Of a stretch of DNA of 64,000 nucleotides, positions 1-64,000 are shown in pieces. Made by a program: the position numbers and the translations under genes. The DNA comes from Synechococcus sp. CBW1108 (GTDB lineage: Bacteria > Cyanobacteriota > Cyanobacteriia > PCC-6307 > Cyanobiaceae): contig NZ_CP060395.1 of the NCBI RefSeq assembly GCF_015840335.1, positions 620,001 to 684,000 of the forward strand, given 5' to 3'. Positions within the stretch are counted from its first letter, which is position 1. Every line of letters starts with the position of its first letter. A model generated the notes under the pieces. The model worked only from the letters and a program-made list of their open reading frames with translations. It did no database searches and was not told where the DNA came from.

Positions 1-174
1 CTCTTGGCGCACCGCCTGGGGCGGCAGGTAGTAGGTGGGCGGGTGGAAGGTCTCCAGCACCCTCAGGCTGCGCCCCGTCTCACAGAGCAACTGGCCCAAG
101 GCTTCAACCCGCACCTGCTCGGCGCTCTCGACCAGCGCCGGCGGCCGGGGGTAATCGGCCACCAGTTCAGGCAT
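1..174 (-). CDS. DUF427 domain protein (5' part; runs off the window)
   Basis: The first 58 codons of a minus-strand gene are present; its 3' end lies beyond base 1. The readable part contains ADYPRPP near the start and RVLETFHPPTYYLPP later, both typical of the DUF427 family, a small beta-rich domain of unknown biochemical role. The start ATG (174) lies inside the last codons of the upstream Nif11-like gene, an 8-bp overlap that suggests translational coupling. No function is proposed. Confidence 0.75.
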   Translation of the reverse strand, partial: MPELVADYPRPPALVESAEQVRVEALGQLLCETGRSLRVLETFHPPTYYLPPQAVRQE

Positions 175-412
175 GGATGAAATTGCGTAGCCGCCGACCT
201 TCCTCTCCAGCCCGCTCCTGCAGCTCCGCATCGCTGAGGCCTGCCTCCTGGCGCTGCTGCGCGGCGATCACATCAGCCTCTTCGAGGGGATAGCCGGCGC
301 CGCGGGCCAAATCCAGAAAGGCCTGCAACTCGAGCGGTTCCGCCAGCCGAATTGCCAGCTGAGGGGTCTGACGGGCATGGGCCAGAAAGGCATCCAGTTG
401 CTCGAGGCTCAA
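167..412 (-). CDS. Nif11-like small protein (81 aa, TTG start)
   Basis: The 81-residue product begins MSLEQLDAFLAHARQTP and continues with a helical LELQAFLDLARGAGYPL segment, the pattern of the Nif11 family: an N-terminal SLEQLxAFLxxA helix and a mid AxxAGYxL element. Family members are either free-standing small proteins or leader regions of ribosomal natural-product precursors. This one has no terminal Gly-Gly and no core peptide, so a stand-alone protein is more likely. The TTG start at 412-410 was chosen because it sits at the family's usual N-terminus and overlaps the stop of the upstream SRAP gene in a TTGA arrangement. A 651-codon open frame that contains this gene is mostly antisense to ftsH and is not real. 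Confidence 0.72.
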   Translation of the reverse strand: MSLEQLDAFLAHARQTPQLAIRLAEPLELQAFLDLARGAGYPLEEADVIAAQQRQEAGLSDAELQERAGEEGRRLRNFIHA

Positions 413-1047
413 AAGTCCAATTTCAACTGGGGCTGGTCTAACGCCACCGGCTGGCCATCGACTTGCCAATCGGCCGGGTCCCAGGGAAGCAATAGGGGCT
501 CCAGGGCCCGAAGGAGGTGACCATCGGCCGGCTCGAGCCAGGCCGCCTCCAGTCCCGCGGGGATCAGCGCCGGCATGCGCCGATGGATCGGCGCTAGCAG
601 GGCATTGGGGGCGGTGGTGAGCACACAGCAGGTCTCCAGCTCGCTGCCATCGGGGCCGATCCAGCGGTCCCACAGACCCGCCAGCCAGAACAGCTCGCGG
701 TCGCGACGCCGAATCCAGCGGCCCTTCTCCCAGAAGGCATCGGCGGGGATCAGGCAGCGGCGGTGGCGCCAGGCGCCGCGAAAACTCGGCTTGAGCGCCA
801 CGGTTTCGGCGCGGGCATGGAGACAGCGGTGGGCGCTGGCGGGGTCCTTGACCCACTCGGGCAGCAGCCCCCACAGGGCCAGGGCTACCTGTAGTCGGCC
901 GTGCTCCTGCCGCTGGATCAGCAGGGGCTCGCCGGGGCGCACCTGGGCCCGCGGCGCGTAGTGGGCATCCAGCCCCGGCGGCAAGGGACCCTGCAGATGG
1001 GGGCGCAGGCTCTCGAGCGAGGCCACGAGGGAAAATTGACCACACAT
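409..1047 (-). CDS. SRAP/HMCES-family abasic-site-binding protein (YedK-like)
   Basis: The 212-residue product begins MCGQF, placing the catalytic Cys at position 2 after Met removal. In this family that Cys crosslinks covalently to abasic sites in single-stranded DNA. Also visible are ARAET (about 79-82), CLIPADAFWEK (Glu about 107) and HRRMP (His about 155), matching the known active-site Glu and His. Oddity: the family usually reads NARxET, but here the Asn position is His (LHARAET). The protein should protect stalled replication forks in the cytoplasm. It heads a minus-strand trio with overlapping starts and stops and is divergent from ftsH, with 112 bp between. Confidence 0.9.
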   Translation of the reverse strand: MCGQFSLVASLESLRPHLQGPLPPGLDAHYAPRAQVRPGEPLLIQRQEHGRLQVALALWGLLPEWVKDPASAHRCLHARAETVALKPSFRGAWRHRRCLIPADAFWEKGRWIRRRDRELFWLAGLWDRWIGPDGSELETCCVLTTAPNALLAPIHRRMPALIPAGLEAAWLEPADGHLLRALEPLLLPWDPADWQVDGQPVALDQPQLKLDF

Positions 1048-1159
1048 GGGTTGGGACTGGGCGCCGGGGGGACTGGGGGGCGTTCGGTTCTCCCAACCCG
1101 CCGCTGAATCGCTGGCGGAAGCGCTCCACTAGCTTGGTTGCAACTTTGGCTGCCGCACC

Positions 1160-3043
<1,884 letters not shown>

Positions 3044-3056
3044 CCTACTCGTCAAA

Positions 3057-3075
3057 GGCAAACCTCACGTTTGCC
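3057..3075 (+). terminator. Hairpin after ftsH
   Basis: A perfect 7-bp stem (GGCAAAC/GTTTGCC) with a 5-nt loop starts 13 bp after the ftsH stop. There is no T-tract, so it may be a weak terminator or an mRNA 3'-end stabiliser. Confidence 0.35.
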
Positions 3076-3119
3076 AAAGCTACTGGCCCAGAGCAGGATG
3101 ATGCTCAACCGCTCTTCTG

Positions 3120-3626
3120 TTGGTGGACCTTGAGCCCCTACTCGAAGCGATTCAGCAGCATCGGGTTGAAGCACCCAATGCTGCCGAATGCTTTGTATCA
3201 GCGTCAACATTAAACACTGGGCCGTCTCTCTACAGCAACAGAAACCCTCGCCTAGACATTGACTTCAACGTTCAAAAGCTGCCGTTTGCAGCCCTGCAGG
3301 TTATGGACCCGAGGCTGGTGGTGATCGCACCAGGCGCCTGCAACGAAAAGCACCGCCATGCCCATGAATCGATTTTTATTGTGCTAAGTGGCAGCGCCGA
3401 CCTCCAGATCGGCAGTCAGATCGCACCGCTGGATCAGGGAGATATCGCCTACGTGCCCCGCTGGGTCGTGCACCAGAGCCGCAACCGATCGACCACCGAA
3501 CCTCTTAAAATCCTGGCAGTTACCGATTTCAGTCTGACCTCAGCAGTCCTCGGTGATTACGACACTAGGACCCGGCTCAAAGACGGCGGTATCGATAGTT
3601 TTTCTACAGACCCCCTGAGCACCTGA
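3120..3626 (+). CDS. Cupin-domain protein
   Basis: The 168-residue product has a single cupin barrel. KHRHAHESIFIVLSG (about 79-93) supplies the His/His/Glu metal-ligand pattern of cupin motif 1. GDIAYVPRWVVHQ (about 104-116) gives motif 2 with its His. The enzyme or sensor role cannot be read from the sequence. Start is TTG at 3120 or GTG at 3123; no ATG is available in frame. It ends 4 bp before the cyclic-nucleotide/diiron-oxidase-like gene, so the two are almost certainly one operon and may act in the same pathway. Confidence 0.8.
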   Translation: MVDLEPLLEAIQQHRVEAPNAAECFVSASTLNTGPSLYSNRNPRLDIDFNVQKLPFAALQVMDPRLVVIAPGACNEKHRHAHESIFIVLSGSADLQIGSQIAPLDQGDIAYVPRWVVHQSRNRSTTEPLKILAVTDFSLTSAVLGDYDTRTRLKDGGIDSFSTDPLST

Positions 3627-3630
3627 AGCG

Positions 3631-4782
3631 TTGACCTTTTTGACCACGCTGACGCCAAGCCTGCAACAGAAGCTGCGCCAGATCGGCCAACGTCGAGAGC
3701 TGCAGGCCTACGAGGTGCTGATCCACCACGGTGCGTGCGACAACAACCTTTATCTGATCGAAAGTGGTGGGTTGGACGTTGCAGCAACGGTCAACGGAGC
3801 AGCCGTCGAAATCAGGCTCAATCCAGGCGAGGTTGTCGGGGAAATGGCCTTTCTCGACAATCGGCCACGCACGGCCACGGTGGTCGCCAGCAGCCCCTGC
3901 ACTGTGCTGGCGTTTGAGCGTGAAGCAACATTTCAACAGCTCAGCAGCAATCCGCTGGATCTCCAGGCACTGATAACAGGGCTCGCTGGACTGCAGCGCA
4001 ATCGCCTTCAAGATGAGGCAGCCAAGGATCAGCGCGATCACAGTGAGATCGTCGAGGCCCTGGCCCTTGAAGCGCTGGAGCACCGCGCTGTTAATCACCC
4101 CTACCTGCAGGCGCTTACCACAGGAGATCTGCCCGACACCCGCTCAGCCCTGGCCGACTTTGCCCAGCACTATTACGGCTACTCGGCCCATTTCCCCCGC
4201 TATCTGACAGCCCTCATCTCGAAACTCGAACGCCCCGATCACCGTGCCGCGCTGTTGGAGAACCTGACCGAGGAGTCCGGTCAATACGAAGACGAGGAAC
4301 TGGCCGAACTGCAGCAGTGCGCTGTACAGCCCGAATGGATCATCGGCATTCCCCATCCGCAGCTGTTTCAGCGCTTTCGCCTTGCTCTGGGAGTCGTCAA
4401 CACTGACGCGGCCTACGATCACATTGAAGTGGTGTGCTGGCGAGAATTGTTTCTCTCAATCCTGACCCACGGGTCGCCCGCCGAAGCTCTCGGTGCCTTG
4501 GGCCTGGGGACAGAGGCGATCGTGCAGACCATCTATCAGCCTTTTGTCGACGCGATTGAACGGCTCGGCACCCTGGAGCCGCAAGACGCAGTGTTCTTCC
4601 CACTACACACCGCTGTTGATGACCACCACCAGGCCACCCTCAAGGCCATCGCCATCGACTTTGCCGCCACACCCCAGGGCCGCGCCGACCTGGCAAAAGG
4701 CATGCGCAAGGCTCTTGCCCTGCGCGATTCATTCTGGGGCTGGCTGCACGAGCGAGCCAAGGCCCAGTCACCTGCCTTCTGA
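3631..4782 (+). CDS. Cyclic-nucleotide-binding domain fused to a haem-oxygenase-like diiron (HDO/TenA-type) domain
   Basis: The 383-residue product joins two domains. Residues 1 to about 120 form a cNMP-binding barrel with a phosphate-binding cassette, GEMAFLDNRPRTATV. Residues about 140-375 form a helical haem-oxygenase-like fold with possible metal ligands in order: Glu in LLENLTEES, His and Glu in AYDHIEVVCW, then HTAVDDHH (HxxxDxxH). These match the pattern of haem-oxygenase-like diiron oxygenases and CADD/PqqC relatives. An allosterically gated oxidase is an inference. The start is TTG (3631); no better start exists between it and the cupin stop. The substrate is unknown. Confidence 0.8.
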   Translation: MTFLTTLTPSLQQKLRQIGQRRELQAYEVLIHHGACDNNLYLIESGGLDVAATVNGAAVEIRLNPGEVVGEMAFLDNRPRTATVVASSPCTVLAFEREATFQQLSSNPLDLQALITGLAGLQRNRLQDEAAKDQRDHSEIVEALALEALEHRAVNHPYLQALTTGDLPDTRSALADFAQHYYGYSAHFPRYLTALISKLERPDHRAALLENLTEESGQYEDEELAELQQCAVQPEWIIGIPHPQLFQRFRLALGVVNTDAAYDHIEVVCWRELFLSILTHGSPAEALGALGLGTEAIVQTIYQPFVDAIERLGTLEPQDAVFFPLHTAVDDHHQATLKAIAIDFAATPQGRADLAKGMRKALALRDSFWGWLHERAKAQSPAF

Positions 4783-4959
4783 ACTATCCCATAGGAACCG
4801 TCATCAGCACCACCGGCGAGCTCTATGACCGCGATAGGTTCACCGCTGAGCCAACGGCGCCAATAGTGATTGTGCATCTGTCGCTCCATGCAGGCCAGTC
4901 TCGCAATGCTTGACGCCGGGGCACCTGATCGCGGATAAGGGATCTTTAGAGATGGAGCC

Positions 4960-5913
4960 ATGGCTGCCATCAATCCAGATCCGGCCCTGATCCAGCTCCA
5001 GGGCCTCGATCTGCTCTCCTCAGCCGACCTGAGCGCAGACCAGACCCGGGCGCTGCTCCAGCTGGCCGCCGATCTCAAGGCCAGGCGCCTGGAGATCAAC
5101 CTGGCCGGCAAGGTGCTGGGCCTGATCTTCACCAAGGCCTCCACCCGCACCCGGGTGAGCTTCTCGGTGGCCATGACCCGCCTCGGCGGCCAGACCCTGG
5201 ATCTCAACCCCCAGGTGACCCAGGTGGGCCGGGGCGAGCCGGTGGCGGACACGGCCCGGGTGCTGAGCCGCTACGTGGACGCCCTGGCCATCCGGACGTT
5301 TGCCCAGACCGAACTCGAGGACTACGCCCACTGGGCAACGGTCCCCGTGATCAACGCCCTCACCGACCTGGAGCACCCCTGCCAGGCCCTGGCCGACTAC
5401 CTCACCCTCCAGGAGGCGTTTGGTCAGGTCGAGGGACTCACCCTCGCCTATGTGGGCGATGGCAACAACGTGGCCCACTCGCTGATGCTGTGTGGTGCCT
5501 TGCTGGGGGTGCACGTGCGCATCGGGTGTCCGCTGGGCTTCGAGCCGGATGGGGCAGTGCTGGAGCAGTCCCGTGCTTTGGCGGCGGCCCACGGCGGCAG
5601 CGTGGCGGTGTTGCACGAGCCGGTGGCGGCCGTGCGGAGTGCCCATGCCCTCTACACCGATGTGTGGGCCTCGATGGGCCAGGAGGAGGAAAAGGCCGAG
5701 CGTGAGCGCGCCTTTGCCGGCTGGTGCCTGAACGAGGAGCTCGTTGCCGAGGCGGATCCCCGGGCGATCGTGCTGCACTGCCTGCCGGCCTACCGGGGCC
5801 TGGAAATCAGCGCCGGTGCCATCGAGGGGCCCAGCAGCCGCATCTTCGACCAGGCTGAAAACCGCCTGCACGCCCAGCAGGCCCTGCTGGCGGCGCTGCT
5901 AGGCGGAATCTGA
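4960..5913 (+). CDS. argF: Ornithine carbamoyltransferase
   Basis: The 317-residue cytosolic enzyme makes citrulline from ornithine and carbamoyl phosphate in arginine synthesis. Diagnostic motifs are STRTRVSF (carbamoyl-phosphate loop, near residue 60), HPCQALAD (near 143) and HCLPAYRG near the C-terminus with the catalytic Cys. Length is normal. The ATG at 4960 has a GGAG two bases upstream. It is separated from the preceding gene by 177 bp with no gene and is followed 7 bp later by a glycoside-hydrolase-like gene. Confidence 0.97.
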   Translation: MAAINPDPALIQLQGLDLLSSADLSADQTRALLQLAADLKARRLEINLAGKVLGLIFTKASTRTRVSFSVAMTRLGGQTLDLNPQVTQVGRGEPVADTARVLSRYVDALAIRTFAQTELEDYAHWATVPVINALTDLEHPCQALADYLTLQEAFGQVEGLTLAYVGDGNNVAHSLMLCGALLGVHVRIGCPLGFEPDGAVLEQSRALAAAHGGSVAVLHEPVAAVRSAHALYTDVWASMGQEEEKAERERAFAGWCLNEELVAEADPRAIVLHCLPAYRGLEISAGAIEGPSSRIFDQAENRLHAQQALLAALLGGI

Positions 5914-5920
5914 AGCGACG

Positions 5921-7138
5921 ATGGGCCTAGCCAAACTGTTGCCCCTGCTGCTGGCGGCAGCGCTGCAGTGGCCCCAACAGGTGGGCGCCCAGCCGGCCAA
6001 TCCCCAAACCCTCGAGCTGCGGGGCGTCTGGCTGACCGCCAACGACATGCCGGTGCTGCGGGCTCGCACCCGCATGCAGGCCACGGTGAACCAACTGGCC
6101 GATCTGGGATTCAACCGGCTCTACGCGGTGGTGTGGAACGGCGGCATGGCCTACTACCCCAGCCAGGTGAGCGAGGGCCGCCAGTTCCAGAATTTCACCT
6201 ACCGGGGCCTGCAGGGGCAGGACGTGATCGGCGAGCTGATCACCGCCGGCCGCAGCCGCGGGCTGGTGGTGCTGCCCTGGTTTGAATTCGGCTTCATGGC
6301 ACCGCCCGATTCGGAGCTGGCCCGGCGCCACCGCAGCTGGCTCACCCAGAAACGCGATGGCGGCCTCAGCTCGATCAGCGCCGCCGGGGAAGTGGTGTGG
6401 CTCAACCCCTTCCGGCCGGAGGTGCAGCAACTGATCACGGAGTTAGTGCTGGAGGTGGTGAGCCAATACGGCGCCGACGGCATCCAGTTCGACGACCACA
6501 TGAGCCTGCCGCGGGAATTTGGCTACGACCCCTTCACGGTGGCCCTCTATCGCAAGGAAACCGGGCACGAACCACCCGCCAACGAGGCAGAGCCCAGCTG
6601 GGTGAAGTGGCGGGCCGATCGCATCACTGCCTTCATGGAACAGCTGGCAAAAGCCGTACGCAATGCCCGACCTGGCGCAATCATCTCGATCTCACCCAAC
6701 TATTACGACTTCGCCTACAAGTTGCAACTGCAGGATTGGCGCAGCTGGGTGCAGCGGGGCATCGCCGATGAGCTGCTGATCCAGATCTACCGGCCCGATC
6801 TGGCCAGCTACCTCCCCCAGCTGGAGAAACCCGAGGTGCAGGAGAGCCTGGGCCTTATTCCCACAGCTGTAGCGGTGATGAGCGGCCAGCGCAATCGCCC
6901 AACCCCGCTGGCCCTGATCCGCCAGAAAGTGGAGGCAAACCGGGCCAAGGGCCTGGGGGTTGCCTTCTTCTATCTCGAGAGCCTCTGGAGCCTGGGCCCG
7001 GAACCGGCAGCGGAGCGCCTCAGCGGCCTGGCCGACCTGTTTGGGGGGCTGCCAGGCCCACCTCTGCCAAGCCAGCCCTTGCCAGGCAAACCCTTGCCAG
7101 GGACTCCACCGCCGCCCGACCTGCCGCCACTCCCATAG
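5921..7138 (+). CDS. Secreted glycosyl-hydrolase-like 10 (GHL10/DUF187) protein
   Basis: The 405-residue product starts with a Sec-type signal peptide (hydrophobic LLPLLLAAAL, probable cleavage after VGAQ). A TIM-barrel domain follows with ELRGVWLT, GFNRLYAVVWNGG and DGIQFDDH, where the acidic pair lies where this family has its catalytic carboxylates. Relatives act on cell-wall or exopolysaccharide glycans, so a periplasmic envelope role is likely, but the substrate is unknown. The C-terminus is a short Pro/Gly/Leu repeat tail (QPLPGKPLPGTPPPP), possibly a linker. It follows argF after 7 bp. Confidence 0.85.
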   Translation: MGLAKLLPLLLAAALQWPQQVGAQPANPQTLELRGVWLTANDMPVLRARTRMQATVNQLADLGFNRLYAVVWNGGMAYYPSQVSEGRQFQNFTYRGLQGQDVIGELITAGRSRGLVVLPWFEFGFMAPPDSELARRHRSWLTQKRDGGLSSISAAGEVVWLNPFRPEVQQLITELVLEVVSQYGADGIQFDDHMSLPREFGYDPFTVALYRKETGHEPPANEAEPSWVKWRADRITAFMEQLAKAVRNARPGAIISISPNYYDFAYKLQLQDWRSWVQRGIADELLIQIYRPDLASYLPQLEKPEVQESLGLIPTAVAVMSGQRNRPTPLALIRQKVEANRAKGLGVAFFYLESLWSLGPEPAAERLSGLADLFGGLPGPPLPSQPLPGKPLPGTPPPPDLPPLP

Positions 7139-7181
7139 GCAGCAGCTGCCCCGACAGGGCTAGACAAAATCGCCCAGAGGC

Positions 7182-7195
7182 GGTACATCTGTATC
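7182..7195 (+). promoter_or_regulatory. Probable LexA box upstream of lexA
   Basis: GGTACATCTGTATC lies 15 bp before the lexA start. It matches the cyanobacterial LexA consensus RGTACNNNDGTWCB at all but one position. A TAGACA hexamer at 7161-7166 would put the operator over the -10 region, consistent with autorepression. Confidence 0.6.
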
Positions 7196-7210
7196 AGCAA
7201 TGCCCCGCCC

Positions 7211-7849
7211 ATGCCCCGGCCCAGCCCCCAGTCCTTCCACAGCGGTCAGCAAGAGCTCACCTCCGCCCAGCAGGAGCTCTATGACTGGCTGGCCACCTAC
7301 ATCGGCGCCCAGCGCCACAGCCCGTCGATCCGCCAGATGATGGAGGCGATGGGCCTGCGCTCCCCCGCTCCGATCCAGAGCCGCCTGCGTCACCTCCAGC
7401 AGAAGGGCTGGATCACCTGGCAGGAGGGCCAGGCCCGCACCCTGCAACTCCTCGGCGGCATGGCCAGCGGCATCCCGGTGCTGGGTGCCGTGGCTGCAGG
7501 CGGCCTGGTCGAAACCTTTGACGACGTGCAGGAGCGCCTCGACCTAGCCCCGGTGCTCGACACGCGCGGCCTGTTTGCCCTGACGGTGAATGGCGACTCC
7601 ATGGTGGATGCCCACATTGCCGATGGCGATGTGGTGCTGCTCGAACCCGTGTCAGACCCCAGCAACCTCAAGGCCGGCACGATCGTGAGCGCCCTGGTGC
7701 CCGGCAGCGGTACCACCCTCAAACACTTCCACCGCAGCGGCGCCACGGTCACCCTCGAGGCGGCCAACCCCGCCTACGAACCCATCGTGCTTCCGGCTGA
7801 GCAGGTCACCGTTCAAGGCAAGCTGGTGGCGGTGTGGCGCCAGGTTTGA
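7211..7849 (+). CDS. lexA: LexA repressor
   Basis: The 212-residue product has an N-terminal winged helix (SPSIRQMMEAMGLRSPAPIQSRL) and a C-terminal S24 self-cleaving domain. The Ala96-Gly97 scissile bond (VAAGG), catalytic Ser130 (GDSM) and Lys171 (TTLKHF) are all present, so it should autocleave in an SOS-type response. Some cyanobacterial LexA proteins lack these residues and have other roles; this one looks cleavage-competent. The ATG at 7211 was chosen because an upstream ATG (7200) is out of frame. A LexA box overlaps its promoter region. Confidence 0.95.
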   Translation: MPRPSPQSFHSGQQELTSAQQELYDWLATYIGAQRHSPSIRQMMEAMGLRSPAPIQSRLRHLQQKGWITWQEGQARTLQLLGGMASGIPVLGAVAAGGLVETFDDVQERLDLAPVLDTRGLFALTVNGDSMVDAHIADGDVVLLEPVSDPSNLKAGTIVSALVPGSGTTLKHFHRSGATVTLEAANPAYEPIVLPAEQVTVQGKLVAVWRQV

Positions 7850-7937
7850 GCAAACGGCGTTGTAAACTCCAGCAACGCCAAGCAGGCCTGCGGGCCAAGG
7901 CGGGACGACCAGCGCCCCGCCGCCCAAGCGTTTCAAT

Positions 7938-8010
7938 GGGGCCATAGCTCAGCTGGTAGAGCACCTGCATGGCATGCAGGGGGTCAGCGGTTCGAGTCCG
8001 CTTGGCTCCA
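7938..8010 (+). tRNA. tRNA-Ala (GGC)
   Basis: A 73-nt cloverleaf is readable. The acceptor stem GGGGCCA/TGGCTCC includes the G3-U70 wobble that identifies alanine tRNAs. The anticodon loop ATGGCAT gives anticodon GGC, and the T-arm contains GGTTCGAGTCC. The 3' CCA is not encoded. Confidence 0.97.
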
Positions 8011-8019
8011 TCCTCAAAG

Positions 8020-8042
8020 CCCAGGCCTGGCCTGGGTTTTTT
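8020..8042 (+). terminator. Rho-independent terminator after tRNA-Ala
   Basis: CCCAGG and CCTGGG arms flank a 5-nt loop and are followed by six Ts, starting 10 bp after the tRNA. Confidence 0.8.
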
Positions 8043-8848
8043 AATGCTTTGGTGCACGGTTTGGTGCATGGCTCCCTATCGCTTCATTCCTCGGTGTTCC
8101 AGAGGGCGAGGTTCACCCGCAGGCGCACCAGATCGACGGGCAGTTGCAGCAGCTCCTCCCGTTCCTGCTTCAGCTGCACTGTGGCGAAGGGAGTGGCGAA
8201 GGGGGTGAGGGGGTCGAGCTCACCCACCCATCCCCATCGCTGCTTGCCATGGCCTTTTTGCGGGCAGTAGGACCAAACAGGTCGATGTGTTGGATTCGGA
8301 AGCACTGCTGCCACTCTTTCTGCTGTGAACGCAGGAGGGCCAAGACCTCCTGGGCTGGGGGAGGGAATGACCAATGGACTCAATTCTGCTCAGGCTTTTA
8401 GGGCTGTTGCTACATCGACCAGCCACAGGAGCAACGTGTTCGGGTCACTGGGGCGATGGGTCAAAGCCCATGTGGGGATAGAAATCTCGGGCTGCTGCAC
8501 CGCCGCTGCTACGTCAAATTAACAAAGACATCGGCATCTCGGTGGAGGAGTTACTCAGCTAGCGCTGAGCGAGGGGGCTGGTCGCCACCGAGCCGTCAAA
8601 CACCCACCTGAATCCCTTGTCCAGCCCTCGCGCTGCGTCAAGGATCGGGCCATGCGCCCCTGGAGAGCGTCCTTGCCACTGCCCTGCGGCCGGCCGGTGG
8701 GGGTGGGGTTCTCTGCCGTCCCCAGATGGCTGCCCCGCTTTCCCCCTCACCCCAACAGCAGCCGGCTCAAGCGTTTAGCCGCTCGGCCCTCAAGGCCCTA
8801 GAGGCCCCGGTGGCTCAAGCCACTGGGTAATCACCGGGAAGGCAAAGC
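8043..8848. other. Gene-poor stretch with gene remnants
   Basis: No intact gene is supported in these 806 bp. Besides the acetyltransferase remnant listed separately, a plus-strand fragment around 8512-8562 reads INKDIGISVEELLS before a stop, like the tail of an HTH antitoxin or regulator. The stretch looks like decayed accessory DNA between tRNA-Ala and the OCP operon. Confidence 0.4.
8390..8510 (-). pseudogene. Remnant of a GNAT acetyltransferase C-terminus
   Basis: On the minus strand one frame gives ARDFYPHMGFDPSP. After a one-base shift a second gives SDPNTLLLWLVDVATALKA and a stop. Together they match the usual end of small GNAT acetyltransferases, including the toxin type (FYxxFGFxPSPxDPxTLxL). 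Only the last 35 or so codons survive, split by a frameshift. Confidence 0.5.
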
Positions 8849-9220
8849 CTAAAAGCGTGACATCGCCTCTATCTTGGCCAGCTTTTCGGCATCCAGCCCC
8901 GCCAACTCTTGAATTTGCAGGAGGTGGTCCTTAACCAAACTGGCGAAAATGAACAGGATTCCATCGAGGCGGAAATCAAACCGGCCTTCGATTGTGTGTC
9001 GCTCGATGCTGAGGTAATCGTGCAGCTGCCATACGGTTTCGGCAGAATCAAGAAGTTCAGACTTGCTGCGCACTTCTACAACGAGTTTGTCAACTGCACG
9101 GCCGTAGGCCCGGTCGAACGCTTCTCGAGCAATCGCTTGCTCAGATACTGTCCAACCCTCAAGCATTGTTTCCATCATAGGTTTAGGGCCTGCATGGGGG
9201 GACGCTACACGGATCGTCAT
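8849..9220 (-). CDS. frp: Fluorescence recovery protein (FRP)
   Basis: The 123-residue helical protein matches FRP. WQLHDYLSIERHTIEGRFDFR corresponds to the conserved WKLHDFLSAKRHEIDGKYDDR block of the Synechocystis protein, with the Trp, Asp, His and Arg positions kept, and the end resembles the family tail (AxKxxKIxAxxR). FRP binds the C-terminal domain of activated OCP and speeds its return to the inactive orange form. The ATG at 9220 overlaps the crtW stop as ATGA and was chosen for that reason. It gives an N-terminal extension of about 14 residues over the shorter homologue; ATGs at codons 15, 16 and 19 are alternatives. Confidence 0.88.
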   Translation of the reverse strand: MTIRVASPHAGPKPMMETMLEGWTVSEQAIAREAFDRAYGRAVDKLVVEVRSKSELLDSAETVWQLHDYLSIERHTIEGRFDFRLDGILFIFASLVKDHLLQIQELAGLDAEKLAKIEAMSRF

Positions 9221-9966
9221 GCTGCTGCGAGGTCATCACTCCAGCTGGGGGGCCTGCGGCGATGCTCAGCTGGAAGTTCAAACCAGGCGAGATCAGGCCG
9301 TTCGTGGTGCTCGCGGTGATAGCCGAAGTGGAAACAGGCCAGCAGGGAAAGCCAACTGGGCAGGTTCAGGCTCTCTGGCCTGGCACGACAGAGGGGAAGC
9401 CGCTGGCCGCGATGGGGCAGGTAGGTGCCTACCAAGAAAAGCTGCAGCGAGCTGAGCAGCAGGGGCAGGGTGCAGAAAAGAAGCACGTTGATCCAGCCTG
9501 TAGGGCTGAAGGCTGAGGCGAGCAGGGCCAGCAGCACCCAGCCGCCCAGCAGGCGCGTCATTTGCCAGGGGGTGAGGTAGCCGGCCATAAACCTGCCGTA
9601 CCAGCCCCACACCCCCGCATGGGGGTCGGCATGGAAATCGGGATCCTCCGCACTGGCCGGCGCCTGGTGATGGCTTCGGTGGTTACGCCGGCAGGGTCCA
9701 TAGGGCAGAGCTGCATAGCAGGCCAAAGCAAGGGCCCCGATCCGATCGTTCCACTTGCCCCCCCTCGTCAGGAGCACCCCATGCATGGCGTCATGGCCAA
9801 CGATGAATAGTCCGGTTTGCAGCACGGTGCGGCCCACCAGGGCAGCGGCTAGGGCCAGCCAGGAGAGCTGGCCCAGATCGAGACCGAGCAGGCCGACCAG
9901 GGAGGCCAGCCAGCCCAGCATCAGCCCAGCAGCGAGCAGAAGCCCAGTGCGGCTGGGGTAGCTCAA
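9217..9966 (-). CDS. crtW: Beta-carotene ketolase, CrtW type
   Basis: The membrane desaturase-fold enzyme adds 4-keto groups to beta-carotene, making echinenone/canthaxanthin, the ligands that OCP needs. Three His boxes are present: HDAMH, HRSHH and HREHH, between several hydrophobic segments. The open frame extends upstream into ocp, but a TTG at 9966 overlaps the ocp stop as TTGA and gives a 249-residue protein of normal length, so that start is preferred. It is the middle gene of the ocp-crtW-frp operon. Confidence 0.88.
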   Translation of the reverse strand: MSYPSRTGLLLAAGLMLGWLASLVGLLGLDLGQLSWLALAAALVGRTVLQTGLFIVGHDAMHGVLLTRGGKWNDRIGALALACYAALPYGPCRRNHRSHHQAPASAEDPDFHADPHAGVWGWYGRFMAGYLTPWQMTRLLGGWVLLALLASAFSPTGWINVLLFCTLPLLLSSLQLFLVGTYLPHRGQRLPLCRARPESLNLPSWLSLLACFHFGYHREHHERPDLAWFELPAEHRRRPPSWSDDLAAA

Positions 9967-10916
9967 CGGCCAAACTTGAGCAGCTCGGCAGGCGATGCCA
10001 GCAGGTCGATCGCCACGAAATAAATCTTGCCGTCGGGGTTGAGCAGGAAGCGCCAGGCCACATTCATGCCAATGCCGGCACCGAACCAAGGGGTTTGTAC
10101 CTTGCCGGTGACCTTGATCTGGGTGAAGTTGCCTTCGGTGGGCTCGGCGAAACCCCGCTCGGGCAACAGCCTGAGGTTCTGGCAGTCTTCAGTGAAGAAG
10201 CGCAGCACGTTGTCGCGGCCGACGATTGGCTTCTGGAAAGGTGGCTGGAGGGCACCGTCGGGCAGGAACAACTCGATCAGGTTGTCGAAGTCGTTGGCGT
10301 TGAGCAGATCCATGTAGCTGTTCACCGTGGGGTTGATCACCCCCTCGATAAACACCTTCTTGCGCTGGGCCTCCGGGGTGGGGGCGGCAATCGGCTCCAT
10401 CACCCGCTGACCCTCGCCCTTAGCGGGGTCGTAGCCCATGTCCACCACGAAATTTCGCAACAGGGTGATCTGCTGCCCCTGGTCGACACCCTTGACCGAG
10501 CTCAGGACAGCCGATGCGTTAGCCGAAAGCTGATAGCCGTCAGGGATCGGGGCGACCACGCCAGCTGCCATCCACTCGCCCAATTGGTACCAGAAGCCCA
10601 GCTTGATGTTCACCGACCAGCAGGCATAGGTGCGGCCGACGGCGGTGTCGGTGCGGTTGGCGAGGTCGCACATGACCTGGCTCTGCTCACTGAAGGACAT
10701 CGCCTTGATCTGGTTGAGCACCGGTTCGGCAAATTGCATTCGAGCGGCACCGGGGGCAGCCACGGTGATGGTGTTGCCCATCTCGAGGTAGGCGTACCAG
10801 ATCAGGGCCAGTTGGTCTTCTGCGTTCAGCAGCCGGAAGCGGGCTGTGATCGCCGGCACCACGTCGGCCGACATAGTTTCTGGAAAGATCTGGGAGGCCT
10901 TCTCGAGCGTGAACAT
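9963..10916 (-). CDS. ocp: Orange carotenoid protein
   Basis: The 317-residue blue-light photoreceptor quenches phycobilisome excitation. The N-terminal helical carotenoid domain has NAEDQLALIW, MCDLANRTDT and NIKLGFWYQLG. The C-terminal NTF2-like domain has NDFDNLIELF, GALQPPFQKPIVG and TPWFG. Equivalents of Synechocystis Tyr44, Trp110, Arg155, Tyr201 and Trp288 can be placed, so it should bind a ketocarotenoid and photoconvert. Length equals the reference protein. Linkage to frp favours the FRP-responsive OCP1 class. First gene of a minus-strand operon. Confidence 0.96.
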   Translation of the reverse strand: MFTLEKASQIFPETMSADVVPAITARFRLLNAEDQLALIWYAYLEMGNTITVAAPGAARMQFAEPVLNQIKAMSFSEQSQVMCDLANRTDTAVGRTYACWSVNIKLGFWYQLGEWMAAGVVAPIPDGYQLSANASAVLSSVKGVDQGQQITLLRNFVVDMGYDPAKGEGQRVMEPIAAPTPEAQRKKVFIEGVINPTVNSYMDLLNANDFDNLIELFLPDGALQPPFQKPIVGRDNVLRFFTEDCQNLRLLPERGFAEPTEGNFTQIKVTGKVQTPWFGAGIGMNVAWRFLLNPDGKIYFVAIDLLASPAELLKFGR

Positions 10917-10935
10917 GCGCTTTCAATCCCAATTG

Positions 10936-10966
10936 TTAAGGAACTTTGCAGACTCTAGCCCCTTAA
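10936..10966. promoter_or_regulatory. Inverted repeat upstream of ocp
   Basis: TTAAGG and CCTTAA are separated by 19 bp in the 92-bp gap between ocp and the divergent methyltransferase gene. It could be a regulator site for either gene. No known operator is matched. Confidence 0.25.
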
Positions 10967-11008
10967 CGAACGGTTTGATAATCGAGCTCAAAGCAGCCGC
11001 CCCGCCCC

Positions 11009-11674
11009 ATGATTCCGCCCGGTCCTGTCCCCGTGCCGGTGCTGAGTGAGGCCGAGCGCGACAAGCTCGACCGCTCCGACGACGCCCTCTTCTACGCCGA
11101 ACCCCGCTTCGTACAGCACCTTGACGCCAGCTTCCGCCAACGGCTGACCTTGCTCTACCGCCAGCGCATTCCCGCCTGCGCGGTGGTGCTCGACCTGATG
11201 AGCAGCTGGGTCAGCCACCTGCCGGATGATGTCAGCTACGAGCAGGTGATTGGCCATGGGCTCAACGCCCAGGAGCTGGCAGCCAACCCCAGGCTTGACC
11301 GCCACTGGCTGCAGAACCTCAATACCGACCTGGGCCTGCCCTTGCCCGATGACAGCGTGGATGTGGCGCTGATAGTGGCCGGCTGGCAGTACCTGCAACA
11401 TCCGGAAGCCATAGCCACCGAACTGCTGCGGGTGGTGCGTCCCCGCGGAGAGCTGATCGTGGCCTTCAGCAACCGGATGTTCATTCAGAAGGCTCCCCAG
11501 ATCTGGGCTGATGGCAGCGACAGGGACCACCTGGCCTACGTAGAGCGGGTGCTCCTGGCCCAGGGCTGGCCCAGGCCACTGCAGGTTGCGGAGGAAACCC
11601 GGGCGCCGGGCCCCCTGGGGTGGATCGGCGGCAAGGGCGATCCTTTCTTTGCCTTGATAGCCACAAAAAGCTGA
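11009..11674 (+). CDS. Class I SAM-dependent methyltransferase
   Basis: The 221-residue protein has a Rossmann-type methyltransferase layout: VVLDLMSSW (motif I region, less Gly-rich than usual), VIGHGLNAQEL, LPLPDDSVDVALIVAGWQYL (motif IV/post-I) and LLRVVRPRGELIVAFSN (motif VI). The substrate is unknown. The degenerate Gly loop leaves some doubt about SAM binding. It is divergent from ocp and convergent with hli. Confidence 0.7.
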   Translation: MIPPGPVPVPVLSEAERDKLDRSDDALFYAEPRFVQHLDASFRQRLTLLYRQRIPACAVVLDLMSSWVSHLPDDVSYEQVIGHGLNAQELAANPRLDRHWLQNLNTDLGLPLPDDSVDVALIVAGWQYLQHPEAIATELLRVVRPRGELIVAFSNRMFIQKAPQIWADGSDRDHLAYVERVLLAQGWPRPLQVAEETRAPGPLGWIGGKGDPFFALIATKS

Positions 11675-11681
11675 GCCAAGC

Positions 11682-11710
11682 AAAAACCCCAGCAGGATAA
11701 CCGCCGGGGC
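11682..11710 (-). terminator. Terminator of the hli gene
   Basis: Read on the minus strand, CCCCGGC and GCTGGGG form a 7-bp stem (one G-T pair) around a 9-nt loop, followed by five Ts. It lies 38 bp after the hli stop. Confidence 0.7.
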
Positions 11711-11747
11711 TCAATTAGGCCTCGATTGAAGCTTAGGTCAGGCGGAT

Positions 11748-11891
11748 TCAGCCCAGACCCAGTTGGCCGAGGATGCCCTGGCCGGTAAGCAGTTCAGTGC
11801 CGAGGCCGATGACGAAACCGAGCATGGCCAGACGACCATTCCAGGTTTCAGCAAAGGAAACGAAACCGAAACGGGGGGTGGATTCAGTCAT
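11748..11891 (-). CDS. High-light-inducible protein (Hlip)
   Basis: The 47-residue protein has one transmembrane helix with the chlorophyll-binding signature ETWNGRLAMLGF (ExxNGRxAMxGF), where Glu-Arg pairs and Asn coordinate pigment. Hlips sit in thylakoid membranes and protect photosystem assembly and chlorophyll synthase complexes under excess light. ATG at 11891; an HLR1-like element lies just upstream and a terminator just downstream, so it is probably monocistronic. Confidence 0.9.
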   Translation of the reverse strand: MTESTPRFGFVSFAETWNGRLAMLGFVIGLGTELLTGQGILGQLGLG

Positions 11892-11911
11892 GGATGTTCG
11901 TTGGTTACGAA

Positions 11912-11929
11912 ACGTCAAGTCATTGTAAC
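11912..11929 (-). promoter_or_regulatory. HLR1-like element upstream of hli
   Basis: On the minus strand GTTACAATGACTTGACGT begins with a perfect first half-site of the RpaB-binding HLR1 direct repeat (G/T TTACA A/T A/T); the second half (TTGAC for TTACA) is degenerate. HLR1 sites control hli genes in other cyanobacteria. Confidence 0.4.
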
Positions 11930-12295
11930 AGACCTTGAAGCAAGGTTTACCCAGCGGTCCATAAGCCGCTGCCGCCAGTGGCCCTGGGATTGATCACCAC
12001 TGCTGAGCAATGGGCTTTTCCCCACCTCGACACCCTTCTCCCCAGCTCCACCCTGGCTTTTCCCCAGGGCAGCGGTGGCGGATCGACATCTGCAGCAGGT
12101 TTGCTTCGGCGGCTCAGGGGAAAAGGCCGGCCCCCTTGACGGCACCGCTTGAACGACTTCCGGCCCCAAGCCCTGGCACCAGAAAGCCCAACAACAGGAT
12201 GGGGACCCTGCGGGTCTTACCAGACCCACCTGGTGGAACCACCTTTGACGGATCCTGCGGTCCCGTGGGGTGATGGAGCTCCAGTCACTGGCTCC
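11930..12295. other. Intergenic stretch before the DUF2811 gene
   Basis: Nothing coding is supported here. The open frames that cross it are shadows or upstream extensions of the DUF2811 frame with no conserved residues. Confidence 0.4.
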
Positions 12296-12541
12296 ATGCT
12301 TCAGATCCCAGATCACGCACCCAGCTCCGTTTCCGTCGAGAACCAGTTTCCCGAGGACCTCTACGACGCCATGCGTGAGTTCGTGCGGATCCACCCCCAG
12401 TGGGACCAATACCGACTGATGCAGGCAGCCCTGGCCGGCTTCCTGTTCCAACAGGGTTGCCCCGATCGGGCCGTCGCCCGCCACTATCTAGATGGCCTGT
12501 TCCGCCGCCAGGACCCCTCGGCCTGCCAAAGCGAGCGCTGA
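12296..12541 (+). CDS. DUF2811 family protein
   Basis: The 81-residue product contains VENQFPEDLYDAMREFV and a helical second half ending HYLDGLF, the pattern of the DUF2811 family found in cyanobacteria and of unknown function. The open frame begins at 12149, but only the part from the ATG at 12296 resembles the family, so the shorter start is used. Confidence 0.75.
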   Translation: MLQIPDHAPSSVSVENQFPEDLYDAMREFVRIHPQWDQYRLMQAALAGFLFQQGCPDRAVARHYLDGLFRRQDPSACQSER

Positions 12542-12573
12542 GACCGAGACTTGCCCAGCATTGCCGCACGTCC

Positions 12574-12963
12574 ATGGCCGCAGGGACCCCGGGGGGAGAG
12601 GCCCTATTGGTGGCCATCGGGGCCGTTCCCGGGGCCTGGTTGCGCTTCCGGGTAGTGGATCATCTCGAGCCGGTGTTGCCCCGAAGACACTGGGGGACCT
12701 TCGGCGTCAACGTCATTTCCTGTTTTGCCCTCGGCCTGATGGTGGGCCTGGAGCAGAGCTGCGGCGAGGGATCTCGCCGGCTGCTGCTGCTGCTGGGCAC
12801 GGGGTTCCTAGGCAGCTTCAGCACCTTCTCCACCTTCAGCGCCGAACTGCGCCATGAGTTGAACTCCCGTAACTGGCGCGAAGCGGCCGTGCTGGCTGGC
12901 GGATCGGTGGCCGGCGGCCTGGTGGCGATGCTGCTGGGCCTCTCCCTGGGAGCAGGAGCATGA
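12574..12963 (+). CDS. crcB: Fluoride channel subunit CrcB/Fluc (first copy)
   Basis: The 129-residue protein has four hydrophobic segments and the Fluc signature GFLGSFSTFSTF, whose Phe and Ser/Thr residues line the fluoride pores and whose break region binds Na+. It exports fluoride passively across the plasma membrane. It overlaps the second crcB by ATGA. Paired genes usually encode a heterodimer. The open frame extends upstream; ATG 12574 gives the family-length protein. Confidence 0.9.
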   Translation: MAAGTPGGEALLVAIGAVPGAWLRFRVVDHLEPVLPRRHWGTFGVNVISCFALGLMVGLEQSCGEGSRRLLLLLGTGFLGSFSTFSTFSAELRHELNSRNWREAAVLAGGSVAGGLVAMLLGLSLGAGA

Positions 12964-13463
12964 GTGGGATAAAGAATGGGAGTGGTGGGATCCCAGCCCG
13001 GAGCCTGCACAGCGACCTGCGCGATCTGGGCCTGGTGGCTGCTGGCGCCATCCCCGGCGCCCTGCTGCGTTGGCGCCTTGAGGGTATTGGCACCGCCGGG
13101 GTGGGTGGCCTGCGCGGCCTGGTGGCGGCCGACTTCGTCGCCAACATGATTGGCTGCCTGTTGATCGGGGTGGTTCTGGCCCAGGCAAACCGGCGCAAAC
13201 GGCTGATGTTGTGGGCCGGTATTGGCTTTTGCGGATCGCTCACCACCTTCTCCTCCTGGATGCTGCAGCTGGCCCGGGCCCTGCTGGCCGGCCATGGCTG
13301 GGCAGCAGGGCTGGTTCTGCTGGCGAGCCTCTGCGGCGGGCTGGCGCTGGTGGCCCTGGGGTACGCCATCGGCAGCAGCTGGATCACTGCCGCCAGCGCC
13401 AAACTGCCGCCGCCGCCAGACCCAACAAAAGGGGGCCCTCCCCCCATCGGTCGTAGGGGGTGA
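12960..13463 (+). CDS. crcB: Fluoride channel subunit CrcB/Fluc (second copy)
   Basis: The 167-residue protein has four hydrophobic segments and the variant signature GFCGSLTTFSSW. It is longer than its partner because of an N-terminal extension and a Pro-rich, charged C-terminal tail (KLPPPPDPTKGGPPP). The divergent signatures of the two copies fit obligate heterodimers. Its last 80 bp overlap the 3' end of the convergent lnt gene, so the tail may have arisen by loss of an earlier stop. Confidence 0.87.
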   Translation: MSGIKNGSGGIPARSLHSDLRDLGLVAAGAIPGALLRWRLEGIGTAGVGGLRGLVAADFVANMIGCLLIGVVLAQANRRKRLMLWAGIGFCGSLTTFSSWMLQLARALLAGHGWAAGLVLLASLCGGLALVALGYAIGSSWITAASAKLPPPPDPTKGGPPPIGRRG

Positions 13464-14874
13464 GTGAGCGCAGACGCGGCAGCTCGAATACACCGCTGGC
13501 GGCCCTGCCAGCTGGCAGGGCGGCGATGACCTTGCCGCGGGCATTCACCAACAGGCTCGGCCCCGTATTGGCCGCGCTCACCAGCCAGCGCCCCGTTTCA
13601 ATCGCCCGCAGCTGGGCTAGGGCCTGGAACTGCTGCTGGAGCATCGCCGGGTAGGGATCCAGATTGGCACTGGCCAGCAACCAACCGCCCCCGTTGCGCA
13701 CGGCCGTCGCCAAGGCAGCGCCATCGGAGAGCTCGTAACAGATGGCCCCGGCGATGGGACCCGCCGGCCTGGGCAACAGCCTCGATGCAGCTCCGGGCTG
13801 GAGGCCACCCACGGCGGAGAGGCCGCTCCAGCGCCCCACGCTCGCGAAGGGCACCCATTCGCCCAGGGGCACCAGCCGGTGCTTGTCCAACCAGCTGCTG
13901 GCCCGGGCCTCCCCAGGGGCGAACCGCAGCAGGGCACTGCGTTGTTGTGGTTCGCCCGCCACCTCTTGCCAGCGGAAGCCCCCCCCGATCAGCTCGACCG
14001 CTGGCTGGGGGGAGAGCTCAGACTCCAGCCCGAGGGCGCCCTCGGGCAAGAGCACCAGATCCACCCTGCGCTGCTCTGCCTCCGCCAGGGCAGCCGCCAG
14101 GCGCTGCTGCAGGCGAACCTGCTGGACCCACTGGAACTTCTGGCGGGTAGGGATGGCCGGCTGCAGCACCAGCACCCGTTCAACGTTGCGGCCATCACCG
14201 GGCCCTGGGCCTGCCTTGGTCCCCAGGGGAAGCGCCAGCAGGGCAGCAGCGCCCAGGCCATGGCTCATCAACACCGCAGCGGCGCTGGCCGCGATCCAGC
14301 CGGGCCGGCCGGGCCGGCCGGGCCCACTGCAGCAGCGCCACAGGCACCAGCCCAGCAGCAGCTGGACCATCGCCAGTAGGCCCATACCCCCCAGGCTGGC
14401 CAGCCCGGCCAGGGCCCGGTCGCCGGGCAGGGCCACCGCCCCCAGGCCCAGCCAGAACAGCGGGCCCTTGGCCAGCAACACCTCCACCAGCCCCCAGAGG
14501 CCGCTGAGCAGCAGGGCACTGCTGAAGCGGCGGGGATTGAGGCGGCGTGCCAACCCCACCCAAAGGGCCACCAACAGGGAGGCGGCCGCTGCACAACTGA
14601 GCAGGAGCAACCAGGCCAGGGGCAGGCTCAGACGGGCCGGCACACCGATCCAGTCGAGGGGATGGAGGCCCAGCAACCAGCGGTGACTAACCAGCACCGC
14701 CGCGGCACCCCAGAGGGCCCCACCCCAAACCCCATGGGCCAGGCCCGGCAGGGCCCAAAGCGGCAGCAAAGCCAGCCATAGCAATGGCGGCAGGCCCAGG
14801 GGGGGAAGGGCCAGACCGGCGAGCAGACCCGCGGCTCCCGCCAGCCACCACCTGCCTAGACGGTTATTGCCCAT
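13384..14874 (-). CDS. lnt: Apolipoprotein N-acyltransferase
   Basis: The 496-residue inner-membrane enzyme N-acylates lipoproteins. The N-terminal half has about six hydrophobic segments. The nitrilase-type domain contains the catalytic Glu in LVLLPEGAL, Lys in LDKHRLVPLGEW and Cys in AICYELSDG. The C-terminal segment LLLGLAAAAVWRW is the last transmembrane helix. Length is normal. ATG 14874. The 3' end overlaps the convergent second crcB by 80 bp. Confidence 0.93.
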   Translation of the reverse strand: MGNNRLGRWWLAGAAGLLAGLALPPLGLPPLLWLALLPLWALPGLAHGVWGGALWGAAAVLVSHRWLLGLHPLDWIGVPARLSLPLAWLLLLSCAAAASLLVALWVGLARRLNPRRFSSALLLSGLWGLVEVLLAKGPLFWLGLGAVALPGDRALAGLASLGGMGLLAMVQLLLGWCLWRCCSGPGRPGRPGWIAASAAAVLMSHGLGAAALLALPLGTKAGPGPGDGRNVERVLVLQPAIPTRQKFQWVQQVRLQQRLAAALAEAEQRRVDLVLLPEGALGLESELSPQPAVELIGGGFRWQEVAGEPQQRSALLRFAPGEARASSWLDKHRLVPLGEWVPFASVGRWSGLSAVGGLQPGAASRLLPRPAGPIAGAICYELSDGAALATAVRNGGGWLLASANLDPYPAMLQQQFQALAQLRAIETGRWLVSAANTGPSLLVNARGKVIAALPAGRAASGVFELPRLRSLTPYDRWGEGPLLLGLAAAAVWRWRQ

Positions 14875-14922
14875 AGCAGCAGACCCTAGGAAGAGCCAGG
14901 CTTAGCCAGGAATGTTGCCGCC

Positions 14923-15279
14923 ATGGATCCGAACAACCCGCTCCAACAACTGCTGCTGCGCGGCCTGGGCACCACCTCCCTGGTGTCAGAGCGGCTGCGT
15001 ACGGTCACCCAGGCGTGGGTGCGCAGCGGCAAGCTCGACCCCAGCCAGGCCCCTGCCCTGGTTGAAGACGTGCTCAAGGCCCTGCGCGGCGAAACCCCGG
15101 AACTCGAGCAGCAGGCGGAGCGCCAGCTGGAACGCAACAAGGACCAACTCCTGCAGGACCTAGGCCTGGCCCGCCAGAAGGAACTCGATGAACTGAGGGG
15201 CCGCATCGACCGGCTGGAGCGGGGCCTGCGCCAGCGTTCGGGAGCTGAGGGAGCATCCGATCTGGACATTCCCGACTGA
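14923..15279 (+). CDS. Conserved hypothetical protein with C-terminal coiled coil (phasin-like layout)
   Basis: The 118-residue product starts [20 protein letters not shown], continues with a helical region, and from about residue 70 has heptad-like Leu/Arg/Glu repeats ([16 protein letters not shown]), a likely coiled coil. The layout resembles small phasin-like proteins of cyanobacteria, but no catalytic motif is present and the function is unknown. It is divergent from lnt, 48 bp apart. Confidence 0.65.
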
Positions 15280-15314
15280 TCAGACGGCAGAATCGGGCTG
15301 ATCCGCAGCTTCCC

Positions 15315-15911
15315 ATGCGCGACATTCTGATCAGCTCCGCCGTGTGCGTGGCCTGTCTGCTGCTGGCCCTGGTGAGCCAGCTGGTCAACCCCACCACGGT
15401 GAACGCGGCCCCTGCCCCAGGATTTTTGGCGGCCCCCGAATCGCGCCCTGCGATCGGCAACAGCCGCCTGGAACTCGATCCTGACGACCCCAACCCCACC
15501 CTCTTTGCCATGGCCACCGACAACGACATCGCCCAGGCCGCCGGCCTGGGCGGCGAGCTCAACGCCCCCAAGGAGCGCACCAGCGCCAGTGGCCTGCGCA
15601 TTACAGATCTGGTGGTGGGCGATGGAGCCGAGGCCACTACCGGACAAACGGTCGTGGTGAATTACCGGGGCACCCTGGCCAACGGCACCGAATTTGACAG
15701 CAGCTACGGCCGCGGCCCCTTTTCCTTCCCCCTTGGCGCTGGCCGGGTCATCCAGGGCTGGGATGAGGGCGTGGCCGGCATGAAAGTCGGCGGTACGCGC
15801 AAGCTGGTGATTCCTCCCGACCTGGCCTACGGCGAGCGGGGTGCCGGCGGCGTGATCCCGCCGAACGCCACCCTCACCTTCGAGGTGGAGCTGGTGCGGA
15901 TCGGCGGCTGA
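15315..15911 (+). CDS. FKBP-type peptidyl-prolyl cis-trans isomerase, exported
   Basis: The 198-residue protein has an N-terminal signal/anchor ([16 protein letters not shown]), a spacer of about 80 residues, then one FKBP domain: [42 protein letters not shown] and [17 protein letters not shown], with the conserved Tyr, Phe, Asp and Trp of the proline-binding pocket. It should act as a foldase in the periplasm or thylakoid lumen. It lies 54 bp before sodB on the same strand. Confidence 0.92.
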
Positions 15912-15965
15912 GCCCCAGGAGTCGATCGTTAAGATGGGGATTCCGGCTTTGCCTTCTCCCCATCC

Positions 15966-16565
15966 ATGGCCCATACGCTGCCAGCGCTGCCCTACGGCCT
16001 CGATGCGCTCGAGCCCAACATCTCCCGCTCCACCCTCGAGTTTCACCACGGCAAGCACCATGCCGCCTACGTGACCAACTTGAACAATCTGGTGGCCGGC
16101 ACGGATCTCGAGGCCAAGAGCCTGGAAGACACGATCACCGCCGTGGCCGGTGACGCTGGCAAGGCCGGCGTATTCAACAACGCCGCCCAGGTGTGGAACC
16201 ACAGCTTCTATTGGCAGTGCATGAAGCCCGGTGGCGGTGGCCAGCCCAGCGGCGCCTTGGCCGAGAAGATCAACGCAGACTTCGGCAGTTTCGAAGCCTT
16301 CGTTGAGCAGTTCAAGGCTGCCGGTGCCACCCAGTTCGGCAGCGGCTGGGCCTGGCTGGTGCTCGATGGCGGCACCCTGAAGGTCACCAAGACCGCCAAT
16401 GCCGACCTGCCCCTGGCCCACGGCCAAAAGGCCCTGCTCACCATGGATGTGTGGGAGCACGCCTACTACCTCGACTACCAGAACCGCCGCCCTGATTACA
16501 TGACCACCTTCCTCGAGAAGCTGGTGAACTGGGACTTCGTAGCAGCCAACCTGGCTGCGGCCTGA
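15966..16565 (+). CDS. sodB: Superoxide dismutase, Fe type
   Basis: The 199-residue cytosolic enzyme converts superoxide to peroxide. Metal ligands are visible: His in [13 protein letters not shown], His in WNHSFYW, and Asp/His in [20 protein letters not shown] favours the Fe-SOD subgroup; metal choice cannot be proved from sequence. ATG 15966; a strong terminator follows. Confidence 0.95.
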
Positions 16566-16602
16566 AACCGGTTTGGGGCTCCCCTCTGCCCCAGCAGAAG
16601 CA

Positions 16603-16634
16603 AAGCCCCCGAATAACCCCGGGGGCTTTTTGAT
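16603..16634 (+). terminator. Terminator after sodB
   Basis: AAGCCCCC and GGGGGCTT arms with a loop of about 10 nt run into a short T-tract, 38 bp after the sodB stop. Confidence 0.85.
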
Positions 16635-16639
16635 GCAGC

Positions 16640-17102
16640 CAGTGAATGGCTATCAAAACGACAACAGCTGCCTTGGCGCAGCTGCGGATCAAGTGGCAGG
16701 GTGGGCTTCATCTCAAGCCCCTCCGTTGTCCTTCACCGCCGACAGCCCTCTGCGCGATGAATTCCTGGGAGCCCTGGCGGCCCTGGGGGGCTCCGCCGGC
16801 AACGGCCGCCTGCGCGAAGTGCTCGAGTGGGATGCGGCCACCTACGCCGCCGTCAAAGCCGAGCTGCTGAGCCGCCGGCTGATCGTGCCAGGCCGGGGTC
16901 GCGGCGGCTCGGTGGCCCTGGCGGATGGCTCGGAGGCCCCCCGCACCCGCGCCCCCAACGGGGCACCCGCACCGCCTCGGCCCCCAGTTCCTTTGAGCAG
17001 GCGTTCCGCGCCATCGACGACTGCCTGCGCAAGGAGGCCGGCTGCGGCACCGAGCTCGACTACACCGAGCAGAGCTCCTGGCTGCTGTTCCTCAAGTACC
17101 TA
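16640..17102 (+). pseudogene. hsdM: hsdM 5' fragment (type I DNA methyltransferase), frameshifted
   Basis: One frame carries a winged-helix-like region (LREVLEWDAATYAAVKAELL...GRGRGGSVALADG). A second frame, from about 16970, carries SFEQAFRAIDDCLRKEAG and LDYTEQSSWLLFLKYL, the normal HsdM N-terminus. A frameshift between about 16940 and 16980 separates them. The reading is then cut at 17102 by an IS element; the sequence resumes at 18866 with the next expected residues (DGLEDDR). The true start is unclear. Confidence 0.75.
17097..17102 (+). repeat. Target-site duplication, left copy (TACCTA)
   Basis: TACCTA directly precedes the IS left end and recurs at 18860-18865. Removing the IS and one copy restores an uninterrupted LKYLDGLEDD reading in hsdM. 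Confidence 0.9.
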
Positions 17103-18859
17103 GGGCTTGCTGAATTTCATTCGCGGGTTTTTCGTCCGCGCCAAGGGCCGCGACTCAGCCTGCAGCGCCAAGCGCTGGTGACCTCAATTTTACTCCTAGA
17201 AGCTGACTAAGCAGCCCACAGAAGCGCTGGACGGCGCCAGGAGGCGAGCAAATAGAGCATCAGGATGTACACAGAGACAAGAATAGATAATAAGAGGCGC
17301 AGTAGCCTGAGAACCTTCTCGGCATTCATCACAAAGAACGCCATCGTGATCACCGTTCTTGATGTTTCAATCAGCTTGGTCATGATCCGATCCAGTCCAT
17401 ATTTCCGTTTGCTCGTTCCGATTCTTCCCTCGATCACGGAACGCTTTCTCAAGTCTGATTTAAAAAGCTCTTGTTGCTCTGCTGTCTGCACCTCGGCCTC
17501 TACCTGCTTCTTGCGTGGACGGCCACTGAGTCTGATGTTATTTTCTGCGCAGAACTTCTTGTTGCCTAATGTCATATAGATTGAATCGGCACAGATTCGT
17601 GCTGGATAGTACCCTCGCTCTTCCTTGTATTGCTTGGTACGTGCGATCAGGTCGTTGGCTTCATTGTAGTTGTCCCAGCTGATTCGATCCACATCGACAA
17701 AGCCATTATCATCTGATATTGAGATCTTCGCACCGAACTCTGTTCGCCTTCCCGCCTTGCCCCTCACGATCGGCCGCACGTGTGGTTTTGACAAATTGAC
17801 AATCCGATCGTCGATGCGCCGGCTATCAGCGTCATACATCTCCTGCTGCTGCCGGTACAGTTCACTGGTGATCAGCAGCTTGCGGTAGAGCTGGGTTCCA
17901 AGCTCCAAAAGCATGGCACCGCAATGGATCATCTGATCAATTGCTCTGAGGTTTCTCCGGATCTCGTTGAGCTGAAAGCGCTTGACTTCACGGATCTCGG
18001 CGCATTTGGGCTTTTTCTTCTTGATGATCGCCAGAAACCGATTCCGAGCTTTATCCCGGTTGCAGCGGGGTTTACGATTGATCTTTCCCTGCAACTGCTT
18101 GAACAGTTCGTCGATGATCTTCTCAGTGGCCTCTCTCGCTTCGTTGAGCAACCTCAGATCTACTGGGTAGGGAATGTCATCAGGCACGCAGGTTGCATCA
18201 AGAATCAGAGTACCCCAGTTACTTTCAGGATCCAACGTTGCAGGCTTCACCCCTAGCGCTTCGTCGATGGCAGCAAGCTGTTGCTCCTCTTCTTGTTCGC
18301 TATCATCCTCCTCCGCCGAAACCAGCATCTCTTTAATCATCGCAATGCCATTGGCCTTGGTCATGTCATTGCAGATCTTGATCAGATCAGGGCCAATGCG
18401 CTTACGAAAATGCACCATCATCGATGGATCAAACGGGGGCATTGCCTGGTATGCACTCAAGCCAATGAAAAATTGTAGATACGGTGATTCCGTGATCAGC
18501 TGAACTGTTTCGCGGTCTGTCACTCCCAGGCGTTGCTGGATGTACAGCGCACCGAACGCCATCTGAAACGGCTTGGCCGGTGCTCCTGTCTTGGCACTGA
18601 ATTGGGGTGCATACTGGCTTTCCAGCGGCATCCATGGAATCAGGTTACGAAGCAGAAGCCAGCGATTATTAGGATCTAGTTTGCCGCCGAAGGGCGTGTA
18701 AAACTCCTCGATCGATAGCTGACCTGCGTGCTGAAAAACGTACATTGGCGTGTCAGCAGATTGTTCTAAGCCAGGAATGGCTCCATTAGGCTCATTTTAA
18801 CGTGAGACCATCCCTGGAATCAACTGCGGCGCAATGGATATCGGTTCCTCAGCAAGCCC
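17103..18859 (-). mobile_element. Insertion sequence, copy 1 (1,757 bp)
   Basis: The ends are the inverted repeat GGGCTTGCTGA/TCAGCAAGCCC, flanked by a 6-bp direct repeat. It carries one DDE-type transposase gene on the minus strand. A nearly identical copy lies at 44829-46586; a one-base length difference near the left end explains 1,757 versus 1,758 bp. The exact IS family was not determined; IS5/IS1182-like proteins are the nearest by look. Confidence 0.93.
17207..18745 (-). CDS. DDE transposase (IS5/IS1182-like, DUF772 N-terminus), copy 1
   Basis: The 512-residue transposase has an N-terminal DUF772-like region (FQMAFGALYIQQRLGVTDRE, MMVHFRKRI). Candidate catalytic residues are Asp in TLILDATCVPDD, Asp in the ISISDDNGFVDVDRISWD block, and Glu in VIEGRIGTSKRKYGLDRI. 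The C-terminus is hydrophobic. It appears intact and differs from the second copy at only about nine residues, so the element was active recently. Confidence 0.9.
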   Translation of the reverse strand: MYVFQHAGQLSIEEFYTPFGGKLDPNNRWLLLRNLIPWMPLESQYAPQFSAKTGAPAKPFQMAFGALYIQQRLGVTDRETVQLITESPYLQFFIGLSAYQAMPPFDPSMMVHFRKRIGPDLIKICNDMTKANGIAMIKEMLVSAEEDDSEQEEEQQLAAIDEALGVKPATLDPESNWGTLILDATCVPDDIPYPVDLRLLNEAREATEKIIDELFKQLQGKINRKPRCNRDKARNRFLAIIKKKKPKCAEIREVKRFQLNEIRRNLRAIDQMIHCGAMLLELGTQLYRKLLITSELYRQQQEMYDADSRRIDDRIVNLSKPHVRPIVRGKAGRRTEFGAKISISDDNGFVDVDRISWDNYNEANDLIARTKQYKEERGYYPARICADSIYMTLGNKKFCAENNIRLSGRPRKKQVEAEVQTAEQQELFKSDLRKRSVIEGRIGTSKRKYGLDRIMTKLIETSRTVITMAFFVMNAEKVLRLLRLLLSILVSVYILMLYLLASWRRPALLWAA

Positions 18860-18865
18860 TACCTA
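18860..18865 (+). repeat. Target-site duplication, right copy (TACCTA)
   Basis: Direct repeat of 17097-17102 at the right end of IS copy 1. Confidence 0.9.
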
Positions 18866-19946
18866 GACGGGCTCGAAGACGACCGGGCCGCCGTGGCTGC
18901 CCTGGAGGGCCGCACGTACAGCCCGATCCTGGAGGATCCCTACCGCTGGAGCCGCTGGGCGGCGCCGAAGAACGCCAGCGGCCAGCTAGATCACCACGCC
19001 GCCCTCACCGGCGACGACCTGCGCGACTTCTAAACGTGCGCCTGTTCCCTTACCTGGAGCGCTTCAAGCAGAGCGCCAGCGGGCCGAACACGATCGAGTA
19101 CAAGATCGGCGAGATCTTCGGCGAACTGCGCAACAGGATCAGCAGCGGCTACAACCTGCGCGAAATCATCGATGGGCTCGATGGCCTGCGCCTGCGCTCC
19201 CAGGCGGAGAAGCATGAGCTCTCGATGCTCTATGAGGAAAAGATCAAGCGCATGGGCAACGCCGGCCGCAACGGCGGTGAGTACTACACGCCAAGGCCGC
19301 TCGTTCGCGCCATCGTGCAGGTGGTGAACCCCCAGATCGGCGAGTCGGTCTACGACCCGGCGGTGGGTTCCGCAGGCTTCCTGTGCGAAGCGTTCGAGTT
19401 CATGCGTAAGGGCGGATCCACCGGGGCGCAGCTCAGCACTGCCGATCTGGACACGCTGCAGTGCCGCACCTTCACCGGCAAGGAGAAGAAGAGCCTCGCC
19501 TATGTGATTGCGATCATGAACATGATCCTGCACGGCATCGAGGCGCCGAAGATCATCCACGCCAACACGCTCACCGAAAACCTCAGTGATGTGCAGGAGC
19601 GCGACCGCTTCGATGTGATCCTCGCCAACCCACCTTTTGGTGGCAGCGAACGCAAGGAGGTGCAGCAGAACTTCCCGATTCGCTCCGGTGAAACCGCCTT
19701 TCTGTTTCTCCAGCACTTCATCCGCATGCTGCGGGCCGGCGGCCGCGCCGGCGTGGTGATCAAGAACACGTTTCTCTCTAATACCGATAACGCCTCGGTG
19801 GCCCTGCGCCAGAAGTTGCTGACGGATTGCAACCTGCACACGGTGCTGACTGCCCCGGCGGCACCTTCCAGGGGGCGGGCGTGAAAACGGTGGTCTTGTT
19901 TTTCGAAAAAGGTGCCCCGACCCGGAGCCTCGATGAATACGTCTAG
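18866..19946 (+). pseudogene. hsdM: hsdM internal/3' part, frameshifted and fused by deletion to hsdR
   Basis: Reading resumes after the IS as DGLEDDRAAVAALEG...GDDLRDF, then hits TAA at 19031; a frameshift leads into RLFPYLERFKQ. The methyltransferase core follows: GGEYYTPRPL, YDPAVGSAGFLCEAF (SAM loop) and ILANPPFGGSE (N6-adenine NPPF motif). A third shift near 19851 breaks LHTVLDCPGGTFQGAGVKTVVLFFEKGAPTR into two frames. After KGAPTR the sequence becomes HsdR-like (SLDEYV) and meets an in-frame TAG at 19944. The enzyme must be inactive. Confidence 0.85.
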
Positions 19947-20759
19947 ACCCCCGATGACACGGTGGTGGGAGGGGAGATCGAGGCCGGCAAGCTCTACAAG
20001 GAGGCCGACTTCAACAAGATCATCGAGATCCAGCAGCGGGAGCGCCAACGGGTGGAGATCTTCATGGCCCAGATCGATCAGCGCCAGAAGGCGATCGTGT
20101 TCTGCGCCACCCAGGACCACGCCTTGGCCATCCGCGACCTGATCAACCAGCTCAAAAGCAGCACGGAGCCCAACTATTGCCAGCGGGTCACCGCCAACGA
20201 CGGCGAGCTGGGCAACACCTGGCTCCGGGCCTTCCAGGACAACGAGAAGACGATCCCCACCATCCTTACCACGTCGCAAAAACTTTCCACCGGCGTGGAT
20301 GCCCGCAACGTGCGCGCCATCGTGATGCTACGACCGGTGAATTCGATGATCGAGTTCAAGCAGATCATCGGCCGTGGCACCCGCCTGTACGACGGCAAGG
20401 ATTACTTCACCATCTACGACTTCGTGAAGGCCCACCACCACTTCAGCGATCCGGAGTGGGATGGGGAGCCCCTTGAGCCTGAGCCGGTTGAGCTCAAGAC
20501 TGTGGTGCCTGTTGGCGCACCCGAGCCTGCCAAGGAGACAGCCGATGATCCAGAGGGGCCCAAGGCGCGCCCCACCAAGGCCCGCATCAAGCTGGGCGAT
20601 CGCAAGGAGCGCTCAATCCAGCACATGCTGGTCACGAGCTTCTGGCATCCCGATGGGCGGCCGATGAGCTCCCAGCAGTTCATCGAGTTGCTCTACGGCC
20701 AGCTGCCCGAATTCGTGAAGGATGAGGCTGAGCTACGGCTTCCAGCGGTTCCTTTATGA
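19947..20759 (+). pseudogene. hsdR: hsdR C-terminal remnant (type I restriction helicase lobe)
   Basis: The reading TPDDTVVGGEIEAGKLYKEADFN leads into a second RecA lobe of a type I restriction subunit: KAIVFCATQDHA (motif IV region), TTSQKLSTGVDARN (motif V) and QIIGRGTRLY (motif VI). It ends ELPEFVKDEAELR-like and then runs out of frame (LPAVPL) next to queA. The nuclease and first helicase lobe are gone, as is any hsdS. The preceding TAG probably replaced a Tyr codon in EYVYTPDD. Confidence 0.8.
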
Positions 20760-20778
20760 ACCGGCCCGCTGACGCCGT

Positions 20779-21945
20779 TCAGCTGAAGGGCCGTGCCTCC
20801 GCAAGCACCGCCTGGGGCGCGATCCACATGGCGTCGCCGTAGGAGAAGAAGCGGTACTGCCTCGAAATCGCCTCGGCATAGAGGGCCAGCAGGCGCTGGC
20901 GGCCGAGCAGGGCACTCACCAGCAGCAACAGGGAACTTTTCGGCAGGTGGAAGTTGGTGAGCAGGCCCTCCACCACCGCAAAGCGATAGCCCGGTTGGAT
21001 CACTAGATTCACCGGGCCGGTATGGGGCCGCAGCTCGCCCCCGTGCAGCTGGGCCACCGCCTCCAGGCTGCGCACCGAAGTGGTGCCGATGGCGATCACC
21101 CGGCCGCCCCGGGCCCTGCAGGCCGCCACCGCCGCCACCAGCTCGGGCGACACCTCCACCCACTCGCTGTGCAGCTGCAGCTGGTTCAGGTCTTCGGTTT
21201 CCACCGGCCGGAAGGTGCCCAGACCCACATGCAGGGTGGTGGTGGCCAGCTCCACGCCGCGCCCCCGGATTGCCGCGAGGAGCTCATCACTCAAGTGCAG
21301 ACCAGCCGTTGGCGCCGCGACGGCTCCCGGTCGGGCGGCAAAGCGGGTCTGGTAGCGGTCATGGTCGGAAGCTTCGTGCCCGTGGATGTAGGGCGGCAGC
21401 GGGATCGCGCCGTACTGCAGCAGCAACGGCTCCAACGCCGCGGCATCGCTACACGCCGCAGGGAACTGCACGATGCGGCCACCGGTTTCAGGATCGCTAC
21501 CCAGCACCGTGACCAAAAGCGGCGGCTGCCCTGGGGCGATCAGCTCCAGGCTGTCGCCGGACCTGAGCCGTTTGGCGGGTTTGGCCAAGCACAGCCAACG
21601 CCCTGGGGCTGCACCGGGGACATCGACCGCCTGCCGATCTGCCCCAGACGGCTGCCAGGGCTCCAGCACCAGCAGCTCTGCGGCTCCGCCGCTGGCGCGG
21701 CGGACCTCAAGCCGGGCATGCAGCACCCGGGTGTCGTTGACCACGAGCAGATCACCCGCCCTGAGCTCGTGCTGCAGATCCCACACCCTGAGGTGGCGGG
21801 CATGGGGCGCAGGCCCTGTACCGCTGGAATCGACGATCATCAGCCTGGCGTCGTGACGGGGCTCCACCGGCCGCTGGGCGATGAGTTCACTCGGCAGGCC
21901 ATAGCCGTAGCTCGATAGCAGCCGATCGACTGGATCAACGCTCAC
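20779..21945 (-). CDS. queA: S-adenosylmethionine:tRNA ribosyltransferase-isomerase
   Basis: The enzyme converts 7-aminomethyl-deazaguanine in tRNA to epoxyqueuosine. Family motifs are visible: [87 protein letters not shown] and RFFSYGDAM. The open frame extends to 22050 with unconserved residues. GTG 21945, 12 bp after an AGG, gives a 388-residue protein of typical length. It lies beyond the 3' end of the restriction remnant. Confidence 0.93.
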
Positions 21946-22039
21946 AGGATCAGACCTGAAGGTAGTAGCGATAGCGGCTGAAGAGGCGGGAGCCTCGATC
22001 GCGCAGGGCAGCCGACACCAGATCAACGCTCTGGTTGAG

Positions 22040-23856
22040 TTATAGGCCATCCAGCCATCCGGTGCTGATGACCTCGGGCATCAGCACCGTGAGTCGCTGA
22101 TCGGGCTGACTGCCGTCAATGGCACCGCGCTCAATTGCATGCACCAACTCCACCAGCGGATCAATAAAGGAGGCGTAGGGACTCTCTTTGAGGGTTAGGG
22201 CTACTCCCAGAGACTGGCCGATCTGCCGATCCCAAAGCTCCCTGATCCGTTGGGGGTTGTGATGGGAGGTATAAACAAACAGCACACTCACTTGACGCGA
22301 CATGCTGCACGCCTGGCGCACCGCAGCAATCGCCGCACGGTCAAATGCTTCAAGGCAAACCACAATTGGCCCCTGACCAGGATCTGTAGGGGGGATTGAA
22401 ACCTCTGAATGCAGCGGCAGAACCGATTCGATCACTTCGGCGGATTCATCCAAATCAAGGGCATGCTGAAGGCGCCCATAGCGTTTTTTGATCAGGGCCA
22501 AAATCCACACCAAAGAGGGGATCAGCAGCACCACCAACCAGGCACCACTGCTGAACTTACTGAACACCACTACAGCCAACACCAGGCACGTGAATAGGGC
22601 CCCAAAACCGTTCATCAGCGCTCGCCAACGCCAGGCCGAGCCGCGCTGACGCAGCCAGTAGATGACCATGCCGCTCTGGGAGATTGTGAAAGCCAGAAAC
22701 ACCCCTAAGGCATAGAGATTGATCGCCATCGTGGTGTCCCCTTTGCAGAACAGGATGATCAGGCCAGCGAGGCCAATCAGCACGAGGATGCCGTTCTGAA
22801 AGACGAGCCGATCTCCCCGGAATGCCATCAGCCTTGGCAGATGGCTGTCGCTGGCCAGCATGGCCCCTAACCGCGGGAAATCGGCAAAGGCGGTGTTAGC
22901 CGCCAACATCAAGATCAGCAGCGTGAACAGCTGGAGAGCGGGGTAAAGCGGGTTGGAGGCGCCAAAGATCCGCTCGCCCAAAATCGCCATCGTGGTCTGA
23001 TTGGAGGAAGGATCCACGCCATAAATCCAGGCCAGCAGACTGATGCCCAGGAACATCAGCGAAAGGATCAATCCCATCACCGCCATGGTGGCTCTTGCAT
23101 TAGCCGCAGCGGGATCTCGGAACACCTGCACACCATTGGCAATCGCTTCGATGCCGGTCATGGCTGAGCAGCCTGAAGAAAACGCTCGCAGCACCAGAAA
23201 CAGGGAGAGGGGAGCGATCGCCTGCACCGGTGGCGTGGGCTCTGGCACAAAACCATGGCGCAACACCAGATCCACGAGACCAAAGCCCACCAGCAGCGCC
23301 ACCATGGCTATGAAGGCATAGACAGGCAAGGAGAACAGGCGGCCCGATTCGCTCATGCCGCGCAGGTTTATCCAGCCCACGAACACCAGCAGCACAAGGG
23401 CGATGGGCACCTGCCAGGGAAGCAAGGCGGGCAGATAGGAGGTGAGGGCCTGGGTGCCCGCCATCAGGCTCACGGCAGCTGTGAGTGAGTAGTCGATCAA
23501 CAGCGCTGCTGCCCCCACCAGACTCGTGGTGATGCCGAGGTTGGCGCGGGCCACGATGTAACAACCGCCGCCTTCTGGGTAGGCATGCACTTCTGTTGGT
23601 AGGAAAGCACCACGATCGCCACAAGGGCGATCACGGCCAAGGTGATCGGCAGTGACCAGCTCAAGGCCGCGGTGCCGGCCAGGATCAACACCGCCAGGGT
23701 CTGATCAGTGGCGTAGGCGACCGATGACAACGCATCGGATGAGAGCACGGCCATCGCCTGCGGATTTGGCAGGCATTCCTGATGGGCCGCACTGGTGGGC
23801 AGGGGACTGCCCACCAGTGCGAGGCTGATGCTCTTGCGTACCTGCCTGAATCCCAT
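22040..23856 (-). pseudogene. KimA-like potassium/APC transporter with a frameshift
   Basis: Two frames together give a protein of about 605 residues like the c-di-AMP-regulated K+ importer KimA. The 5' part (to about 23590) reads PQAMAVLSSDALSSVAYATDQ and ends LSYQQK. The rest, one frame over, starts HAYPEGGGCYIVARANLG and carries the remaining transmembrane segments plus a C-terminal cytosolic USP-like domain (PIVVCLEAFDRAAIAA...SVLFVYTSHH). A one-base shift near 23585-23595 separates them. It is a real pseudogene, a sequencing error, or a programmed shift. ATG 23856 lies 5 bp from the pdhC stop. Confidence 0.75.
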
Positions 23857-23861
23857 CAAAT

Positions 23862-25193
23862 TCAGAGGGCAAGGCTTTCTGGATTGGTTTCGATCAACTG
23901 GGCCAGATCCTTGAGGAAGGCGGCGGCGTGGGCGCCGTAGATGACGCGGTGGTCGCAGGTGAGGTTCACCTGCATCTGGCTGGCCACCCGGATCGAGCCG
24001 TCCTTACCCGCCACCACCGTGGGCCGCGAGGCAGCCACCGCCAGAATGGCGCCGGTGCCGGGGGGCAGGATCGCGTCGAAGCGGTCGACGCCAAACATGC
24101 CCAGGTTGGAGAGGGTGAAGGTGCCAGTGCTGTATTCCTGCGGCTGCAGCTGCTTGCTGCGGGCCCGGGCCACCAGATCGGCCCAGCTGCGAGCCAGCGA
24201 ATAGATGTCGGTTGTATCAGCGTTGGCGAGCACCGGTGTGATCAGGCCGCCGTCCTCCATGGCCACTGCCACTGCCACATTCACACCAGCGGGATAGGCC
24301 ATGGCGCTGGCATCGGCCGTGGTAGCAGCATTCACCTGGGGATGGCGGGCCAACACCACGCCCACGGCCTTTGCCAGCAGGGCAGTCATGGTGACGCCCT
24401 TGGGCTTGAGCTGCTTGTAGAGGGAATCGAGCTTGGTGGTGGTGATGGTGTAACCCACCCGGAAGCATGGCACCGCCAGGCTGGCCACCATGTTGCGGTT
24501 GACTGCGTTCTGGAGGGTGTTGAAGCCGACGCTCTCGCCAGGGCGCCCGAAGGCCTCACCGGCGGGCGCAGGCGCCGGTGAGCTGGCGCCATTTCCGACC
24601 GCAGCAGCCACGACAGCCGGGCCGGATCCCTCGGCCACACGGGGCACCGTGATCGGTTGACCGGAGGCTGCCAGCACGTCGTCGGCCTGGATGCGGCCAT
24701 GGGGACCACTGCCGCGCAGGCCGGCCAGGTCCACGCCGAGCTGGCTGGCGAGCTTCTTGGCCCGGGGCGATGCCACCACCCGGCCACTGGCCGTGGCGAC
24801 CGGCGCCGCCAGTACTGGGGGAATTACGGGAGCAACTACTGGAGCCGTTATTGGAGCAACTGGTTGGGGAGTTACCGGAGCAACTGCTGGGGCCGCCACT
24901 GGGACAGGCGCGGATGCAGGCGCAACAGCAGCAGCGGCGGCAATCTCGGCCTCCGTCTCCACGATCAGGCCAATGGTCTCGCCCACCGGAGCCGTGCCGC
25001 CGGCAGGCATCAAAACGGCGGCCAAGTAACCCTCGTTAAAAGACTCCACGTCCATATCGGCCTTGTCACTCTCGACAACAAGCACGGACTCGCCCCGCTC
25101 CACCTTGTCGCCGGGCTGCTTGAGCCACTCCACGATCTTGCCCTCCGTCATGGTGGAGGAGAGGGCCGGCATGAAGATTTCGTGGGTTGCCAT
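23862..25193 (-). CDS. pdhC: Pyruvate dehydrogenase E2 (dihydrolipoamide acetyltransferase)
   Basis: The 443-residue subunit transfers acetyl groups to CoA. Domain order: one lipoyl domain (residues 1-77, lipoyl Lys in VESDKADMDVES); an Ala/Pro/Val-rich swinging linker (about 85-135) with near-repeats; a peripheral-subunit-binding domain (SPRAKKLASQLGVDLAGLRGSG); and the catalytic domain (about 215-443) ending DHRVIYGAHAAAFLKDL. The DHRVIYGA form is that of the cyanobacterial and plastid enzyme. Here His replaces the usual Asp after GA. Confidence 0.93.
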   Translation of the reverse strand: MATHEIFMPALSSTMTEGKIVEWLKQPGDKVERGESVLVVESDKADMDVESFNEGYLAAVLMPAGGTAPVGETIGLIVETEAEIAAAAAVAPASAPVPVAAPAVAPVTPQPVAPITAPVVAPVIPPVLAAPVATASGRVVASPRAKKLASQLGVDLAGLRGSGPHGRIQADDVLAASGQPITVPRVAEGSGPAVVAAAVGNGASSPAPAPAGEAFGRPGESVGFNTLQNAVNRNMVASLAVPCFRVGYTITTTKLDSLYKQLKPKGVTMTALLAKAVGVVLARHPQVNAATTADASAMAYPAGVNVAVAVAMEDGGLITPVLANADTTDIYSLARSWADLVARARSKQLQPQEYSTGTFTLSNLGMFGVDRFDAILPPGTGAILAVAASRPTVVAGKDGSIRVASQMQVNLTCDHRVIYGAHAAAFLKDLAQLIETNPESLAL

Positions 25194-25425
25194 AAACCAG
25201 TGCCCGCTTGCCTTTTAAAGAGGTGTTCCAACCCTTGTGCCAACTTTTCTCCAACAGGGGAGATGGGTCAGAGCCGGGGTGTGGGGGGACTCTAAAACGC
25301 CGTGAAAACCCCACAAAGGCAAGCTCCACAAGCGGTCTGCCGCCCAAGCACCGGTGGGACCCCCCGCACACCCCGGGCACAATTACCGATCTGCCGATAG
25401 GCTCCCACCAGCTCCTAGCCACACG

Positions 25426-25557
25426 ATGAAACGCCTGCTTCTGCTTGCCCTGAGCGCCATGGCCGTCTTTATGGGTCTGGGCGCGAGTGCCTGCGAGAAG
25501 CACATCAACGGCCACCAGAACAGCTCCGACACCAATCTGGAGGGCAGTAAGAAATAG
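25426..25557 (+). CDS. Small exported protein of unknown function (43 aa)
   Basis: The product has a signal-like N-terminus (MKRLLLLALSAMAVFMGLGASA) followed by a short polar tail, CEKHINGHQNSSDTNLEGSKK. The Cys right after ASA resembles a lipobox without the usual Leu at -3, so it may be a tiny lipoprotein or a secreted peptide. It is divergent from pdhC and convergent with ylqD. The clean signal peptide supports a real gene. Confidence 0.55.
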   Translation: MKRLLLLALSAMAVFMGLGASACEKHINGHQNSSDTNLEGSKK

Positions 25558-25593
25558 GGTGACGGCGCCCAGGCAGGTCAAGGGTGATCGGGC

Positions 25594-26034
25594 TCAGCTG
25601 GCCTCGATCGCCTCGATCAAACCGTCGCGCACCAGCACGGCAGCCTGCAGTTTCTCCACCAGGTTGTCGCCCACCCGCACCTCGCAGAAACTCTCAATCT
25701 GCCCCTGCTCGACGATCTGCTCCATCTCGAGTTCGCGCACCTGACGCTGCTGCTCGAGCATCTGGCGTTTCTGCTCCTCCAGTTCAGCCCGCTTGCTGGC
25801 CACCTGCTCCTGCACCGACCCCACCTGCTCCTGCACCCGGGGGTCGAGGGGATTGGCGCTCTGGCGGCGAATCTCATCGATCAGCTGCTGGCCCTCCTGC
25901 TCCAGCTGGGAAAGCTGGCCATCGACGTTGGCGATGGCATTGCTGAGCTCGCGCTCGGCGTCCTCCTTCCAGCGGGGAGTCACCACTGCCCGCACGGTGA
26001 TGCTGCGCTTGATCGTGAGGGTGGCGTCGGCCAT
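25594..26034 (-). CDS. YlqD family protein
   Basis: The 146-residue product has an N-terminal beta region (LTIKRSITVRAVVTPRWKEDAE), a long charged coiled coil (about 35-105, rich in Gln, Glu and Arg), and a C-terminal beta domain (IESFCEVRVGDNLVEKLQAAVLVRDG). This is the YlqD/PF11068-type layout, function unknown. Confidence 0.78.
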   Translation of the reverse strand: MADATLTIKRSITVRAVVTPRWKEDAERELSNAIANVDGQLSQLEQEGQQLIDEIRRQSANPLDPRVQEQVGSVQEQVASKRAELEEQKRQMLEQQRQVRELEMEQIVEQGQIESFCEVRVGDNLVEKLQAAVLVRDGLIEAIEAS

Positions 26035-26102
26035 GGAAAGTGCTAATCAACGCCCAGGCTGTCAGCCAGGCGCACCTGGGTCAACGGCCGGTTGGCCGCA
26101 CC

Positions 26103-28043
26103 TCAGCGGGGGCCGTAGATAGCCTCGATCCAGCGGGCATCCCGCTCGGCGATGCGATCGCGGCGCTGCTTGAGGGTCTGGGTGAGCAGGCCGTTCTCCA
26201 GCGTGAAGGGCTCCACTAGGGCGACGCCGGCCAGGCGCTCCTCAGGCCGGGAGCCTGGGCGCGAGGCCAGCAGCCGGTTGCACTCGCGCGCAAGGGCCCG
26301 CAACAGGGCGATATCGCCCGGATCGCCAGCCGCGGCGGCGAAGGCCGCCAGGGCCTCGGCCCTGGGCACCAGCAGGCCGCCGAGCTGCTTGCGGTCTTGC
26401 CCCACCACCATCACCTGCTCGATCAGGGGGCTGGCCACCAGGGCCTCCTCCAGGGGGCCGGGCTCAATGTTCTCGCCACTGCTGAGCACGATCGTGTCCT
26501 TAGCCCGGCCCGTGAGCACCAGGGAGCCATCGGCCAGTAGCCGGCCCAGGTCGCCGGTGTCAAACCAGCCGTCCTTGGCAAACACCGCCGCGGTGGCCTC
26601 GGGCTTGTGCCAGTAGCCAGCCATCACCTGGGGCCCCCGGGCCAGGACCCGGCCCCGCTGACCCAGAAGCAGAGGCATGCCGGTTTCGCTTTCCACGATC
26701 CGCAGTTCAGTGTCCGGCAGGGGCTGGCCGGCACTGCCACGGCGATTGCACCAGCTGCGGCGGCAGGTGAGCACCGGGCTGGTTTCGGTGAGGCCATAGC
26801 CCACCAGCAGCTCAATACCGATCGCCTCGAAGAAACCATCCACGTGCAGGGCCAGGGCGCCCCCACCGCTGATCGCCGTACGCAGCCGGCCGCCCACCAG
26901 TTGCTGGCGCAGCTTGGGCCACAGCAGCGCTGCCGCCAGCCGGTGCAGGGGCCAGCGCAGCAGGGCCGCCGCCGCCGCGCCCAGCCGCGCCGGCCAGCTC
27001 TCCGGCGTGAGGGTGAGATCCAGTGCCTGGCGGCGCCTCTGGCCGAAGGCGCGACTGTTGGCGAGGGCAGCTCGCAGCAACCGCTGCCGCGACTCCGGCA
27101 TGGCCGCCAGGGCATCTTCGAAGCCGGAGAGCAGGGCCTCCCACAGTCGCGGCACGCTTATCAGATAGTGGGGGCGCACCCGCTGCAGGTCGGCGCGCAG
27201 TTGCTTGAGGGTGGTGTAGGTCTGCCGGCAGCCGCAGGAAAGCAGAAAGTATTCGGCGCTGCGCTCGTAGGAGTGCCAGATCGGCAGCACGCTCACTGCC
27301 CTCTCCCCGGGCCGGGGGGCCACGGCCACCCCCAGGTGGCGCAGCTGGTGCAGCAGGTTTGCCTGGCTCAGGGGCACGCCCTTGGGCTGCCCCGTGGTGC
27401 CGGAGGTGTAGAGGATGGTGGCGAGGCGGGCCCCATCCCGTGGCGGGGGCGGAGCCGGCCGGCCGCAGGCCAATGCCGTCGCCCCCCGCTCGAGTAGCTC
27501 GCCCCAGCCCAGGCAAGGCACCGCCGGCACCCCGTCGCCCCGCTCCCCCTCCAGCACCAACACGAAACGCAACCGGGCCCACACCTCAGCGGCGAGGGCG
27601 AGCTTGGCGAGCAGGGCCGCCGATTCCACCACCAGGCCGCTGGCACCGGAGTCTTCCAGGATGTAGCGCAGCTCTTCCACAGGGGCGGCGCTGCCCCGCA
27701 CTGCGTCGGCTGCACCGGCCCGCATCAACCCCTGGTCAACCTGGAGCCAGCGGGGGCTGTTTTCGGCGAAAAGGGCCACCACATCCCCGCCGACCACCCC
27801 CAGGCCAGCGAAGGCTGCTGCAGCCTGCTCGATGCACTGGTGCAGCTGGCGGTAGCTGAACTGATCAGGCGTGGCGGCGTGGGGGGCCTCCAGGGCCAGG
27901 GCATCGCCGTGGCGCTCGGCCAGCACGGGCCAGAGCTGCTCCAGCCCGGTGATGCCACTCCAGTCGTCGCGCCGGGCCAGGGCGCGGCGATCGCGGCGGC
28001 TGCCACTCCAGTGGATCTCGGCAGGGGGGATGGGGCGGGCCAC
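26103..28043 (-). CDS. Long-chain acyl-ACP/acyl-CoA synthetase (AMP-binding)
   Basis: The product of about 646 residues activates free fatty acids through an acyl-adenylate; cyanobacterial members (Aas) recycle fatty acids by loading them on ACP. Motifs: ILYTSGTTGQPKGVPLS (AMP/P-loop), VLPIWHSYERSAEY, GYGLTETSPVL, GWFDTGDLG and TGRAKDTIVLSSGENI. The open frame extends to 28298 without conserved residues and into the neighbouring gene; GTG 28043 gives the usual length. CoA versus ACP preference cannot be decided from sequence. Confidence 0.9.
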   Translation of the reverse strand: MARPIPPAEIHWSGSRRDRRALARRDDWSGITGLEQLWPVLAERHGDALALEAPHAATPDQFSYRQLHQCIEQAAAAFAGLGVVGGDVVALFAENSPRWLQVDQGLMRAGAADAVRGSAAPVEELRYILEDSGASGLVVESAALLAKLALAAEVWARLRFVLVLEGERGDGVPAVPCLGWGELLERGATALACGRPAPPPPRDGARLATILYTSGTTGQPKGVPLSQANLLHQLRHLGVAVAPRPGERAVSVLPIWHSYERSAEYFLLSCGCRQTYTTLKQLRADLQRVRPHYLISVPRLWEALLSGFEDALAAMPESRQRLLRAALANSRAFGQRRRQALDLTLTPESWPARLGAAAAALLRWPLHRLAAALLWPKLRQQLVGGRLRTAISGGGALALHVDGFFEAIGIELLVGYGLTETSPVLTCRRSWCNRRGSAGQPLPDTELRIVESETGMPLLLGQRGRVLARGPQVMAGYWHKPEATAAVFAKDGWFDTGDLGRLLADGSLVLTGRAKDTIVLSSGENIEPGPLEEALVASPLIEQVMVVGQDRKQLGGLLVPRAEALAAFAAAAGDPGDIALLRALARECNRLLASRPGSRPEERLAGVALVEPFTLENGLLTQTLKQRRDRIAERDARWIEAIYGPR

Positions 28044-28119
28044 GGCGGTGGAATCGGTAGGGCTTGCCGCAGTGTTAACACCCCTGGGGCGCACGCAATC
28101 CTGCCTGGAAGGGGCCTGT

Positions 28120-29670
28120 TCAGTGATCCTGCCGCCAGCGGCGCACAACCAGTTCGGGGCTCTGGTGCTCCAGATCCACCGCTGCATTGAGCTGTTGCAT
28201 GGTGGCGGCCGAGATGCGGCCAGCCAGGTTCTCCAGCACCGGCACCAGCTCCGGATGACGCTCCAGGCTTGCGGCGTTGAACACGGGCACCGCGTCATAG
28301 GCGGGGAAGTAGTGGCGGTCGTCCAGCAGCACCTGCAGCTTCAGGGCGGGAATCAGGCCGCTGGTGCTATCTCCTGCAATCAAATCCACCCGGCCGTCGG
28401 CCAGGGCCCGGTAGGTGAGGCCCAGATCCATGGCCGTCGGAGGCGAGGCGAAACGCAGGCCATAGCGGCTCGCCAGCCCCGGGTAGCCATCGCCCCGGTT
28501 GAGAAACTCGTAGCCGAAGGCGGCCCGCCAACGGCGGGCCGGCAGCACCGCCTGGCTGATGGTCCGGAGCCCGAGTTGCTGCCCCTGGGCCCGGCGGATC
28601 AAAATCGCAAAGGTGTTCTCAAAGCCAAGCGAGGGGAACATCCGCAGCCCGTAGCGCTCGGCGTAAAGCCGGCGAGCACGGTTCCAGAGGCTGGTGCGGT
28701 CGCTGGCGCCGGGGCCCGAGGGCTGCTTGAGGATCGCCGACCAGGCCGTGCCGGTGTATTCGACGTAGCCATCGACCCGGCCCTGGCGCACGGCCTCATG
28801 GCAGAGGAAGGTGCTGCCAAGGCTGAATTCGCGCCGCACCTGCAGCGAAGTGTGTTCTTCGATCTCCTGGGCCAGCAGTTCACCGAGCAACTGCTGTTCG
28901 GTAAAACCCTTGGCCCCAATCACCACCGAGCCAGCAGGGCCTGGACTGGCCAGCTGATGCCAGCCGAGGACGATGGCAAGCAGGGCCGCGCCGAGCAGGG
29001 CCGTCGCCAGGGCCCACCGCCGCCGGAGCCATGGCATGGGGCGTGGCTGCCGCGATCCCCGGGTGAGGTGTGTCTCGAGGGCACCCAGGCAAGCATCGGC
29101 AGCCAGGGCAATGGCCGCCGCCGGCAGAGCCCCGGCCAGCAGCAGGGTGTTGTTCACCGTGGCAATACCTCGGAAAATGAATACCCCCAACCCACCGGCA
29201 CCAATCGCCGCGCCGATCGTGGCCACCCCCACGGCGATCACGGCAGCCACCCGCAGGCCCGCCATCAGGCTGGGCAGGGCAAGGGGCAGCTCCACATGGC
29301 GCAGCACCTGGCCGCCACTGAGCCCCAGGGCCTGCCCGGCCTGCTTCAGCCCGGGCGGAACCTGTTGGAGCCCGGTGAGCATTCCGCGCATCAGGGGCAA
29401 CAAGGCGTAGAGGGTGAGGGCCACCACCGCCGGGGTGGAACCAATGCCACCGAGCAGGGGCACGGTGAGCAGCAAGCCGAAGATCGCCAGGCTGGGGATG
29501 GTCTGCACGGCATTGGCCAGCCCCAACACCAGGCGGCGCCAGCGGGGGTGTGCCTGAATCGCCAGCCCCAGGGGCAGGGCGATCAGCAGGGCCAGCGCCA
29601 CACTGGAAGCCACCAGAACAAGGTGTTCGCCGCTGCGAAAAATAATTTCCCTGGCCAGCTCAGCAGTCAC
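28120..29670 (-). CDS. ABC transporter permease fused to substrate-binding domain (OpuB/OsmF type)
   Basis: The 516-residue protein has an N-terminal permease of about six helices with the EAA-like loop [21 protein letters not shown]. After a further transmembrane segment it has a periplasmic binding domain beginning [20 protein letters not shown] and containing [12 protein letters not shown] and [15 protein letters not shown]. This is the layout of glycine betaine/choline or ergothioneine uptake systems. No cognate ATPase gene is adjacent. GTG 29670 overlaps the lipB stop as GTGA. Confidence 0.87.
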
Positions 29671-30350
29671 GGCTTGAACACCTCCTCCTGGGGGCCAGGG
29701 GGCCGCAGCACCAGGCCAAAACGGCTGGCAAAAGCCTCCAGCAATGGTCGGCGCAGCTGCTGGGAATTGAGCCCCGGCAGCCAATCCGCCAGGCGCCCCA
29801 CGCCGCGATCGCCCAGGCCGCAGGGCACCACCGCAGCAAAGCCGGCCAGGTTGCCATCCACATTCAGGGCCAGGCCGTGCTGGCTGATCCAGCGCCGGGC
29901 CCCAACCCCGATCGCCGCCACCTTGCGGCCCTCCAGCCAGACCCCGGTGAGCCCATCGATCCGCTCGCCGTGGAGATCCAGGCCTGCCAGCACATCGATC
30001 ACCACCTGCTCGAGTTGGCGCAGGTACAGGTGCAGGTCAGCGCCATGGCGCTGCAAATTGAGTACCGGATAGAGCACCAGCTGGCCCGGAGCGTGGTGGG
30101 TCACCTCGCCACCGCGGTCAATTCGATGCAGGGGCAGGGGTGGTGCGGCGGGATCGAAGCGCAGGAAGGCCTCAGAAGCGCCGCGGCCCAAGGTGTAACA
30201 GGGCTCATGCTCGAGCAGGAGCACGGCGTCGGGGCCCTCGGGCCGGTCCAGCAGCCGCTGCTGCAGTTGGCGCTGGGCCGCCCAGGCCCGCTCGAACGGC
30301 ACCGGACCCGTCGCTTCAAAAAGGATTGCATCGAGGTTGGGAGTTATCAC
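29667..30350 (-). CDS. lipB: Octanoyl-[ACP]:protein N-octanoyltransferase
   Basis: The 227-residue enzyme moves octanoate from ACP to lipoyl domains, the first step of lipoate synthesis; the E2 in this window is a likely target. Motifs: [26 protein letters not shown] with the active-site Lys, and VPCGL with the catalytic Cys. The start is GTG 30350. Its stop overlaps the start of the downstream ABC gene. Confidence 0.93.
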
Positions 30351-30401
30351 AAGCCGTTCTTAGCGTTGGTGCACCAGAGCACCGGAGGCTGTTGCCAGCT
30401 G

Positions 30402-30992
30402 ATGAAACTGCTGATCCATGGCCGCAATCTTGACGTCACTCCCGCCATTCGGGAGTACACCGAAACCAAGCTGACCCGCGCCATTCACCACTTTGAGGGC
30501 CTCGTCAAGGAGGCCGACGTCCACCTGTCGGTGGCCCGCAACCCCCGGGTGCCGCAGCAAACGGTCGAAGTCACGATGTTTGCCAACGGCACCGTGATCC
30601 GCGCCCAGGAGCGCAGCGACAACCTTTACGCCAGCATCGACCTGGTGGCCAGCAAGCTCAGCCGCCAGCTGCACCGCTACAAGGACCGCATCCAGGAACA
30701 GAGCCAGGGGCCCGTGCACCGCTCGGCCCGCGACGAGGAGGCAGGCGCCGCCGCCAATCTGCCGCCCCCCGGCAGCACCCTGGTGGATGGCAAGGAGCCG
30801 GAACTGCCCAGCCCGGGCGTACGGCGCAAGTACTTCACCATGCCGCCGATGAGCCTCGATGACGCCCTGCACCAGCTGGAGCTGATCGACCACGATTTCT
30901 ACGTATTCCGCGACTCAGCCAGCGGCCAGATCCAGGTGGCCTATCACCGCAACCACGGGGGGTTCGGCGTGATCCAGGCCAAGGAGGCATGA
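30402..30992 (+). CDS. hpf: Ribosome hibernation factor, long form (LrtA/HPF)
   Basis: The 196-residue protein has the N-terminal ribosome-binding domain (MKLLIHGRNLDVTPAIREYTETKL, NLYASIDLVASKLSRQLHRYKDR), a variable linker, and the C-terminal dimerisation domain (RRKYFTMPPMSLDDALHQLELIDHDFYVFRD). It pairs 70S ribosomes into inactive dimers; the cyanobacterial homologue is a light-repressed transcript. ATG 30402 was chosen; upstream extension of the frame is antisense to lipB. Confidence 0.95.
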   Translation: MKLLIHGRNLDVTPAIREYTETKLTRAIHHFEGLVKEADVHLSVARNPRVPQQTVEVTMFANGTVIRAQERSDNLYASIDLVASKLSRQLHRYKDRIQEQSQGPVHRSARDEEAGAAANLPPPGSTLVDGKEPELPSPGVRRKYFTMPPMSLDDALHQLELIDHDFYVFRDSASGQIQVAYHRNHGGFGVIQAKEA

Positions 30993-31657
30993 GGGCAGAA
31001 CGACCCGACCTGGCCCCCCTGATCGACCATGCCCTGCTGGACCCCCACCAGGGCACAGCCGCAATCCTGCAGTGCTGCTCGGAAGCGCGCCACTTCGGCT
31101 TTGCCGGGGTGTGCGTGTCCTCCCGCTGGGTGGCCACCGCCAGGGACCAGCTGCCCCGGGAAGGGAAGGGCCATACCCCCCAACTGATTGCCGTCGTGGG
31201 CTTCCCCTTTGGGGCCGTGCCGGCAGGGGTGAAGCAGGCTGAGGCTGAGGCCGCGGCGGCAGCGGGTGCCGACGAACTCGACGTGGTGCCCGATTTCGGT
31301 TCTTTGGCGGATCGCAGCAGCACACCGATCCACGACGAACTCGCCGGGATCTGCGAGCTGGGCCTGCCGGTGAAGGTGATCCTGGAGGTCGGGCGGCTCG
31401 ATCCCGAGGCCCTGGCCCTGCTGGTGGAGATCAGCATCGATGCCGGCGCCCGCTTCCTCAAGACCGGCAGTGGTTTCGGGCCGCCGGTGACCTTGGAGCA
31501 GGTAGGGCAGCTGCGGGATTTGGCCAGGGGGCGCGCGGCCATCAAGGCCTCCGGAGGCATCGCCAGCCTCGAGCAGGCCCTGGCCCTGGTGGAGGCCGGT
31601 GCCACCCGGTTGGGCACCAGCCGCGGCGTGGCCCTGGCCCAGGCGCTGCGGGGCTGA
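30989..31657 (+). CDS. deoC: Deoxyribose-phosphate aldolase
   Basis: The 222-residue TIM-barrel enzyme splits deoxyribose 5-phosphate into glyceraldehyde 3-phosphate and acetaldehyde. ELDVVPDFG, the Schiff-base Lys in FLKTGSGFG, and IKASGGI mark the active site. It overlaps hpf as ATGA and is followed by recO after 7 bp, so the three are probably co-transcribed. Confidence 0.95.
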   Translation: MRAERPDLAPLIDHALLDPHQGTAAILQCCSEARHFGFAGVCVSSRWVATARDQLPREGKGHTPQLIAVVGFPFGAVPAGVKQAEAEAAAAAGADELDVVPDFGSLADRSSTPIHDELAGICELGLPVKVILEVGRLDPEALALLVEISIDAGARFLKTGSGFGPPVTLEQVGQLRDLARGRAAIKASGGIASLEQALALVEAGATRLGTSRGVALAQALRG

Positions 31658-31664
31658 TCCAGCC

Positions 31665-32465
31665 GTGCCGGAACAGAGCCTCGAAGGTTTGGCCCTGAGC
31701 TGTAAGCCCCTCGGCGAAAACGACCGCCTCCTCACCCTGCTGAGCGAAGACCAGGGCGTGATCCGGCTTGCGGTGCCCGGGGCGCGCAAACCCCGCAGCA
31801 GCCTGGCCGCCGCCGTCCCCCTTAGCCACCTGAAGTTGCTGGTGGGCGGGGGCAGCGGCCTGCGGCGGGTGCGACAGCTGAAGGTGTTGCGTAGCTACAG
31901 CGGTTTGGCCCAGCAGCTGGAGGCCCTCGCCGCCGCCCAGGCCCTCAGCGAGCTCTGCCTGGCCCTGGTACCCGGCGAGGCCCCGGCACCGGGAGTGCTG
32001 GCGGATCTGCTGATGCAGCTGGGCCGTCTAGATGCCCTGGTGCGGGAACGGGGCTGCGACCTTGAGGCCCTGGCAATTGCTGTGCAGGGCAGCGTCCACC
32101 TGCTTGCCCTCGGCGGCTACGCCCTGCCCCTAGGCCGCTGCGCCCGCAGTGGCGAGCCGCTCGAGCCCCCCGTGGGCAACTGGGACTGGCGCTGCAGTCT
32201 GATCCCCAGCGAGGGTCTGGTGATCGGCGCTGTCGCCGGCGCCCGGGTGGTGCTCAACGCCTCGGAGTTGGCCCTGCTGCAGCGGCTGCTGCGGCCCAAC
32301 CTGCCCCGCCGGCGCGATGGCGAACTGATGGGGCCCCTGGCGGTGTGGCTACACCTGCTCGAGTTGGTGGAGCACTGGTGCCAGGAGCATCTGGGCCGCC
32401 GGCCCCGGGCCCTGAACATGCTGCGCTCCAGCCTCAGCACGAGCCCTGCGCCATCATGGGATTGA
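31665..32465 (+). CDS. recO: DNA repair protein RecO
   Basis: The 266-residue protein loads RecA onto SSB-coated DNA with RecR. The N-terminal OB fold reads LEGLALSCKPLGENDRLLTLLSEDQGVIRLAVPGARK, followed by a helical region and a Cys-containing segment. The zinc-finger cysteines are only partly kept (RCARSGEP, DWRCSLIPSEG). GTG 31665 gives a normal N-terminus. Confidence 0.9.
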   Translation: MPEQSLEGLALSCKPLGENDRLLTLLSEDQGVIRLAVPGARKPRSSLAAAVPLSHLKLLVGGGSGLRRVRQLKVLRSYSGLAQQLEALAAAQALSELCLALVPGEAPAPGVLADLLMQLGRLDALVRERGCDLEALAIAVQGSVHLLALGGYALPLGRCARSGEPLEPPVGNWDWRCSLIPSEGLVIGAVAGARVVLNASELALLQRLLRPNLPRRRDGELMGPLAVWLHLLELVEHWCQEHLGRRPRALNMLRSSLSTSPAPSWD

Positions 32466-32472
32466 GTGGAGC

Positions 32473-33825
32473 GTGCGGGCAAAATTGAGCGGCAGTTCTC
32501 GCACCACGGGCTTGCAGGGCGTACTGGCCCTGCCCGATTTTCGGCGTCTTTGGGTGGGCCAGATCTTTTCCCAGCTGGCCGACAAGTTCTACATCGTGTT
32601 GATGGTGTTTCTGATCGCCCAGACCTGGGTGAGGGGAACGCCGGAAGCCAATCCCGCCCTGGCTGAAGCCGCCTCGGCGATTCGCCTCGACCTGCCTGAG
32701 ACCCGGGCCCAAATGATCACCCTGCTGGCCACGGGGATCTACGTGGCCAACACAATTCCAGCGATGCTGCTGGGCACGGTGGCGGGCGTCTGGGCCGACC
32801 GCTGGCCCAAGCGCTCGGTGATGGTGGCCTCGAACGGCCTGCGGGCCGCGCTGGTGTTACAGGCGCCCTTCTGTCTGGTGCAGGAGCCCCTGTGGCTGGG
32901 CCTGAGCTGGGGCTACTGGGGGCTGGTGCTGATGACCTTCCTGGAGTCGGTGCTCACCCAGTTCTTCGCACCGGCCGAACAGGCCGCCATCCCCCAACTG
33001 GTGCCCTCAGACCAGCTGCTGGCAGCCAATTCTCTGTACCAGGCCACCAGCATGGCGGCCACGATCGTGGGCTTCGCCCTGGGCGACCCAATCCTGCGCC
33101 TGCTCCATCTGGGCCTGCGCCGCATCGGCATCGACGGCGGCGAATTTCTGTTGCTACCCCTCTGTTACGGCCTGGCGGCTGTGGCGATCAGCCGGATCCG
33201 CTGGCAGGAGCAACCCCGGGCCGCCAGTCGCAGCTCGGTGTGGCAGGAAATCGGCGAAGGCCTCCAGGTGCTGCGAGAACGGCCGCGGGTACGGGGCGCC
33301 ATGGTGCAGCTGGTGCTGCTCTACAGCCTCCTAGCTGCCCTATATGTGCTGGCGATCAGCCTGGCCTCGGCCATCCCGGGCCTGGGCCCCACCCAGTTCG
33401 GCACCCTGCTGGCGATGAGCGGCCTGGGCCTGGCCATCGGCGCCTTGGCGGTGGCCCAGCTGGGTCAGGGCCTCAACCGCCGCCGCCTGGCCGCCACGGG
33501 ACTGGGCACCATCGGCTGGAGCCTGGTGTTGCTGGGCCAATTGCGCGGCAACCTTGTCTTGACCCTTTTGCTTTGCGGGATGCTGGGGGTCGGCTCGGCC
33601 CTGCTGGCGATCCCGGCCCAGACAACCATCCAGGAACAGACGCCGGAGGACCTGCGCGGCAAGGTCTTTGGCCTGCAGAACAACCTGATCAACATCGCCC
33701 TGAGCCTGCCACTGGTGCTGGCAGGCGCGGTGGTGAGCCGCTACGGCCTGCTGCCGGTGCTGTGGGCCCTGGCTGCCATCGCCCTTGTGGCAGCCCTGCT
33801 GGAGCGTCCGTGGCAGCGCTGTTAG
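32473..33825 (+). CDS. MFS transporter (EntS-like)
   Basis: The 450-residue protein has about 11-12 hydrophobic segments and the MFS loop 2-3 signature AGVWADRWPKRSVM. The overall layout (LPDFRRLWVGQIFSQLADKFY at the N-terminus, IQEQTPEDLRGKVFGLQN late) resembles EntS-type exporters. The substrate is unknown. The GTG start lies 8 bp after recO. Confidence 0.85.
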   Translation: MRAKLSGSSRTTGLQGVLALPDFRRLWVGQIFSQLADKFYIVLMVFLIAQTWVRGTPEANPALAEAASAIRLDLPETRAQMITLLATGIYVANTIPAMLLGTVAGVWADRWPKRSVMVASNGLRAALVLQAPFCLVQEPLWLGLSWGYWGLVLMTFLESVLTQFFAPAEQAAIPQLVPSDQLLAANSLYQATSMAATIVGFALGDPILRLLHLGLRRIGIDGGEFLLLPLCYGLAAVAISRIRWQEQPRAASRSSVWQEIGEGLQVLRERPRVRGAMVQLVLLYSLLAALYVLAISLASAIPGLGPTQFGTLLAMSGLGLAIGALAVAQLGQGLNRRRLAATGLGTIGWSLVLLGQLRGNLVLTLLLCGMLGVGSALLAIPAQTTIQEQTPEDLRGKVFGLQNNLINIALSLPLVLAGAVVSRYGLLPVLWALAAIALVAALLERPWQRC

Positions 33826-33831
33826 CGTGAA

Positions 33832-35055
33832 ATGCAGAATGCACGCGCCCCGGTGGTCCACATTGCCTGGCTGGGCAAAAAAACCCCGTTCTGCGGCAAC
33901 GTCACCTACGGACTGAATACCACCCATGCGCTGCGCAGGCGCGGCCACGGGATCAGCTTCATCCACTTCGATACCCCGCCTGGAAGCCTGGCCCGCTCCC
34001 CTGATGGCCTGCCAGAGGTTGAAAATCAAGGCGACAGCAATGGCGGCGGCCCCGAGGTGGCCCTGCCCTATCTGGTGAAATCCCAGGTGTACACAATCCC
34101 CTCCCTGGGGGCCCAGCGGGAGCTGCGCGAATCCCTGGAGCGGCTCAAACCCGACCTGGTACACGCCAGCCTCACCCTCTCCCCGCTCGATTTCCGCCTG
34201 CCCGACCTCTGCCAGCAGCTCGGACTGCCCGTGGTAGCAACCTTCCACCCGGCCTTCGATGCCAGCCTGCGCAACCTGTCTGCTGGCACCCAGCAGCTCA
34301 CCTACCAGCTATATGGGCCCACCCTGGCCAAATTCGACCGGGTGATTGTCTTTTCGGAGCTACAGGCCGAGATGCTTCAGCGCCTGGGGGTGCGGCCCGA
34401 GCGACTGGCCGTGATCCCCAACGGCGTCGACACCACCATGTGGCGGCCAGCATCGCTTGACCCCAGCGCCAGCCCCGAACTACAAGACCTGCGCCGGCGC
34501 TTTGCCGGCCGGCGCGTCTTCCTTTACATGGGCCGGGTGGCCACTGAAAAAAACGTGGAGGCCCTGATCAAGTCCTGGCGGCTGGTGCGCCCGGCGGGCT
34601 GCGTGCTGGTGATCGTGGGCGATGGCCCCCTGCGCAGCTCCCTGCAGGCCACCGGCGCCGAACCAGACCTGGTGTGGTGGGGCTACGAGCCCAGTCTCGA
34701 GCGCCGGGTGGCCTTCCAGCAGCTGGCGGAAGTATTCCTGCTGCCCTCGCTGGTGGAGGGGCTGAGCCTGGCACTGCTCGAAGCGATGGCAAGCGGCACT
34801 GCCTGCGTCGCCACCGATGCCGGCGCCGATGGCGAGGTGCTGGAGGGGGGGGCGGGCATCGTGATCAGCACCCAGGGAGTCACCACCCAACTGCGCACCT
34901 TGATCCCGGTGCTGCGCGACCAGCCGGTGCTCACCGCTGAGCTGGGCCGTCGAGCCAGGGCGCGGGCCCTGGAGCGCTACACCCTGGAGGGAAACATCGA
35001 CGCCCTTGAAGCGCTTTACGACCAGCTGGTGCCCCAGGGTTCACTGGTGGCCTGA
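33832..35055 (+). CDS. Family 4 glycosyltransferase
   Basis: The 407-residue GT-B enzyme has [18 protein letters not shown] at the N-terminus, [15 protein letters not shown] at the domain junction, [17 protein letters not shown] and the donor site [32 protein letters not shown] (E-x7-E). It probably makes a glycolipid or polysaccharide; acceptor and donor are unknown. It follows the MFS gene after 6 bp. Its last 15 bp overlap the convergent pyrF. Confidence 0.88.
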
Positions 35056-35835
35056 GGCCAGCTCCAGCTCCCGGCAACAGGCCGAAAAAGCCGCGGCAGG
35101 ATCGGGCGCCGCCGTGATCGGCCGACCGATCACCAGCTGGCTGGCACCGGCGGCGACGGCCTGGGCGGGCGTCAGCACCCGCTGCTGATCCCCATGGGCC
35201 GCTCCAGCCGGGCGAATGCCGGGGGTCACCAGGGCAAAGGGCTCGGGGTGGGCAGAGCGCAGGGCCGCCACCTCCAGGGGTGAGCAGACGCAGCCGCCGA
35301 TGCCGGCCGCTACGGCCAGCCGGGCCAGCCGGGGCACGTAGGCGGCAAGCGGCTCCCCAATCGCCAGCTCAGCAGCAAAATGGGCCTGCTCCCAGCTGGT
35401 GAGCACCGTTACCGCCAGCAGGGTGGGCGCCGGCAGGCCCACCGCCGCGGCCGACTCCAGCGCCGCCGCCTGGGCCTCACCCAGGGCCTCGGTGCCGGCG
35501 CAGGCGTGCACCGTGATCAGCTCGGCGCCGAGCCGGGCCGCACTGCGGCAGGCGCCGGCCATAGTGGCCGGGATGTCATGGAACTTGAGATCCAGGAACA
35601 CCCGCTTGCCCTGATCGCGCAGCTGCTGCACCACGACCGGCCCGCCGGCTACGAACAGTTCCAGACCCACTTTCACCCAACACAGCTGCGGCACCGCCGC
35701 GGCAAAGGCCAGGGCCTGCTCCGGCGCCATGCCATCGAGGGCCACGATGATTCGGTCGGTGGGCTCGGGCAAGGGCCGCCAGCAGCGTGGCTGCAGGTTA
35801 GGGATCGCGTCGTCCAGGCGACATCGCCATGGCAT
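35041..35835 (-). CDS. pyrF: Orotidine 5'-phosphate decarboxylase
   Basis: The enzyme makes UMP in pyrimidine synthesis. RIIVALDGM at the N-terminus, [14 protein letters not shown] (the DxKxxD catalytic set) and [10 protein letters not shown] are diagnostic. ATG 35835 adds 21 unconserved residues before the family start; TTG 35772 ([14 protein letters not shown]) is a good alternative. Confidence 0.94.
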
Positions 35836-35894
35836 CAGGACTGCACCAGGGACCCGATCCCCCCGCCCAGGCTGGTCTGGCGTGAGCCGTGGCC

Positions 35895-36071
35895 ATGGCC
35901 TTCTCCGAGTCCACTCCCCTGCCGGTGACCCTCAGCCTGGAGCCGGCTCCATGCTGCCCCCTGCCTGCCTGGCACCCCATGGGCGATGCCGTCATCACCA
36001 TTCCCTGCAGTTCCGGGGATGCAATAGCTGTCCAGACCCCGAGCTGGGAAGACCTGCTAGGCAGCCGCTAG
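35895..36071 (+). CDS. Possible small protein between pyrF and tyrS
   Basis: A 58-codon frame ([19 protein letters not shown]...SWEDLLGSR) fills the gap between pyrF and the end of tyrS on the opposite strand. No family is recognised, and its only support is that it is open and fills the gap. It may be noise. Confidence 0.25.
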
Positions 36072-37387
36072 CCCACGACCAGGCGCCGGAAGGTCTTCTT
36101 GCCCAGCTGCAGCACCTTGCCGGCGAGGGCTTCAGGGCCGGCGAACTCCTGGTTGGGATCGGCGAGCTTTTCGCCGTCGAGCTTGACGCCGCCGCCCTGG
36201 ATCTGGCGGCGAGCTTCGCTGCTGCTGGCGCAGATCCCCACGGCACTGAGCAGATAGAAGGCCCTGGCCGGGAAGTTCACCACCGCCAGCGAGGCCTCTG
36301 GCACCTCGGCCTCTGCCGCACCGGCACCTGCAGCGCCGCCCACCAGGGATGCGGCATCGGCCTGGGCCGCCGCGGCCGCCGCCGCCCCATGGCGGGCCCT
36401 GGTGATCTCCAGGGCCATGAGTTGCTGGCGCTGCCGCGGATTGTCCGGCAGAGCCGCCAGATCCAAATCGGTGAGCAGGGTGAGGTAGTCGTCCACCACC
36501 CCATCCGGCACCTTCTCGAGCTTGGAATACATCGAGAGCGGGTCTTCAGAGAGGCCCACGGTGTTGGCCAGGCTCTTGCTCATCTTCTGCACCCCATCGA
36601 GGCCCGGCAGGATCGGCAGCAGCATCCCGAACTGGGGCCGCTGGCCGAAATGGCGCTGCAGGTCGCGGCCCATGGCCACGTTGAACTTCTGGTCAGTGCC
36701 ACCCAGCTCCAGATCGGCGCGCACCTGCACCGAGTCGTAGCCCTGCAGGAGGGGATAGAGAAATTCGTGCAGGGCAATCGGTGTGCCCGAGCCGTAGCGG
36801 TTGGCGAAGTCCTCCTTGGCCAGCATCTGGCCCACAGTGCTGATGCCCAGCAGCTCAATCACCTGGGGCAGATCCAGGCCAGCGAGCCACTCGCTGTTGC
36901 GGCGCACCTCCAGCCGCCCGGGGGTGGTGAAATCCAGCAGGGCGCGCTCGGGGGCCTGCCCCTGGCCCAGCTGCTGCAGATAGGTGGCGGCGTTGGCCTC
37001 GACCGCCGCTTCGCTGAGCTGCACCCGGGTGGTGCCCTTGCCGGTGGGATCGCCGATGCGGGCGGTGAAATCGCCAATGATCAATACCGCCGTGTGGCCC
37101 GCGTCCTGAAACGCCCGCAGCTTGCGGAACAGGATCGAGTGGCCCAGGTGGATGGCGGAGCCGGTGGGGTCGATGCCGAGCTTCACCCTCAACGGCACAC
37201 CGCTGGTCTGCGCCCCCTCCAGGCGGGCGGCAAGCTGCTGGTCTGGATCCCTTGCTATACCAGCGGGAAAGAGGTCCGCCATGCCCCGCTCAAGCCAGGC
37301 CGGCAGGGGAATCTGCCCGACCGGCGGCTGGGCTGCTGATGGCTGGGCTGCTGATGGATGAACTGCGGGCAAATGGGCTGCTGTCAT
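36068..37387 (-). CDS. tyrS: Tyrosyl-tRNA synthetase
   Basis: The 439-residue class I synthetase has HLGH (the HIGH motif), [15 protein letters not shown] and KMSKS. An Ala-rich insertion near residues 330-360 precedes a C-terminal S4 RNA-binding domain ([22 protein letters not shown]). The first 36 residues are a low-complexity extension with the repeat [10 protein letters not shown]; a downstream ATG (ERGMADLF) could be the true start. Confidence 0.95.
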
Positions 37388-37451
37388 TAGAACTGCTACC
37401 CGCTCTGACTATGTGGCGGGATCGTAGGCAGCCACTGGGCGGGAGCAGCAT

Positions 37452-37775
37452 CTAGGCGGGAGCATCCAGCTGGCTCTTCATCCGTTCGAGGGTCTGGTGC
37501 ATCTGCTGGAACATTGTTTCGGGTGTCATCCCGAACTGGCCCAGCTGGGTGCGTAGCTGCTCGACGGTGAGCTTGGCCTGGAAATCCTCGGAGAGCTCAA
37601 AGCGCTTCATGAACACCCGATAGCGCTCCATCATGTCTTCCATCTTTTCGATGTAGAGCTTTTTGCCCTCCCGATCGAACTTGCCATATTCACTGCCCAG
37701 CTGCATCAGCTGCTGGTAATCGCCAAACAGACGCTTGGCCTCGTCTTGAACGATCTCGGATTCAAAGAACGCCAT
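37452..37775 (-). CDS. DUF1825 family protein
   Basis: The 107-residue helical protein begins MAFFESEIVQDEAKRLFGDYQ and contains MEDMMERYRVFMKRFELSED, the pattern of the DUF1825 family of cyanobacteria (function unknown). ATG 37775 was chosen; the longer open frame is antisense to the neighbouring regulator. Confidence 0.82.
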   Translation of the reverse strand: MAFFESEIVQDEAKRLFGDYQQLMQLGSEYGKFDREGKKLYIEKMEDMMERYRVFMKRFELSEDFQAKLTVEQLRTQLGQFGMTPETMFQQMHQTLERMKSQLDAPA

Positions 37776-37899
37776 GGAGCCGGGCAGCGTTGCGGTTAGT
37801 CGATTCTGGTGAATCCAGGCAGTTCTGGGGAGTGCGGATAGGCGTAATTGCTTGGGCTTGATCAGCATGGGGCCATGCGTTGTCACCGCGAATCCCCCC

Positions 37900-38511
37900 A
37901 TGGACTTCACCCCAAGGCTCGAGCAGATCCGCCAGAACACCGGCCAGATCGACAACCTGCTGAGGGACGCCCGGCTGGTGGTGTGCCTGGGCAACCGGGC
38001 CATGCTCAGCCTTTTTGTGGGCAGCCAGATCGGCCAGAGACAGCTGGTGGGCGCGGCCACCTGCGAAGCCAGCGGCCTGGCCCTGGTGGAGCGACACCAG
38101 CCCACGATGGTGTTTCTGAGCGACACCCTGGAGCAGGGCTCGGGGATTGCCCTGGTGCAGCAGATCAAGAGTCGCTGGCCTTCGATCCACACCCTTTTAT
38201 TGATCACCCAGGAGCACCGGCAGGCCCCGATCCAGCAGGCAATCCAGGCCGGCTGTGATGGCCTGCTGGTGGAATCGCGCCTGGGGCTGGGCAGCGCCGC
38301 CGCCGCCCTGCACGCCATCAGCGGCGGCGGGGTCTACATCGACCGCAGCCTCAAGGAGTTGTTCCGCCAGGGGCCCGGCGCAACGGGGCCGATCGAAGCC
38401 CTCAGCGAGCGCGAAAGGGATGTGTTGACACTGGTGGCGCGCGGCGAGACCAATGGGGAGATCGGCCAGCAGCTGTTCATCGCCACTGACACGGTGAAGT
38501 CCCCTCGCTAA
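37900..38511 (+). pseudogene. LuxR/NarL-type response regulator, truncated in its HTH
   Basis: A receiver-like domain (ARLVVCLGNRAMLSLF...PTMVFLSDTLEQGSG, with the Asp box shifted to SDT) precedes a LuxR helix-turn-helix: LSERERDVLTLVARGETNGEIGQQLFIATDTVKS. The reading then leaves the family at SPR and stops. The recognition helix and the last 25 or so residues are missing, so DNA binding is doubtful. The break at about 38500 is where accessory DNA begins. ATG 37900 or an upstream ATG (37867 or 37852) may be the start. Confidence 0.72.
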
Positions 38512-38743
38512 TGCGCCATTAGCTCAGTCAGATCAATGCTTTACAGCCGCAAGATTTCGGAAGATGGTGTGTCTGCCCGCCGTTCCTGGCACTCATGACA
38601 CCCACGCTCCACCCATCGCGGCCCGTCCGGTTGGCCTGCGACGTTGACCGGTTGCAGCAGGTGGCTCTTCCGTAAACCCAGCCCCCTGTACTCGCACTAG
38701 CAACGAACAGGGGAGCTGGATCGATCGACCGGACCGGAATCCG

Positions 38744-41700
38744 ATGCCATCGGCTAATACCAGTCTCTCCGTCACCGGAAGGGCAGACAGCGCAGACCCA
38801 TCGACTGCCCCCCTGACACCAGAACACCGGCGGTTCCTGGCCGACGCCGCCATCGACGTGGAGCGGATGGAAGGCATCCGCTCCGTCCTGGAGCCGTCGG
38901 ACCTGCCCGAATCGCTGGCCCACCTGAGGAAGGACGCGGATAAAGGCGCGATCCTGTTCTCCTGGACCACCGTCACCGGTGACGTTCTACCTCAGCTCCG
39001 GCTGGACAAACCGCCCACCGGCCAGGACGGCAAAAAGAAGGGCTACAGGTTCCCGAAGGACTCGACGATGGTTCTGTCGGTGCCGCCCGGGTGCCGGGAC
39101 CTGGTCATGGACGCTGGCGCGCCCCTGTTGATCGTAGAAGGAACGAAGCAGCACCTGGCCGCAGCATCGGCACTGGCCGGGGCGGAAGGGGCCGACCGCT
39201 ACGCAGTGGTGGGGATCAGCGGCTGCAGGGGCTGGTTGAAGGACGGGCGGCCGATTCCCTGCCTTCATGAGATCCCGCTGGCCGGGCGAAAGGTCTTCAT
39301 CGCCTTCGACGCTGACGTGACGACGAACCGAGAAGTTCACGACGCCGCCACCCAGCTAGCCGAAACACTGACCACGGAGTTCCTGGTGCGCCAGGTGCTG
39401 TTCATCCTGTCGGGCCGCAGCGGGAAGGACGGCCTGGACGACATCTTGGGTGGCCATCCGGCTGAAAATCGGCAGCAAATCATGCTGCGGCTGATCCAGA
39501 AGGCGACTCCGGATCGCATCCCCGGGAGGGCTCCGGCATGGCCGAAGGCGCGGACAGCCCAGGGGTTCTTCAACCGTGAAGAGCGCTTCCTGCCGGTGAC
39601 GATGTGGAACTACCTCGTCGACCAGCAGCCGATGGCGATCACCCGGGAAAGGAGCACTGAAAAGGCCATGAAGGGGGCCGTCGTCGTCTACGAAGCGGGC
39701 GTCTACCGGAACGGCGAATCGCGGCTCTTCCAGCTGTCGATCTGTCGGGCGCTGGGAGAAGAGATCGCCCTGGGCTACATCGATCTTGTTACAGAAATCG
39801 CCCTGAACGAACTGACCGCCGCGGGGCGCGTGATCCCGGAGCGGATGGATCTATTGCTGGTGAACTGCCGCAATGGGCTGGTCGACGTGATGACCGGCGA
39901 ACTGCTGCCCCACGACCCGGACATCCTGACCCTGTTCCAGGTACCGGTGTCGTACGACCCGAAAGCAACCTGCCCGAAGTACGAAGCCTGGCTGGAAGAA
40001 CGGCTGCCGGGCCAGATGGCCGCCCTGGAAGACGTGTCCTGCCAGGTGCTGGACAGGACCAGGACGCCGCAACGGTTCATCTTCCTGTACGGCCCGCCGC
40101 GCTCCGGGAAGTCGACGTACCAGCGGATCGCGATCGCGTTGGTAGGTAAGGAGAACACCAGTTCGGTCACACTTCACCAGCTGTCGGACGACCGCTTCGC
40201 CAGCGCGAACCTCTACGGGAAGGTTCTGAACGTGGCGGCAGACCTGTCGTCCAGGGACGTGAGGGATCTGTCGAACCTGAAGATGCTGACCGGTGAAGAC
40301 CAGCTGACCGCAAACCGGAAGTACGGGGTTCAGTTCAACTTCACCAACCAGGCCCTGATGGTGTTCAGCGCGAATGACGTCCCCGCGGTGAACGACCCGA
40401 CAGGGGCGTACCAGGAACGGGCGATGCCGTTCCATTTCTCCAGCCAGTTCCTGGGGAAGGAAGACCCACGAATTGAAGCCGCGATCATGGAGGAGCTACC
40501 CGGCATCCTGAACCGCTTTATACGGGCACTGCGGGCCCATCGGGAGCGGGGCGGCTACATCGGCACCGACGACGTCACTAGGGCCAACTTCAGCCGGCAG
40601 TCCAACAGGGCGAAAGAGTACCTGGACGAGATGACAAGGCCAGTCGAACGACCCGAAGGGACTCCCAGGGCGATCGTGTGGACCAGCTGGCAGTCCTGGG
40701 CCCAAGACAACGGCTACAACCCCGGCGGCAGGAACGGGTTCTTTGAAAAGGTCCGTAGCTGCGGGGTCGATGAATTCACTCCGAAAGGGGGGTCGAAGTC
40801 CTTCGCTTTGAAGGTCATTGACCCGGAAACCCAAGACGACGAAGGCGGCGACGACCGTGTCGGTGGTTTTGGGGGCGGTGCTGGCGACGACAACGGAAAA
40901 ACTGTCGACGGGTCAGATCCCAGTGGCGGCATAGGTTCTGGGCCTGCGGGGGGGGCACAGTCGGCAGTTTTGGGGCCAGTCGGCGATTTTTCCCTAACCC
41001 CCTCTGAGGGACATATCTCACCGACAGAGGTTGAAATATTCCCTAAGCCAGGGTGCGAAAAAACTGCCGACCCCCCTGAAAACTGCCGACCAGCGTCTTC
41101 GACAGAAGCCCCGAACCCCCTCTCCGACAAGGAAGTCGCCCGGTCGGCGGTTCCCAGCCCAGAACTACCGACTACCGCCACTCCGTCGGCAATTTTGGGA
41201 TCTGAGGTACCGATGGTCTTTGACCTGGAAACCCGCAGCGCCAACCAGCGGTTTGCCCCGGGAGTGACGGGCTTCGTGCGACTGATCGGCCATACCAGCC
41301 CAGATGGCATCGTTACATCCACAGACCCCGAAGTGGTGCTGGGCCATGGCGGCGTCCTGGTGGCCCATAACGGCTTCGGCTTCGACTTCCTGGTGCTGGC
41401 CCGTCATCACGGCTTCGACCTGCTCCAGGCAGGGGAACAGGGACAGCTGATCGACACCATGGTCCTGGCGGCCCTGGCCCTGCCCCCCGTCGGCGGTGAC
41501 GGCGAGAAAGCCATGAAGAACTGGTCCTTGGATCGCTTGGGAGAACAGCTGCTGGGCCAGCCGAAATCCGACAACGTCGTGCGACTAGGCGAACAGCACG
41601 GCGGCATTGATCAGATACCGGTCGACGATCCTGCCTACATCGACTACTGCCGCCAGGACGTCGCTATCGCCCAGGGCCTGTTCGAGCGTTTCGCACCCGG

Positions 41701-42946
41701 CGGCCGGCTCACCCCTTACCAGCAGCGAGAGATGCGGCTGATGGCCCGCCTAGCCGCAAGCATCACCCTGAACGGCTTCCGGGTTGACGTGGATCTGCTC
41801 CACCAGCGCATCGCCGAGGGCCAGCGCGCTAAGGACGAATGCTTGCACTGGCTGGTGGAGACCTACGACCTGCCCACCACTACCGCCGACGGGAAACGGG
41901 CGAAGAACCCCGCCGCCACGCAGGCCGGGAAAGACGCCATCTGCCGCGCCTTCGCCGACATGGGCGTGACCCTGCCTCTCACAGATAAGGGCAATGTCAG
42001 CACGTCCAACGAAACCATGAAGGAGCTAATCGAATCGGCCGGCAGCAGCCCGGAGGTTATACGACTGGCTGAAGCAATCCAGCGCCTGAACGGCATTCGC
42101 ACTGTGTACCAGATGGTCCTGAACCACCTTCAGGGCGATCGGATCCACCCGGAGTTGTTCGCCTGCCAGCTGAACGGTCGCTTCAGCGTGCGCCCCGGCA
42201 TGACCAACCTAGGTAAGCGTGGCGGGAAGGTCGCCGAACGGGCCATCTTCCTGCCTGATTCCGACGACCACGTGCTGATCGCCTGCGACCTGTCGCAGAT
42301 CGACGCCCGGGCCGTGGCGGTCCACTCCCAGGACCCGGCCTATATGGCGCTGTTCGACATCGACCCCGCCACCGGCCTGCCCCGCGACATCCACACCGAA
42401 GTGGCCAAAGCCATCTGGGGCGATCCCGCCCGCCGCAGCGACGCGAAGCCGATCAACCACGGGATCAACTACGGCATGGCGGCCAGCACCCTGGCCAAGG
42501 TCACCGGTCAGAGCGAATTAGAAGCCGTCCGCACGCTCGGAACCTTCTTTCGCCGCTTCCCCCGCCTGCGCGAATGGCAGGAGACGGTCCGTAAGAAGGG
42601 CGAACAGGGGGTACCCCTGGACAACGGCTTCGGCCGCATGATGCGCGTGAACCCGGAGCGGGCCTACACCCAGGCCCCGGCTCTGGTGGGCTGCGGCTGC
42701 GCCCGTGATCTGATGGTCGAAGGGATCCTGCGACTGCCGGTGGAGATCGTTCCCATGCTGCGCATGTTCATCCATGACGAATTGGTTTTCAGCGTGCCGA
42801 AGTCCGACGCCCCAGAAATCGAAGCCGCGATCCTGAAGGCTCTGCAGTTTGACTGGGCTCCCCACGAAGGAATGCGGCCGATCAGGGTCCTGGCTGAACT
42901 TGGCGCACGTGGAAACAACTGGGCCGAGGTTTATGCGAAGGACTAA
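38744..42946 (+). CDS. Giant replication fusion: TOPRIM-like primase region, SF3/D5-type helicase, 3'-5' exonuclease and family-A DNA polymerase
   Basis: One 1,400-codon frame without interruption. Residues 1-270: DUF3854/TOPRIM-like region with LLIVEGTKQHLAA (about 127) and FIAFDADVTTN (about 185). Residues about 290-620: D5/P4-type helicase with Walker A GPPRSGKST (450-458), NVAADLSSRD and LMVFSANDVP. Residues about 680-820: low-complexity Gly/Asp/Pro/Ser linker. Then the exonuclease: FDLETRS (Asp827, Glu829), AHNGFGFDF (about 873) and YIDYCRQD. Then Pol A: motif A CDLSQID (Asp1182), motif B with KPINHGINYG, motif C HDE (1344-1346). All catalytic residues look intact. Probably replicates a mobile element. 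Confidence 0.88.
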   Translation: MPSANTSLSVTGRADSADPSTAPLTPEHRRFLADAAIDVERMEGIRSVLEPSDLPESLAHLRKDADKGAILFSWTTVTGDVLPQLRLDKPPTGQDGKKKGYRFPKDSTMVLSVPPGCRDLVMDAGAPLLIVEGTKQHLAAASALAGAEGADRYAVVGISGCRGWLKDGRPIPCLHEIPLAGRKVFIAFDADVTTNREVHDAATQLAETLTTEFLVRQVLFILSGRSGKDGLDDILGGHPAENRQQIMLRLIQKATPDRIPGRAPAWPKARTAQGFFNREERFLPVTMWNYLVDQQPMAITRERSTEKAMKGAVVVYEAGVYRNGESRLFQLSICRALGEEIALGYIDLVTEIALNELTAAGRVIPERMDLLLVNCRNGLVDVMTGELLPHDPDILTLFQVPVSYDPKATCPKYEAWLEERLPGQMAALEDVSCQVLDRTRTPQRFIFLYGPPRSGKSTYQRIAIALVGKENTSSVTLHQLSDDRFASANLYGKVLNVAADLSSRDVRDLSNLKMLTGEDQLTANRKYGVQFNFTNQALMVFSANDVPAVNDPTGAYQERAMPFHFSSQFLGKEDPRIEAAIMEELPGILNRFIRALRAHRERGGYIGTDDVTRANFSRQSNRAKEYLDEMTRPVERPEGTPRAIVWTSWQSWAQDNGYNPGGRNGFFEKVRSCGVDEFTPKGGSKSFALKVIDPETQDDEGGDDRVGGFGGGAGDDNGKTVDGSDPSGGIGSGPAGGAQSAVLGPVGDFSLTPSEGHISPTEVEIFPKPGCEKTADPPENCRPASSTEAPNPLSDKEVARSAVPSPELPTTATPSAILGSEVPMVFDLETRSANQRFAPGVTGFVRLIGHTSPDGIVTSTDPEVVLGHGGVLVAHNGFGFDFLVLARHHGFDLLQAGEQGQLIDTMVLAALALPPVGGDGEKAMKNWSLDRLGEQLLGQPKSDNVVRLGEQHGGIDQIPVDDPAYIDYCRQDVAIAQGLFERFAPGGRLTPYQQREMRLMARLAASITLNGFRVDVDLLHQRIAEGQRAKDECLHWLVETYDLPTTTADGKRAKNPAATQAGKDAICRAFADMGVTLPLTDKGNVSTSNETMKELIESAGSSPEVIRLAEAIQRLNGIRTVYQMVLNHLQGDRIHPELFACQLNGRFSVRPGMTNLGKRGGKVAERAIFLPDSDDHVLIACDLSQIDARAVAVHSQDPAYMALFDIDPATGLPRDIHTEVAKAIWGDPARRSDAKPINHGINYGMAASTLAKVTGQSELEAVRTLGTFFRRFPRLREWQETVRKKGEQGVPLDNGFGRMMRVNPERAYTQAPALVGCGCARDLMVEGILRLPVEIVPMLRMFIHDELVFSVPKSDAPEIEAAILKALQFDWAPHEGMRPIRVLAELGARGNNWAEVYAKD

Positions 42947-43321
42947 AATCGCAACCAGCTCTGACGGAGAAACTTACCGTTAATACTTGAACTGGCACTA
43001 ATTAATAAGGGACCCGCTCCTACGACTCAAACGCAATGTGTGTCAAGCCTGCGCCGCGAAACGCCGGAAGTAATGCAGGCTCCCACCCATCAACCCAACC
43101 CGCACGCACGCTGCCATGAGGGTTTGAGTTGATTCGTCTCGAGCAACAGACCCGTCCGGCTGCCGTTGATCCTCAGCTTTCGTCCTATTGACACCTGGAG
43201 CGGTCGGTACAGATATCCCCTGCCAGGGCCCCTCCAAATGTGGTTGTAGCAGCCGTGAATCTTAGGTCAGCAAGAAGAACGCCCGACCGCAGCAGAGCAA
43301 CGAACGGATCCCACGAGCCTC

Positions 43322-43347
43322 GCCCCACGTCGAGACGTGATCGGGGC
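43322..43347. repeat. Nested palindrome (CACGTC GA GACGTG inside GCCCC/GGGGC)
   Basis: CACGTCGAGACGTG is an inner inverted repeat, enclosed by GCCCC on the left and GGGGC on the right with a small bulge. The hairpin is followed by AAAA on the plus strand. It may be a terminator or a replication or binding structure. Confidence 0.45.
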
Positions 43348-43354
43348 AAAACCC

Positions 43355-43389
43355 ATGCACCAGAATGGATCTGGCGATTAGAGGTGCAT
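43355..43389. repeat. Inverted repeat ATGCACC/GGTGCAT
   Basis: A 7-bp inverted repeat encloses a second possible stem CCAGA/TCTGG. It lies 7 bp after the nested palindrome. Confidence 0.4.
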
Positions 43390-43437
43390 TCTCGTGATCG
43401 CCTGAATTAGGCCCCTACCCCTGAAAACACGGCCGAC

Positions 43438-44214
43438 TCAGCGCTTCAGGGCCAGGGCGTAGTGGGGCGCAACGCTATTGACACCCAGCTTTCTGCGCTG
43501 CTGGCCGTCATCCAGCTGCACTACCAGCCCATCGGTGGGCAACTCGCTCCACAGTTGGCCCTGCAGCCATAAGCGGTGGTGGCGTGCCAGCTGTGGGGCG
43601 CCACAAAGCAGGTATGGGGGGATGGGCAGACCCCAGCGCTCCAGCGCCAACAGCTGGATGGCGTGATCGGCCGCACTCTGCATCACCTCAAATGCAGCGA
43701 ACACCAGGCCCTTACCGCTGGGCACCTTGCGGCGCAGGGCCGCAGCGGGTGTGCTCTGGCGTCCATCGAGGCCGTACAGCTCACCGCGGATCTGCACACT
43801 TATCGGTGCGCCGAGCCTGGGCGGCACGGTTTCAACCAGGGGCAACAGGTGCATCGCGTCCGCGCCGCTGCGTGTCCACGCGGCCGTGAGGAGGCCCTGG
43901 CGGTACTCCAGAGCAATGGCGCACCCGTCGAGCTTGGGGGTCACCGAGAAGCGGCCAGCAGCGGCCGCACCAAGACCCGCCAGCCAGTCGCTCAATTCCT
44001 GTTTGTCGAGGCTCAACAGCTTGCTGCCCCCGCCGGGAGTAAGCAGCTCTGGTGCAGAGGGGTCGAGCTGCTGCAGCTCTGCCACCAGCCCATCAAATTC
44101 AACGTCGCTGAGGTACGCCTGGCCCGCCCGGTAGGCGGCATCAGCAGTGCGTATGGCACTGCGGAGGCGGAGGTGCCCCTGGGCCCTGGAGCAGCCAAGA
44201 ACTTCAGCCTGCAT
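43438..44214 (-). CDS. Minimal NAD+-dependent DNA ligase (Ia plus adenylation domain only)
   Basis: The 258-residue product contains the NMN-binding Ia region (AYRAGQAYLSDVEFDGLVAEL...LLTPGGGSKLLSL) and the nucleotidyltransferase core: motif I KLDG (Lys94), motif III RGE (143-145), motif IV TDGLVV (Asp228) and a motif V-like ALALKR end. It stops there: the OB fold, zinc finger, HhH and BRCT domains of a full LigA (about 670 residues) are absent. It may seal nicks for the neighbouring replication fusion. ATG 44214 overlaps the HTH gene by 11 bp. Confidence 0.8.
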   Translation of the reverse strand: MQAEVLGCSRAQGHLRLRSAIRTADAAYRAGQAYLSDVEFDGLVAELQQLDPSAPELLTPGGGSKLLSLDKQELSDWLAGLGAAAAGRFSVTPKLDGCAIALEYRQGLLTAAWTRSGADAMHLLPLVETVPPRLGAPISVQIRGELYGLDGRQSTPAAALRRKVPSGKGLVFAAFEVMQSAADHAIQLLALERWGLPIPPYLLCGAPQLARHHRLWLQGQLWSELPTDGLVVQLDDGQQRRKLGVNSVAPHYALALKR

Positions 44215-44566
44215 TGCCCAACTCCTCAACAGCCATTTGGGCTACCCCCACCAGCACTGACCACTGCAGAGGGCTCCATGGCGGTGGCCCCCAGCAGTCA
44301 ACATCGAGGTAGCGGTTACAGCTAGATGCCACATCACCCCACCAGTCCAGAGCAGGAGCAACGCTTGGCACCGGGGTGGCGCTGTTGACCTGCCTCCTCA
44401 GCAATCGCCTCACCGTGTCCGCCAGTCCGTCGAGTTCAAGGCAGCGTGCACCGGATGGGCTGGTGCGCTCGAACTCACTCAATGATCCGCTCTTGAGCAG
44501 CCTGTAGATCGTGCTGCGGCTCCGAAAGCCAAGCGCTATCGATGCTTCTGTGATGCTCACTTCCAT
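44204..44566 (-). CDS. Small HTH DNA-binding protein
   Basis: The 120-residue product begins MEVSITEASIALGFRSRSTIYRLLKSGSL, a helix-turn-helix of the excisionase/MerR-like type. A Trp-rich C-terminal half (LDWWGDVASSC...WGPPPWSPLQW) is not recognised. It overlaps the ligase gene and probably regulates, or is an accessory factor of, the same element. Confidence 0.6.
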   Translation of the reverse strand: MEVSITEASIALGFRSRSTIYRLLKSGSLSEFERTSPSGARCLELDGLADTVRRLLRRQVNSATPVPSVAPALDWWGDVASSCNRYLDVDCWGPPPWSPLQWSVLVGVAQMAVEELGNAG

Positions 44567-44828
44567 TGGGGGCTCCTGATAAGCGATGAGGGGGGCTCCT
44601 GGCCCAGGGGAGGCAGGTAGGAATTGCTATAGCCACATTAGCCGATTTGAGTCGACGTCCCAAAACATCTGCCCTGTGCCTGGCCTGCCGGTGCGGTTCT
44701 AATTACCTCGCATGCTATATACCCAGGAAGGACCCATTAAGCAAATAAGACATAATTAACTGACACGATTGAGGGCAATCCAGCTAGAACAACCTCTATG
44801 GCTGCAGCCTGTCTCGAAGCAGTACTTA

Positions 44829-46586
44829 GGGCTTGCTGAATTTCATTCGCGGGTTTTTCGTCCGCGCCAAGGGCCGCGATCTCAGCCTGCAGCGCCAAGC
44901 GCTGGTGACCTCAATTTTACTCCTAGAAGCCGACTAAGCAGCCCACAGAAGCGCTGGACGGCGCCAGGAGGCGAGCAAATAGAGCATCAGGATGTACACA
45001 GAGACAAGAATAGAGAATAAGAGGCGCAGTAGCCTGAGAACCTTCTCGGCATTCATCACAAAGAACGCCATCGTGATCACCGTTCTTGATGTTTCAATCA
45101 GCTTGGTCATGATCCGATCCAGTCCATATTTCCGTTTGCTCGTTCCGATTCTTCCTTCGATCACGGAACGCTTTCTCAAGTCTGATTTAAAAAGCTCTTG
45201 TTGCTCTGCTGTCTGCACCTCGGCCTCTACCTGCTTCTTGCGTGGACGGCCACTGAGCCTGATGTTATTTTCTGCGCAGAACTTCTTGTTGCCTAATGTC
45301 ATATAGATTGAATCGGCACAGATTCGTGCTGGATAGTACCCTCGCTCTTCCTTGTATTGCTTGGCACGTGTGATCAGGTCGTTGGCTTCATTGTAGTTGT
45401 CCCAGCTGATTCGATCCACATCTACAAAACCATTATCATCTGATATTGAGATCTTCGCACCGAACTCTGTTCGCCTTCCTGCCTTGCCCCTCACGATCGG
45501 CCGCACGTGTGGTTTTGACAAATTGACAATTCGATCGTCGATGCGCCGGCTATCAGCGTCATACATCTCCTGCTGCTGCCGGTACAGTTCACTGGTGATC
45601 AGCAGCTTGCGGTAGAGCTGGGTTCCAAGCTCCAAAAGCATTGCACCGCAATGGATCATCTGATCAATTGCTCTGAGGTTTCTCCGGATCTCGTTGAGCT
45701 GAAAGCGCTTGACCTCCCGGATCTCTGCGCATTTGGGCCTTTTCTTCTTGATGATGGCCAGAAACCGATTCCGAGCTTTATCCCGGTTGCAGCGGGGTTT
45801 GCGATTGATCTTTCCCTGCAACTGCTTGAACAGTTCGTCGATGATCTTCTCAGTCGCCTCTCTCGCTTCGTTCAGCAACCTCAGATCTACTGGGTAGGGA
45901 ATGTCATCAGGCACGCAGGTTGCATCGAGAATCAGAGTACCCCAGTTACATTCAGGATCCAACGTTGCAGGCTTCACCCCTAGCGCTTCGTCGATGGCAG
46001 CAAGCTGTTGCTCCTCTTCTTGTTCGCTATCATCCTCCTCCGCCGAAACCAGCATCTCTTTAATCATCGCAATGCCATTGGCCTTGGTCATGTCATTGCA
46101 GATCTTGACCAGATCAGGGCCAATGCGCTTACGAAAATGCACCATCATCGATGGATCAAACGGTGGCATTGCCTGGTACGCACTCAAGCCAATGAAAAAT
46201 TGTAGATACGGTGATTCCGTGATCAGCTGAACCGTTTCGCGGTCTGTCACTCCCAGGCGTTGCTGGATGTAGAGCGCACCGAACGCCATCTGAAACGGCT
46301 TGGCCGGTGCTCCTGTCTTGGCACTGAATTGGGGTGCATACTGGCCTTCCAGCGGCATCCATGGAATCAGGTTACGAAGCAGAACCCAGCGATTATTGGC
46401 ATCCAGCTTGCCGCCGAAGGGCGTGTAAAACTCCTCGATCGATAGCTGACCTGCGTGCTGAAAAACGTACATTGGCGTGTCAGCAGATTGTTCTAAGCCA
46501 GGAATGGCTACATTTGGCTCATTTTAACGTGAGACCACCCCTGGAATCAACTGCAGCGCAATGGATATTGGTTCCTCAGCAAGCCC
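44829..46586 (-). mobile_element. Insertion sequence, copy 2 (1,758 bp)
   Basis: Same terminal repeats (GGGCTTGCTGA/TCAGCAAGCCC), transposase and orientation as 17103-18859. The flanking hexamers differ (TACTTA left, TAGGTA right), so there is no target duplication. The flanks are probably no longer the original pair, as after recombination or deletion. The right end truncates a phage-like gene. Confidence 0.92.
44934..46472 (-). CDS. DDE transposase, copy 2
   Basis: The 512-residue transposase is intact and differs from copy 1 at about nine positions (for example LDANNRWVLL for LDPNNRWLLL, ITRAKQY for IARTKQY). Domains and catalytic candidates are as described for copy 1. Confidence 0.9.
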   Translation of the reverse strand: MYVFQHAGQLSIEEFYTPFGGKLDANNRWVLLRNLIPWMPLEGQYAPQFSAKTGAPAKPFQMAFGALYIQQRLGVTDRETVQLITESPYLQFFIGLSAYQAMPPFDPSMMVHFRKRIGPDLVKICNDMTKANGIAMIKEMLVSAEEDDSEQEEEQQLAAIDEALGVKPATLDPECNWGTLILDATCVPDDIPYPVDLRLLNEAREATEKIIDELFKQLQGKINRKPRCNRDKARNRFLAIIKKKRPKCAEIREVKRFQLNEIRRNLRAIDQMIHCGAMLLELGTQLYRKLLITSELYRQQQEMYDADSRRIDDRIVNLSKPHVRPIVRGKAGRRTEFGAKISISDDNGFVDVDRISWDNYNEANDLITRAKQYKEERGYYPARICADSIYMTLGNKKFCAENNIRLSGRPRKKQVEAEVQTAEQQELFKSDLRKRSVIEGRIGTSKRKYGLDRIMTKLIETSRTVITMAFFVMNAEKVLRLLRLLFSILVSVYILMLYLLASWRRPALLWAA

Positions 46587-47474
46587 TAGGTAGAGCTCGG
46601 CGGTGCTCAGCGTCTGCAGATTGGGAACAGCGCTGTGGTCATGGCCCGCCTCAGCAACCGTGCCTGCATACAAGCCACTGCGCTGCTGGAAAAGGAAGCT
46701 GAACACCGGGTGACGGCGCAGCTCCTCCATGTAATCGCCATCGGAGAGGGCGACCCCATCGGCAGTGAGGGGTTGGCCCTTGCCATCGACGGGAAGCAGC
46801 CGCTCGCGGCCGTCCACATCCTCTAGCTGGAAGTGACCACCGCACAGCGTCACGAAGGTGTCAAAGAACGTCCCCCGCTCGTCGCCGCCGACGCGGCCCT
46901 CGGCTTCTGAGAAAAGTCGCTCCAGCAAGCGCTCCTTGCGCAGGTTCTGCACTTGGGAGCGGGCCTCATCCCGTTCCTTTTCAACGCTGCGCACTCGTCG
47001 GATGTTGGCCTCATTGAGCTGGCGTTCGCGGTCGCCCACCTGACGCTCAAATTCCTCGCGCTTGCGCTCGGCGTCCTGCAGGCGGGCGTATTCATCGGGG
47101 TTGATCTCCGAAAAACGGGACAGCTGGGCACGGGCCTTGCGCAGCTCTTTTTCGAGCTGGTTGCTGCGGCGTCGTTCAGCCCGCAGCGGCTCAGCATTGC
47201 TGGTGGTGGCACCAGGAGCGTCGTCGTTGTCGCTGCTGCCGCTGACACCTGGGTCCTGGGGAGGGGCAGTGTCAAAGCTGTCGTCACCGGTGCCGACGTC
47301 GTGGCCGCTGGCCTCATCGTCGGCCTCGTCGAGGGGGTCAAGTTCAGCAGCTAGTGGAGCCAGGGAGGCAGCAGGGCCCTGGTTGGGTTGCTGCTGCTGC
47401 TGCCGGTAGGTCTGCCAAGGCACGGCGGGAGCAGGGGACTGAGAAGCAGGGGTTGAAAAGAAGGAGAAGGACAT
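46587..47474 (-). pseudogene. Phage scaffold-like coiled-coil protein, 3' end cut by IS
   Basis: About 295 codons survive. The N-terminal part is Gln/Pro/Ala- then Asp-rich (residues about 10-90). A long charged coiled coil follows (NQLEKELRKARAQLSRF to KERLLERLFSEAEG, about 105-205). The last part (GTFFDTFVTLCGGHFQLED...LPVDGKGQPLTADG) resembles the ends of phage head scaffold/assembly proteins. The frame runs into the IS at 46586 and loses its own terminus. Assignment is from layout and the portal-like neighbour. Confidence 0.55.
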
Positions 47475-47543
47475 CACCCATCACGGCTGTGGTGTTGCGG
47501 GCGCCCCGTCCGGGCTGCGCTCGCATCTGCTGTTGCCAGCTCT

Positions 47544-48712
47544 TCAAAAGCCCTGCTCAGGCAGCTCATCCATCACAGGAGCAGAGCGCCTCGCCGGCAG
47601 GTAGATCCACTCGCCAGCAGGTAAGGGAGTGGAGGGCAGATAACCCGGCACCAGCAGTTGCATCCCGGCCGGGATCGGCGTGGTGGAGTGATAGATGGGC
47701 AGCAGCAGGGTGGTGCCAGCCGGCAGATGTTCCTCTCATGGCCAGCTGCTCAGCTCCGGATTGAACTCGCGCAGCAGAGAAAGAGTGAGATTCTGTTCGG
47801 CCGCCACGCTGCTCAGGTTTCCCCCTCACTGGTGAGGTAGGCCTCGCTTTGCTGCAGCACCGGGTTGAGGCTGCGCAGCTTGCTTTCAGTCGTGCCATGG
47901 CGGCCGGCCAGGACCGCAAGCGAGTCACCCTCGACTGCGGTGATCGTTTGGGTGCTTTCCAGCTGGGGGTTGCTCCGCCGCAAGGTGGCCACGGTGGTGC
48001 CATAGCGCTCAGCTATCAAGTTCAAGGTGTCGCCACTTCTGAGCACCAGCACGCTGTGGGGCCTAAGCACCAGCTGGATCGCTTCCCCCAGCAGCGGCTG
48101 TACCAATAAACCGATGCCGCCAGGGCCGTAGTCCGCCCCGAAGTGCTGCACCAGGCAGCCGGCGAATTGGGCCCGACCTCCTGATGGCAGACCACCCTGA
48201 GGCGACAGCTGGGCTAGGTCCCCTAGCCACATCACCCCCTGGCAGGGGGCCTGCACCGTGCCCAGCAGCGTTGGATCCCAGGGCAGCGGTGCCTCACCGC
48301 GAAAGCCTGGGGTGGCCCAGGGCAGTTCAGCCGCCAGCCAGTCAAAGGTGTTGCTGGTGCTTATCGGCAGGATTGCCGCACGGCAGAGGTAACCGCGCAG
48401 CAGCACATCCCCCGGATCGGTGAGAGCGGTGTCGTTGTAGCCGCCCACGATGCCGCCTTGCTCGAGGAAGCAGTCGATCACGTGTCGGCGGATCGGGATG
48501 GGGTTGCGGCTTTCGGGCCGGTCCACTTCAAACAAGCAGAGTCGGGCATTGGCGTAGGGCTGCAAGGCCAGCCATAGAGGCGCCGCCACGGGCAGTGCCA
48601 CCCGGCTGTCGAGCGCTGGTGATGCCGCCGGCAATCCCACCAGTTGCCCCCACTGCCCTGCAGCCCGCACAGGGTTTAGACCCTGGTTCAGCGGCGAGAG
48701 GGGCTGCTCCAT
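47544..48712 (-). pseudogene. LysM-containing phage-like protein, frameshifted
   Basis: The first 299 codons hold an unrecognised N-terminal domain of about 220 residues and then LysM-like repeats (VLRSGDTLNLIAERYGTTVATLRRSNP and AVEGDSLAVLAGRHGTTESKLRSLNP). A frameshift at about 47815 causes the stop after SEGET. In the next frame another LysM-like stretch continues (NLSSVAAEQNLTLSLLREFNPEL), a TGA interrupts it near 47737, and the same frame carries on as EEHLPAGTTLLLP to a stop at 47544. The gene is decayed. A tail or cell-wall-binding role is possible. Confidence 0.65.
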
Positions 48713-48715
48713 TGC

Positions 48716-49240
48716 TCAACCCCGCACCAGAGATCCCTGGAAGGGGTCGGGGTTGCACTGGCGCCAGTTCTGCAGCCGCGGCAAAAGCAGCGCCAGCTGG
48801 CCGATGTGCTGGCTCCTGTGCCGGTTCAGCACCAACGCCGGTGATGGGCCCTCTGGGTTCCACTCGCTTTCGGTTTCCTCCAGCAGCAGCTCGGTGGCGT
48901 AATCGACCACCGCCAACTTGCTCAGCGGCAGCGGGTTGGGCACGACGCCACCGGCCACGCCTTTGCGGCTGCTGCGGACCGGGCTGTTCACCTCGGCTGG
49001 GGTCAGCACTGCTAGCTGCTGATCGAGGCCGGCGATCGCATTGAGATGGCTCTGGGCGGTGCACACCCCCGTGGGGTAGTGGGTCTGGAGCATGGCCATC
49101 TCCCGGTTCAACGCCGCCAGCGCAGCACTGGTGACGGAGATGGAGAGGGCGATGCGCAGGGCTTCTGTGTCACCGGGGCGCCAGGAACAGATGGGTGGGG
49201 AGAGCTGGGTCATGCCCTCGTTTGCCAGCTCAACCGCCAC
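48716..49240 (-). CDS. Unknown protein in the phage-like cluster
   Basis: The 174-residue product (GTG 49240, or ATG 49213) has a helical middle (ALSISVTSAALAALNREMAML) and no recognised motif. It overlaps the portal-like gene by 11 bp and precedes the LysM gene by 3 bp, so it was part of the same operon. By position it may have been a head-completion or connector protein; that is only inference. Confidence 0.55.
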   Translation of the reverse strand: MAVELANEGMTQLSPPICSWRPGDTEALRIALSISVTSAALAALNREMAMLQTHYPTGVCTAQSHLNAIAGLDQQLAVLTPAEVNSPVRSSRKGVAGGVVPNPLPLSKLAVVDYATELLLEETESEWNPEGPSPALVLNRHRSQHIGQLALLLPRLQNWRQCNPDPFQGSLVRG

Positions 49241-50768
49241 TGGCCACGTTGGGCTCGCCCAGCCCCAGCTGCTGACGCAGCTCAGCCCCGTCGATCACCC
49301 CCCGCTCATGCAGCACCAGCCACTCCTGCACCGAAGGCTGGGGTTTGCGCGGGGGCTGGGGCGGCACCAGTGGGGAGATCTCCACGCTGCAGGCCGGCGT
49401 GTCGGAGAGCTTTTCGCCGGTGAGGCGGGTCCACTGGCGCAGCAGGGTGCTGAGCATCGAGCTCTTCTGGCCTGCAAGCGACTGCAGCACCGCAAAGCTC
49501 TGGCCGGCGGTGAGCGAAATCTCCAGCTCGGTGCGGGCTGGGCCATGGCCGCCGGCCGGGTGTCCCGCCGGGATCAAGGCGTCACGGCGTATGGCTTCCT
49601 CTAGCTGCTGCAGGTAAGCCCGGTGCTCCGCCAGAGAACGAGCCTCGATTTCGACCCACTGGAACTTGGCACCCTCCGGCAGGTCCATAAAGGAGGAGGT
49701 GGAGAGCACCAGGCGCTGGGGGCGTTGGGCATCCCCGGCTCCAGCTCCTTGCGGAGATCCCAGAGCGCCATCGCTGCGCCGGAAGCCGTAGGCATCCACC
49801 AGCCCGGTGCGTACGCCCACCGGCAGCGCGGTGCGTGACAACAGATCCTCGTAATCGCTGCGGCAGCGGTAGTGGTTGAGGTATTGGTGGGCCAGACCCA
49901 GGTGGGGCAGATCCCCCTCACCAAAGGCGCTGCCATCTACTGAGTACCAGAGAGCCGGCAGGTCAAAGCGCTGCGGCAGCAGCGAAGGCTCCCCCACCGG
50001 CACCACGTCGTAGCCATCAACGGCGCCAGGATTGGGATTGGCCTGCCAGCTGCGCAGCACCAGACCGTCATCCGTCACCGAGAGGCTTCGGTAAAGCCAG
50101 GCCTGCGGGTCCGGCACCAGGCCGCCATGGGCGTCGATCAGCACGGTTGGTACAGCAGCATTACCAGTGGCGAAACGGGGCGGCAGTGCCTGGCGGCGCG
50201 GCTCCCGCCAAACGATCTCCACCGGGCCCGACGCCGGAGCCGCACTGGCGGTATCGGTAGGCAGGCGCCAGTTGAGGAGGTCGCCTCGGGGCACCAGCTG
50301 CAGCCGCGGCAGGGAGAGCCGGTCACCCTTGGCGAGGGCTTCCAGCCGGTCACCTTCTGAGGGCCAGCGGTGCTGGGGTGGCAGCTGCAGGATCAGGCAG
50401 CCGCCATCGCGCAGGGTGAGCAGATCGGCCAGGAACAGGAACACCCCCAGGTCGGTGCCCTGGCCATCGACATCAGTGGCCACCCGGCTCAGCGAGTCGG
50501 GCAGCTCCTGCCAGCTCAGGCGGGACAGCATCCCGGCGTAGGTGCGTAGGGCATCGCGGTAGAAGCCGGTGGGGCGGGCTGCTTCCAGTCGCTTGAGGTA
50601 GCAGGTCTCGGGCTCCTCGATGCCGTGGGGGAGGTAGACCGGCCGGCGGCTGGTGCCGTCGGGGAGCTCCAGCAGGGTCCAGCAGTCGTAGACCAGCTGC
50701 AGGCGGTCTCTCAGGCCAGCGAGGGTGGGGTGTTCCAGCCAGGGGGGTTGGTTAGGGGGCTGGGACAC
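49230..50768 (-). CDS. Phage portal-like protein (DUF4055)
   Basis: The 512-residue product reads like DUF4055/portal proteins: an N-terminal RPVYLPHGIEEPETCYLKRLEAARPTGFYRDALRTYAGMLSRLSW, a central beta region, then LPEGAKFQWVEIEARSLAEHRAYLQQLEEAIRRDALIPA and a helical C-terminus. Portal proteins form the DNA entry ring of phage heads. GTG 50768 (MSQPPNQPPWLEHPTL) fits the family start; the frame also allows TTG 50840. No terminase or major capsid gene is present. Confidence 0.65.
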   Translation of the reverse strand: MSQPPNQPPWLEHPTLAGLRDRLQLVYDCWTLLELPDGTSRRPVYLPHGIEEPETCYLKRLEAARPTGFYRDALRTYAGMLSRLSWQELPDSLSRVATDVDGQGTDLGVFLFLADLLTLRDGGCLILQLPPQHRWPSEGDRLEALAKGDRLSLPRLQLVPRGDLLNWRLPTDTASAAPASGPVEIVWREPRRQALPPRFATGNAAVPTVLIDAHGGLVPDPQAWLYRSLSVTDDGLVLRSWQANPNPGAVDGYDVVPVGEPSLLPQRFDLPALWYSVDGSAFGEGDLPHLGLAHQYLNHYRCRSDYEDLLSRTALPVGVRTGLVDAYGFRRSDGALGSPQGAGAGDAQRPQRLVLSTSSFMDLPEGAKFQWVEIEARSLAEHRAYLQQLEEAIRRDALIPAGHPAGGHGPARTELEISLTAGQSFAVLQSLAGQKSSMLSTLLRQWTRLTGEKLSDTPACSVEISPLVPPQPPRKPQPSVQEWLVLHERGVIDGAELRQQLGLGEPNVASGG

Positions 50769-50840
50769 TGAAGAGAAAGTTGCTGCGGTGGTTGTCCTGC
50801 TGCGGCGGGTGGTGGGCACTGGCTGCTGGTGGGGTCTCAA

Positions 50841-51573
50841 CCATTGCCAGAACCCGTGGTTGGCCGAGGGGAAAGTTATGCAGGATCTGCATGGTTCCAG
50901 TCAGATCATCCAGGCAGGCAGGCAGGTCGGCCAGGGCGAGGGGCAAGGGTTCTTATGCGGATCCGTATATGAACCAGGCTTGAGGGTCCATCTGCTCGAG
51001 AGTGATTGCCACGCAATGGGTTTAGGGTTGAACTGGTAATGACTTCGGATTCTTATGCGGTCCAACAGGGACCTGGCTATTTTTTAAAGAGGATCCTCCC
51101 ATTTAGCGATCGAACGATCGCAGAAGCAGGAGCTAGTTCTCCTGGCAGGTGCTGGAAGATCTGGACTTCGGCAGTGCGCGCTGGTCACGAGTGTCTGAGC
51201 TGGCGGCCCAAGTGCTGTTCGATCAGCAGGCAGCTGCCCCAGCAATGCCGGTTGATCCAGTGATCGAGGCGCTCATTCCCTTCTGAGGCCAGCGGCCTGG
51301 CGGGGCTCCCCTGGGGCCCTGCCTTTCTGCTGGTCGCAACCGCCAAGGCCAATCGTCCGGCCAGGCGACGACAGCAGGCCGGCGATCCACCGGGACGAAC
51401 GATGCCACTTGCAGAGGGTCAGCACGCGCGGGGTACGGAGCCTCACGGTCGGCGAGGGCCTGAGCACCGCTGCCCCAGCCCGCCCCAGGCGGCAAGGATC
51501 AGGCCGAGCAGCTGCGCGGTCCTTGCCTCCTGGGGCAAGCCGGGGCTGATCGCGGGCGTCCCTCGCCTTCCTC
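50841..51573. other. Gene-poor stretch upstream of the portal-like gene
   Basis: No intact gene is supported. A short plus-strand reading at about 51134-51286 (WQVLEDLDFGSARWSRVSELAAQVLFDQ...EALIPF) has protein-like composition and may be the end of a lost gene. A terminase gene expected upstream of a portal gene is not found. Confidence 0.4.
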
Positions 51574-51894
51574 GTGATGGCCTCCTTCTCTCCCCGCTGC
51601 GAAATCCGCCAGCTGGCGGTGTTCGTCTATCCCGGTGGGATCAAGGCCGCCGATGCCGAGCGCATCACGGTCTTCTATGGCCGCCGCGGCAAGCCGGTCA
51701 AGAAGCCCCGTTTCATCCCGGCTGAGCGCGCTCACTTATGGGCCCGCAAGCTCCAGGCCCGGCGCCTCTGCACCGTGGCGGTGCTGTGGGTCTCCACCTC
51801 ACTGCCACAACTGGCCTACGGTGAGTGTCCTATTATACTAAGATTCACCAATTTTGTAGATCCGCATAAGCAAATCAGCGAAAAGAACGGGTAA
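51574..51894 (+). CDS. Unknown protein, possibly truncated by the AT-rich insertion
   Basis: The frame reads RQLAVFVYPGGIKAADAERITVFYGRRGKPVKKPRFIPAERAHLW, a plausible folded domain of about 80 residues that I do not recognise. After LAYGE (about 51825) composition switches to AT-rich and the residues (CPIILRFTNFVDPHK) look like read-through. The gene was probably cut by the insertion carrying the bacteriocin locus. Confidence 0.35.
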   Translation: MMASFSPRCEIRQLAVFVYPGGIKAADAERITVFYGRRGKPVKKPRFIPAERAHLWARKLQARRLCTVAVLWVSTSLPQLAYGECPIILRFTNFVDPHKQISEKNG

Positions 51895-52027
51895 AAGTAT
51901 AGATTAAATTTATAGGTTGCCACCATGTCATAAGTTATTCTTATATTGTTGCATTGTGTATCCGCGGCTGCAATGGGGCTTAGGTCATTACCCTATAGTA
52001 AATTTGCTGTTCCGAGAGGCATTCTTA

Positions 52028-52222
52028 ATGACATCATCCGGCGCAACTCAAATCGTTGAATTGGGTTTGGAAGATTTAGATGAGGTTCAAGGAGGATTCC
52101 TTGTTACAGGTGCTTTCATTTTGGCTGGAGCAGCACTAATGTGGGGCGTCAGCATGATGTGGAAATTTGGCAACAATAATTGGAGAGCAAAAGTGGAAAG
52201 CCGTACTCAGTTGAGGTGGTAA
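52028..52222 (+). CDS. Candidate bacteriocin precursor with double-glycine leader (64 aa)
   Basis: The product begins MTSSGATQIVELGLEDLDEV and continues QGG, a typical double-glycine leader of 23 residues (ELxxEDLDEVxGG). The predicted core has 41 residues: a hydrophobic Gly/Ala-rich helix (FLVTGAFILAGAALMWGVSM), a Trp/Lys/Asn segment (MWKFGNNNWR) and a basic tail. This is the build of a class II bacteriocin or microcin. GAGAGG lies 8 bp before the ATG, and a strong terminator follows. The C39-peptidase ABC transporter 4 kb downstream is the expected processing and export machine. No modification enzyme was found. Confidence 0.75.
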   Translation: MTSSGATQIVELGLEDLDEVQGGFLVTGAFILAGAALMWGVSMMWKFGNNNWRAKVESRTQLRW

Positions 52223-52342
52223 CAACACTCTTAAGCGCGTGCCAGACTTGGGATGCTTTAGCCTTTTTGTCCCAATTCAATATTTATCATCTTGCATCAA
52301 GTAGTCAAGATTATTGCAAGATGCTCCACTGTTTTTATATGC

Positions 52343-52374
52343 AAAAGATGAGTTTATAGCTCATCTTTTTTTTT
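52343..52374 (+). terminator. Strong terminator after the precursor gene
   Basis: AAAAGATGAG and CTCATCTTTT form a 10-bp stem with a 7-nt loop that runs into a nine-T tract. It separates the precursor transcript from the export operon. Confidence 0.9.
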
Positions 52375-52689
52375 GCCATTTATGACTCGTTATGCTATGT
52401 ATTATTGCCACGCGATGCCAGTTTACCTGTAGCCATATTTGACATGAATGATAGCTGACTAAAAATCCGACAATTCGTCGCAGATTGTTCGAAGCTAAAA
52501 TTACGTTCACCCACCAAGACCTTGGATGCTCTAAACTTATTATTGCTAGATATAACAATGCATATGATACAAGACATTTAAAGCAGGGACTGAGCTTAGA
52601 GTTAACCAAGCAAGTCTTAGCGTAGAGGCATGGATGTCATTCCATTGGAGCTTTGAAAGCTAGACATATTTTCAAAGGTGTTTAAGTGA
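52375..52689. other. AT-rich leader region of the export operon
   Basis: No gene is supported in these 315 bp. They probably hold the promoter of the transporter genes; AAAGGTG at about 52673 is a weak ribosome site for the ATG at 52690. Composition is clearly lower in GC than the flanks. Confidence 0.4.
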
Positions 52690-54969
52690 ATGCCCGTCTA
52701 TGCGCGCCATGACGTCATGGTCGTCGATCAGAACCTCCGCCCTCTCGTGCAATGGCTTGCGGAACGCCATGGCACTGCTTATACCCCCCTGGCCTTTGCA
52801 CCAGCCGATCATCTAGAGCACCTCAAGGGGTTGCTGGAGCAAGCAGGTTTGATCTGGGTTCTACTCAGTCTTGGTCCAACGGATCTACAGAACGACTGCG
52901 GCGATCTGATCCTGCTTGCCGATAACGGCCCCCTCCTGTTGCTCTCCGATCCCCGGGGCTATCAGGTGCGCGACCCGTCAGCCCCCAGGCAGCCAGCCCG
53001 CCGGCTGCACCGATCTGATCTGCCCCAAGCGCCGGCACCATGGCAGGCCTTAGGCGTCAGCCCCGCCCTAACAGGTGATGAGGTGTCGGCAACGGCACTC
53101 GTTCACTTCAGCTACGGGCCAGCGACCCAGCAAGCCGCTGTGCTGATCGCCTCTGCCATTCTTGGCCTGGCGATTGGCTTTCTGCTGGCTATCGGCAAGG
53201 AGGTAGGCGCGGCTCGATGGATCGCCGGTCTCGGCAGCGTGGGCCTCTTGCTGGGGGCTGGCCTTGCACTGCTAAGCGATCCCTTCAGGCCAGCGCTGAT
53301 CACGGCCCTGCTGAGCACGCTGCTCGGCCTGCTTGTGCCCACCTTCAACACTGTGCTCACCAACCAGGCTCTCCCCGACAAGGACAGTGGGCTGATCCTG
53401 CAGATGGCGGGCCTTCTGCTCGCCGGCGCCCTCGCCGATGTGGGTTTGCGCTGGAGCGAGACCCGCAGCCTGCTGAGCGTGCAGCAAAGGGGTGGACATC
53501 GGCTGCGGCTGGCCGCCATTCATCGCTTGCTGCAGCTCCCGATGTCGTTTTTTCAGGATTACAAAGCCGGAGAGCTCAGTCTGCGGTTCGGATCGATCGA
53601 GGACGTACAGCAGGAGATCCAGTCACTGCTCAGCGGCGGAGCGCTACAGGCTCTGCTGAGCGCCGTGTTTCTACTTTTCATGCTCCGCATCAGCGCCGTC
53701 CTCACTCTCCTGGCGGTGGTGCTCGCCCTACTCCTGGTGGGGATCACACTGGTCATTGGCCGGGGCAGCCTGCGGTTGGAACGCCGCCGGGAAGAGCTAC
53801 TGGCGGAGGCGGGAAGCCGCAACCTGGAACTGATCAACAGCGTCTCCAAGTTGCGTTTGGCGGGTGTGGAAGCTGCCGCCCTGCGGCACTGGTGGGAGCC
53901 CTATGGCCAGGCGATTCACACGGGCACCGCAGTGGAGGCGCGCACCGCCCTGGTGTCCGTGCTTCAGGGCGTGGTGCCCAATCTGGGCGTGCTGCTTTTG
54001 ATCCTGCTCATCACCCGGCTGGTGGCCGATGCCGCCCTGCAACCAGCGTTGCGGGCTCCGAACGTCGGCCAGCTCCTGGGCTTCTTCTCGGCCTTTACCA
54101 CCTTTATCGGTGCCGTTGCCAGCAGCGCTGGGCTGATGGTTCAAGCCTTTGAGCTGCCCGTACTGCTGGAGCGGGCCAAACCCATCCTCAGCGCCATCCC
54201 CGAATCCGCTGAGCTCCAAAGGGTGGACCCAGGGCCGTTGCGAGGAGGGGTTGCCTACGAAGGCATTCAATTTCGCTACGGGGACGATGGTCCTTGGGTG
54301 ATCAACGACCTGACGCTCCGCATCCAGCCCGGGGAATTCGTGGCAGTGGTGGGCTCCTCAGGCAGCGGTAAGTCGACCCTGCTGCGCCTGCTTCTTGGGC
54401 TGGTACAGCCCCAGAAGGGCGCCATCCTCATTGATGGCAGGCCACTAGAGCGCCTGCGGCTGGATTTGGTGCGCCGGCAAATCGGCGTGGTGCCCCAGGA
54501 TGCCGCCCTCCTGGCAGGCACCATCCAAGACGTGATAGCCGGTGGGAGCCAGATCACGCCGGAGCAGGTTTGGCATGCCGCAGAGCAAGCCGCCATCGCC
54601 ACCGACATCCAGTCCTTCCCGATGGGCCTGCACACCGTTGTCTCTGAGGGAGGAGGCAACATCTCGGGAGGTCAGCGGCAGCGGCTGGCCATCGCCCGGG
54701 CACTGGTGCGGCAACCAGCCCTTTTGCTACTTGATGAAGCCACAAGCGCCCTCGACAACCGCAGCCAGGCTGAGGTGAGCCGCAACCTGCATCAAATGGG
54801 TCTGACACGACTGGTGATCGCCCACAGGCTGAGCACTATTCGCCACGCCGACCGCATCGTCGTCATGGAGGCGGGACAGATCGTGCAGCAAGGATCCTTC
54901 AACGAACTCAGCAACATGCCGGGTCCCTTCGCCGACCTGATGCACCGCCAGCAGGAACCCACCGCATGA
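52690..54969 (+). CDS. NHLM-type bacteriocin export ABC transporter (no peptidase domain)
   Basis: The 759-residue protein has a cytosolic N-terminal domain of about 150 residues without C39 catalytic residues, about six transmembrane segments (150-470) and an ATPase: Walker A GSSGSGKST (about 555), signature ISGGQRQRL (about 658), Walker B LLLLDEATSALD (about 678). The three-gene set ABC/HlyD/C39-ABC matches the NHLM export systems described for Nif11- and nitrile-hydratase-leader peptides. The next gene starts within its stop (ATGA). Confidence 0.85.
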   Translation: MPVYARHDVMVVDQNLRPLVQWLAERHGTAYTPLAFAPADHLEHLKGLLEQAGLIWVLLSLGPTDLQNDCGDLILLADNGPLLLLSDPRGYQVRDPSAPRQPARRLHRSDLPQAPAPWQALGVSPALTGDEVSATALVHFSYGPATQQAAVLIASAILGLAIGFLLAIGKEVGAARWIAGLGSVGLLLGAGLALLSDPFRPALITALLSTLLGLLVPTFNTVLTNQALPDKDSGLILQMAGLLLAGALADVGLRWSETRSLLSVQQRGGHRLRLAAIHRLLQLPMSFFQDYKAGELSLRFGSIEDVQQEIQSLLSGGALQALLSAVFLLFMLRISAVLTLLAVVLALLLVGITLVIGRGSLRLERRREELLAEAGSRNLELINSVSKLRLAGVEAAALRHWWEPYGQAIHTGTAVEARTALVSVLQGVVPNLGVLLLILLITRLVADAALQPALRAPNVGQLLGFFSAFTTFIGAVASSAGLMVQAFELPVLLERAKPILSAIPESAELQRVDPGPLRGGVAYEGIQFRYGDDGPWVINDLTLRIQPGEFVAVVGSSGSGKSTLLRLLLGLVQPQKGAILIDGRPLERLRLDLVRRQIGVVPQDAALLAGTIQDVIAGGSQITPEQVWHAAEQAAIATDIQSFPMGLHTVVSEGGGNISGGQRQRLAIARALVRQPALLLLDEATSALDNRSQAEVSRNLHQMGLTRLVIAHRLSTIRHADRIVVMEAGQIVQQGSFNELSNMPGPFADLMHRQQEPTA

Positions 54970-56099
54970 TCCAGTTCCGCAAAGAAGCCCTCGAGTCCCT
55001 CTCCTCGCCCGAACAACTTGATCAACCACTTCCCTTGCTCCGCCCGAGCCATTGGGCAACGCTCCTCGGGTTAGTTTTGTTTGCTGGGGCCGTTCTCCTC
55101 TGGTCGATCCTGGGCAGGCTACCCGTTCGCATCCAGGGCCGGGGGCTGCTTCTTTTGCCAGAGGCACTGGTACCGGTGCAAAGTCCCAGCAGTGGACCCC
55201 TGCAGGAGATCCTGGTGAAGGAGGGGCAATGCGTAAAAGCAGGCCATGTCATGGCTCGCATTGATCTGGTCCAGCTTCGGGGGGTGCTGGAAGCCGGTGG
55301 CAGAAGACTCCAGCAACTGCGCCGCCAAAACGACCTGGCGACGCTCCAGGCCCAGCGTGAAAGGAGTCTGGCAAGGAGCGACCTGGAGCGTTTGTTGCCT
55401 TACCGGGCCAGCGGCGCGATCTCCGAGGAAACCTTCATCGACAAGGAACTCCAGCTGCAACGGATTGACAGTCAGCAGCTGGCTGCATACCAGACCCGCC
55501 GGCAGGGCATCAATGACGAACTGCTCGCACTTACCAGACAACAGGAAGAATACCGGCGGGGGTCCCTGGTGGTCGCTCCTGTGGCGGGCTGCATAGTGGA
55601 GCAGTTGGTACAACCGGGCGCGGTGGTGAACGCCGGCAGCACGCTTTTCTCCCTGGACCGCCGGGACCGGCGTAAAGAAATCGTGAGCCTGGTCTACTTC
55701 CCCAGCCAGGACGGCAAACGCCTCAGACCGGGGCAGGAAGTGCGCATCACTCCCACAACCACCCGGGCCCAGCGCCATGGCGGTATCCGCGGGAAGATTC
55801 TTGGGCTACGCACCCTGCCCGTAAGCCGGGAGGCCCTGCGCCAACGGCTGGGCCTCGATTCCCTGGTGCAAACGGTTCAGCCTCCTGGCAGCAACAACGG
55901 CAACGAACCCCTGATTGAAGCGGTGACCAGCCTCCAACGCGATCCCCGCACCCGCAGCGGCTTTGATTGGGGTGGGGGCCCTGGGCCCGACCTGATCCTC
56001 AGCCCCGGCACAGGCACGGACGTGTCAGTTCTTGTGGAGCAACGCCAGCCGATCAGCTATGTGATCCCCCTTCTGCGGGACATCAGCGGCATCTATTGA
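54966..56099 (+). CDS. HlyD-family adaptor of the bacteriocin exporter
   Basis: The 377-residue protein has one N-terminal membrane segment (ATLLGLVLFAGAVLLWSIL, about 33-51), a biotinyl-lipoyl-like half (GPLQEILVKEGQCVKAGHVMARID), a coiled coil (about 100-185), then VVAPVAGCIVEQLVQPGAVVNAG and a beta-barrel domain. It should bridge the ABC transporter and the outer envelope. It overlaps the preceding ABC gene by 4 bp and ends 1 bp before the next. Confidence 0.87.
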   Translation: MIQFRKEALESLSSPEQLDQPLPLLRPSHWATLLGLVLFAGAVLLWSILGRLPVRIQGRGLLLLPEALVPVQSPSSGPLQEILVKEGQCVKAGHVMARIDLVQLRGVLEAGGRRLQQLRRQNDLATLQAQRERSLARSDLERLLPYRASGAISEETFIDKELQLQRIDSQQLAAYQTRRQGINDELLALTRQQEEYRRGSLVVAPVAGCIVEQLVQPGAVVNAGSTLFSLDRRDRRKEIVSLVYFPSQDGKRLRPGQEVRITPTTTRAQRHGGIRGKILGLRTLPVSREALRQRLGLDSLVQTVQPPGSNNGNEPLIEAVTSLQRDPRTRSGFDWGGGPGPDLILSPGTGTDVSVLVEQRQPISYVIPLLRDISGIY

Positions 56100-56100
56100 C

Positions 56101-58266
56101 ATGGGCAGGATCCGCACCCCAACCGTTCTGCAAATGGAAGCCAGCGAATGCGGGGCGGCCTGCCTGGGGATCCTGCTGCGCCACTATGGCCGGGTCGTGC
56201 CCCTGTTGGAGCTTCGCAAGGTGTGCGGCGTGACCCGTGATGGCAGCAATGCCGCCAGCCTGCTGCGTGCTGGCGCGCTCTATGGGCTGGAGGGCAAGGG
56301 CTACCGGATGGATCTAGAGGCTCTGCTGCAACAGCGCCCGCCTCTGATCCTCTTCTGGGAGTTCAATCACTTCCTGGTGTTCGAAGGGTTTCAAGGCAAC
56401 CGGGTGGCCCTCAACGATCCGGCCACGGGGCCCCGCTGGGTGAGTCTGGAAACCTTCAGTGCAGGCTTCACTGGGGTCGTGCTGCAACTGGTGCCCGGGC
56501 CATCCTTCCAGCAGGGTGGCAGGGATACCAAGGCCTGGAGGCTGGTGGGGGGCAGGCTCCAGCAGGAATGGCGCGCAGCCCTCTTCACTCTTCTGGCTGG
56601 CTTGCTGCTGCTCCTGCCTCAGCTGGCGATGCCGGTCTTTACCCAGATCTACATCGACGATGTGTGGGGATCCTCACTGCGGGACTGGCTTAAGCCCATG
56701 CTCTGGGCCATGGCGCTCGCGATCACTGTGCAGGCCATCGGCAGCCAACTTCAGCAACTGGGCATCCGCCACCTGAGCCAAAGGCTGGAGAGCCAGGGAG
56801 CGTTGGCCTTCGAGCGCCATGTACTGGATCTGCCGGATGGCTTCTTCCGCCAGCGCTACGCCGGCGACATCAGCCAGCGGCAGTCGCTTAACCGCACGGT
56901 GGCCGACTTCATCGCGCAGAAGCTCCTGCCCCTCATCAACGGGGGCCTGCTGCTGGTGCTGTACCTGCTGCTCACCCTGAGCTACAGCCCGAAGCTGGGG
57001 CTGGTGGTGGCCATCACCACGGCCCTCAATGCTCTGCTTGTGATGGTGAGCCTGCGACAACAGCGGGATGCCACCCAGCAGCTGGAGAAGGATTCCGGTA
57101 AGGCAGAGGGCACCCTGACGGCTGCCCTGATGGAGATCGAAATGGTGAAAAGCACGGCCATCGAGACGGATGTGATGCAGCGCTTTGATGGCTACCAGAG
57201 AAAGGCCCAGGCTTTCCTACATCGTCTATCGCTGCGGCAGGCAGCGCTCGGCCTCTGGCCCAACCTGCTCAGCCAGCTCAACACCCTGGGCGTGTTAATA
57301 GTGGGGTTCCTGCTCGTAGTTGATGGTCGTCTTACCCTTGGGATGCTGCTGTCCGCCCAGCAGGTGGCTTCTGGCCTCAAGGGAGAAGTAGACCGACTAG
57401 TTGGTTTTGTGGCCGACCTTCCTGAGGTCGAAACAGCAGTTCTACGTCTTGACGACGTGCTGAGTCACCCCATTGATCCTTTGTTGCAATACGCCACACC
57501 GGCACAGTTGTCGCCATGGCCTGCCGAACGCCAACAGCTATCAGGGCTTGTAGAAATTAAAGATCTAGGGTTCAGCTTTTCTCCTGTTCGCCCCTCTGTG
57601 ATCAGTGATCTAAGTATCACAATCTCTCCGGGTATGCGAGTGGCCTTGGTCGGAGAAAGTGGCTCTGGGAAGAGCACGGTAGCGAGGCTGATCGCGGGGC
57701 TTCTGCCAGCAAGCAGCGGTTCCATCCTCTTTGATGGCTATCCACTCACTGCCATCCCCAGGAATGTTGCAGTTGGTTCATTGGCGATGGTGCAGCAGGA
57801 CATCACCATTTATGGGTTGAGCATCCGAGAGAATCTTCGGCTTTGGCGATCGGATCTCACAGATTTACAGCTATTACAAGCATGCAGAGAGGCCCAGTTT
57901 GATTGGTTCATTGAAACGCTGCCCGGGGGTCTCAACACCGTCTTGCAAGAGGGAGGCCGAAATCTCTCAGGCGGCCAGAGGCAGCGCCTGGAACTTGCAA
58001 GAGCACTTCTTCAAGATCCCGCAATCTTAATTCTGGATGAGGCTACGAGTGCTCTTGACGCCGATACAGAATGGCGTATTGAAGAAGCACTGCGATGCAG
58101 ATCCTGCACACAGATTGTCGTCGCTCATCGTCTTAGTTCGATTCAAGATGCTGATCTTATTCTTGTTCTCGATGGTGGCGTGGTCGTCCAGCGAGGCCGC
58201 CATCAGAGCTTAATACGTGAATCAGAGGGGGCTTACGCAAAATTATTGAAAACGGAAGGAAGCTGA
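56101..58266 (+). CDS. C39-peptidase ABC transporter (bacteriocin processing/export)
   Basis: The 721-residue protein has an N-terminal C39 cysteine peptidase with the full catalytic set: Gln11, Cys17 (QMEASECGAACLG), His90 (NHFLVFEG) and Asp106 (LNDPATG). It should cut leaders after Gly-Gly. Six transmembrane segments follow (about 160-440), then an ATPase with GESGSGKST (about 519), NLSGGQRQRLEL (about 620) and ILILDEATSALD (about 642). Codon use turns AT-richer in the last third, suggesting a mosaic. It is the last gene of the export operon. Confidence 0.92.
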   Translation: MGRIRTPTVLQMEASECGAACLGILLRHYGRVVPLLELRKVCGVTRDGSNAASLLRAGALYGLEGKGYRMDLEALLQQRPPLILFWEFNHFLVFEGFQGNRVALNDPATGPRWVSLETFSAGFTGVVLQLVPGPSFQQGGRDTKAWRLVGGRLQQEWRAALFTLLAGLLLLLPQLAMPVFTQIYIDDVWGSSLRDWLKPMLWAMALAITVQAIGSQLQQLGIRHLSQRLESQGALAFERHVLDLPDGFFRQRYAGDISQRQSLNRTVADFIAQKLLPLINGGLLLVLYLLLTLSYSPKLGLVVAITTALNALLVMVSLRQQRDATQQLEKDSGKAEGTLTAALMEIEMVKSTAIETDVMQRFDGYQRKAQAFLHRLSLRQAALGLWPNLLSQLNTLGVLIVGFLLVVDGRLTLGMLLSAQQVASGLKGEVDRLVGFVADLPEVETAVLRLDDVLSHPIDPLLQYATPAQLSPWPAERQQLSGLVEIKDLGFSFSPVRPSVISDLSITISPGMRVALVGESGSGKSTVARLIAGLLPASSGSILFDGYPLTAIPRNVAVGSLAMVQQDITIYGLSIRENLRLWRSDLTDLQLLQACREAQFDWFIETLPGGLNTVLQEGGRNLSGGQRQRLELARALLQDPAILILDEATSALDADTEWRIEEALRCRSCTQIVVAHRLSSIQDADLILVLDGGVVVQRGRHQSLIRESEGAYAKLLKTEGS

Positions 58267-58460
58267 TAGGCGTCATTTATAGCTTTACGAAAGGCAATAT
58301 TCAAATAATCTTGGGAATATAGATTCTGGCATAAGCCGCTGAAGCGCAATCAATCGTGCTTGAAAGACAGTTTTGTGCGGCAACTAGGCTGAAAATTGAG
58401 AGATTCTCGTGTTGCTCATTCAAGTGTTGATTATCCTGGATTATTGATATAAGCCACCTT

Positions 58461-58551
58461 CGAGCAAGCCCCTCGAGTGGACAGGCCACCGCTCGATCTC
58501 TGCTGCGCCACCCCAATCTCCCTGCCTGCCACTCAGGGGCAGCGTTAGATT
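58461..58551 (+). other. attC-like integron recombination site 1
   Basis: Arms at 58466-58491 and 58522-58549 are nearly identical to those of site 2 (26 bp with two differences; 28 bp identical) around an unrelated centre. The arms are imperfect inverted repeats with one unpaired extra base (GCCCCT-C-GAGT against ACTCAGGGGC), as in attC. It ends in the core site GTTAGAT, which fits GTTRRRY, with crossover expected after G58545. The 5' core (R'') is degenerate. Confidence 0.75.
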
Positions 58552-58566
58552 TCGAATTTTAATCCA

Positions 58567-59744
58567 ATGCAAAATCCCTCGGTTTTCATCTCCTATTCTC
58601 ACGACAGCGATTCCCATAAGGACTGGGTCTACCAGCTTGCTTGCGAGCTTGTAAAGAATGGGGTAGAGGTTACCTTGGATCAATGGGATATACAGCTCGG
58701 CTCCAATATTCACAAGTTTATGGAAAAGGGCTTGACGAACGCGGATCGAGTGCTGGTTGTATGCACGGATAATTACAACACCAAGTCCAACGAAGGGCTG
58801 GGGGGGGGGCTGGCTATGAAAAGAATATTCTTACTTCTGAACTACTTTCTTCTCAAGATACCACCAAGTTTATTCCATGCATTAGAGAAGTAAGCGGTTC
58901 ATGCAAGACACCAGTTTGTTTGGGTGGGCGAGCATACATAGACTTCACAGATAACAGCGCTTTTGCTGAAAAAGTGAAAGAGCTACTCCATGAGCTTTTT
59001 GGCATCCCCTTAAGGCCAAAGCCTGTACTTGGTAGGAGTCCGTTTGCCAATGATGATGCAGATAAGTTGCCGTCCTTACATGGTCAGAGCAACACAGTAT
59101 TTTTCAGTAGCCGATTCAGTGATGCCTTTCCTGGTGTACGAGGCATTCACTGGTTTACGGATCCATTCGAGGCAGTGGAACGCTTAAACATCCTGTTCCG
59201 CCAACCTATTGCATTTCGCGAGACTACTCCTATCTGGTGGTGGCGAACTGGAGAGATGCATATCAGCAGGTTTGAGACTCTCGCGCCTGACACTATTCTT
59301 CTTGATACCAAAGAGCTAGTTGTTGACGAAATCGCGGCTGTGAATGCAGGCGAATACTATCAGTCTTTTGTTTACATTAAAGCAAGACCTTCTGAAAGGA
59401 CAGGGCTTTACGATTCCGTGTCGGAGGCGGAACAGATTGAGGTATGTGGGTATGCCTATGAGGAGTATGCTATTTATAAGGGAAGTTTGGTTACAAGAGC
59501 TGAATACGATGATGGCTCTACCGTTTCTGACGGAAAAGTTGTCCAAATGAATGGAGAAGCAAAGCTTCGCATGAGATATGTGAGTCCTTACAACCTGTTG
59601 ATTGCGCCCATGGGTAGCCCAATCAATAATAACCGATTTGACCTGCAGCGAGTCGAGTTACTGAACGCAATTCTTCGAGGTGAGACTACTCTAGAGAAGC
59701 TTGTTAAAGAAGTTCTGAAGTTACCCAAAACCTCTCTGACGTAA
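58567..59744 (+). pseudogene. Cassette gene: SEFIR/TIR-domain protein, frame broken at a G10 tract
   Basis: The first frame (58567-58893) encodes VFISYSHDSDSHKDWVYQLACEL, VTLDQWDIQLG and ADRVLVVCTDNYNTKSNEG, a SEFIR/TIR signalling domain. At the G run (58800-58809) the frame is lost. One base more, or two fewer, would restore GYEKNILTSELL...KFIPCIREV and the C-terminal domain of about 275 residues, which carries no recognised motif (WFTDPFEAVERLNILFRQP, PIWWWRTGEMHISRFE). The stop TAA at 59742 touches attC-like site 2. Such proteins often act in anti-phage immunity. It may be phase-variable rather than dead. Confidence 0.75.
58800..58809 (+). repeat. G10 homopolymer inside the SEFIR/TIR gene
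   Basis: Ten consecutive Gs lie exactly where the coding frame is lost; G8 or G11 would restore it. A slipped-strand contingency tract, a plain mutation, or a sequencing error are the options. Confidence 0.85.
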
Positions 59745-59834
59745 ATCTAACAAGCCCCTTGAGTAGACAGGCCACCACCATTAACCTGCTCGCGCTATGC
59801 AGCTCCTGCCTGCCACTCAGGGGCAGCGTTAGCC
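59745..59834 (+). other. attC-like integron recombination site 2
   Basis: The 90-bp site begins ATCTAAC (fits the RYYYAAC core) immediately after the stop of the SEFIR/TIR gene and ends GTTAGCC (one mismatch to GTTRRRY). The arms GCCCCTTGAGT and ACTCAGGGGC pair with one extrahelical T, the strand-selection feature of attC. Site 1 shares both arms. Spacing of gene stop and site is that of a gene cassette. Confidence 0.8.
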
Positions 59835-59923
59835 AGTCCAATTGATGGACCTTTATCTTGAAGCCTGGGAATCCACTCGCACGTTCTGTCTGACCTATTA
59901 ATTCGGATAGCCGGATCTGAGCA

Positions 59924-60736
59924 ATGCCATTTGAACTACCAAGCCACAATCCAATTTCAATTACGACAAGCAGCCTTGGCGTATTGCTCTTTCCGCCATT
60001 CCTGGCTGGCTCCTTGGTCGCCTTTGAATCAGCGCTGGGAGATGCTGGCGTTAGTCCTGAGGACTTTGTCAAGCAATTTGCAGCCAATCAAGCGAAAAGA
60101 CCTAGCGATGATGATGACATTAATATGCAATATGAAAATGGGCACAGTATTGATGCCACTGAGCTGAGCACAAAAGATGTACGGAAAATTGCTGGTAAGT
60201 ATCTAAGGTTTAACGAGTCAGAGATGGCCTGGTATGCTTCAGGCGACCAAGTAATTAAACTAGAAGATAGTAAGTGGCAGCCAGCGCAAAACATCGCACG
60301 CATTGCAAGCGAGAGCGATGCAAAGTACTTCAAGCGTCTGGCTGATGAGTGCGTTAATCAATCATCAACGGCACTTAAGCGAATAGCAGAATCATTCAAG
60401 TCAATAACCGGCATTGGCAATATCGGCAAATTTGCCTTGGCAGATCTTAATGCTACCTTGAGCGCAAATCGGATTAGGGCAATAGCAAGTTCTCCTGCCA
60501 TTAAGCTTGAGAACCTTCAGTCAGACCTGAATAGATTGCCAATAGTTCCCGCAAGACGGGATGATGGTTTGGCTAGGAACCTTGAAGAGTTAATTATAGA
60601 GGTAAAAAGAGTATCAAGCCTGATTGCGGAGCAGTGCGAGTCGGCTCGTAATCAGAATATCAAGACAGATCTTCTAATTGAGGCTTCAAATAAATCCTCG
60701 ACAGATGCGGTCAAAAGCCTGCTTGATTACCCATAA
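59924..60736 (+). CDS. Cassette gene of unknown function, 3' end altered by an IS
   Basis: The 270-residue product has a short hydrophobic N-terminal stretch (SLGVLLFPPFLAGSLVAF), an acidic DDDD segment, a helical middle and a long C-terminal helix (LEELIIEVKRVSSLIAEQCESARNQN). I recognise no family. It starts 96 bp after the attC-like crossover, as cassette genes do. Its last codons overlap the end of the IS1595-type transposase gene, so the true C-terminus and the following attC were probably replaced by the IS. Confidence 0.6.
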   Translation: MPFELPSHNPISITTSSLGVLLFPPFLAGSLVAFESALGDAGVSPEDFVKQFAANQAKRPSDDDDINMQYENGHSIDATELSTKDVRKIAGKYLRFNESEMAWYASGDQVIKLEDSKWQPAQNIARIASESDAKYFKRLADECVNQSSTALKRIAESFKSITGIGNIGKFALADLNATLSANRIRAIASSPAIKLENLQSDLNRLPIVPARRDDGLARNLEELIIEVKRVSSLIAEQCESARNQNIKTDLLIEASNKSSTDAVKSLLDYP

Positions 60737-61509
60737 GCCTCCGCAACCCTGAGATCCCGCTCCGTGCAGGGCATGCAGCAACAGACCGCATTGGCAATGC
60801 GATCAGTCATCGCAACCATCGAGAAGCGCCGGTTGAACCGGAAGCAGAAGCCGCCCAGGTAGCGCCTGGCGTACTTGTCGAAATTGAAAGCGTGGAAGGT
60901 GCCGTTGAAGCCGGTCTTGAGGTTGCCCAGCACGGTGTTGATCCAACGGAACTGCGGCAAGTCGTTTGGGTGCTTCCCACCGGTGACGATGGCCTGATGG
61001 CTGCAGCCTGCCGTGGTCACGGCACGAAAGCAGGCCAGGCCATCGGAGAGCACCTGACTGCCGGGCGCCAGATGGCGCTTGGCCCACTCAGCGATGGCCT
61101 CTGAGCTGAAGCCACTCACGGCTGTGATCCTGGCGTGAATCAGCCGGCCCGCCTCATTCAAGGAGACGGCCGCGACGATGGGGATCTTGTTCTCTGAACC
61201 CCGACCTGCCTTGCCGCCCGGCAGTTCTCCGCCGAGGTAGGAATCATCGATCTGGACTTTCCCCCGCAGCAGGTAAGCCTCCTCCCGATCAGCCGTCGCC
61301 CGCAGAAGCTTGTGGTGCAGCAGCCAGGCGGTGTCGTAGTTCACGCCCAGGTGGCGGCTGAGCTCCAGCGAGGAGATCCCTGTTTTGGCCTGCCCGATCA
61401 TGTAAAAGGCCAGAAACCAGGTGGTCAGAGGCAATTTCGTGGCCTGCATGATCGTGCCAGCCGTGAGCGTGGCCTGATGGCCGCAGCTGCGGCACTGATA
61501 GCGCTTGAG
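60727..61509 (-). pseudogene. IS1595-type (ISXO2-like) transposase, N-terminus cut by IS21
   Basis: The fragment begins KRYQCRSCGHQATLTAGTI, the second half of the zinc ribbon. It continues with the transposase domain: VQIDDSYLGGE (Asp), VLSDGLACFRAV (Asp), and HAFNFDKYARRYLGGFCFRFNRRF near the end. The first zinc knuckle (CPxC) and start codon are missing because an IS21-type end lies at 61510. Neither end of this IS could be fixed. Confidence 0.8.
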
Positions 61510-61805
61510 TGTCCCGCGTCAAGCCCCTTGGCCGCTTGGCGTCAATCAAGTTGGCCGGTGAGGGGAACTGATTGCCAGCACTGACTTCCTCTGATCGGCA
61601 CCAGGCGACAACCACGTTGGCCGGTTGGCTGCTGGGATCACTGCTGAACCCTCCGCCCCAACCTCTCGCGGAGCGCACGAGCCGGCGGAACCCACGGTCC
61701 GCCGGCAGCGCGGAGCTCCCCGCCGGGGTCTGGCACCATCGGCACCAGGTTGTCGCCGGACGACAATCTCCCGGGCTGTTCTCCGCTTCTCTACGGCTGC
61801 TGTGG

Positions 61806-62597
61806 CTATTTGCTGCCGCTGCGCCGGCTTGCCTGGGCACGGCGGTGGCTGTCGCCGCTGATCTCGACGATGTGGCAGTGGTGCACCAGCCGGTCCACCG
61901 CCGCCACGGTCATTGAGCTGCTGGGGAAGATCTCATCCCAGGCGGTGAACGGCTGATTGGCGGTGATCAGCAGCGATCGGCGCTCGTAGCGGTGGCAGAT
62001 CAGCTCAAACAGCACGCTGCTCTCCTGTTCATCCCGCCGCACATAGCCAATGTCATCGATCAGCAGCAGCGGGTAGCGATCCAGCCGCTCCAGCGCTGCC
62101 GGCAGGTTGTATTCGGCGCGGGCCTTCTGCAGCTCCTGCACCAGGCTCGTGGCGGGATAGAAGCGGCAGGCCTGATCCAGGCCGATCTGCGCCAGGGCGA
62201 TGCCGATGGCCAGATGGGTCTTGCCGACGCCACTGGGGCCGAACAGCAGCACGTTCTCGCCCCGCTGCAGCCACTCGCTCTGGCGGCTCAAGGCCTCCAG
62301 TTCCTGCCATCGGTGCGCCTCGATCCGGCCGCCATGGTCGTAGTCCGCCAGCGCTTTGCTCCAGGGCAGCTGGGCCGCGCGCAGCAGCCGGTGCTGGCGG
62401 GCCTGCTGGCGTTGCTCCATTTCCTGCTCGCACAGGGCATAGAGAAACTGACTGGGGCTCCAGCCCTCGCCCTCAGCATGCGAGGCGATGCTCTGCCAGT
62501 GGCAGCGGATCCATGCCAACCGCAGCTGTCGCAGCAGGATCGGCAGGGCGGCTTCCGCCGCCTGGGGCCGCGGGATGGAGGGCAAGGAGGTCGTCAT
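61806..62597 (-). CDS. istB: IstB, ATPase of the IS21 element
   Basis: The 263-residue AAA+ helper has an N-terminal helical region, Walker A GPSGVGKTHLA, Walker B LLLIDDIGYV, and ELICHRYERRSLLITANQPFTAWDEIF. It loads the IstA transpososome on target DNA. ATG 62597 was chosen over the longer frame because it gives the family length; it then overlaps the istA 3' end by about 125 bp. Confidence 0.9.
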   Translation of the reverse strand: MTTSLPSIPRPQAAEAALPILLRQLRLAWIRCHWQSIASHAEGEGWSPSQFLYALCEQEMEQRQQARQHRLLRAAQLPWSKALADYDHGGRIEAHRWQELEALSRQSEWLQRGENVLLFGPSGVGKTHLAIGIALAQIGLDQACRFYPATSLVQELQKARAEYNLPAALERLDRYPLLLIDDIGYVRRDEQESSVLFELICHRYERRSLLITANQPFTAWDEIFPSSSMTVAAVDRLVHHCHIVEISGDSHRRAQASRRSGSK

Positions 62598-64000
62598 AGC
62601 TCTGCAGGCTGTGTTGGGGAATGCGTTGCGGTGGGTGGGGGCGATGGGGCGGCAGCCGGAAGCGTTGCTGCAGCGCCGCCAGCGACAGCCCTTGCCGTTG
62701 ATGGGCCTTCTCGAGCCAAACCAGCACTGGCTCGTAGCCCGCCAGGCGGCAGCCCACATACAGCGCCTCGACCATCAATCGGGCGGCGGCGTCACGGTCA
62801 CCGCCATTGCGCAGCTGCTGCCACAGCTGCCACCAGCGCTCATCGGGGAACAGCTCCCGCTGGTAACTGCAGTGCAGCAATGCCCGGGGTTTGCGCCTGA
62901 GCGCATCGATCAGGTGCTCCAGATCGATGCTCCACGCCCGCCCATGACGCTCGACACCGCCGTGGCGCCGCTCCAGTTCGCAGGCGATCTGCCGGCCCAG
63001 AAGCAGCTGCAGCCGGTCGTGGAAGATCCGCACCGTCAGCCGCTGGTCGATCAGCCGCGGCGGCACCGAATACACGACTCTGCGTACCTCGATCGTGCTG
63101 GTGCGCCGCACCGTGAGCTGTTCAATGTCGTAGTCGGCAAAACGAAACCGCGGTAGTGGCCGCAGCGCCGCCTGCTCCTGCTCCAGCCGGATCAGGCGCG
63201 GCCTGTTGTACTGGTCAATCACCGCGGCCAGAAAAGCCTGGTATTCAGCCAGCGTCTCGAAATCACTGCTGCCGCGCAGCAGCAACGCCTGCTCGATCCG
63301 CCGCTTGAGATGGCCATGGGGACTCTCCACACGGCCGTTCTCATGCGCCACCCCCAGGTTGTTGCGGCTGTAGGCCAGGCTGTAGTGGCTGCAGAGGGCG
63401 TGATAACGGCGGGTGATGTCGGAGCTAAAACTGCCGTTGCGGTTACGGCACGCTGCTGATAACCGGTCGGTGCGCAGTTCACCTGGCACCCCGCCGCAGG
63501 CAGCCAGAGCGTTCTGCAGACCCTCGGAGAGGGCGGCAAAACTCTCGCCGCCCTGGACCACCTGCGCGTAGCTCCAGCCGCTCCAGGCCAGGCGGTAGTG
63601 GAACAGCAGATGGGGGAACACCTGGCCGGCGATCGTCACCTCCACCCCCTTGAGCTGGGTGAAGTCACAGAAGGCAATTTCGCCAGGCTCATAGCTCAAA
63701 GGGAAGATCACCTCCGGCGCCGGGCCGTGCAGTGCCTTCCACTCCCGCACCCGACGCTGCAGGGTGCGCTGTAGCGGAATCCAGTCCACATCAGGTTTCT
63801 GCTGCTGCAGATGCTCCAGGAGCGTGATCGGCGTCAGCGCGGGTGAACGCTGCAGCAACGGCACCAGCTCCTCCTCCCATACCCCCACCAGCGGATCGGG
63901 GCGGGTGCGGCCACGGGGCTGGTTCGCCCGCGGCTGCAGCTGATTGCATTCAATCCGGCGAGCACTGCGCACTGAGATGCCCGCCGCCGCGGCAGCAGCC
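62473..64000 (-). CDS. istA: IstA transposase of the IS21 element (5' end outside the window)
   Basis: At least 508 codons are present. The N-terminal HTH is only partly inside (GISVRSARRIE at the edge). The integrase-like core has Asp in IAFCDFTQLKGVEV, Asp in GELRTDRLSA, and Glu in HENGRVESPHGHLKRRIE (D-D-E). The C-terminal beta domain includes RRVVYSVPPRLIDQRLTVRIF. It looks intact. Confidence 0.9.
   Translation of the reverse strand, partial: AAAAAAGISVRSARRIECNQLQPRANQPRGRTRPDPLVGVWEEELVPLLQRSPALTPITLLEHLQQQKPDVDWIPLQRTLQRRVREWKALHGPAPEVIFPLSYEPGEIAFCDFTQLKGVEVTIAGQVFPHLLFHYRLAWSGWSYAQVVQGGESFAALSEGLQNALAACGGVPGELRTDRLSAACRNRNGSFSSDITRRYHALCSHYSLAYSRNNLGVAHENGRVESPHGHLKRRIEQALLLRGSSDFETLAEYQAFLAAVIDQYNRPRLIRLEQEQAALRPLPRFRFADYDIEQLTVRRTSTIEVRRVVYSVPPRLIDQRLTVRIFHDRLQLLLGRQIACELERRHGGVERHGRAWSIDLEHLIDALRRKPRALLHCSYQRELFPDERWWQLWQQLRNGGDRDAAARLMVEALYVGCRLAGYEPVLVWLEKAHQRQGLSLAALQQRFRLPPHRPHPPQRIPQHSLQSYDDLLALHPAAPGGGSRPADPAATAAVGMDPLPLAEHRLAC

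Follow-up and report, generated by a model that had tools for sequence, protein, structure and literature searches.

A fused primase-like, helicase and DNA polymerase gene in a probable decayed prophage or phage-derived island of Synechococcus sp. CBW1108

In a 64,000-nt stretch of the Synechococcus sp. CBW1108 genome (hereafter the window), a single open frame joins a DnaG-like TOPRIM core, an SF3 helicase, a proofreading exonuclease and a family-A DNA polymerase. Judged from its sequence and surroundings, this gene probably (at roughly 0.7) encodes the enzyme that replicates a siphovirus-like prophage or phage-derived island, integrated here and by now decayed. The frame starts with ATG, contains no internal stops and divides as follows.

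38744..42946, + strand: fused primase-like/helicase/exonuclease/polymerase gene, 1400 aa (profiles and a fused homologue)
38819..39451, + strand: DnaG-like catalytic core, N-subdomain plus TOPRIM/DUF3854, aa 26-236 (Pfam, PDB profile, hhalign with DnaG)
39848..40741, + strand: D5_N plus SF3 helicase of the P4 family, aa 369-666 (Pfam, NCBIfam, 7ola)
40784..41203, + strand: low-complexity linker, aa 681-820 (frame stays open; aligns in part with the homologue on contig L137)
41204..41713, + strand: 3'-5' proofreading exonuclease, aa 821-990 (Klenow alignment, residue counts, pLDDT 94)
41714..42943, + strand: family-A polymerase, aa 991-1400 (Pfam, structure match, Klenow alignment, residue counts)

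Domain content and catalytic residues

A Pfam search of the 1400-aa protein placed DUF3854 at aa 121-236 (2.3e-7), D5_N at aa 369-419 (2.5e-10) and DUF5906/SF3 at aa 448-554 (1.3e-19), all above curated cut-offs, so that profile searches back the TOPRIM/helicase half. DNA_pol_A (PF00476) matched aa 1080-1370 (1.6e-30; 106.8 bits against a cut-off of 34.3), and the NCBIfam primase_Cterm model of the P4 family (TIGR01613) matched aa 373-666 (9e-50; 169.2 bits against 108.7). PHROGs assigned aa 62-700 to primase (1e-126) and aa 821-1399 to DNA polymerase (2e-85). The E-values of these matches exclude chance. Structure prediction, which the initial annotation had proposed as a check, gave confident AlphaFold models: the primase-helicase half (pLDDT 86) resembles the SaPI5 primase-helicase, and the exonuclease/polymerase half (pLDDT 94) resembles Klenow and Bst Pol I. 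Together with motif reading, the Pfam, NCBIfam and PHROGs results agree with the domain content, order and coordinates first given for this gene, including the low-complexity linker (about aa 681-820), which is rich in Gly, Pro, Ser, Ala and Asp.

Within the helicase, the Walker A motif was correctly described as intact and reads GPPRSGKST (aa 450-458, nt 40091-40117). G450, G455, K456, the motif-C Asn N544 and the Arg finger R559 are invariant across 28 sequences, and the SaPI5 primase-helicase structure 7ola matches the region (E 1e-20). The set of helicase catalytic residues is complete.

The three Exo motifs and polymerase motifs A, B and C, likewise read beforehand, are present and align with Klenow: Exo I as D827/E829 (nt 41216-41233), Exo II as N876/D881 (nt 41366-41386) and Exo III as Y968/D972 (nt 41645-41659), although the Pfam exonuclease model found no match in the fused protein. 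Motif A (42275-42319) contains D1182, motif B (42434-42475) contains R1231/K1235/Y1243, and motif C (42761-42790) is HDE, starting at H1344. By alignment, all exonuclease and polymerase catalytic residues are kept. In the PolA family to which this polymerase belongs, Asp (here D1187) stands for E. coli E710 and His (here H1239) for F762, substitutions that we report here as apparently new. These altered nucleotide-selection residues may perhaps suit the enzyme to extending its own primers.

The DnaG-like core conserves E132-G133, D189-x-D191 and D232-D233, with E132, D189 and D191 supplying the Glu and DxD of a DnaG-type TOPRIM. E132, D189, D191, D232 and D233 are invariant in 28/28 homologues, which suggests a working metal site. 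When the TOPRIM-region profile was compared with the PDB, DnaG structures were its sole matches (E about 0.004), and hhalign aligned the region collinearly with DnaG (E 2e-4). The position at E+4, where DnaG has the Asp of EGYMD, is occupied by Q136 and is Gln in all 28 homologues. We found no CHC2 zinc ribbon, either as a Pfam match or as a Cys/His cluster N-terminal of the core, and no AEP/PrimPol domain among the Pfam or NCBIfam matches of the fused protein. Because the zinc ribbon is absent and Gln136 replaces the DnaG Asp, primase activity is doubtful, and priming is the weakest step of the activity we propose. The same two features would fit an N-terminal half that acts as a Rep-type initiator and helicase without primase activity, in which the TOPRIM core binds DNA or is degenerate, the host DnaG makes the primers, and the fused chain contributes helicase and polymerase only. 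The host genome indeed encodes a normal DnaG, as well as its own PolA, and DUF3854 also occurs in the plasmid Rep proteins CyRepA1 and CyRepA2, where its role is unknown (PMC10079941). The invariant acidic residues and the exclusive profile relationship to DnaG primase cores weigh against this possibility, which we nonetheless take seriously while not favouring it.

The host element

A LuxR-type regulator gene is interrupted by a 32.2-kb insertion, and the fused gene stands 0.25 kb in from the left end of that insertion, a position that we report here as new. Native regulator sequence ends at about 38495-38498, and the GerE match in the cut regulator ends at profile position 35/57. The regulator is intact in another genome (G015, 97% identity), with which the window is collinear over 15055-38498, apart from one indel/IS interruption, before breaking at 38498. 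The left core sequence ACACGGT recurs at the right end, at window-equivalent 70713-70719 (beyond the window), and G015 carries it too, at its empty site; the right flank of the element is at G000:C1:690723, or window-equivalent 70723. A serine recombinase (PF00239, 1.4e-12) lies at the far end of the element, which with the core at both ends gives the arrangement of a serine-integrase prophage. Decayed phage genes occupy the space between the fused gene and the recombinase.

37852..38511, + strand: LuxR/NarL-type response-regulator gene, 5' part, cut after about 215 codons
38489..38495, no strand: left attachment core ACACGGT (sequence comparison)
43438..44229, - strand: small NAD-dependent DNA ligase, nucleotidyltransferase domain only, 263 aa (PF01653 2.6e-15, phrog_3869 2.9e-24)
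44204..44566, - strand: possible small HTH-like protein upstream of the ligase (weak HTH matches below cut-offs)
44934..46472, - strand: DDE transposase (IS) inside the element (PF13586 2e-16)
46524..47477, - strand: head-scaffold-like protein (phrog_206 4.9e-13)
47813..48712, - strand: LysM-domain protein (PF01476 6.6e-12)
49230..50840, - strand: portal-like protein (DUF4055), nearest to the portals of S-CRES1, S-CBS2 and PSS2

The portal-like protein is 28-29% identical to those three cyanosiphophage portals. The small ligase, in which a KLDG motif can be read by eye, is a possible partner in the replication module. The transposase IS has a near-copy at 17207-18745. Among the ORFs searched, portal- and scaffold-like genes were the only virion genes recognised, short of a full virion set; neither a major capsid gene nor a terminase or tail gene was recognised among the element proteins searched, which comprise part of its ORFs. 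The recombinase and the portal- and scaffold-like genes, in the same integrated element as the fused gene, lend good support to the earlier proposal that the enzyme replicates a mobile element. A repeat scan around the gene found no origin-like iterons beside it, and an Rfam scan of the same surroundings found no RNA element. No gene besides the fused one was found in common between the element and the relatives we fetched, so the element may live as a phage, as a satellite or in a plasmid-like way.

The IS in its middle and the lack of any major capsid, terminase or tail gene recognised among the proteins searched indicate that the element has decayed, and the enzyme may therefore have ceased to function in this strain. 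A reading in which the frame looks intact but goes unused in a dead prophage, or serves a different end such as repair, would be in keeping with the IS insertions, the missing virion genes and the failure to find a close copy of the fused gene among 291 genomes sampled from the class, this strain aside. We consider this unlikely, as the frame retains 1400 stop-free codons and every catalytic residue. Across the whole gene, moreover, the L137 homologue differs about twice as much at third codon positions (0.57) as at first (0.31) and second (0.27) positions, although most of this divergence may predate the insertion.

Proposed mechanism

For a replication enzyme of a phage-derived element, we propose the following sequence of events. 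The serine recombinase would excise the element, and the SF3 domain would assemble as a ring on its DNA and then unwind it, by analogy with SaPI Rep proteins. Beside the ring, the TOPRIM core would make primers or help to make them, and the tethered polymerase would extend and proofread those primers. Several polymerases would be attached to such a ring by flexible linkers, so that primers could be handed off inside the complex.

If active, the chain would rank among the most compact machines for DNA replication in tailed-phage-type elements. It would serve as a tractable model of helicase-primer-polymerase coupling and might allow isothermal DNA amplification with a single enzyme. Within one family, the split, fused and module-swapped forms offer a natural series in which to test the benefit of fusion.

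Relatives and closest known systems

The initial annotation had singled out the fusion as the unusual part. This holds in part: the fusion is rare in cyanobacterial genomes, but more widely it is uncommon rather than unique. It has gone without remark in Pas55 of phage phiAsp2, in a Streptomyces plasmid and in numerous viral contigs, while Streptomyces phages have the two halves as adjacent genes. A single-protein scan of viral contigs returned no close relative, whereas alignment scans found the wider family. On a cyanobacterium-like contig (L137), a full-length homologue, 56% identical, adjoins a phage integrase gene, with a terminase-like gene (weak match) also nearby.

It is highly improbable that a base error in the linker joined two neighbouring genes, the artefact first named as a way to overturn the fusion. 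In its favour, the halves are separate neighbours in Streptomyces phages, and of two nearly identical viral contigs (L063 and L066) one has the fused and the other the split form, so that one error or indel is enough to switch between them. Against it, the L137 homologue has its junction at the same position, with linker ends that can be aligned, the same architecture recurs in other genomes, and fusions are also found in complete single-contig genomes (G005, G272), in phiAsp2 and in a complete plasmid record; together these rule out a sequencing-error fusion.

Trees of the primase-helicase (36 rows) and the polymerase (65 rows) indicate repeated changes between fused and split states. Most likely, the fusion came about when neighbouring genes for a primase-helicase and a polymerase, which relatives still keep apart, became joined. 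The primase-helicase halves of picocyanobacterial elements form one clade (bootstrap 100 / SH-aLRT 100), and the polymerases fused to them fall in two distant PolA lineages (AU p=0.014). In another, third set of picocyanobacterial elements, a RecA-like motor (AAA_25) takes the place of SF3. This pairing of one primase-helicase clade with two PolA lineages, together with the motor swap, appears to be new and is reported here as such; motor and polymerase modules have been exchanged among related elements. A scan for viral relatives of the second PolA type, which used short patterns and is a weak negative, found none, so this type may belong to non-phage elements. We tentatively suggest that picocyanobacterial mobile elements carry modular single-chain replicases, a TOPRIM core with an SF3 or AAA_25 motor and either PolA lineage, in which one protein would start, unwind and copy, the altered PolA perhaps being suited to its own primers.

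In the open-access literature searched, we found no description of this fusion. Kazlauskas et al. (2016), who reportedly surveyed viral replication genes, may mention such fusions, so an earlier description is possible. Polymerases have been described as swapped among phages as separate genes, in a paper from which the words "fused" and "fusion" are absent (PMC11348598).

Among known systems, the E. coli Pol I Klenow fragment shares the exonuclease and polymerase folds and motifs, but has E710 and F762 where the family of the window polymerase has Asp and His, and is not joined to a primase-helicase. The SaPI5 primase-helicase (7ola) and other D5/P4 SF3 helicases share the SF3 fold, D5_N, Walker A and the Asn and Arg positions; in the SaPI5 protein no DUF3854 TOPRIM core was matched and there is no polymerase. 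Like the window protein, CyRepA1 and CyRepA2 place an N-terminal DUF3854 ahead of a motor domain, which in these cyanobacterial plasmid Rep proteins is a downstream DEXDc helicase (PMC10079941); they have no polymerase, and Pfam found no C-terminal DEXDc helicase in the window protein, which has SF3 and a polymerase instead.

Closer still are Woodruffvirus-type Streptomyces phages (Xkcd426 gp53/gp52, YDN12, Mischief19, phiSAJS1), in which both halves are homologous (about 34-38% identical) and in the same order, but encoded by two adjacent, unfused genes. In the fused FNV66_RS00805 (1446 aa) of Streptomyces sp. S1D4-14 plasmid pS1D4-14.2, DUF3854, D5_N, SF3 and a family-A polymerase are all present, with 29% identity to the window protein over the whole alignment; its polymerase, unlike ours, groups with split phage genes in the tree. 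Actinoplanes phage phiAsp2 Pas55 (AAT36803.1, 1415 aa) and similar IMG/VR proteins combine an N-terminal DUF3854/TOPRIM with a C-terminal polymerase of the same PolA family in one chain, whereas their middle part, a different P-loop ATPase, gave no match to SF3. Pas55 is annotated as a putative DNA polymerase only, and FNV66_RS00805 is named "phage/plasmid primase, P4 family", which hides its polymerase; because annotation pipelines take the name from just one of the two halves, the class is under-recognised.

Domain composition of the replicase

The frame called in the initial annotation proved exact:

38744-42946, + strand: fused replicase gene, 1400 aa in a single frame

Pfam, NCBIfam and PHROGs searches concordantly recovered the proposed domain order of DUF3854 (TOPRIM-like), D5_N, SF3 helicase, linker and family-A polymerase. 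The exonuclease of the replicase gave no match to its Pfam model. Comparison of the Klenow fragment with a profile of 39 relatives (E 2e-57) gave an alignment that runs from Exo I through to polymerase motif C, locating the annotated proofreading exonuclease (Exo I-III) and polymerase motifs A, B and C, all of which are kept in nearly all relatives. AlphaFold models, with alignments of the loci fetched here as input, were confident (mean pLDDT 85.6 for aa 1-703 and 94.0 for aa 815-1400), and their top PDB matches were the SaPI5 primase-helicase (E 1e-20) and Pol I large fragments (E 1e-21). Because the motifs are complete, the replicase is predicted to be competent as both helicase and polymerase.

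The suggestion of a TOPRIM-like region was likewise borne out. A 19-sequence N-terminal profile matched only E. coli DnaG catalytic cores in the PDB, at marginal significance (E 0.004-0.012), and profile-profile comparison with the DnaG of relatives (hhalign) was collinear across 200 columns (E 2e-4, probability 46). The TOPRIM glutamate (E132), the DxD residues (D189, D191) and a downstream pair (D232-D233) are invariant across 28 relatives. In 28/28 relatives, however, glutamine stands where the primase EGYMD motif has aspartate, and the N-terminal region gives no match to a zinc ribbon. We take the region to be DnaG-like by descent, and priming by the TOPRIM core is plausible.

Two substitutions stand out in the polymerase:

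42275-42475 (aa 1178-1244), + strand: positions of Glu710 to Asp and Phe762 to His, from the Klenow alignment and residue counts

The positions of Glu710 (the steric gate) and Phe762 in the E. coli enzyme control rNTP and ddNTP discrimination. Within the window-type PolA family, aspartate replaces the former in 38 of 39 members and histidine the latter in 36 of 39, so nucleotide selection by the replicase may be unusual, a prediction only. Position 762 of viral PolA has been treated as Phe, Tyr or Leu (PMC9069017), and the open literature searched contained no mention of His762 together with phage polymerases.

The integrated element

Window positions 15055-38498 are collinear with G015, a close relative (97% identical), and collinearity resumes at G000:C1:690723 (window-equivalent 70723). 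The intervening 32.2 kb interrupt a LuxR-type response-regulator gene, and the core ACACGGT stands at both junctions, on the left at 38489-38495, and also in the unoccupied site. The element contains several transposases, and the features in and around it are:

38512-38590: tRNA 5′-part-like stretch (GCGCCATTAGCTCAGT...) just within the left end; no ARAGORN or Rfam call
43438-44229, convergent with the replicase gene: one-domain NAD ligase, 263 aa, nucleotidyltransferase domain only, KLDG motif
17207-18745 and 44934-46472: a pair of DDE transposases (512 aa each), nearly identical, of which the second lies within the element
52690-58263: C39-peptidase ABC exporter cluster, two ABC proteins and an HlyD protein, inside the element
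58567-59744: TIR-domain gene within the element, apparently split over two frames
Inside the element: portal-like gene (nearest portals S-CRES1, S-CBS2 and PSS2)
Inside the element: scaffold-like gene and LysM gene
Right end of the element: serine recombinase (Resolvase 1.4e-12; Recombinase domain under cut-off)

Related recombinases occur in 16 of 251 family genomes. The element is either the remnant of a prophage or an island of phage origin.

Most likely, the replicase would copy the excised element. By analogy with SaPI Rep, we propose that the SF3 domain forms a ring; the TOPRIM core would sit beside it and, as inferred from DnaG, prime synthesis, with the polymerases held to the ring via flexible linkers.

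Module exchange in picocyanobacteria

A search for the architecture in other cyanobacteria, as initially proposed, found fused TOPRIM-SF3-PolA relatives in genomes G019 and G005 and in Synechococcus AG-673-B04. Their primase-helicases form one clade (support 100/100) with those of the window, of contig NYVG01000054.1 (L137) and of two unfused copies in genome G143. The polymerases of this clade do not group together: those of the window and L137 fall with actinophage-type PolA, and those of G019, G005 and AG-673-B04 cluster far from these, as a second PolA type. Constraining the five together was rejected at AU p = 0.014, a value to be read with caution: identity values had already pointed to the grouping when the test was run, and some of the branches concerned are long. 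None of the other genomes among 291 sampled from the class contained a window-type polymerase of comparable score.

The second PolA type also occurs in single chains with TOPRIM and a RecA-like AAA_25 motor, one in genome G195 and two within the complete genome G272:

L201:1595-5980 (- strand), L202:2895-7628 and L203:3100-8199: motor-swapped chains, TOPRIM, RecA-like AAA_25 and exonuclease-PolA, 1462-1700 aa

With the polymerase split and these chains, at least three module combinations thus exist within one bacterial family. This module-swapped set in picocyanobacterial elements represents a new, testable point.

The two unfused TOPRIM-SF3 genes of G143 lie on the same contig (L162:5817-8513, - strand, and L163:12931-15495), with no match to a viral PolA near them inside the fetched 38 kb. 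The elements of AG-673-B04 (L138) and G143 (L163) occupy the same host locus, on the rpsN-pnp-rsmI side and adjoining a tyrosine recombinase, one with the fused and the other with the unfused gene. This locus is possibly an integration hot spot comparable to that of tycheposons.

L137 is labelled as Gammaproteobacteria MAG CPC316. Its ComM-like neighbour gene is slightly nearer to picocyanobacteria (52-54%) than to other cyanobacteria (46-51%), and we therefore regard L137 as a likely, though not proved, case of misbinning of a cyanobacterial-looking contig.

Recurrence of the fusion

The L137 homologue (1583 aa) is 56% identical over its whole length and fused at the same point, which all but rules out two genes joined by a sequencing error in the linker, the refutation named initially. 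Conservation between the two is lowest in the linker, which aligns in frame at its ends; across the gene, third codon positions differ at roughly double the rate of the first and second. On this comparison the fusion in the replicase is real.

Among 50,697 phage records searched, 13 covered at least 80% of the query. TOPRIM-SF3-PolA chains are present in five IMG/VR loci (L063, L067, L077, L079 and L085); chains with a different middle domain are common among these viral loci, and the halves are separate on many contigs. The fused/split label requires seven changes on the primase-helicase tree, an upper reading because one of them, between two almost identical contigs, may stem from faulty assembly or from one indel; the direction, fusion versus fission, cannot be read from this tree. 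The primase-helicase halves of viral contigs L063 and L066 are almost the same; one is fused to its polymerase, and about 500 bases separate the other from its own, reflecting either a very recent fusion or fission or an assembly error.

The initial annotation singled out the fusion as the unusual part; the observation is correct and interesting, but, with the architecture recurring in phages, its main claim is less novel than it first seemed. In a Streptomyces plasmid (pS1D4-14.2, L004:3535-7875), a protein named 'phage/plasmid primase, P4 family' has a full PolA as its C-terminal half, hidden by the name. Streptomyces phages carry the two halves as neighbouring, unfused genes, whereas the window replicase is one chain, as are phiAsp2 Pas55 and the Streptomyces plasmid protein.
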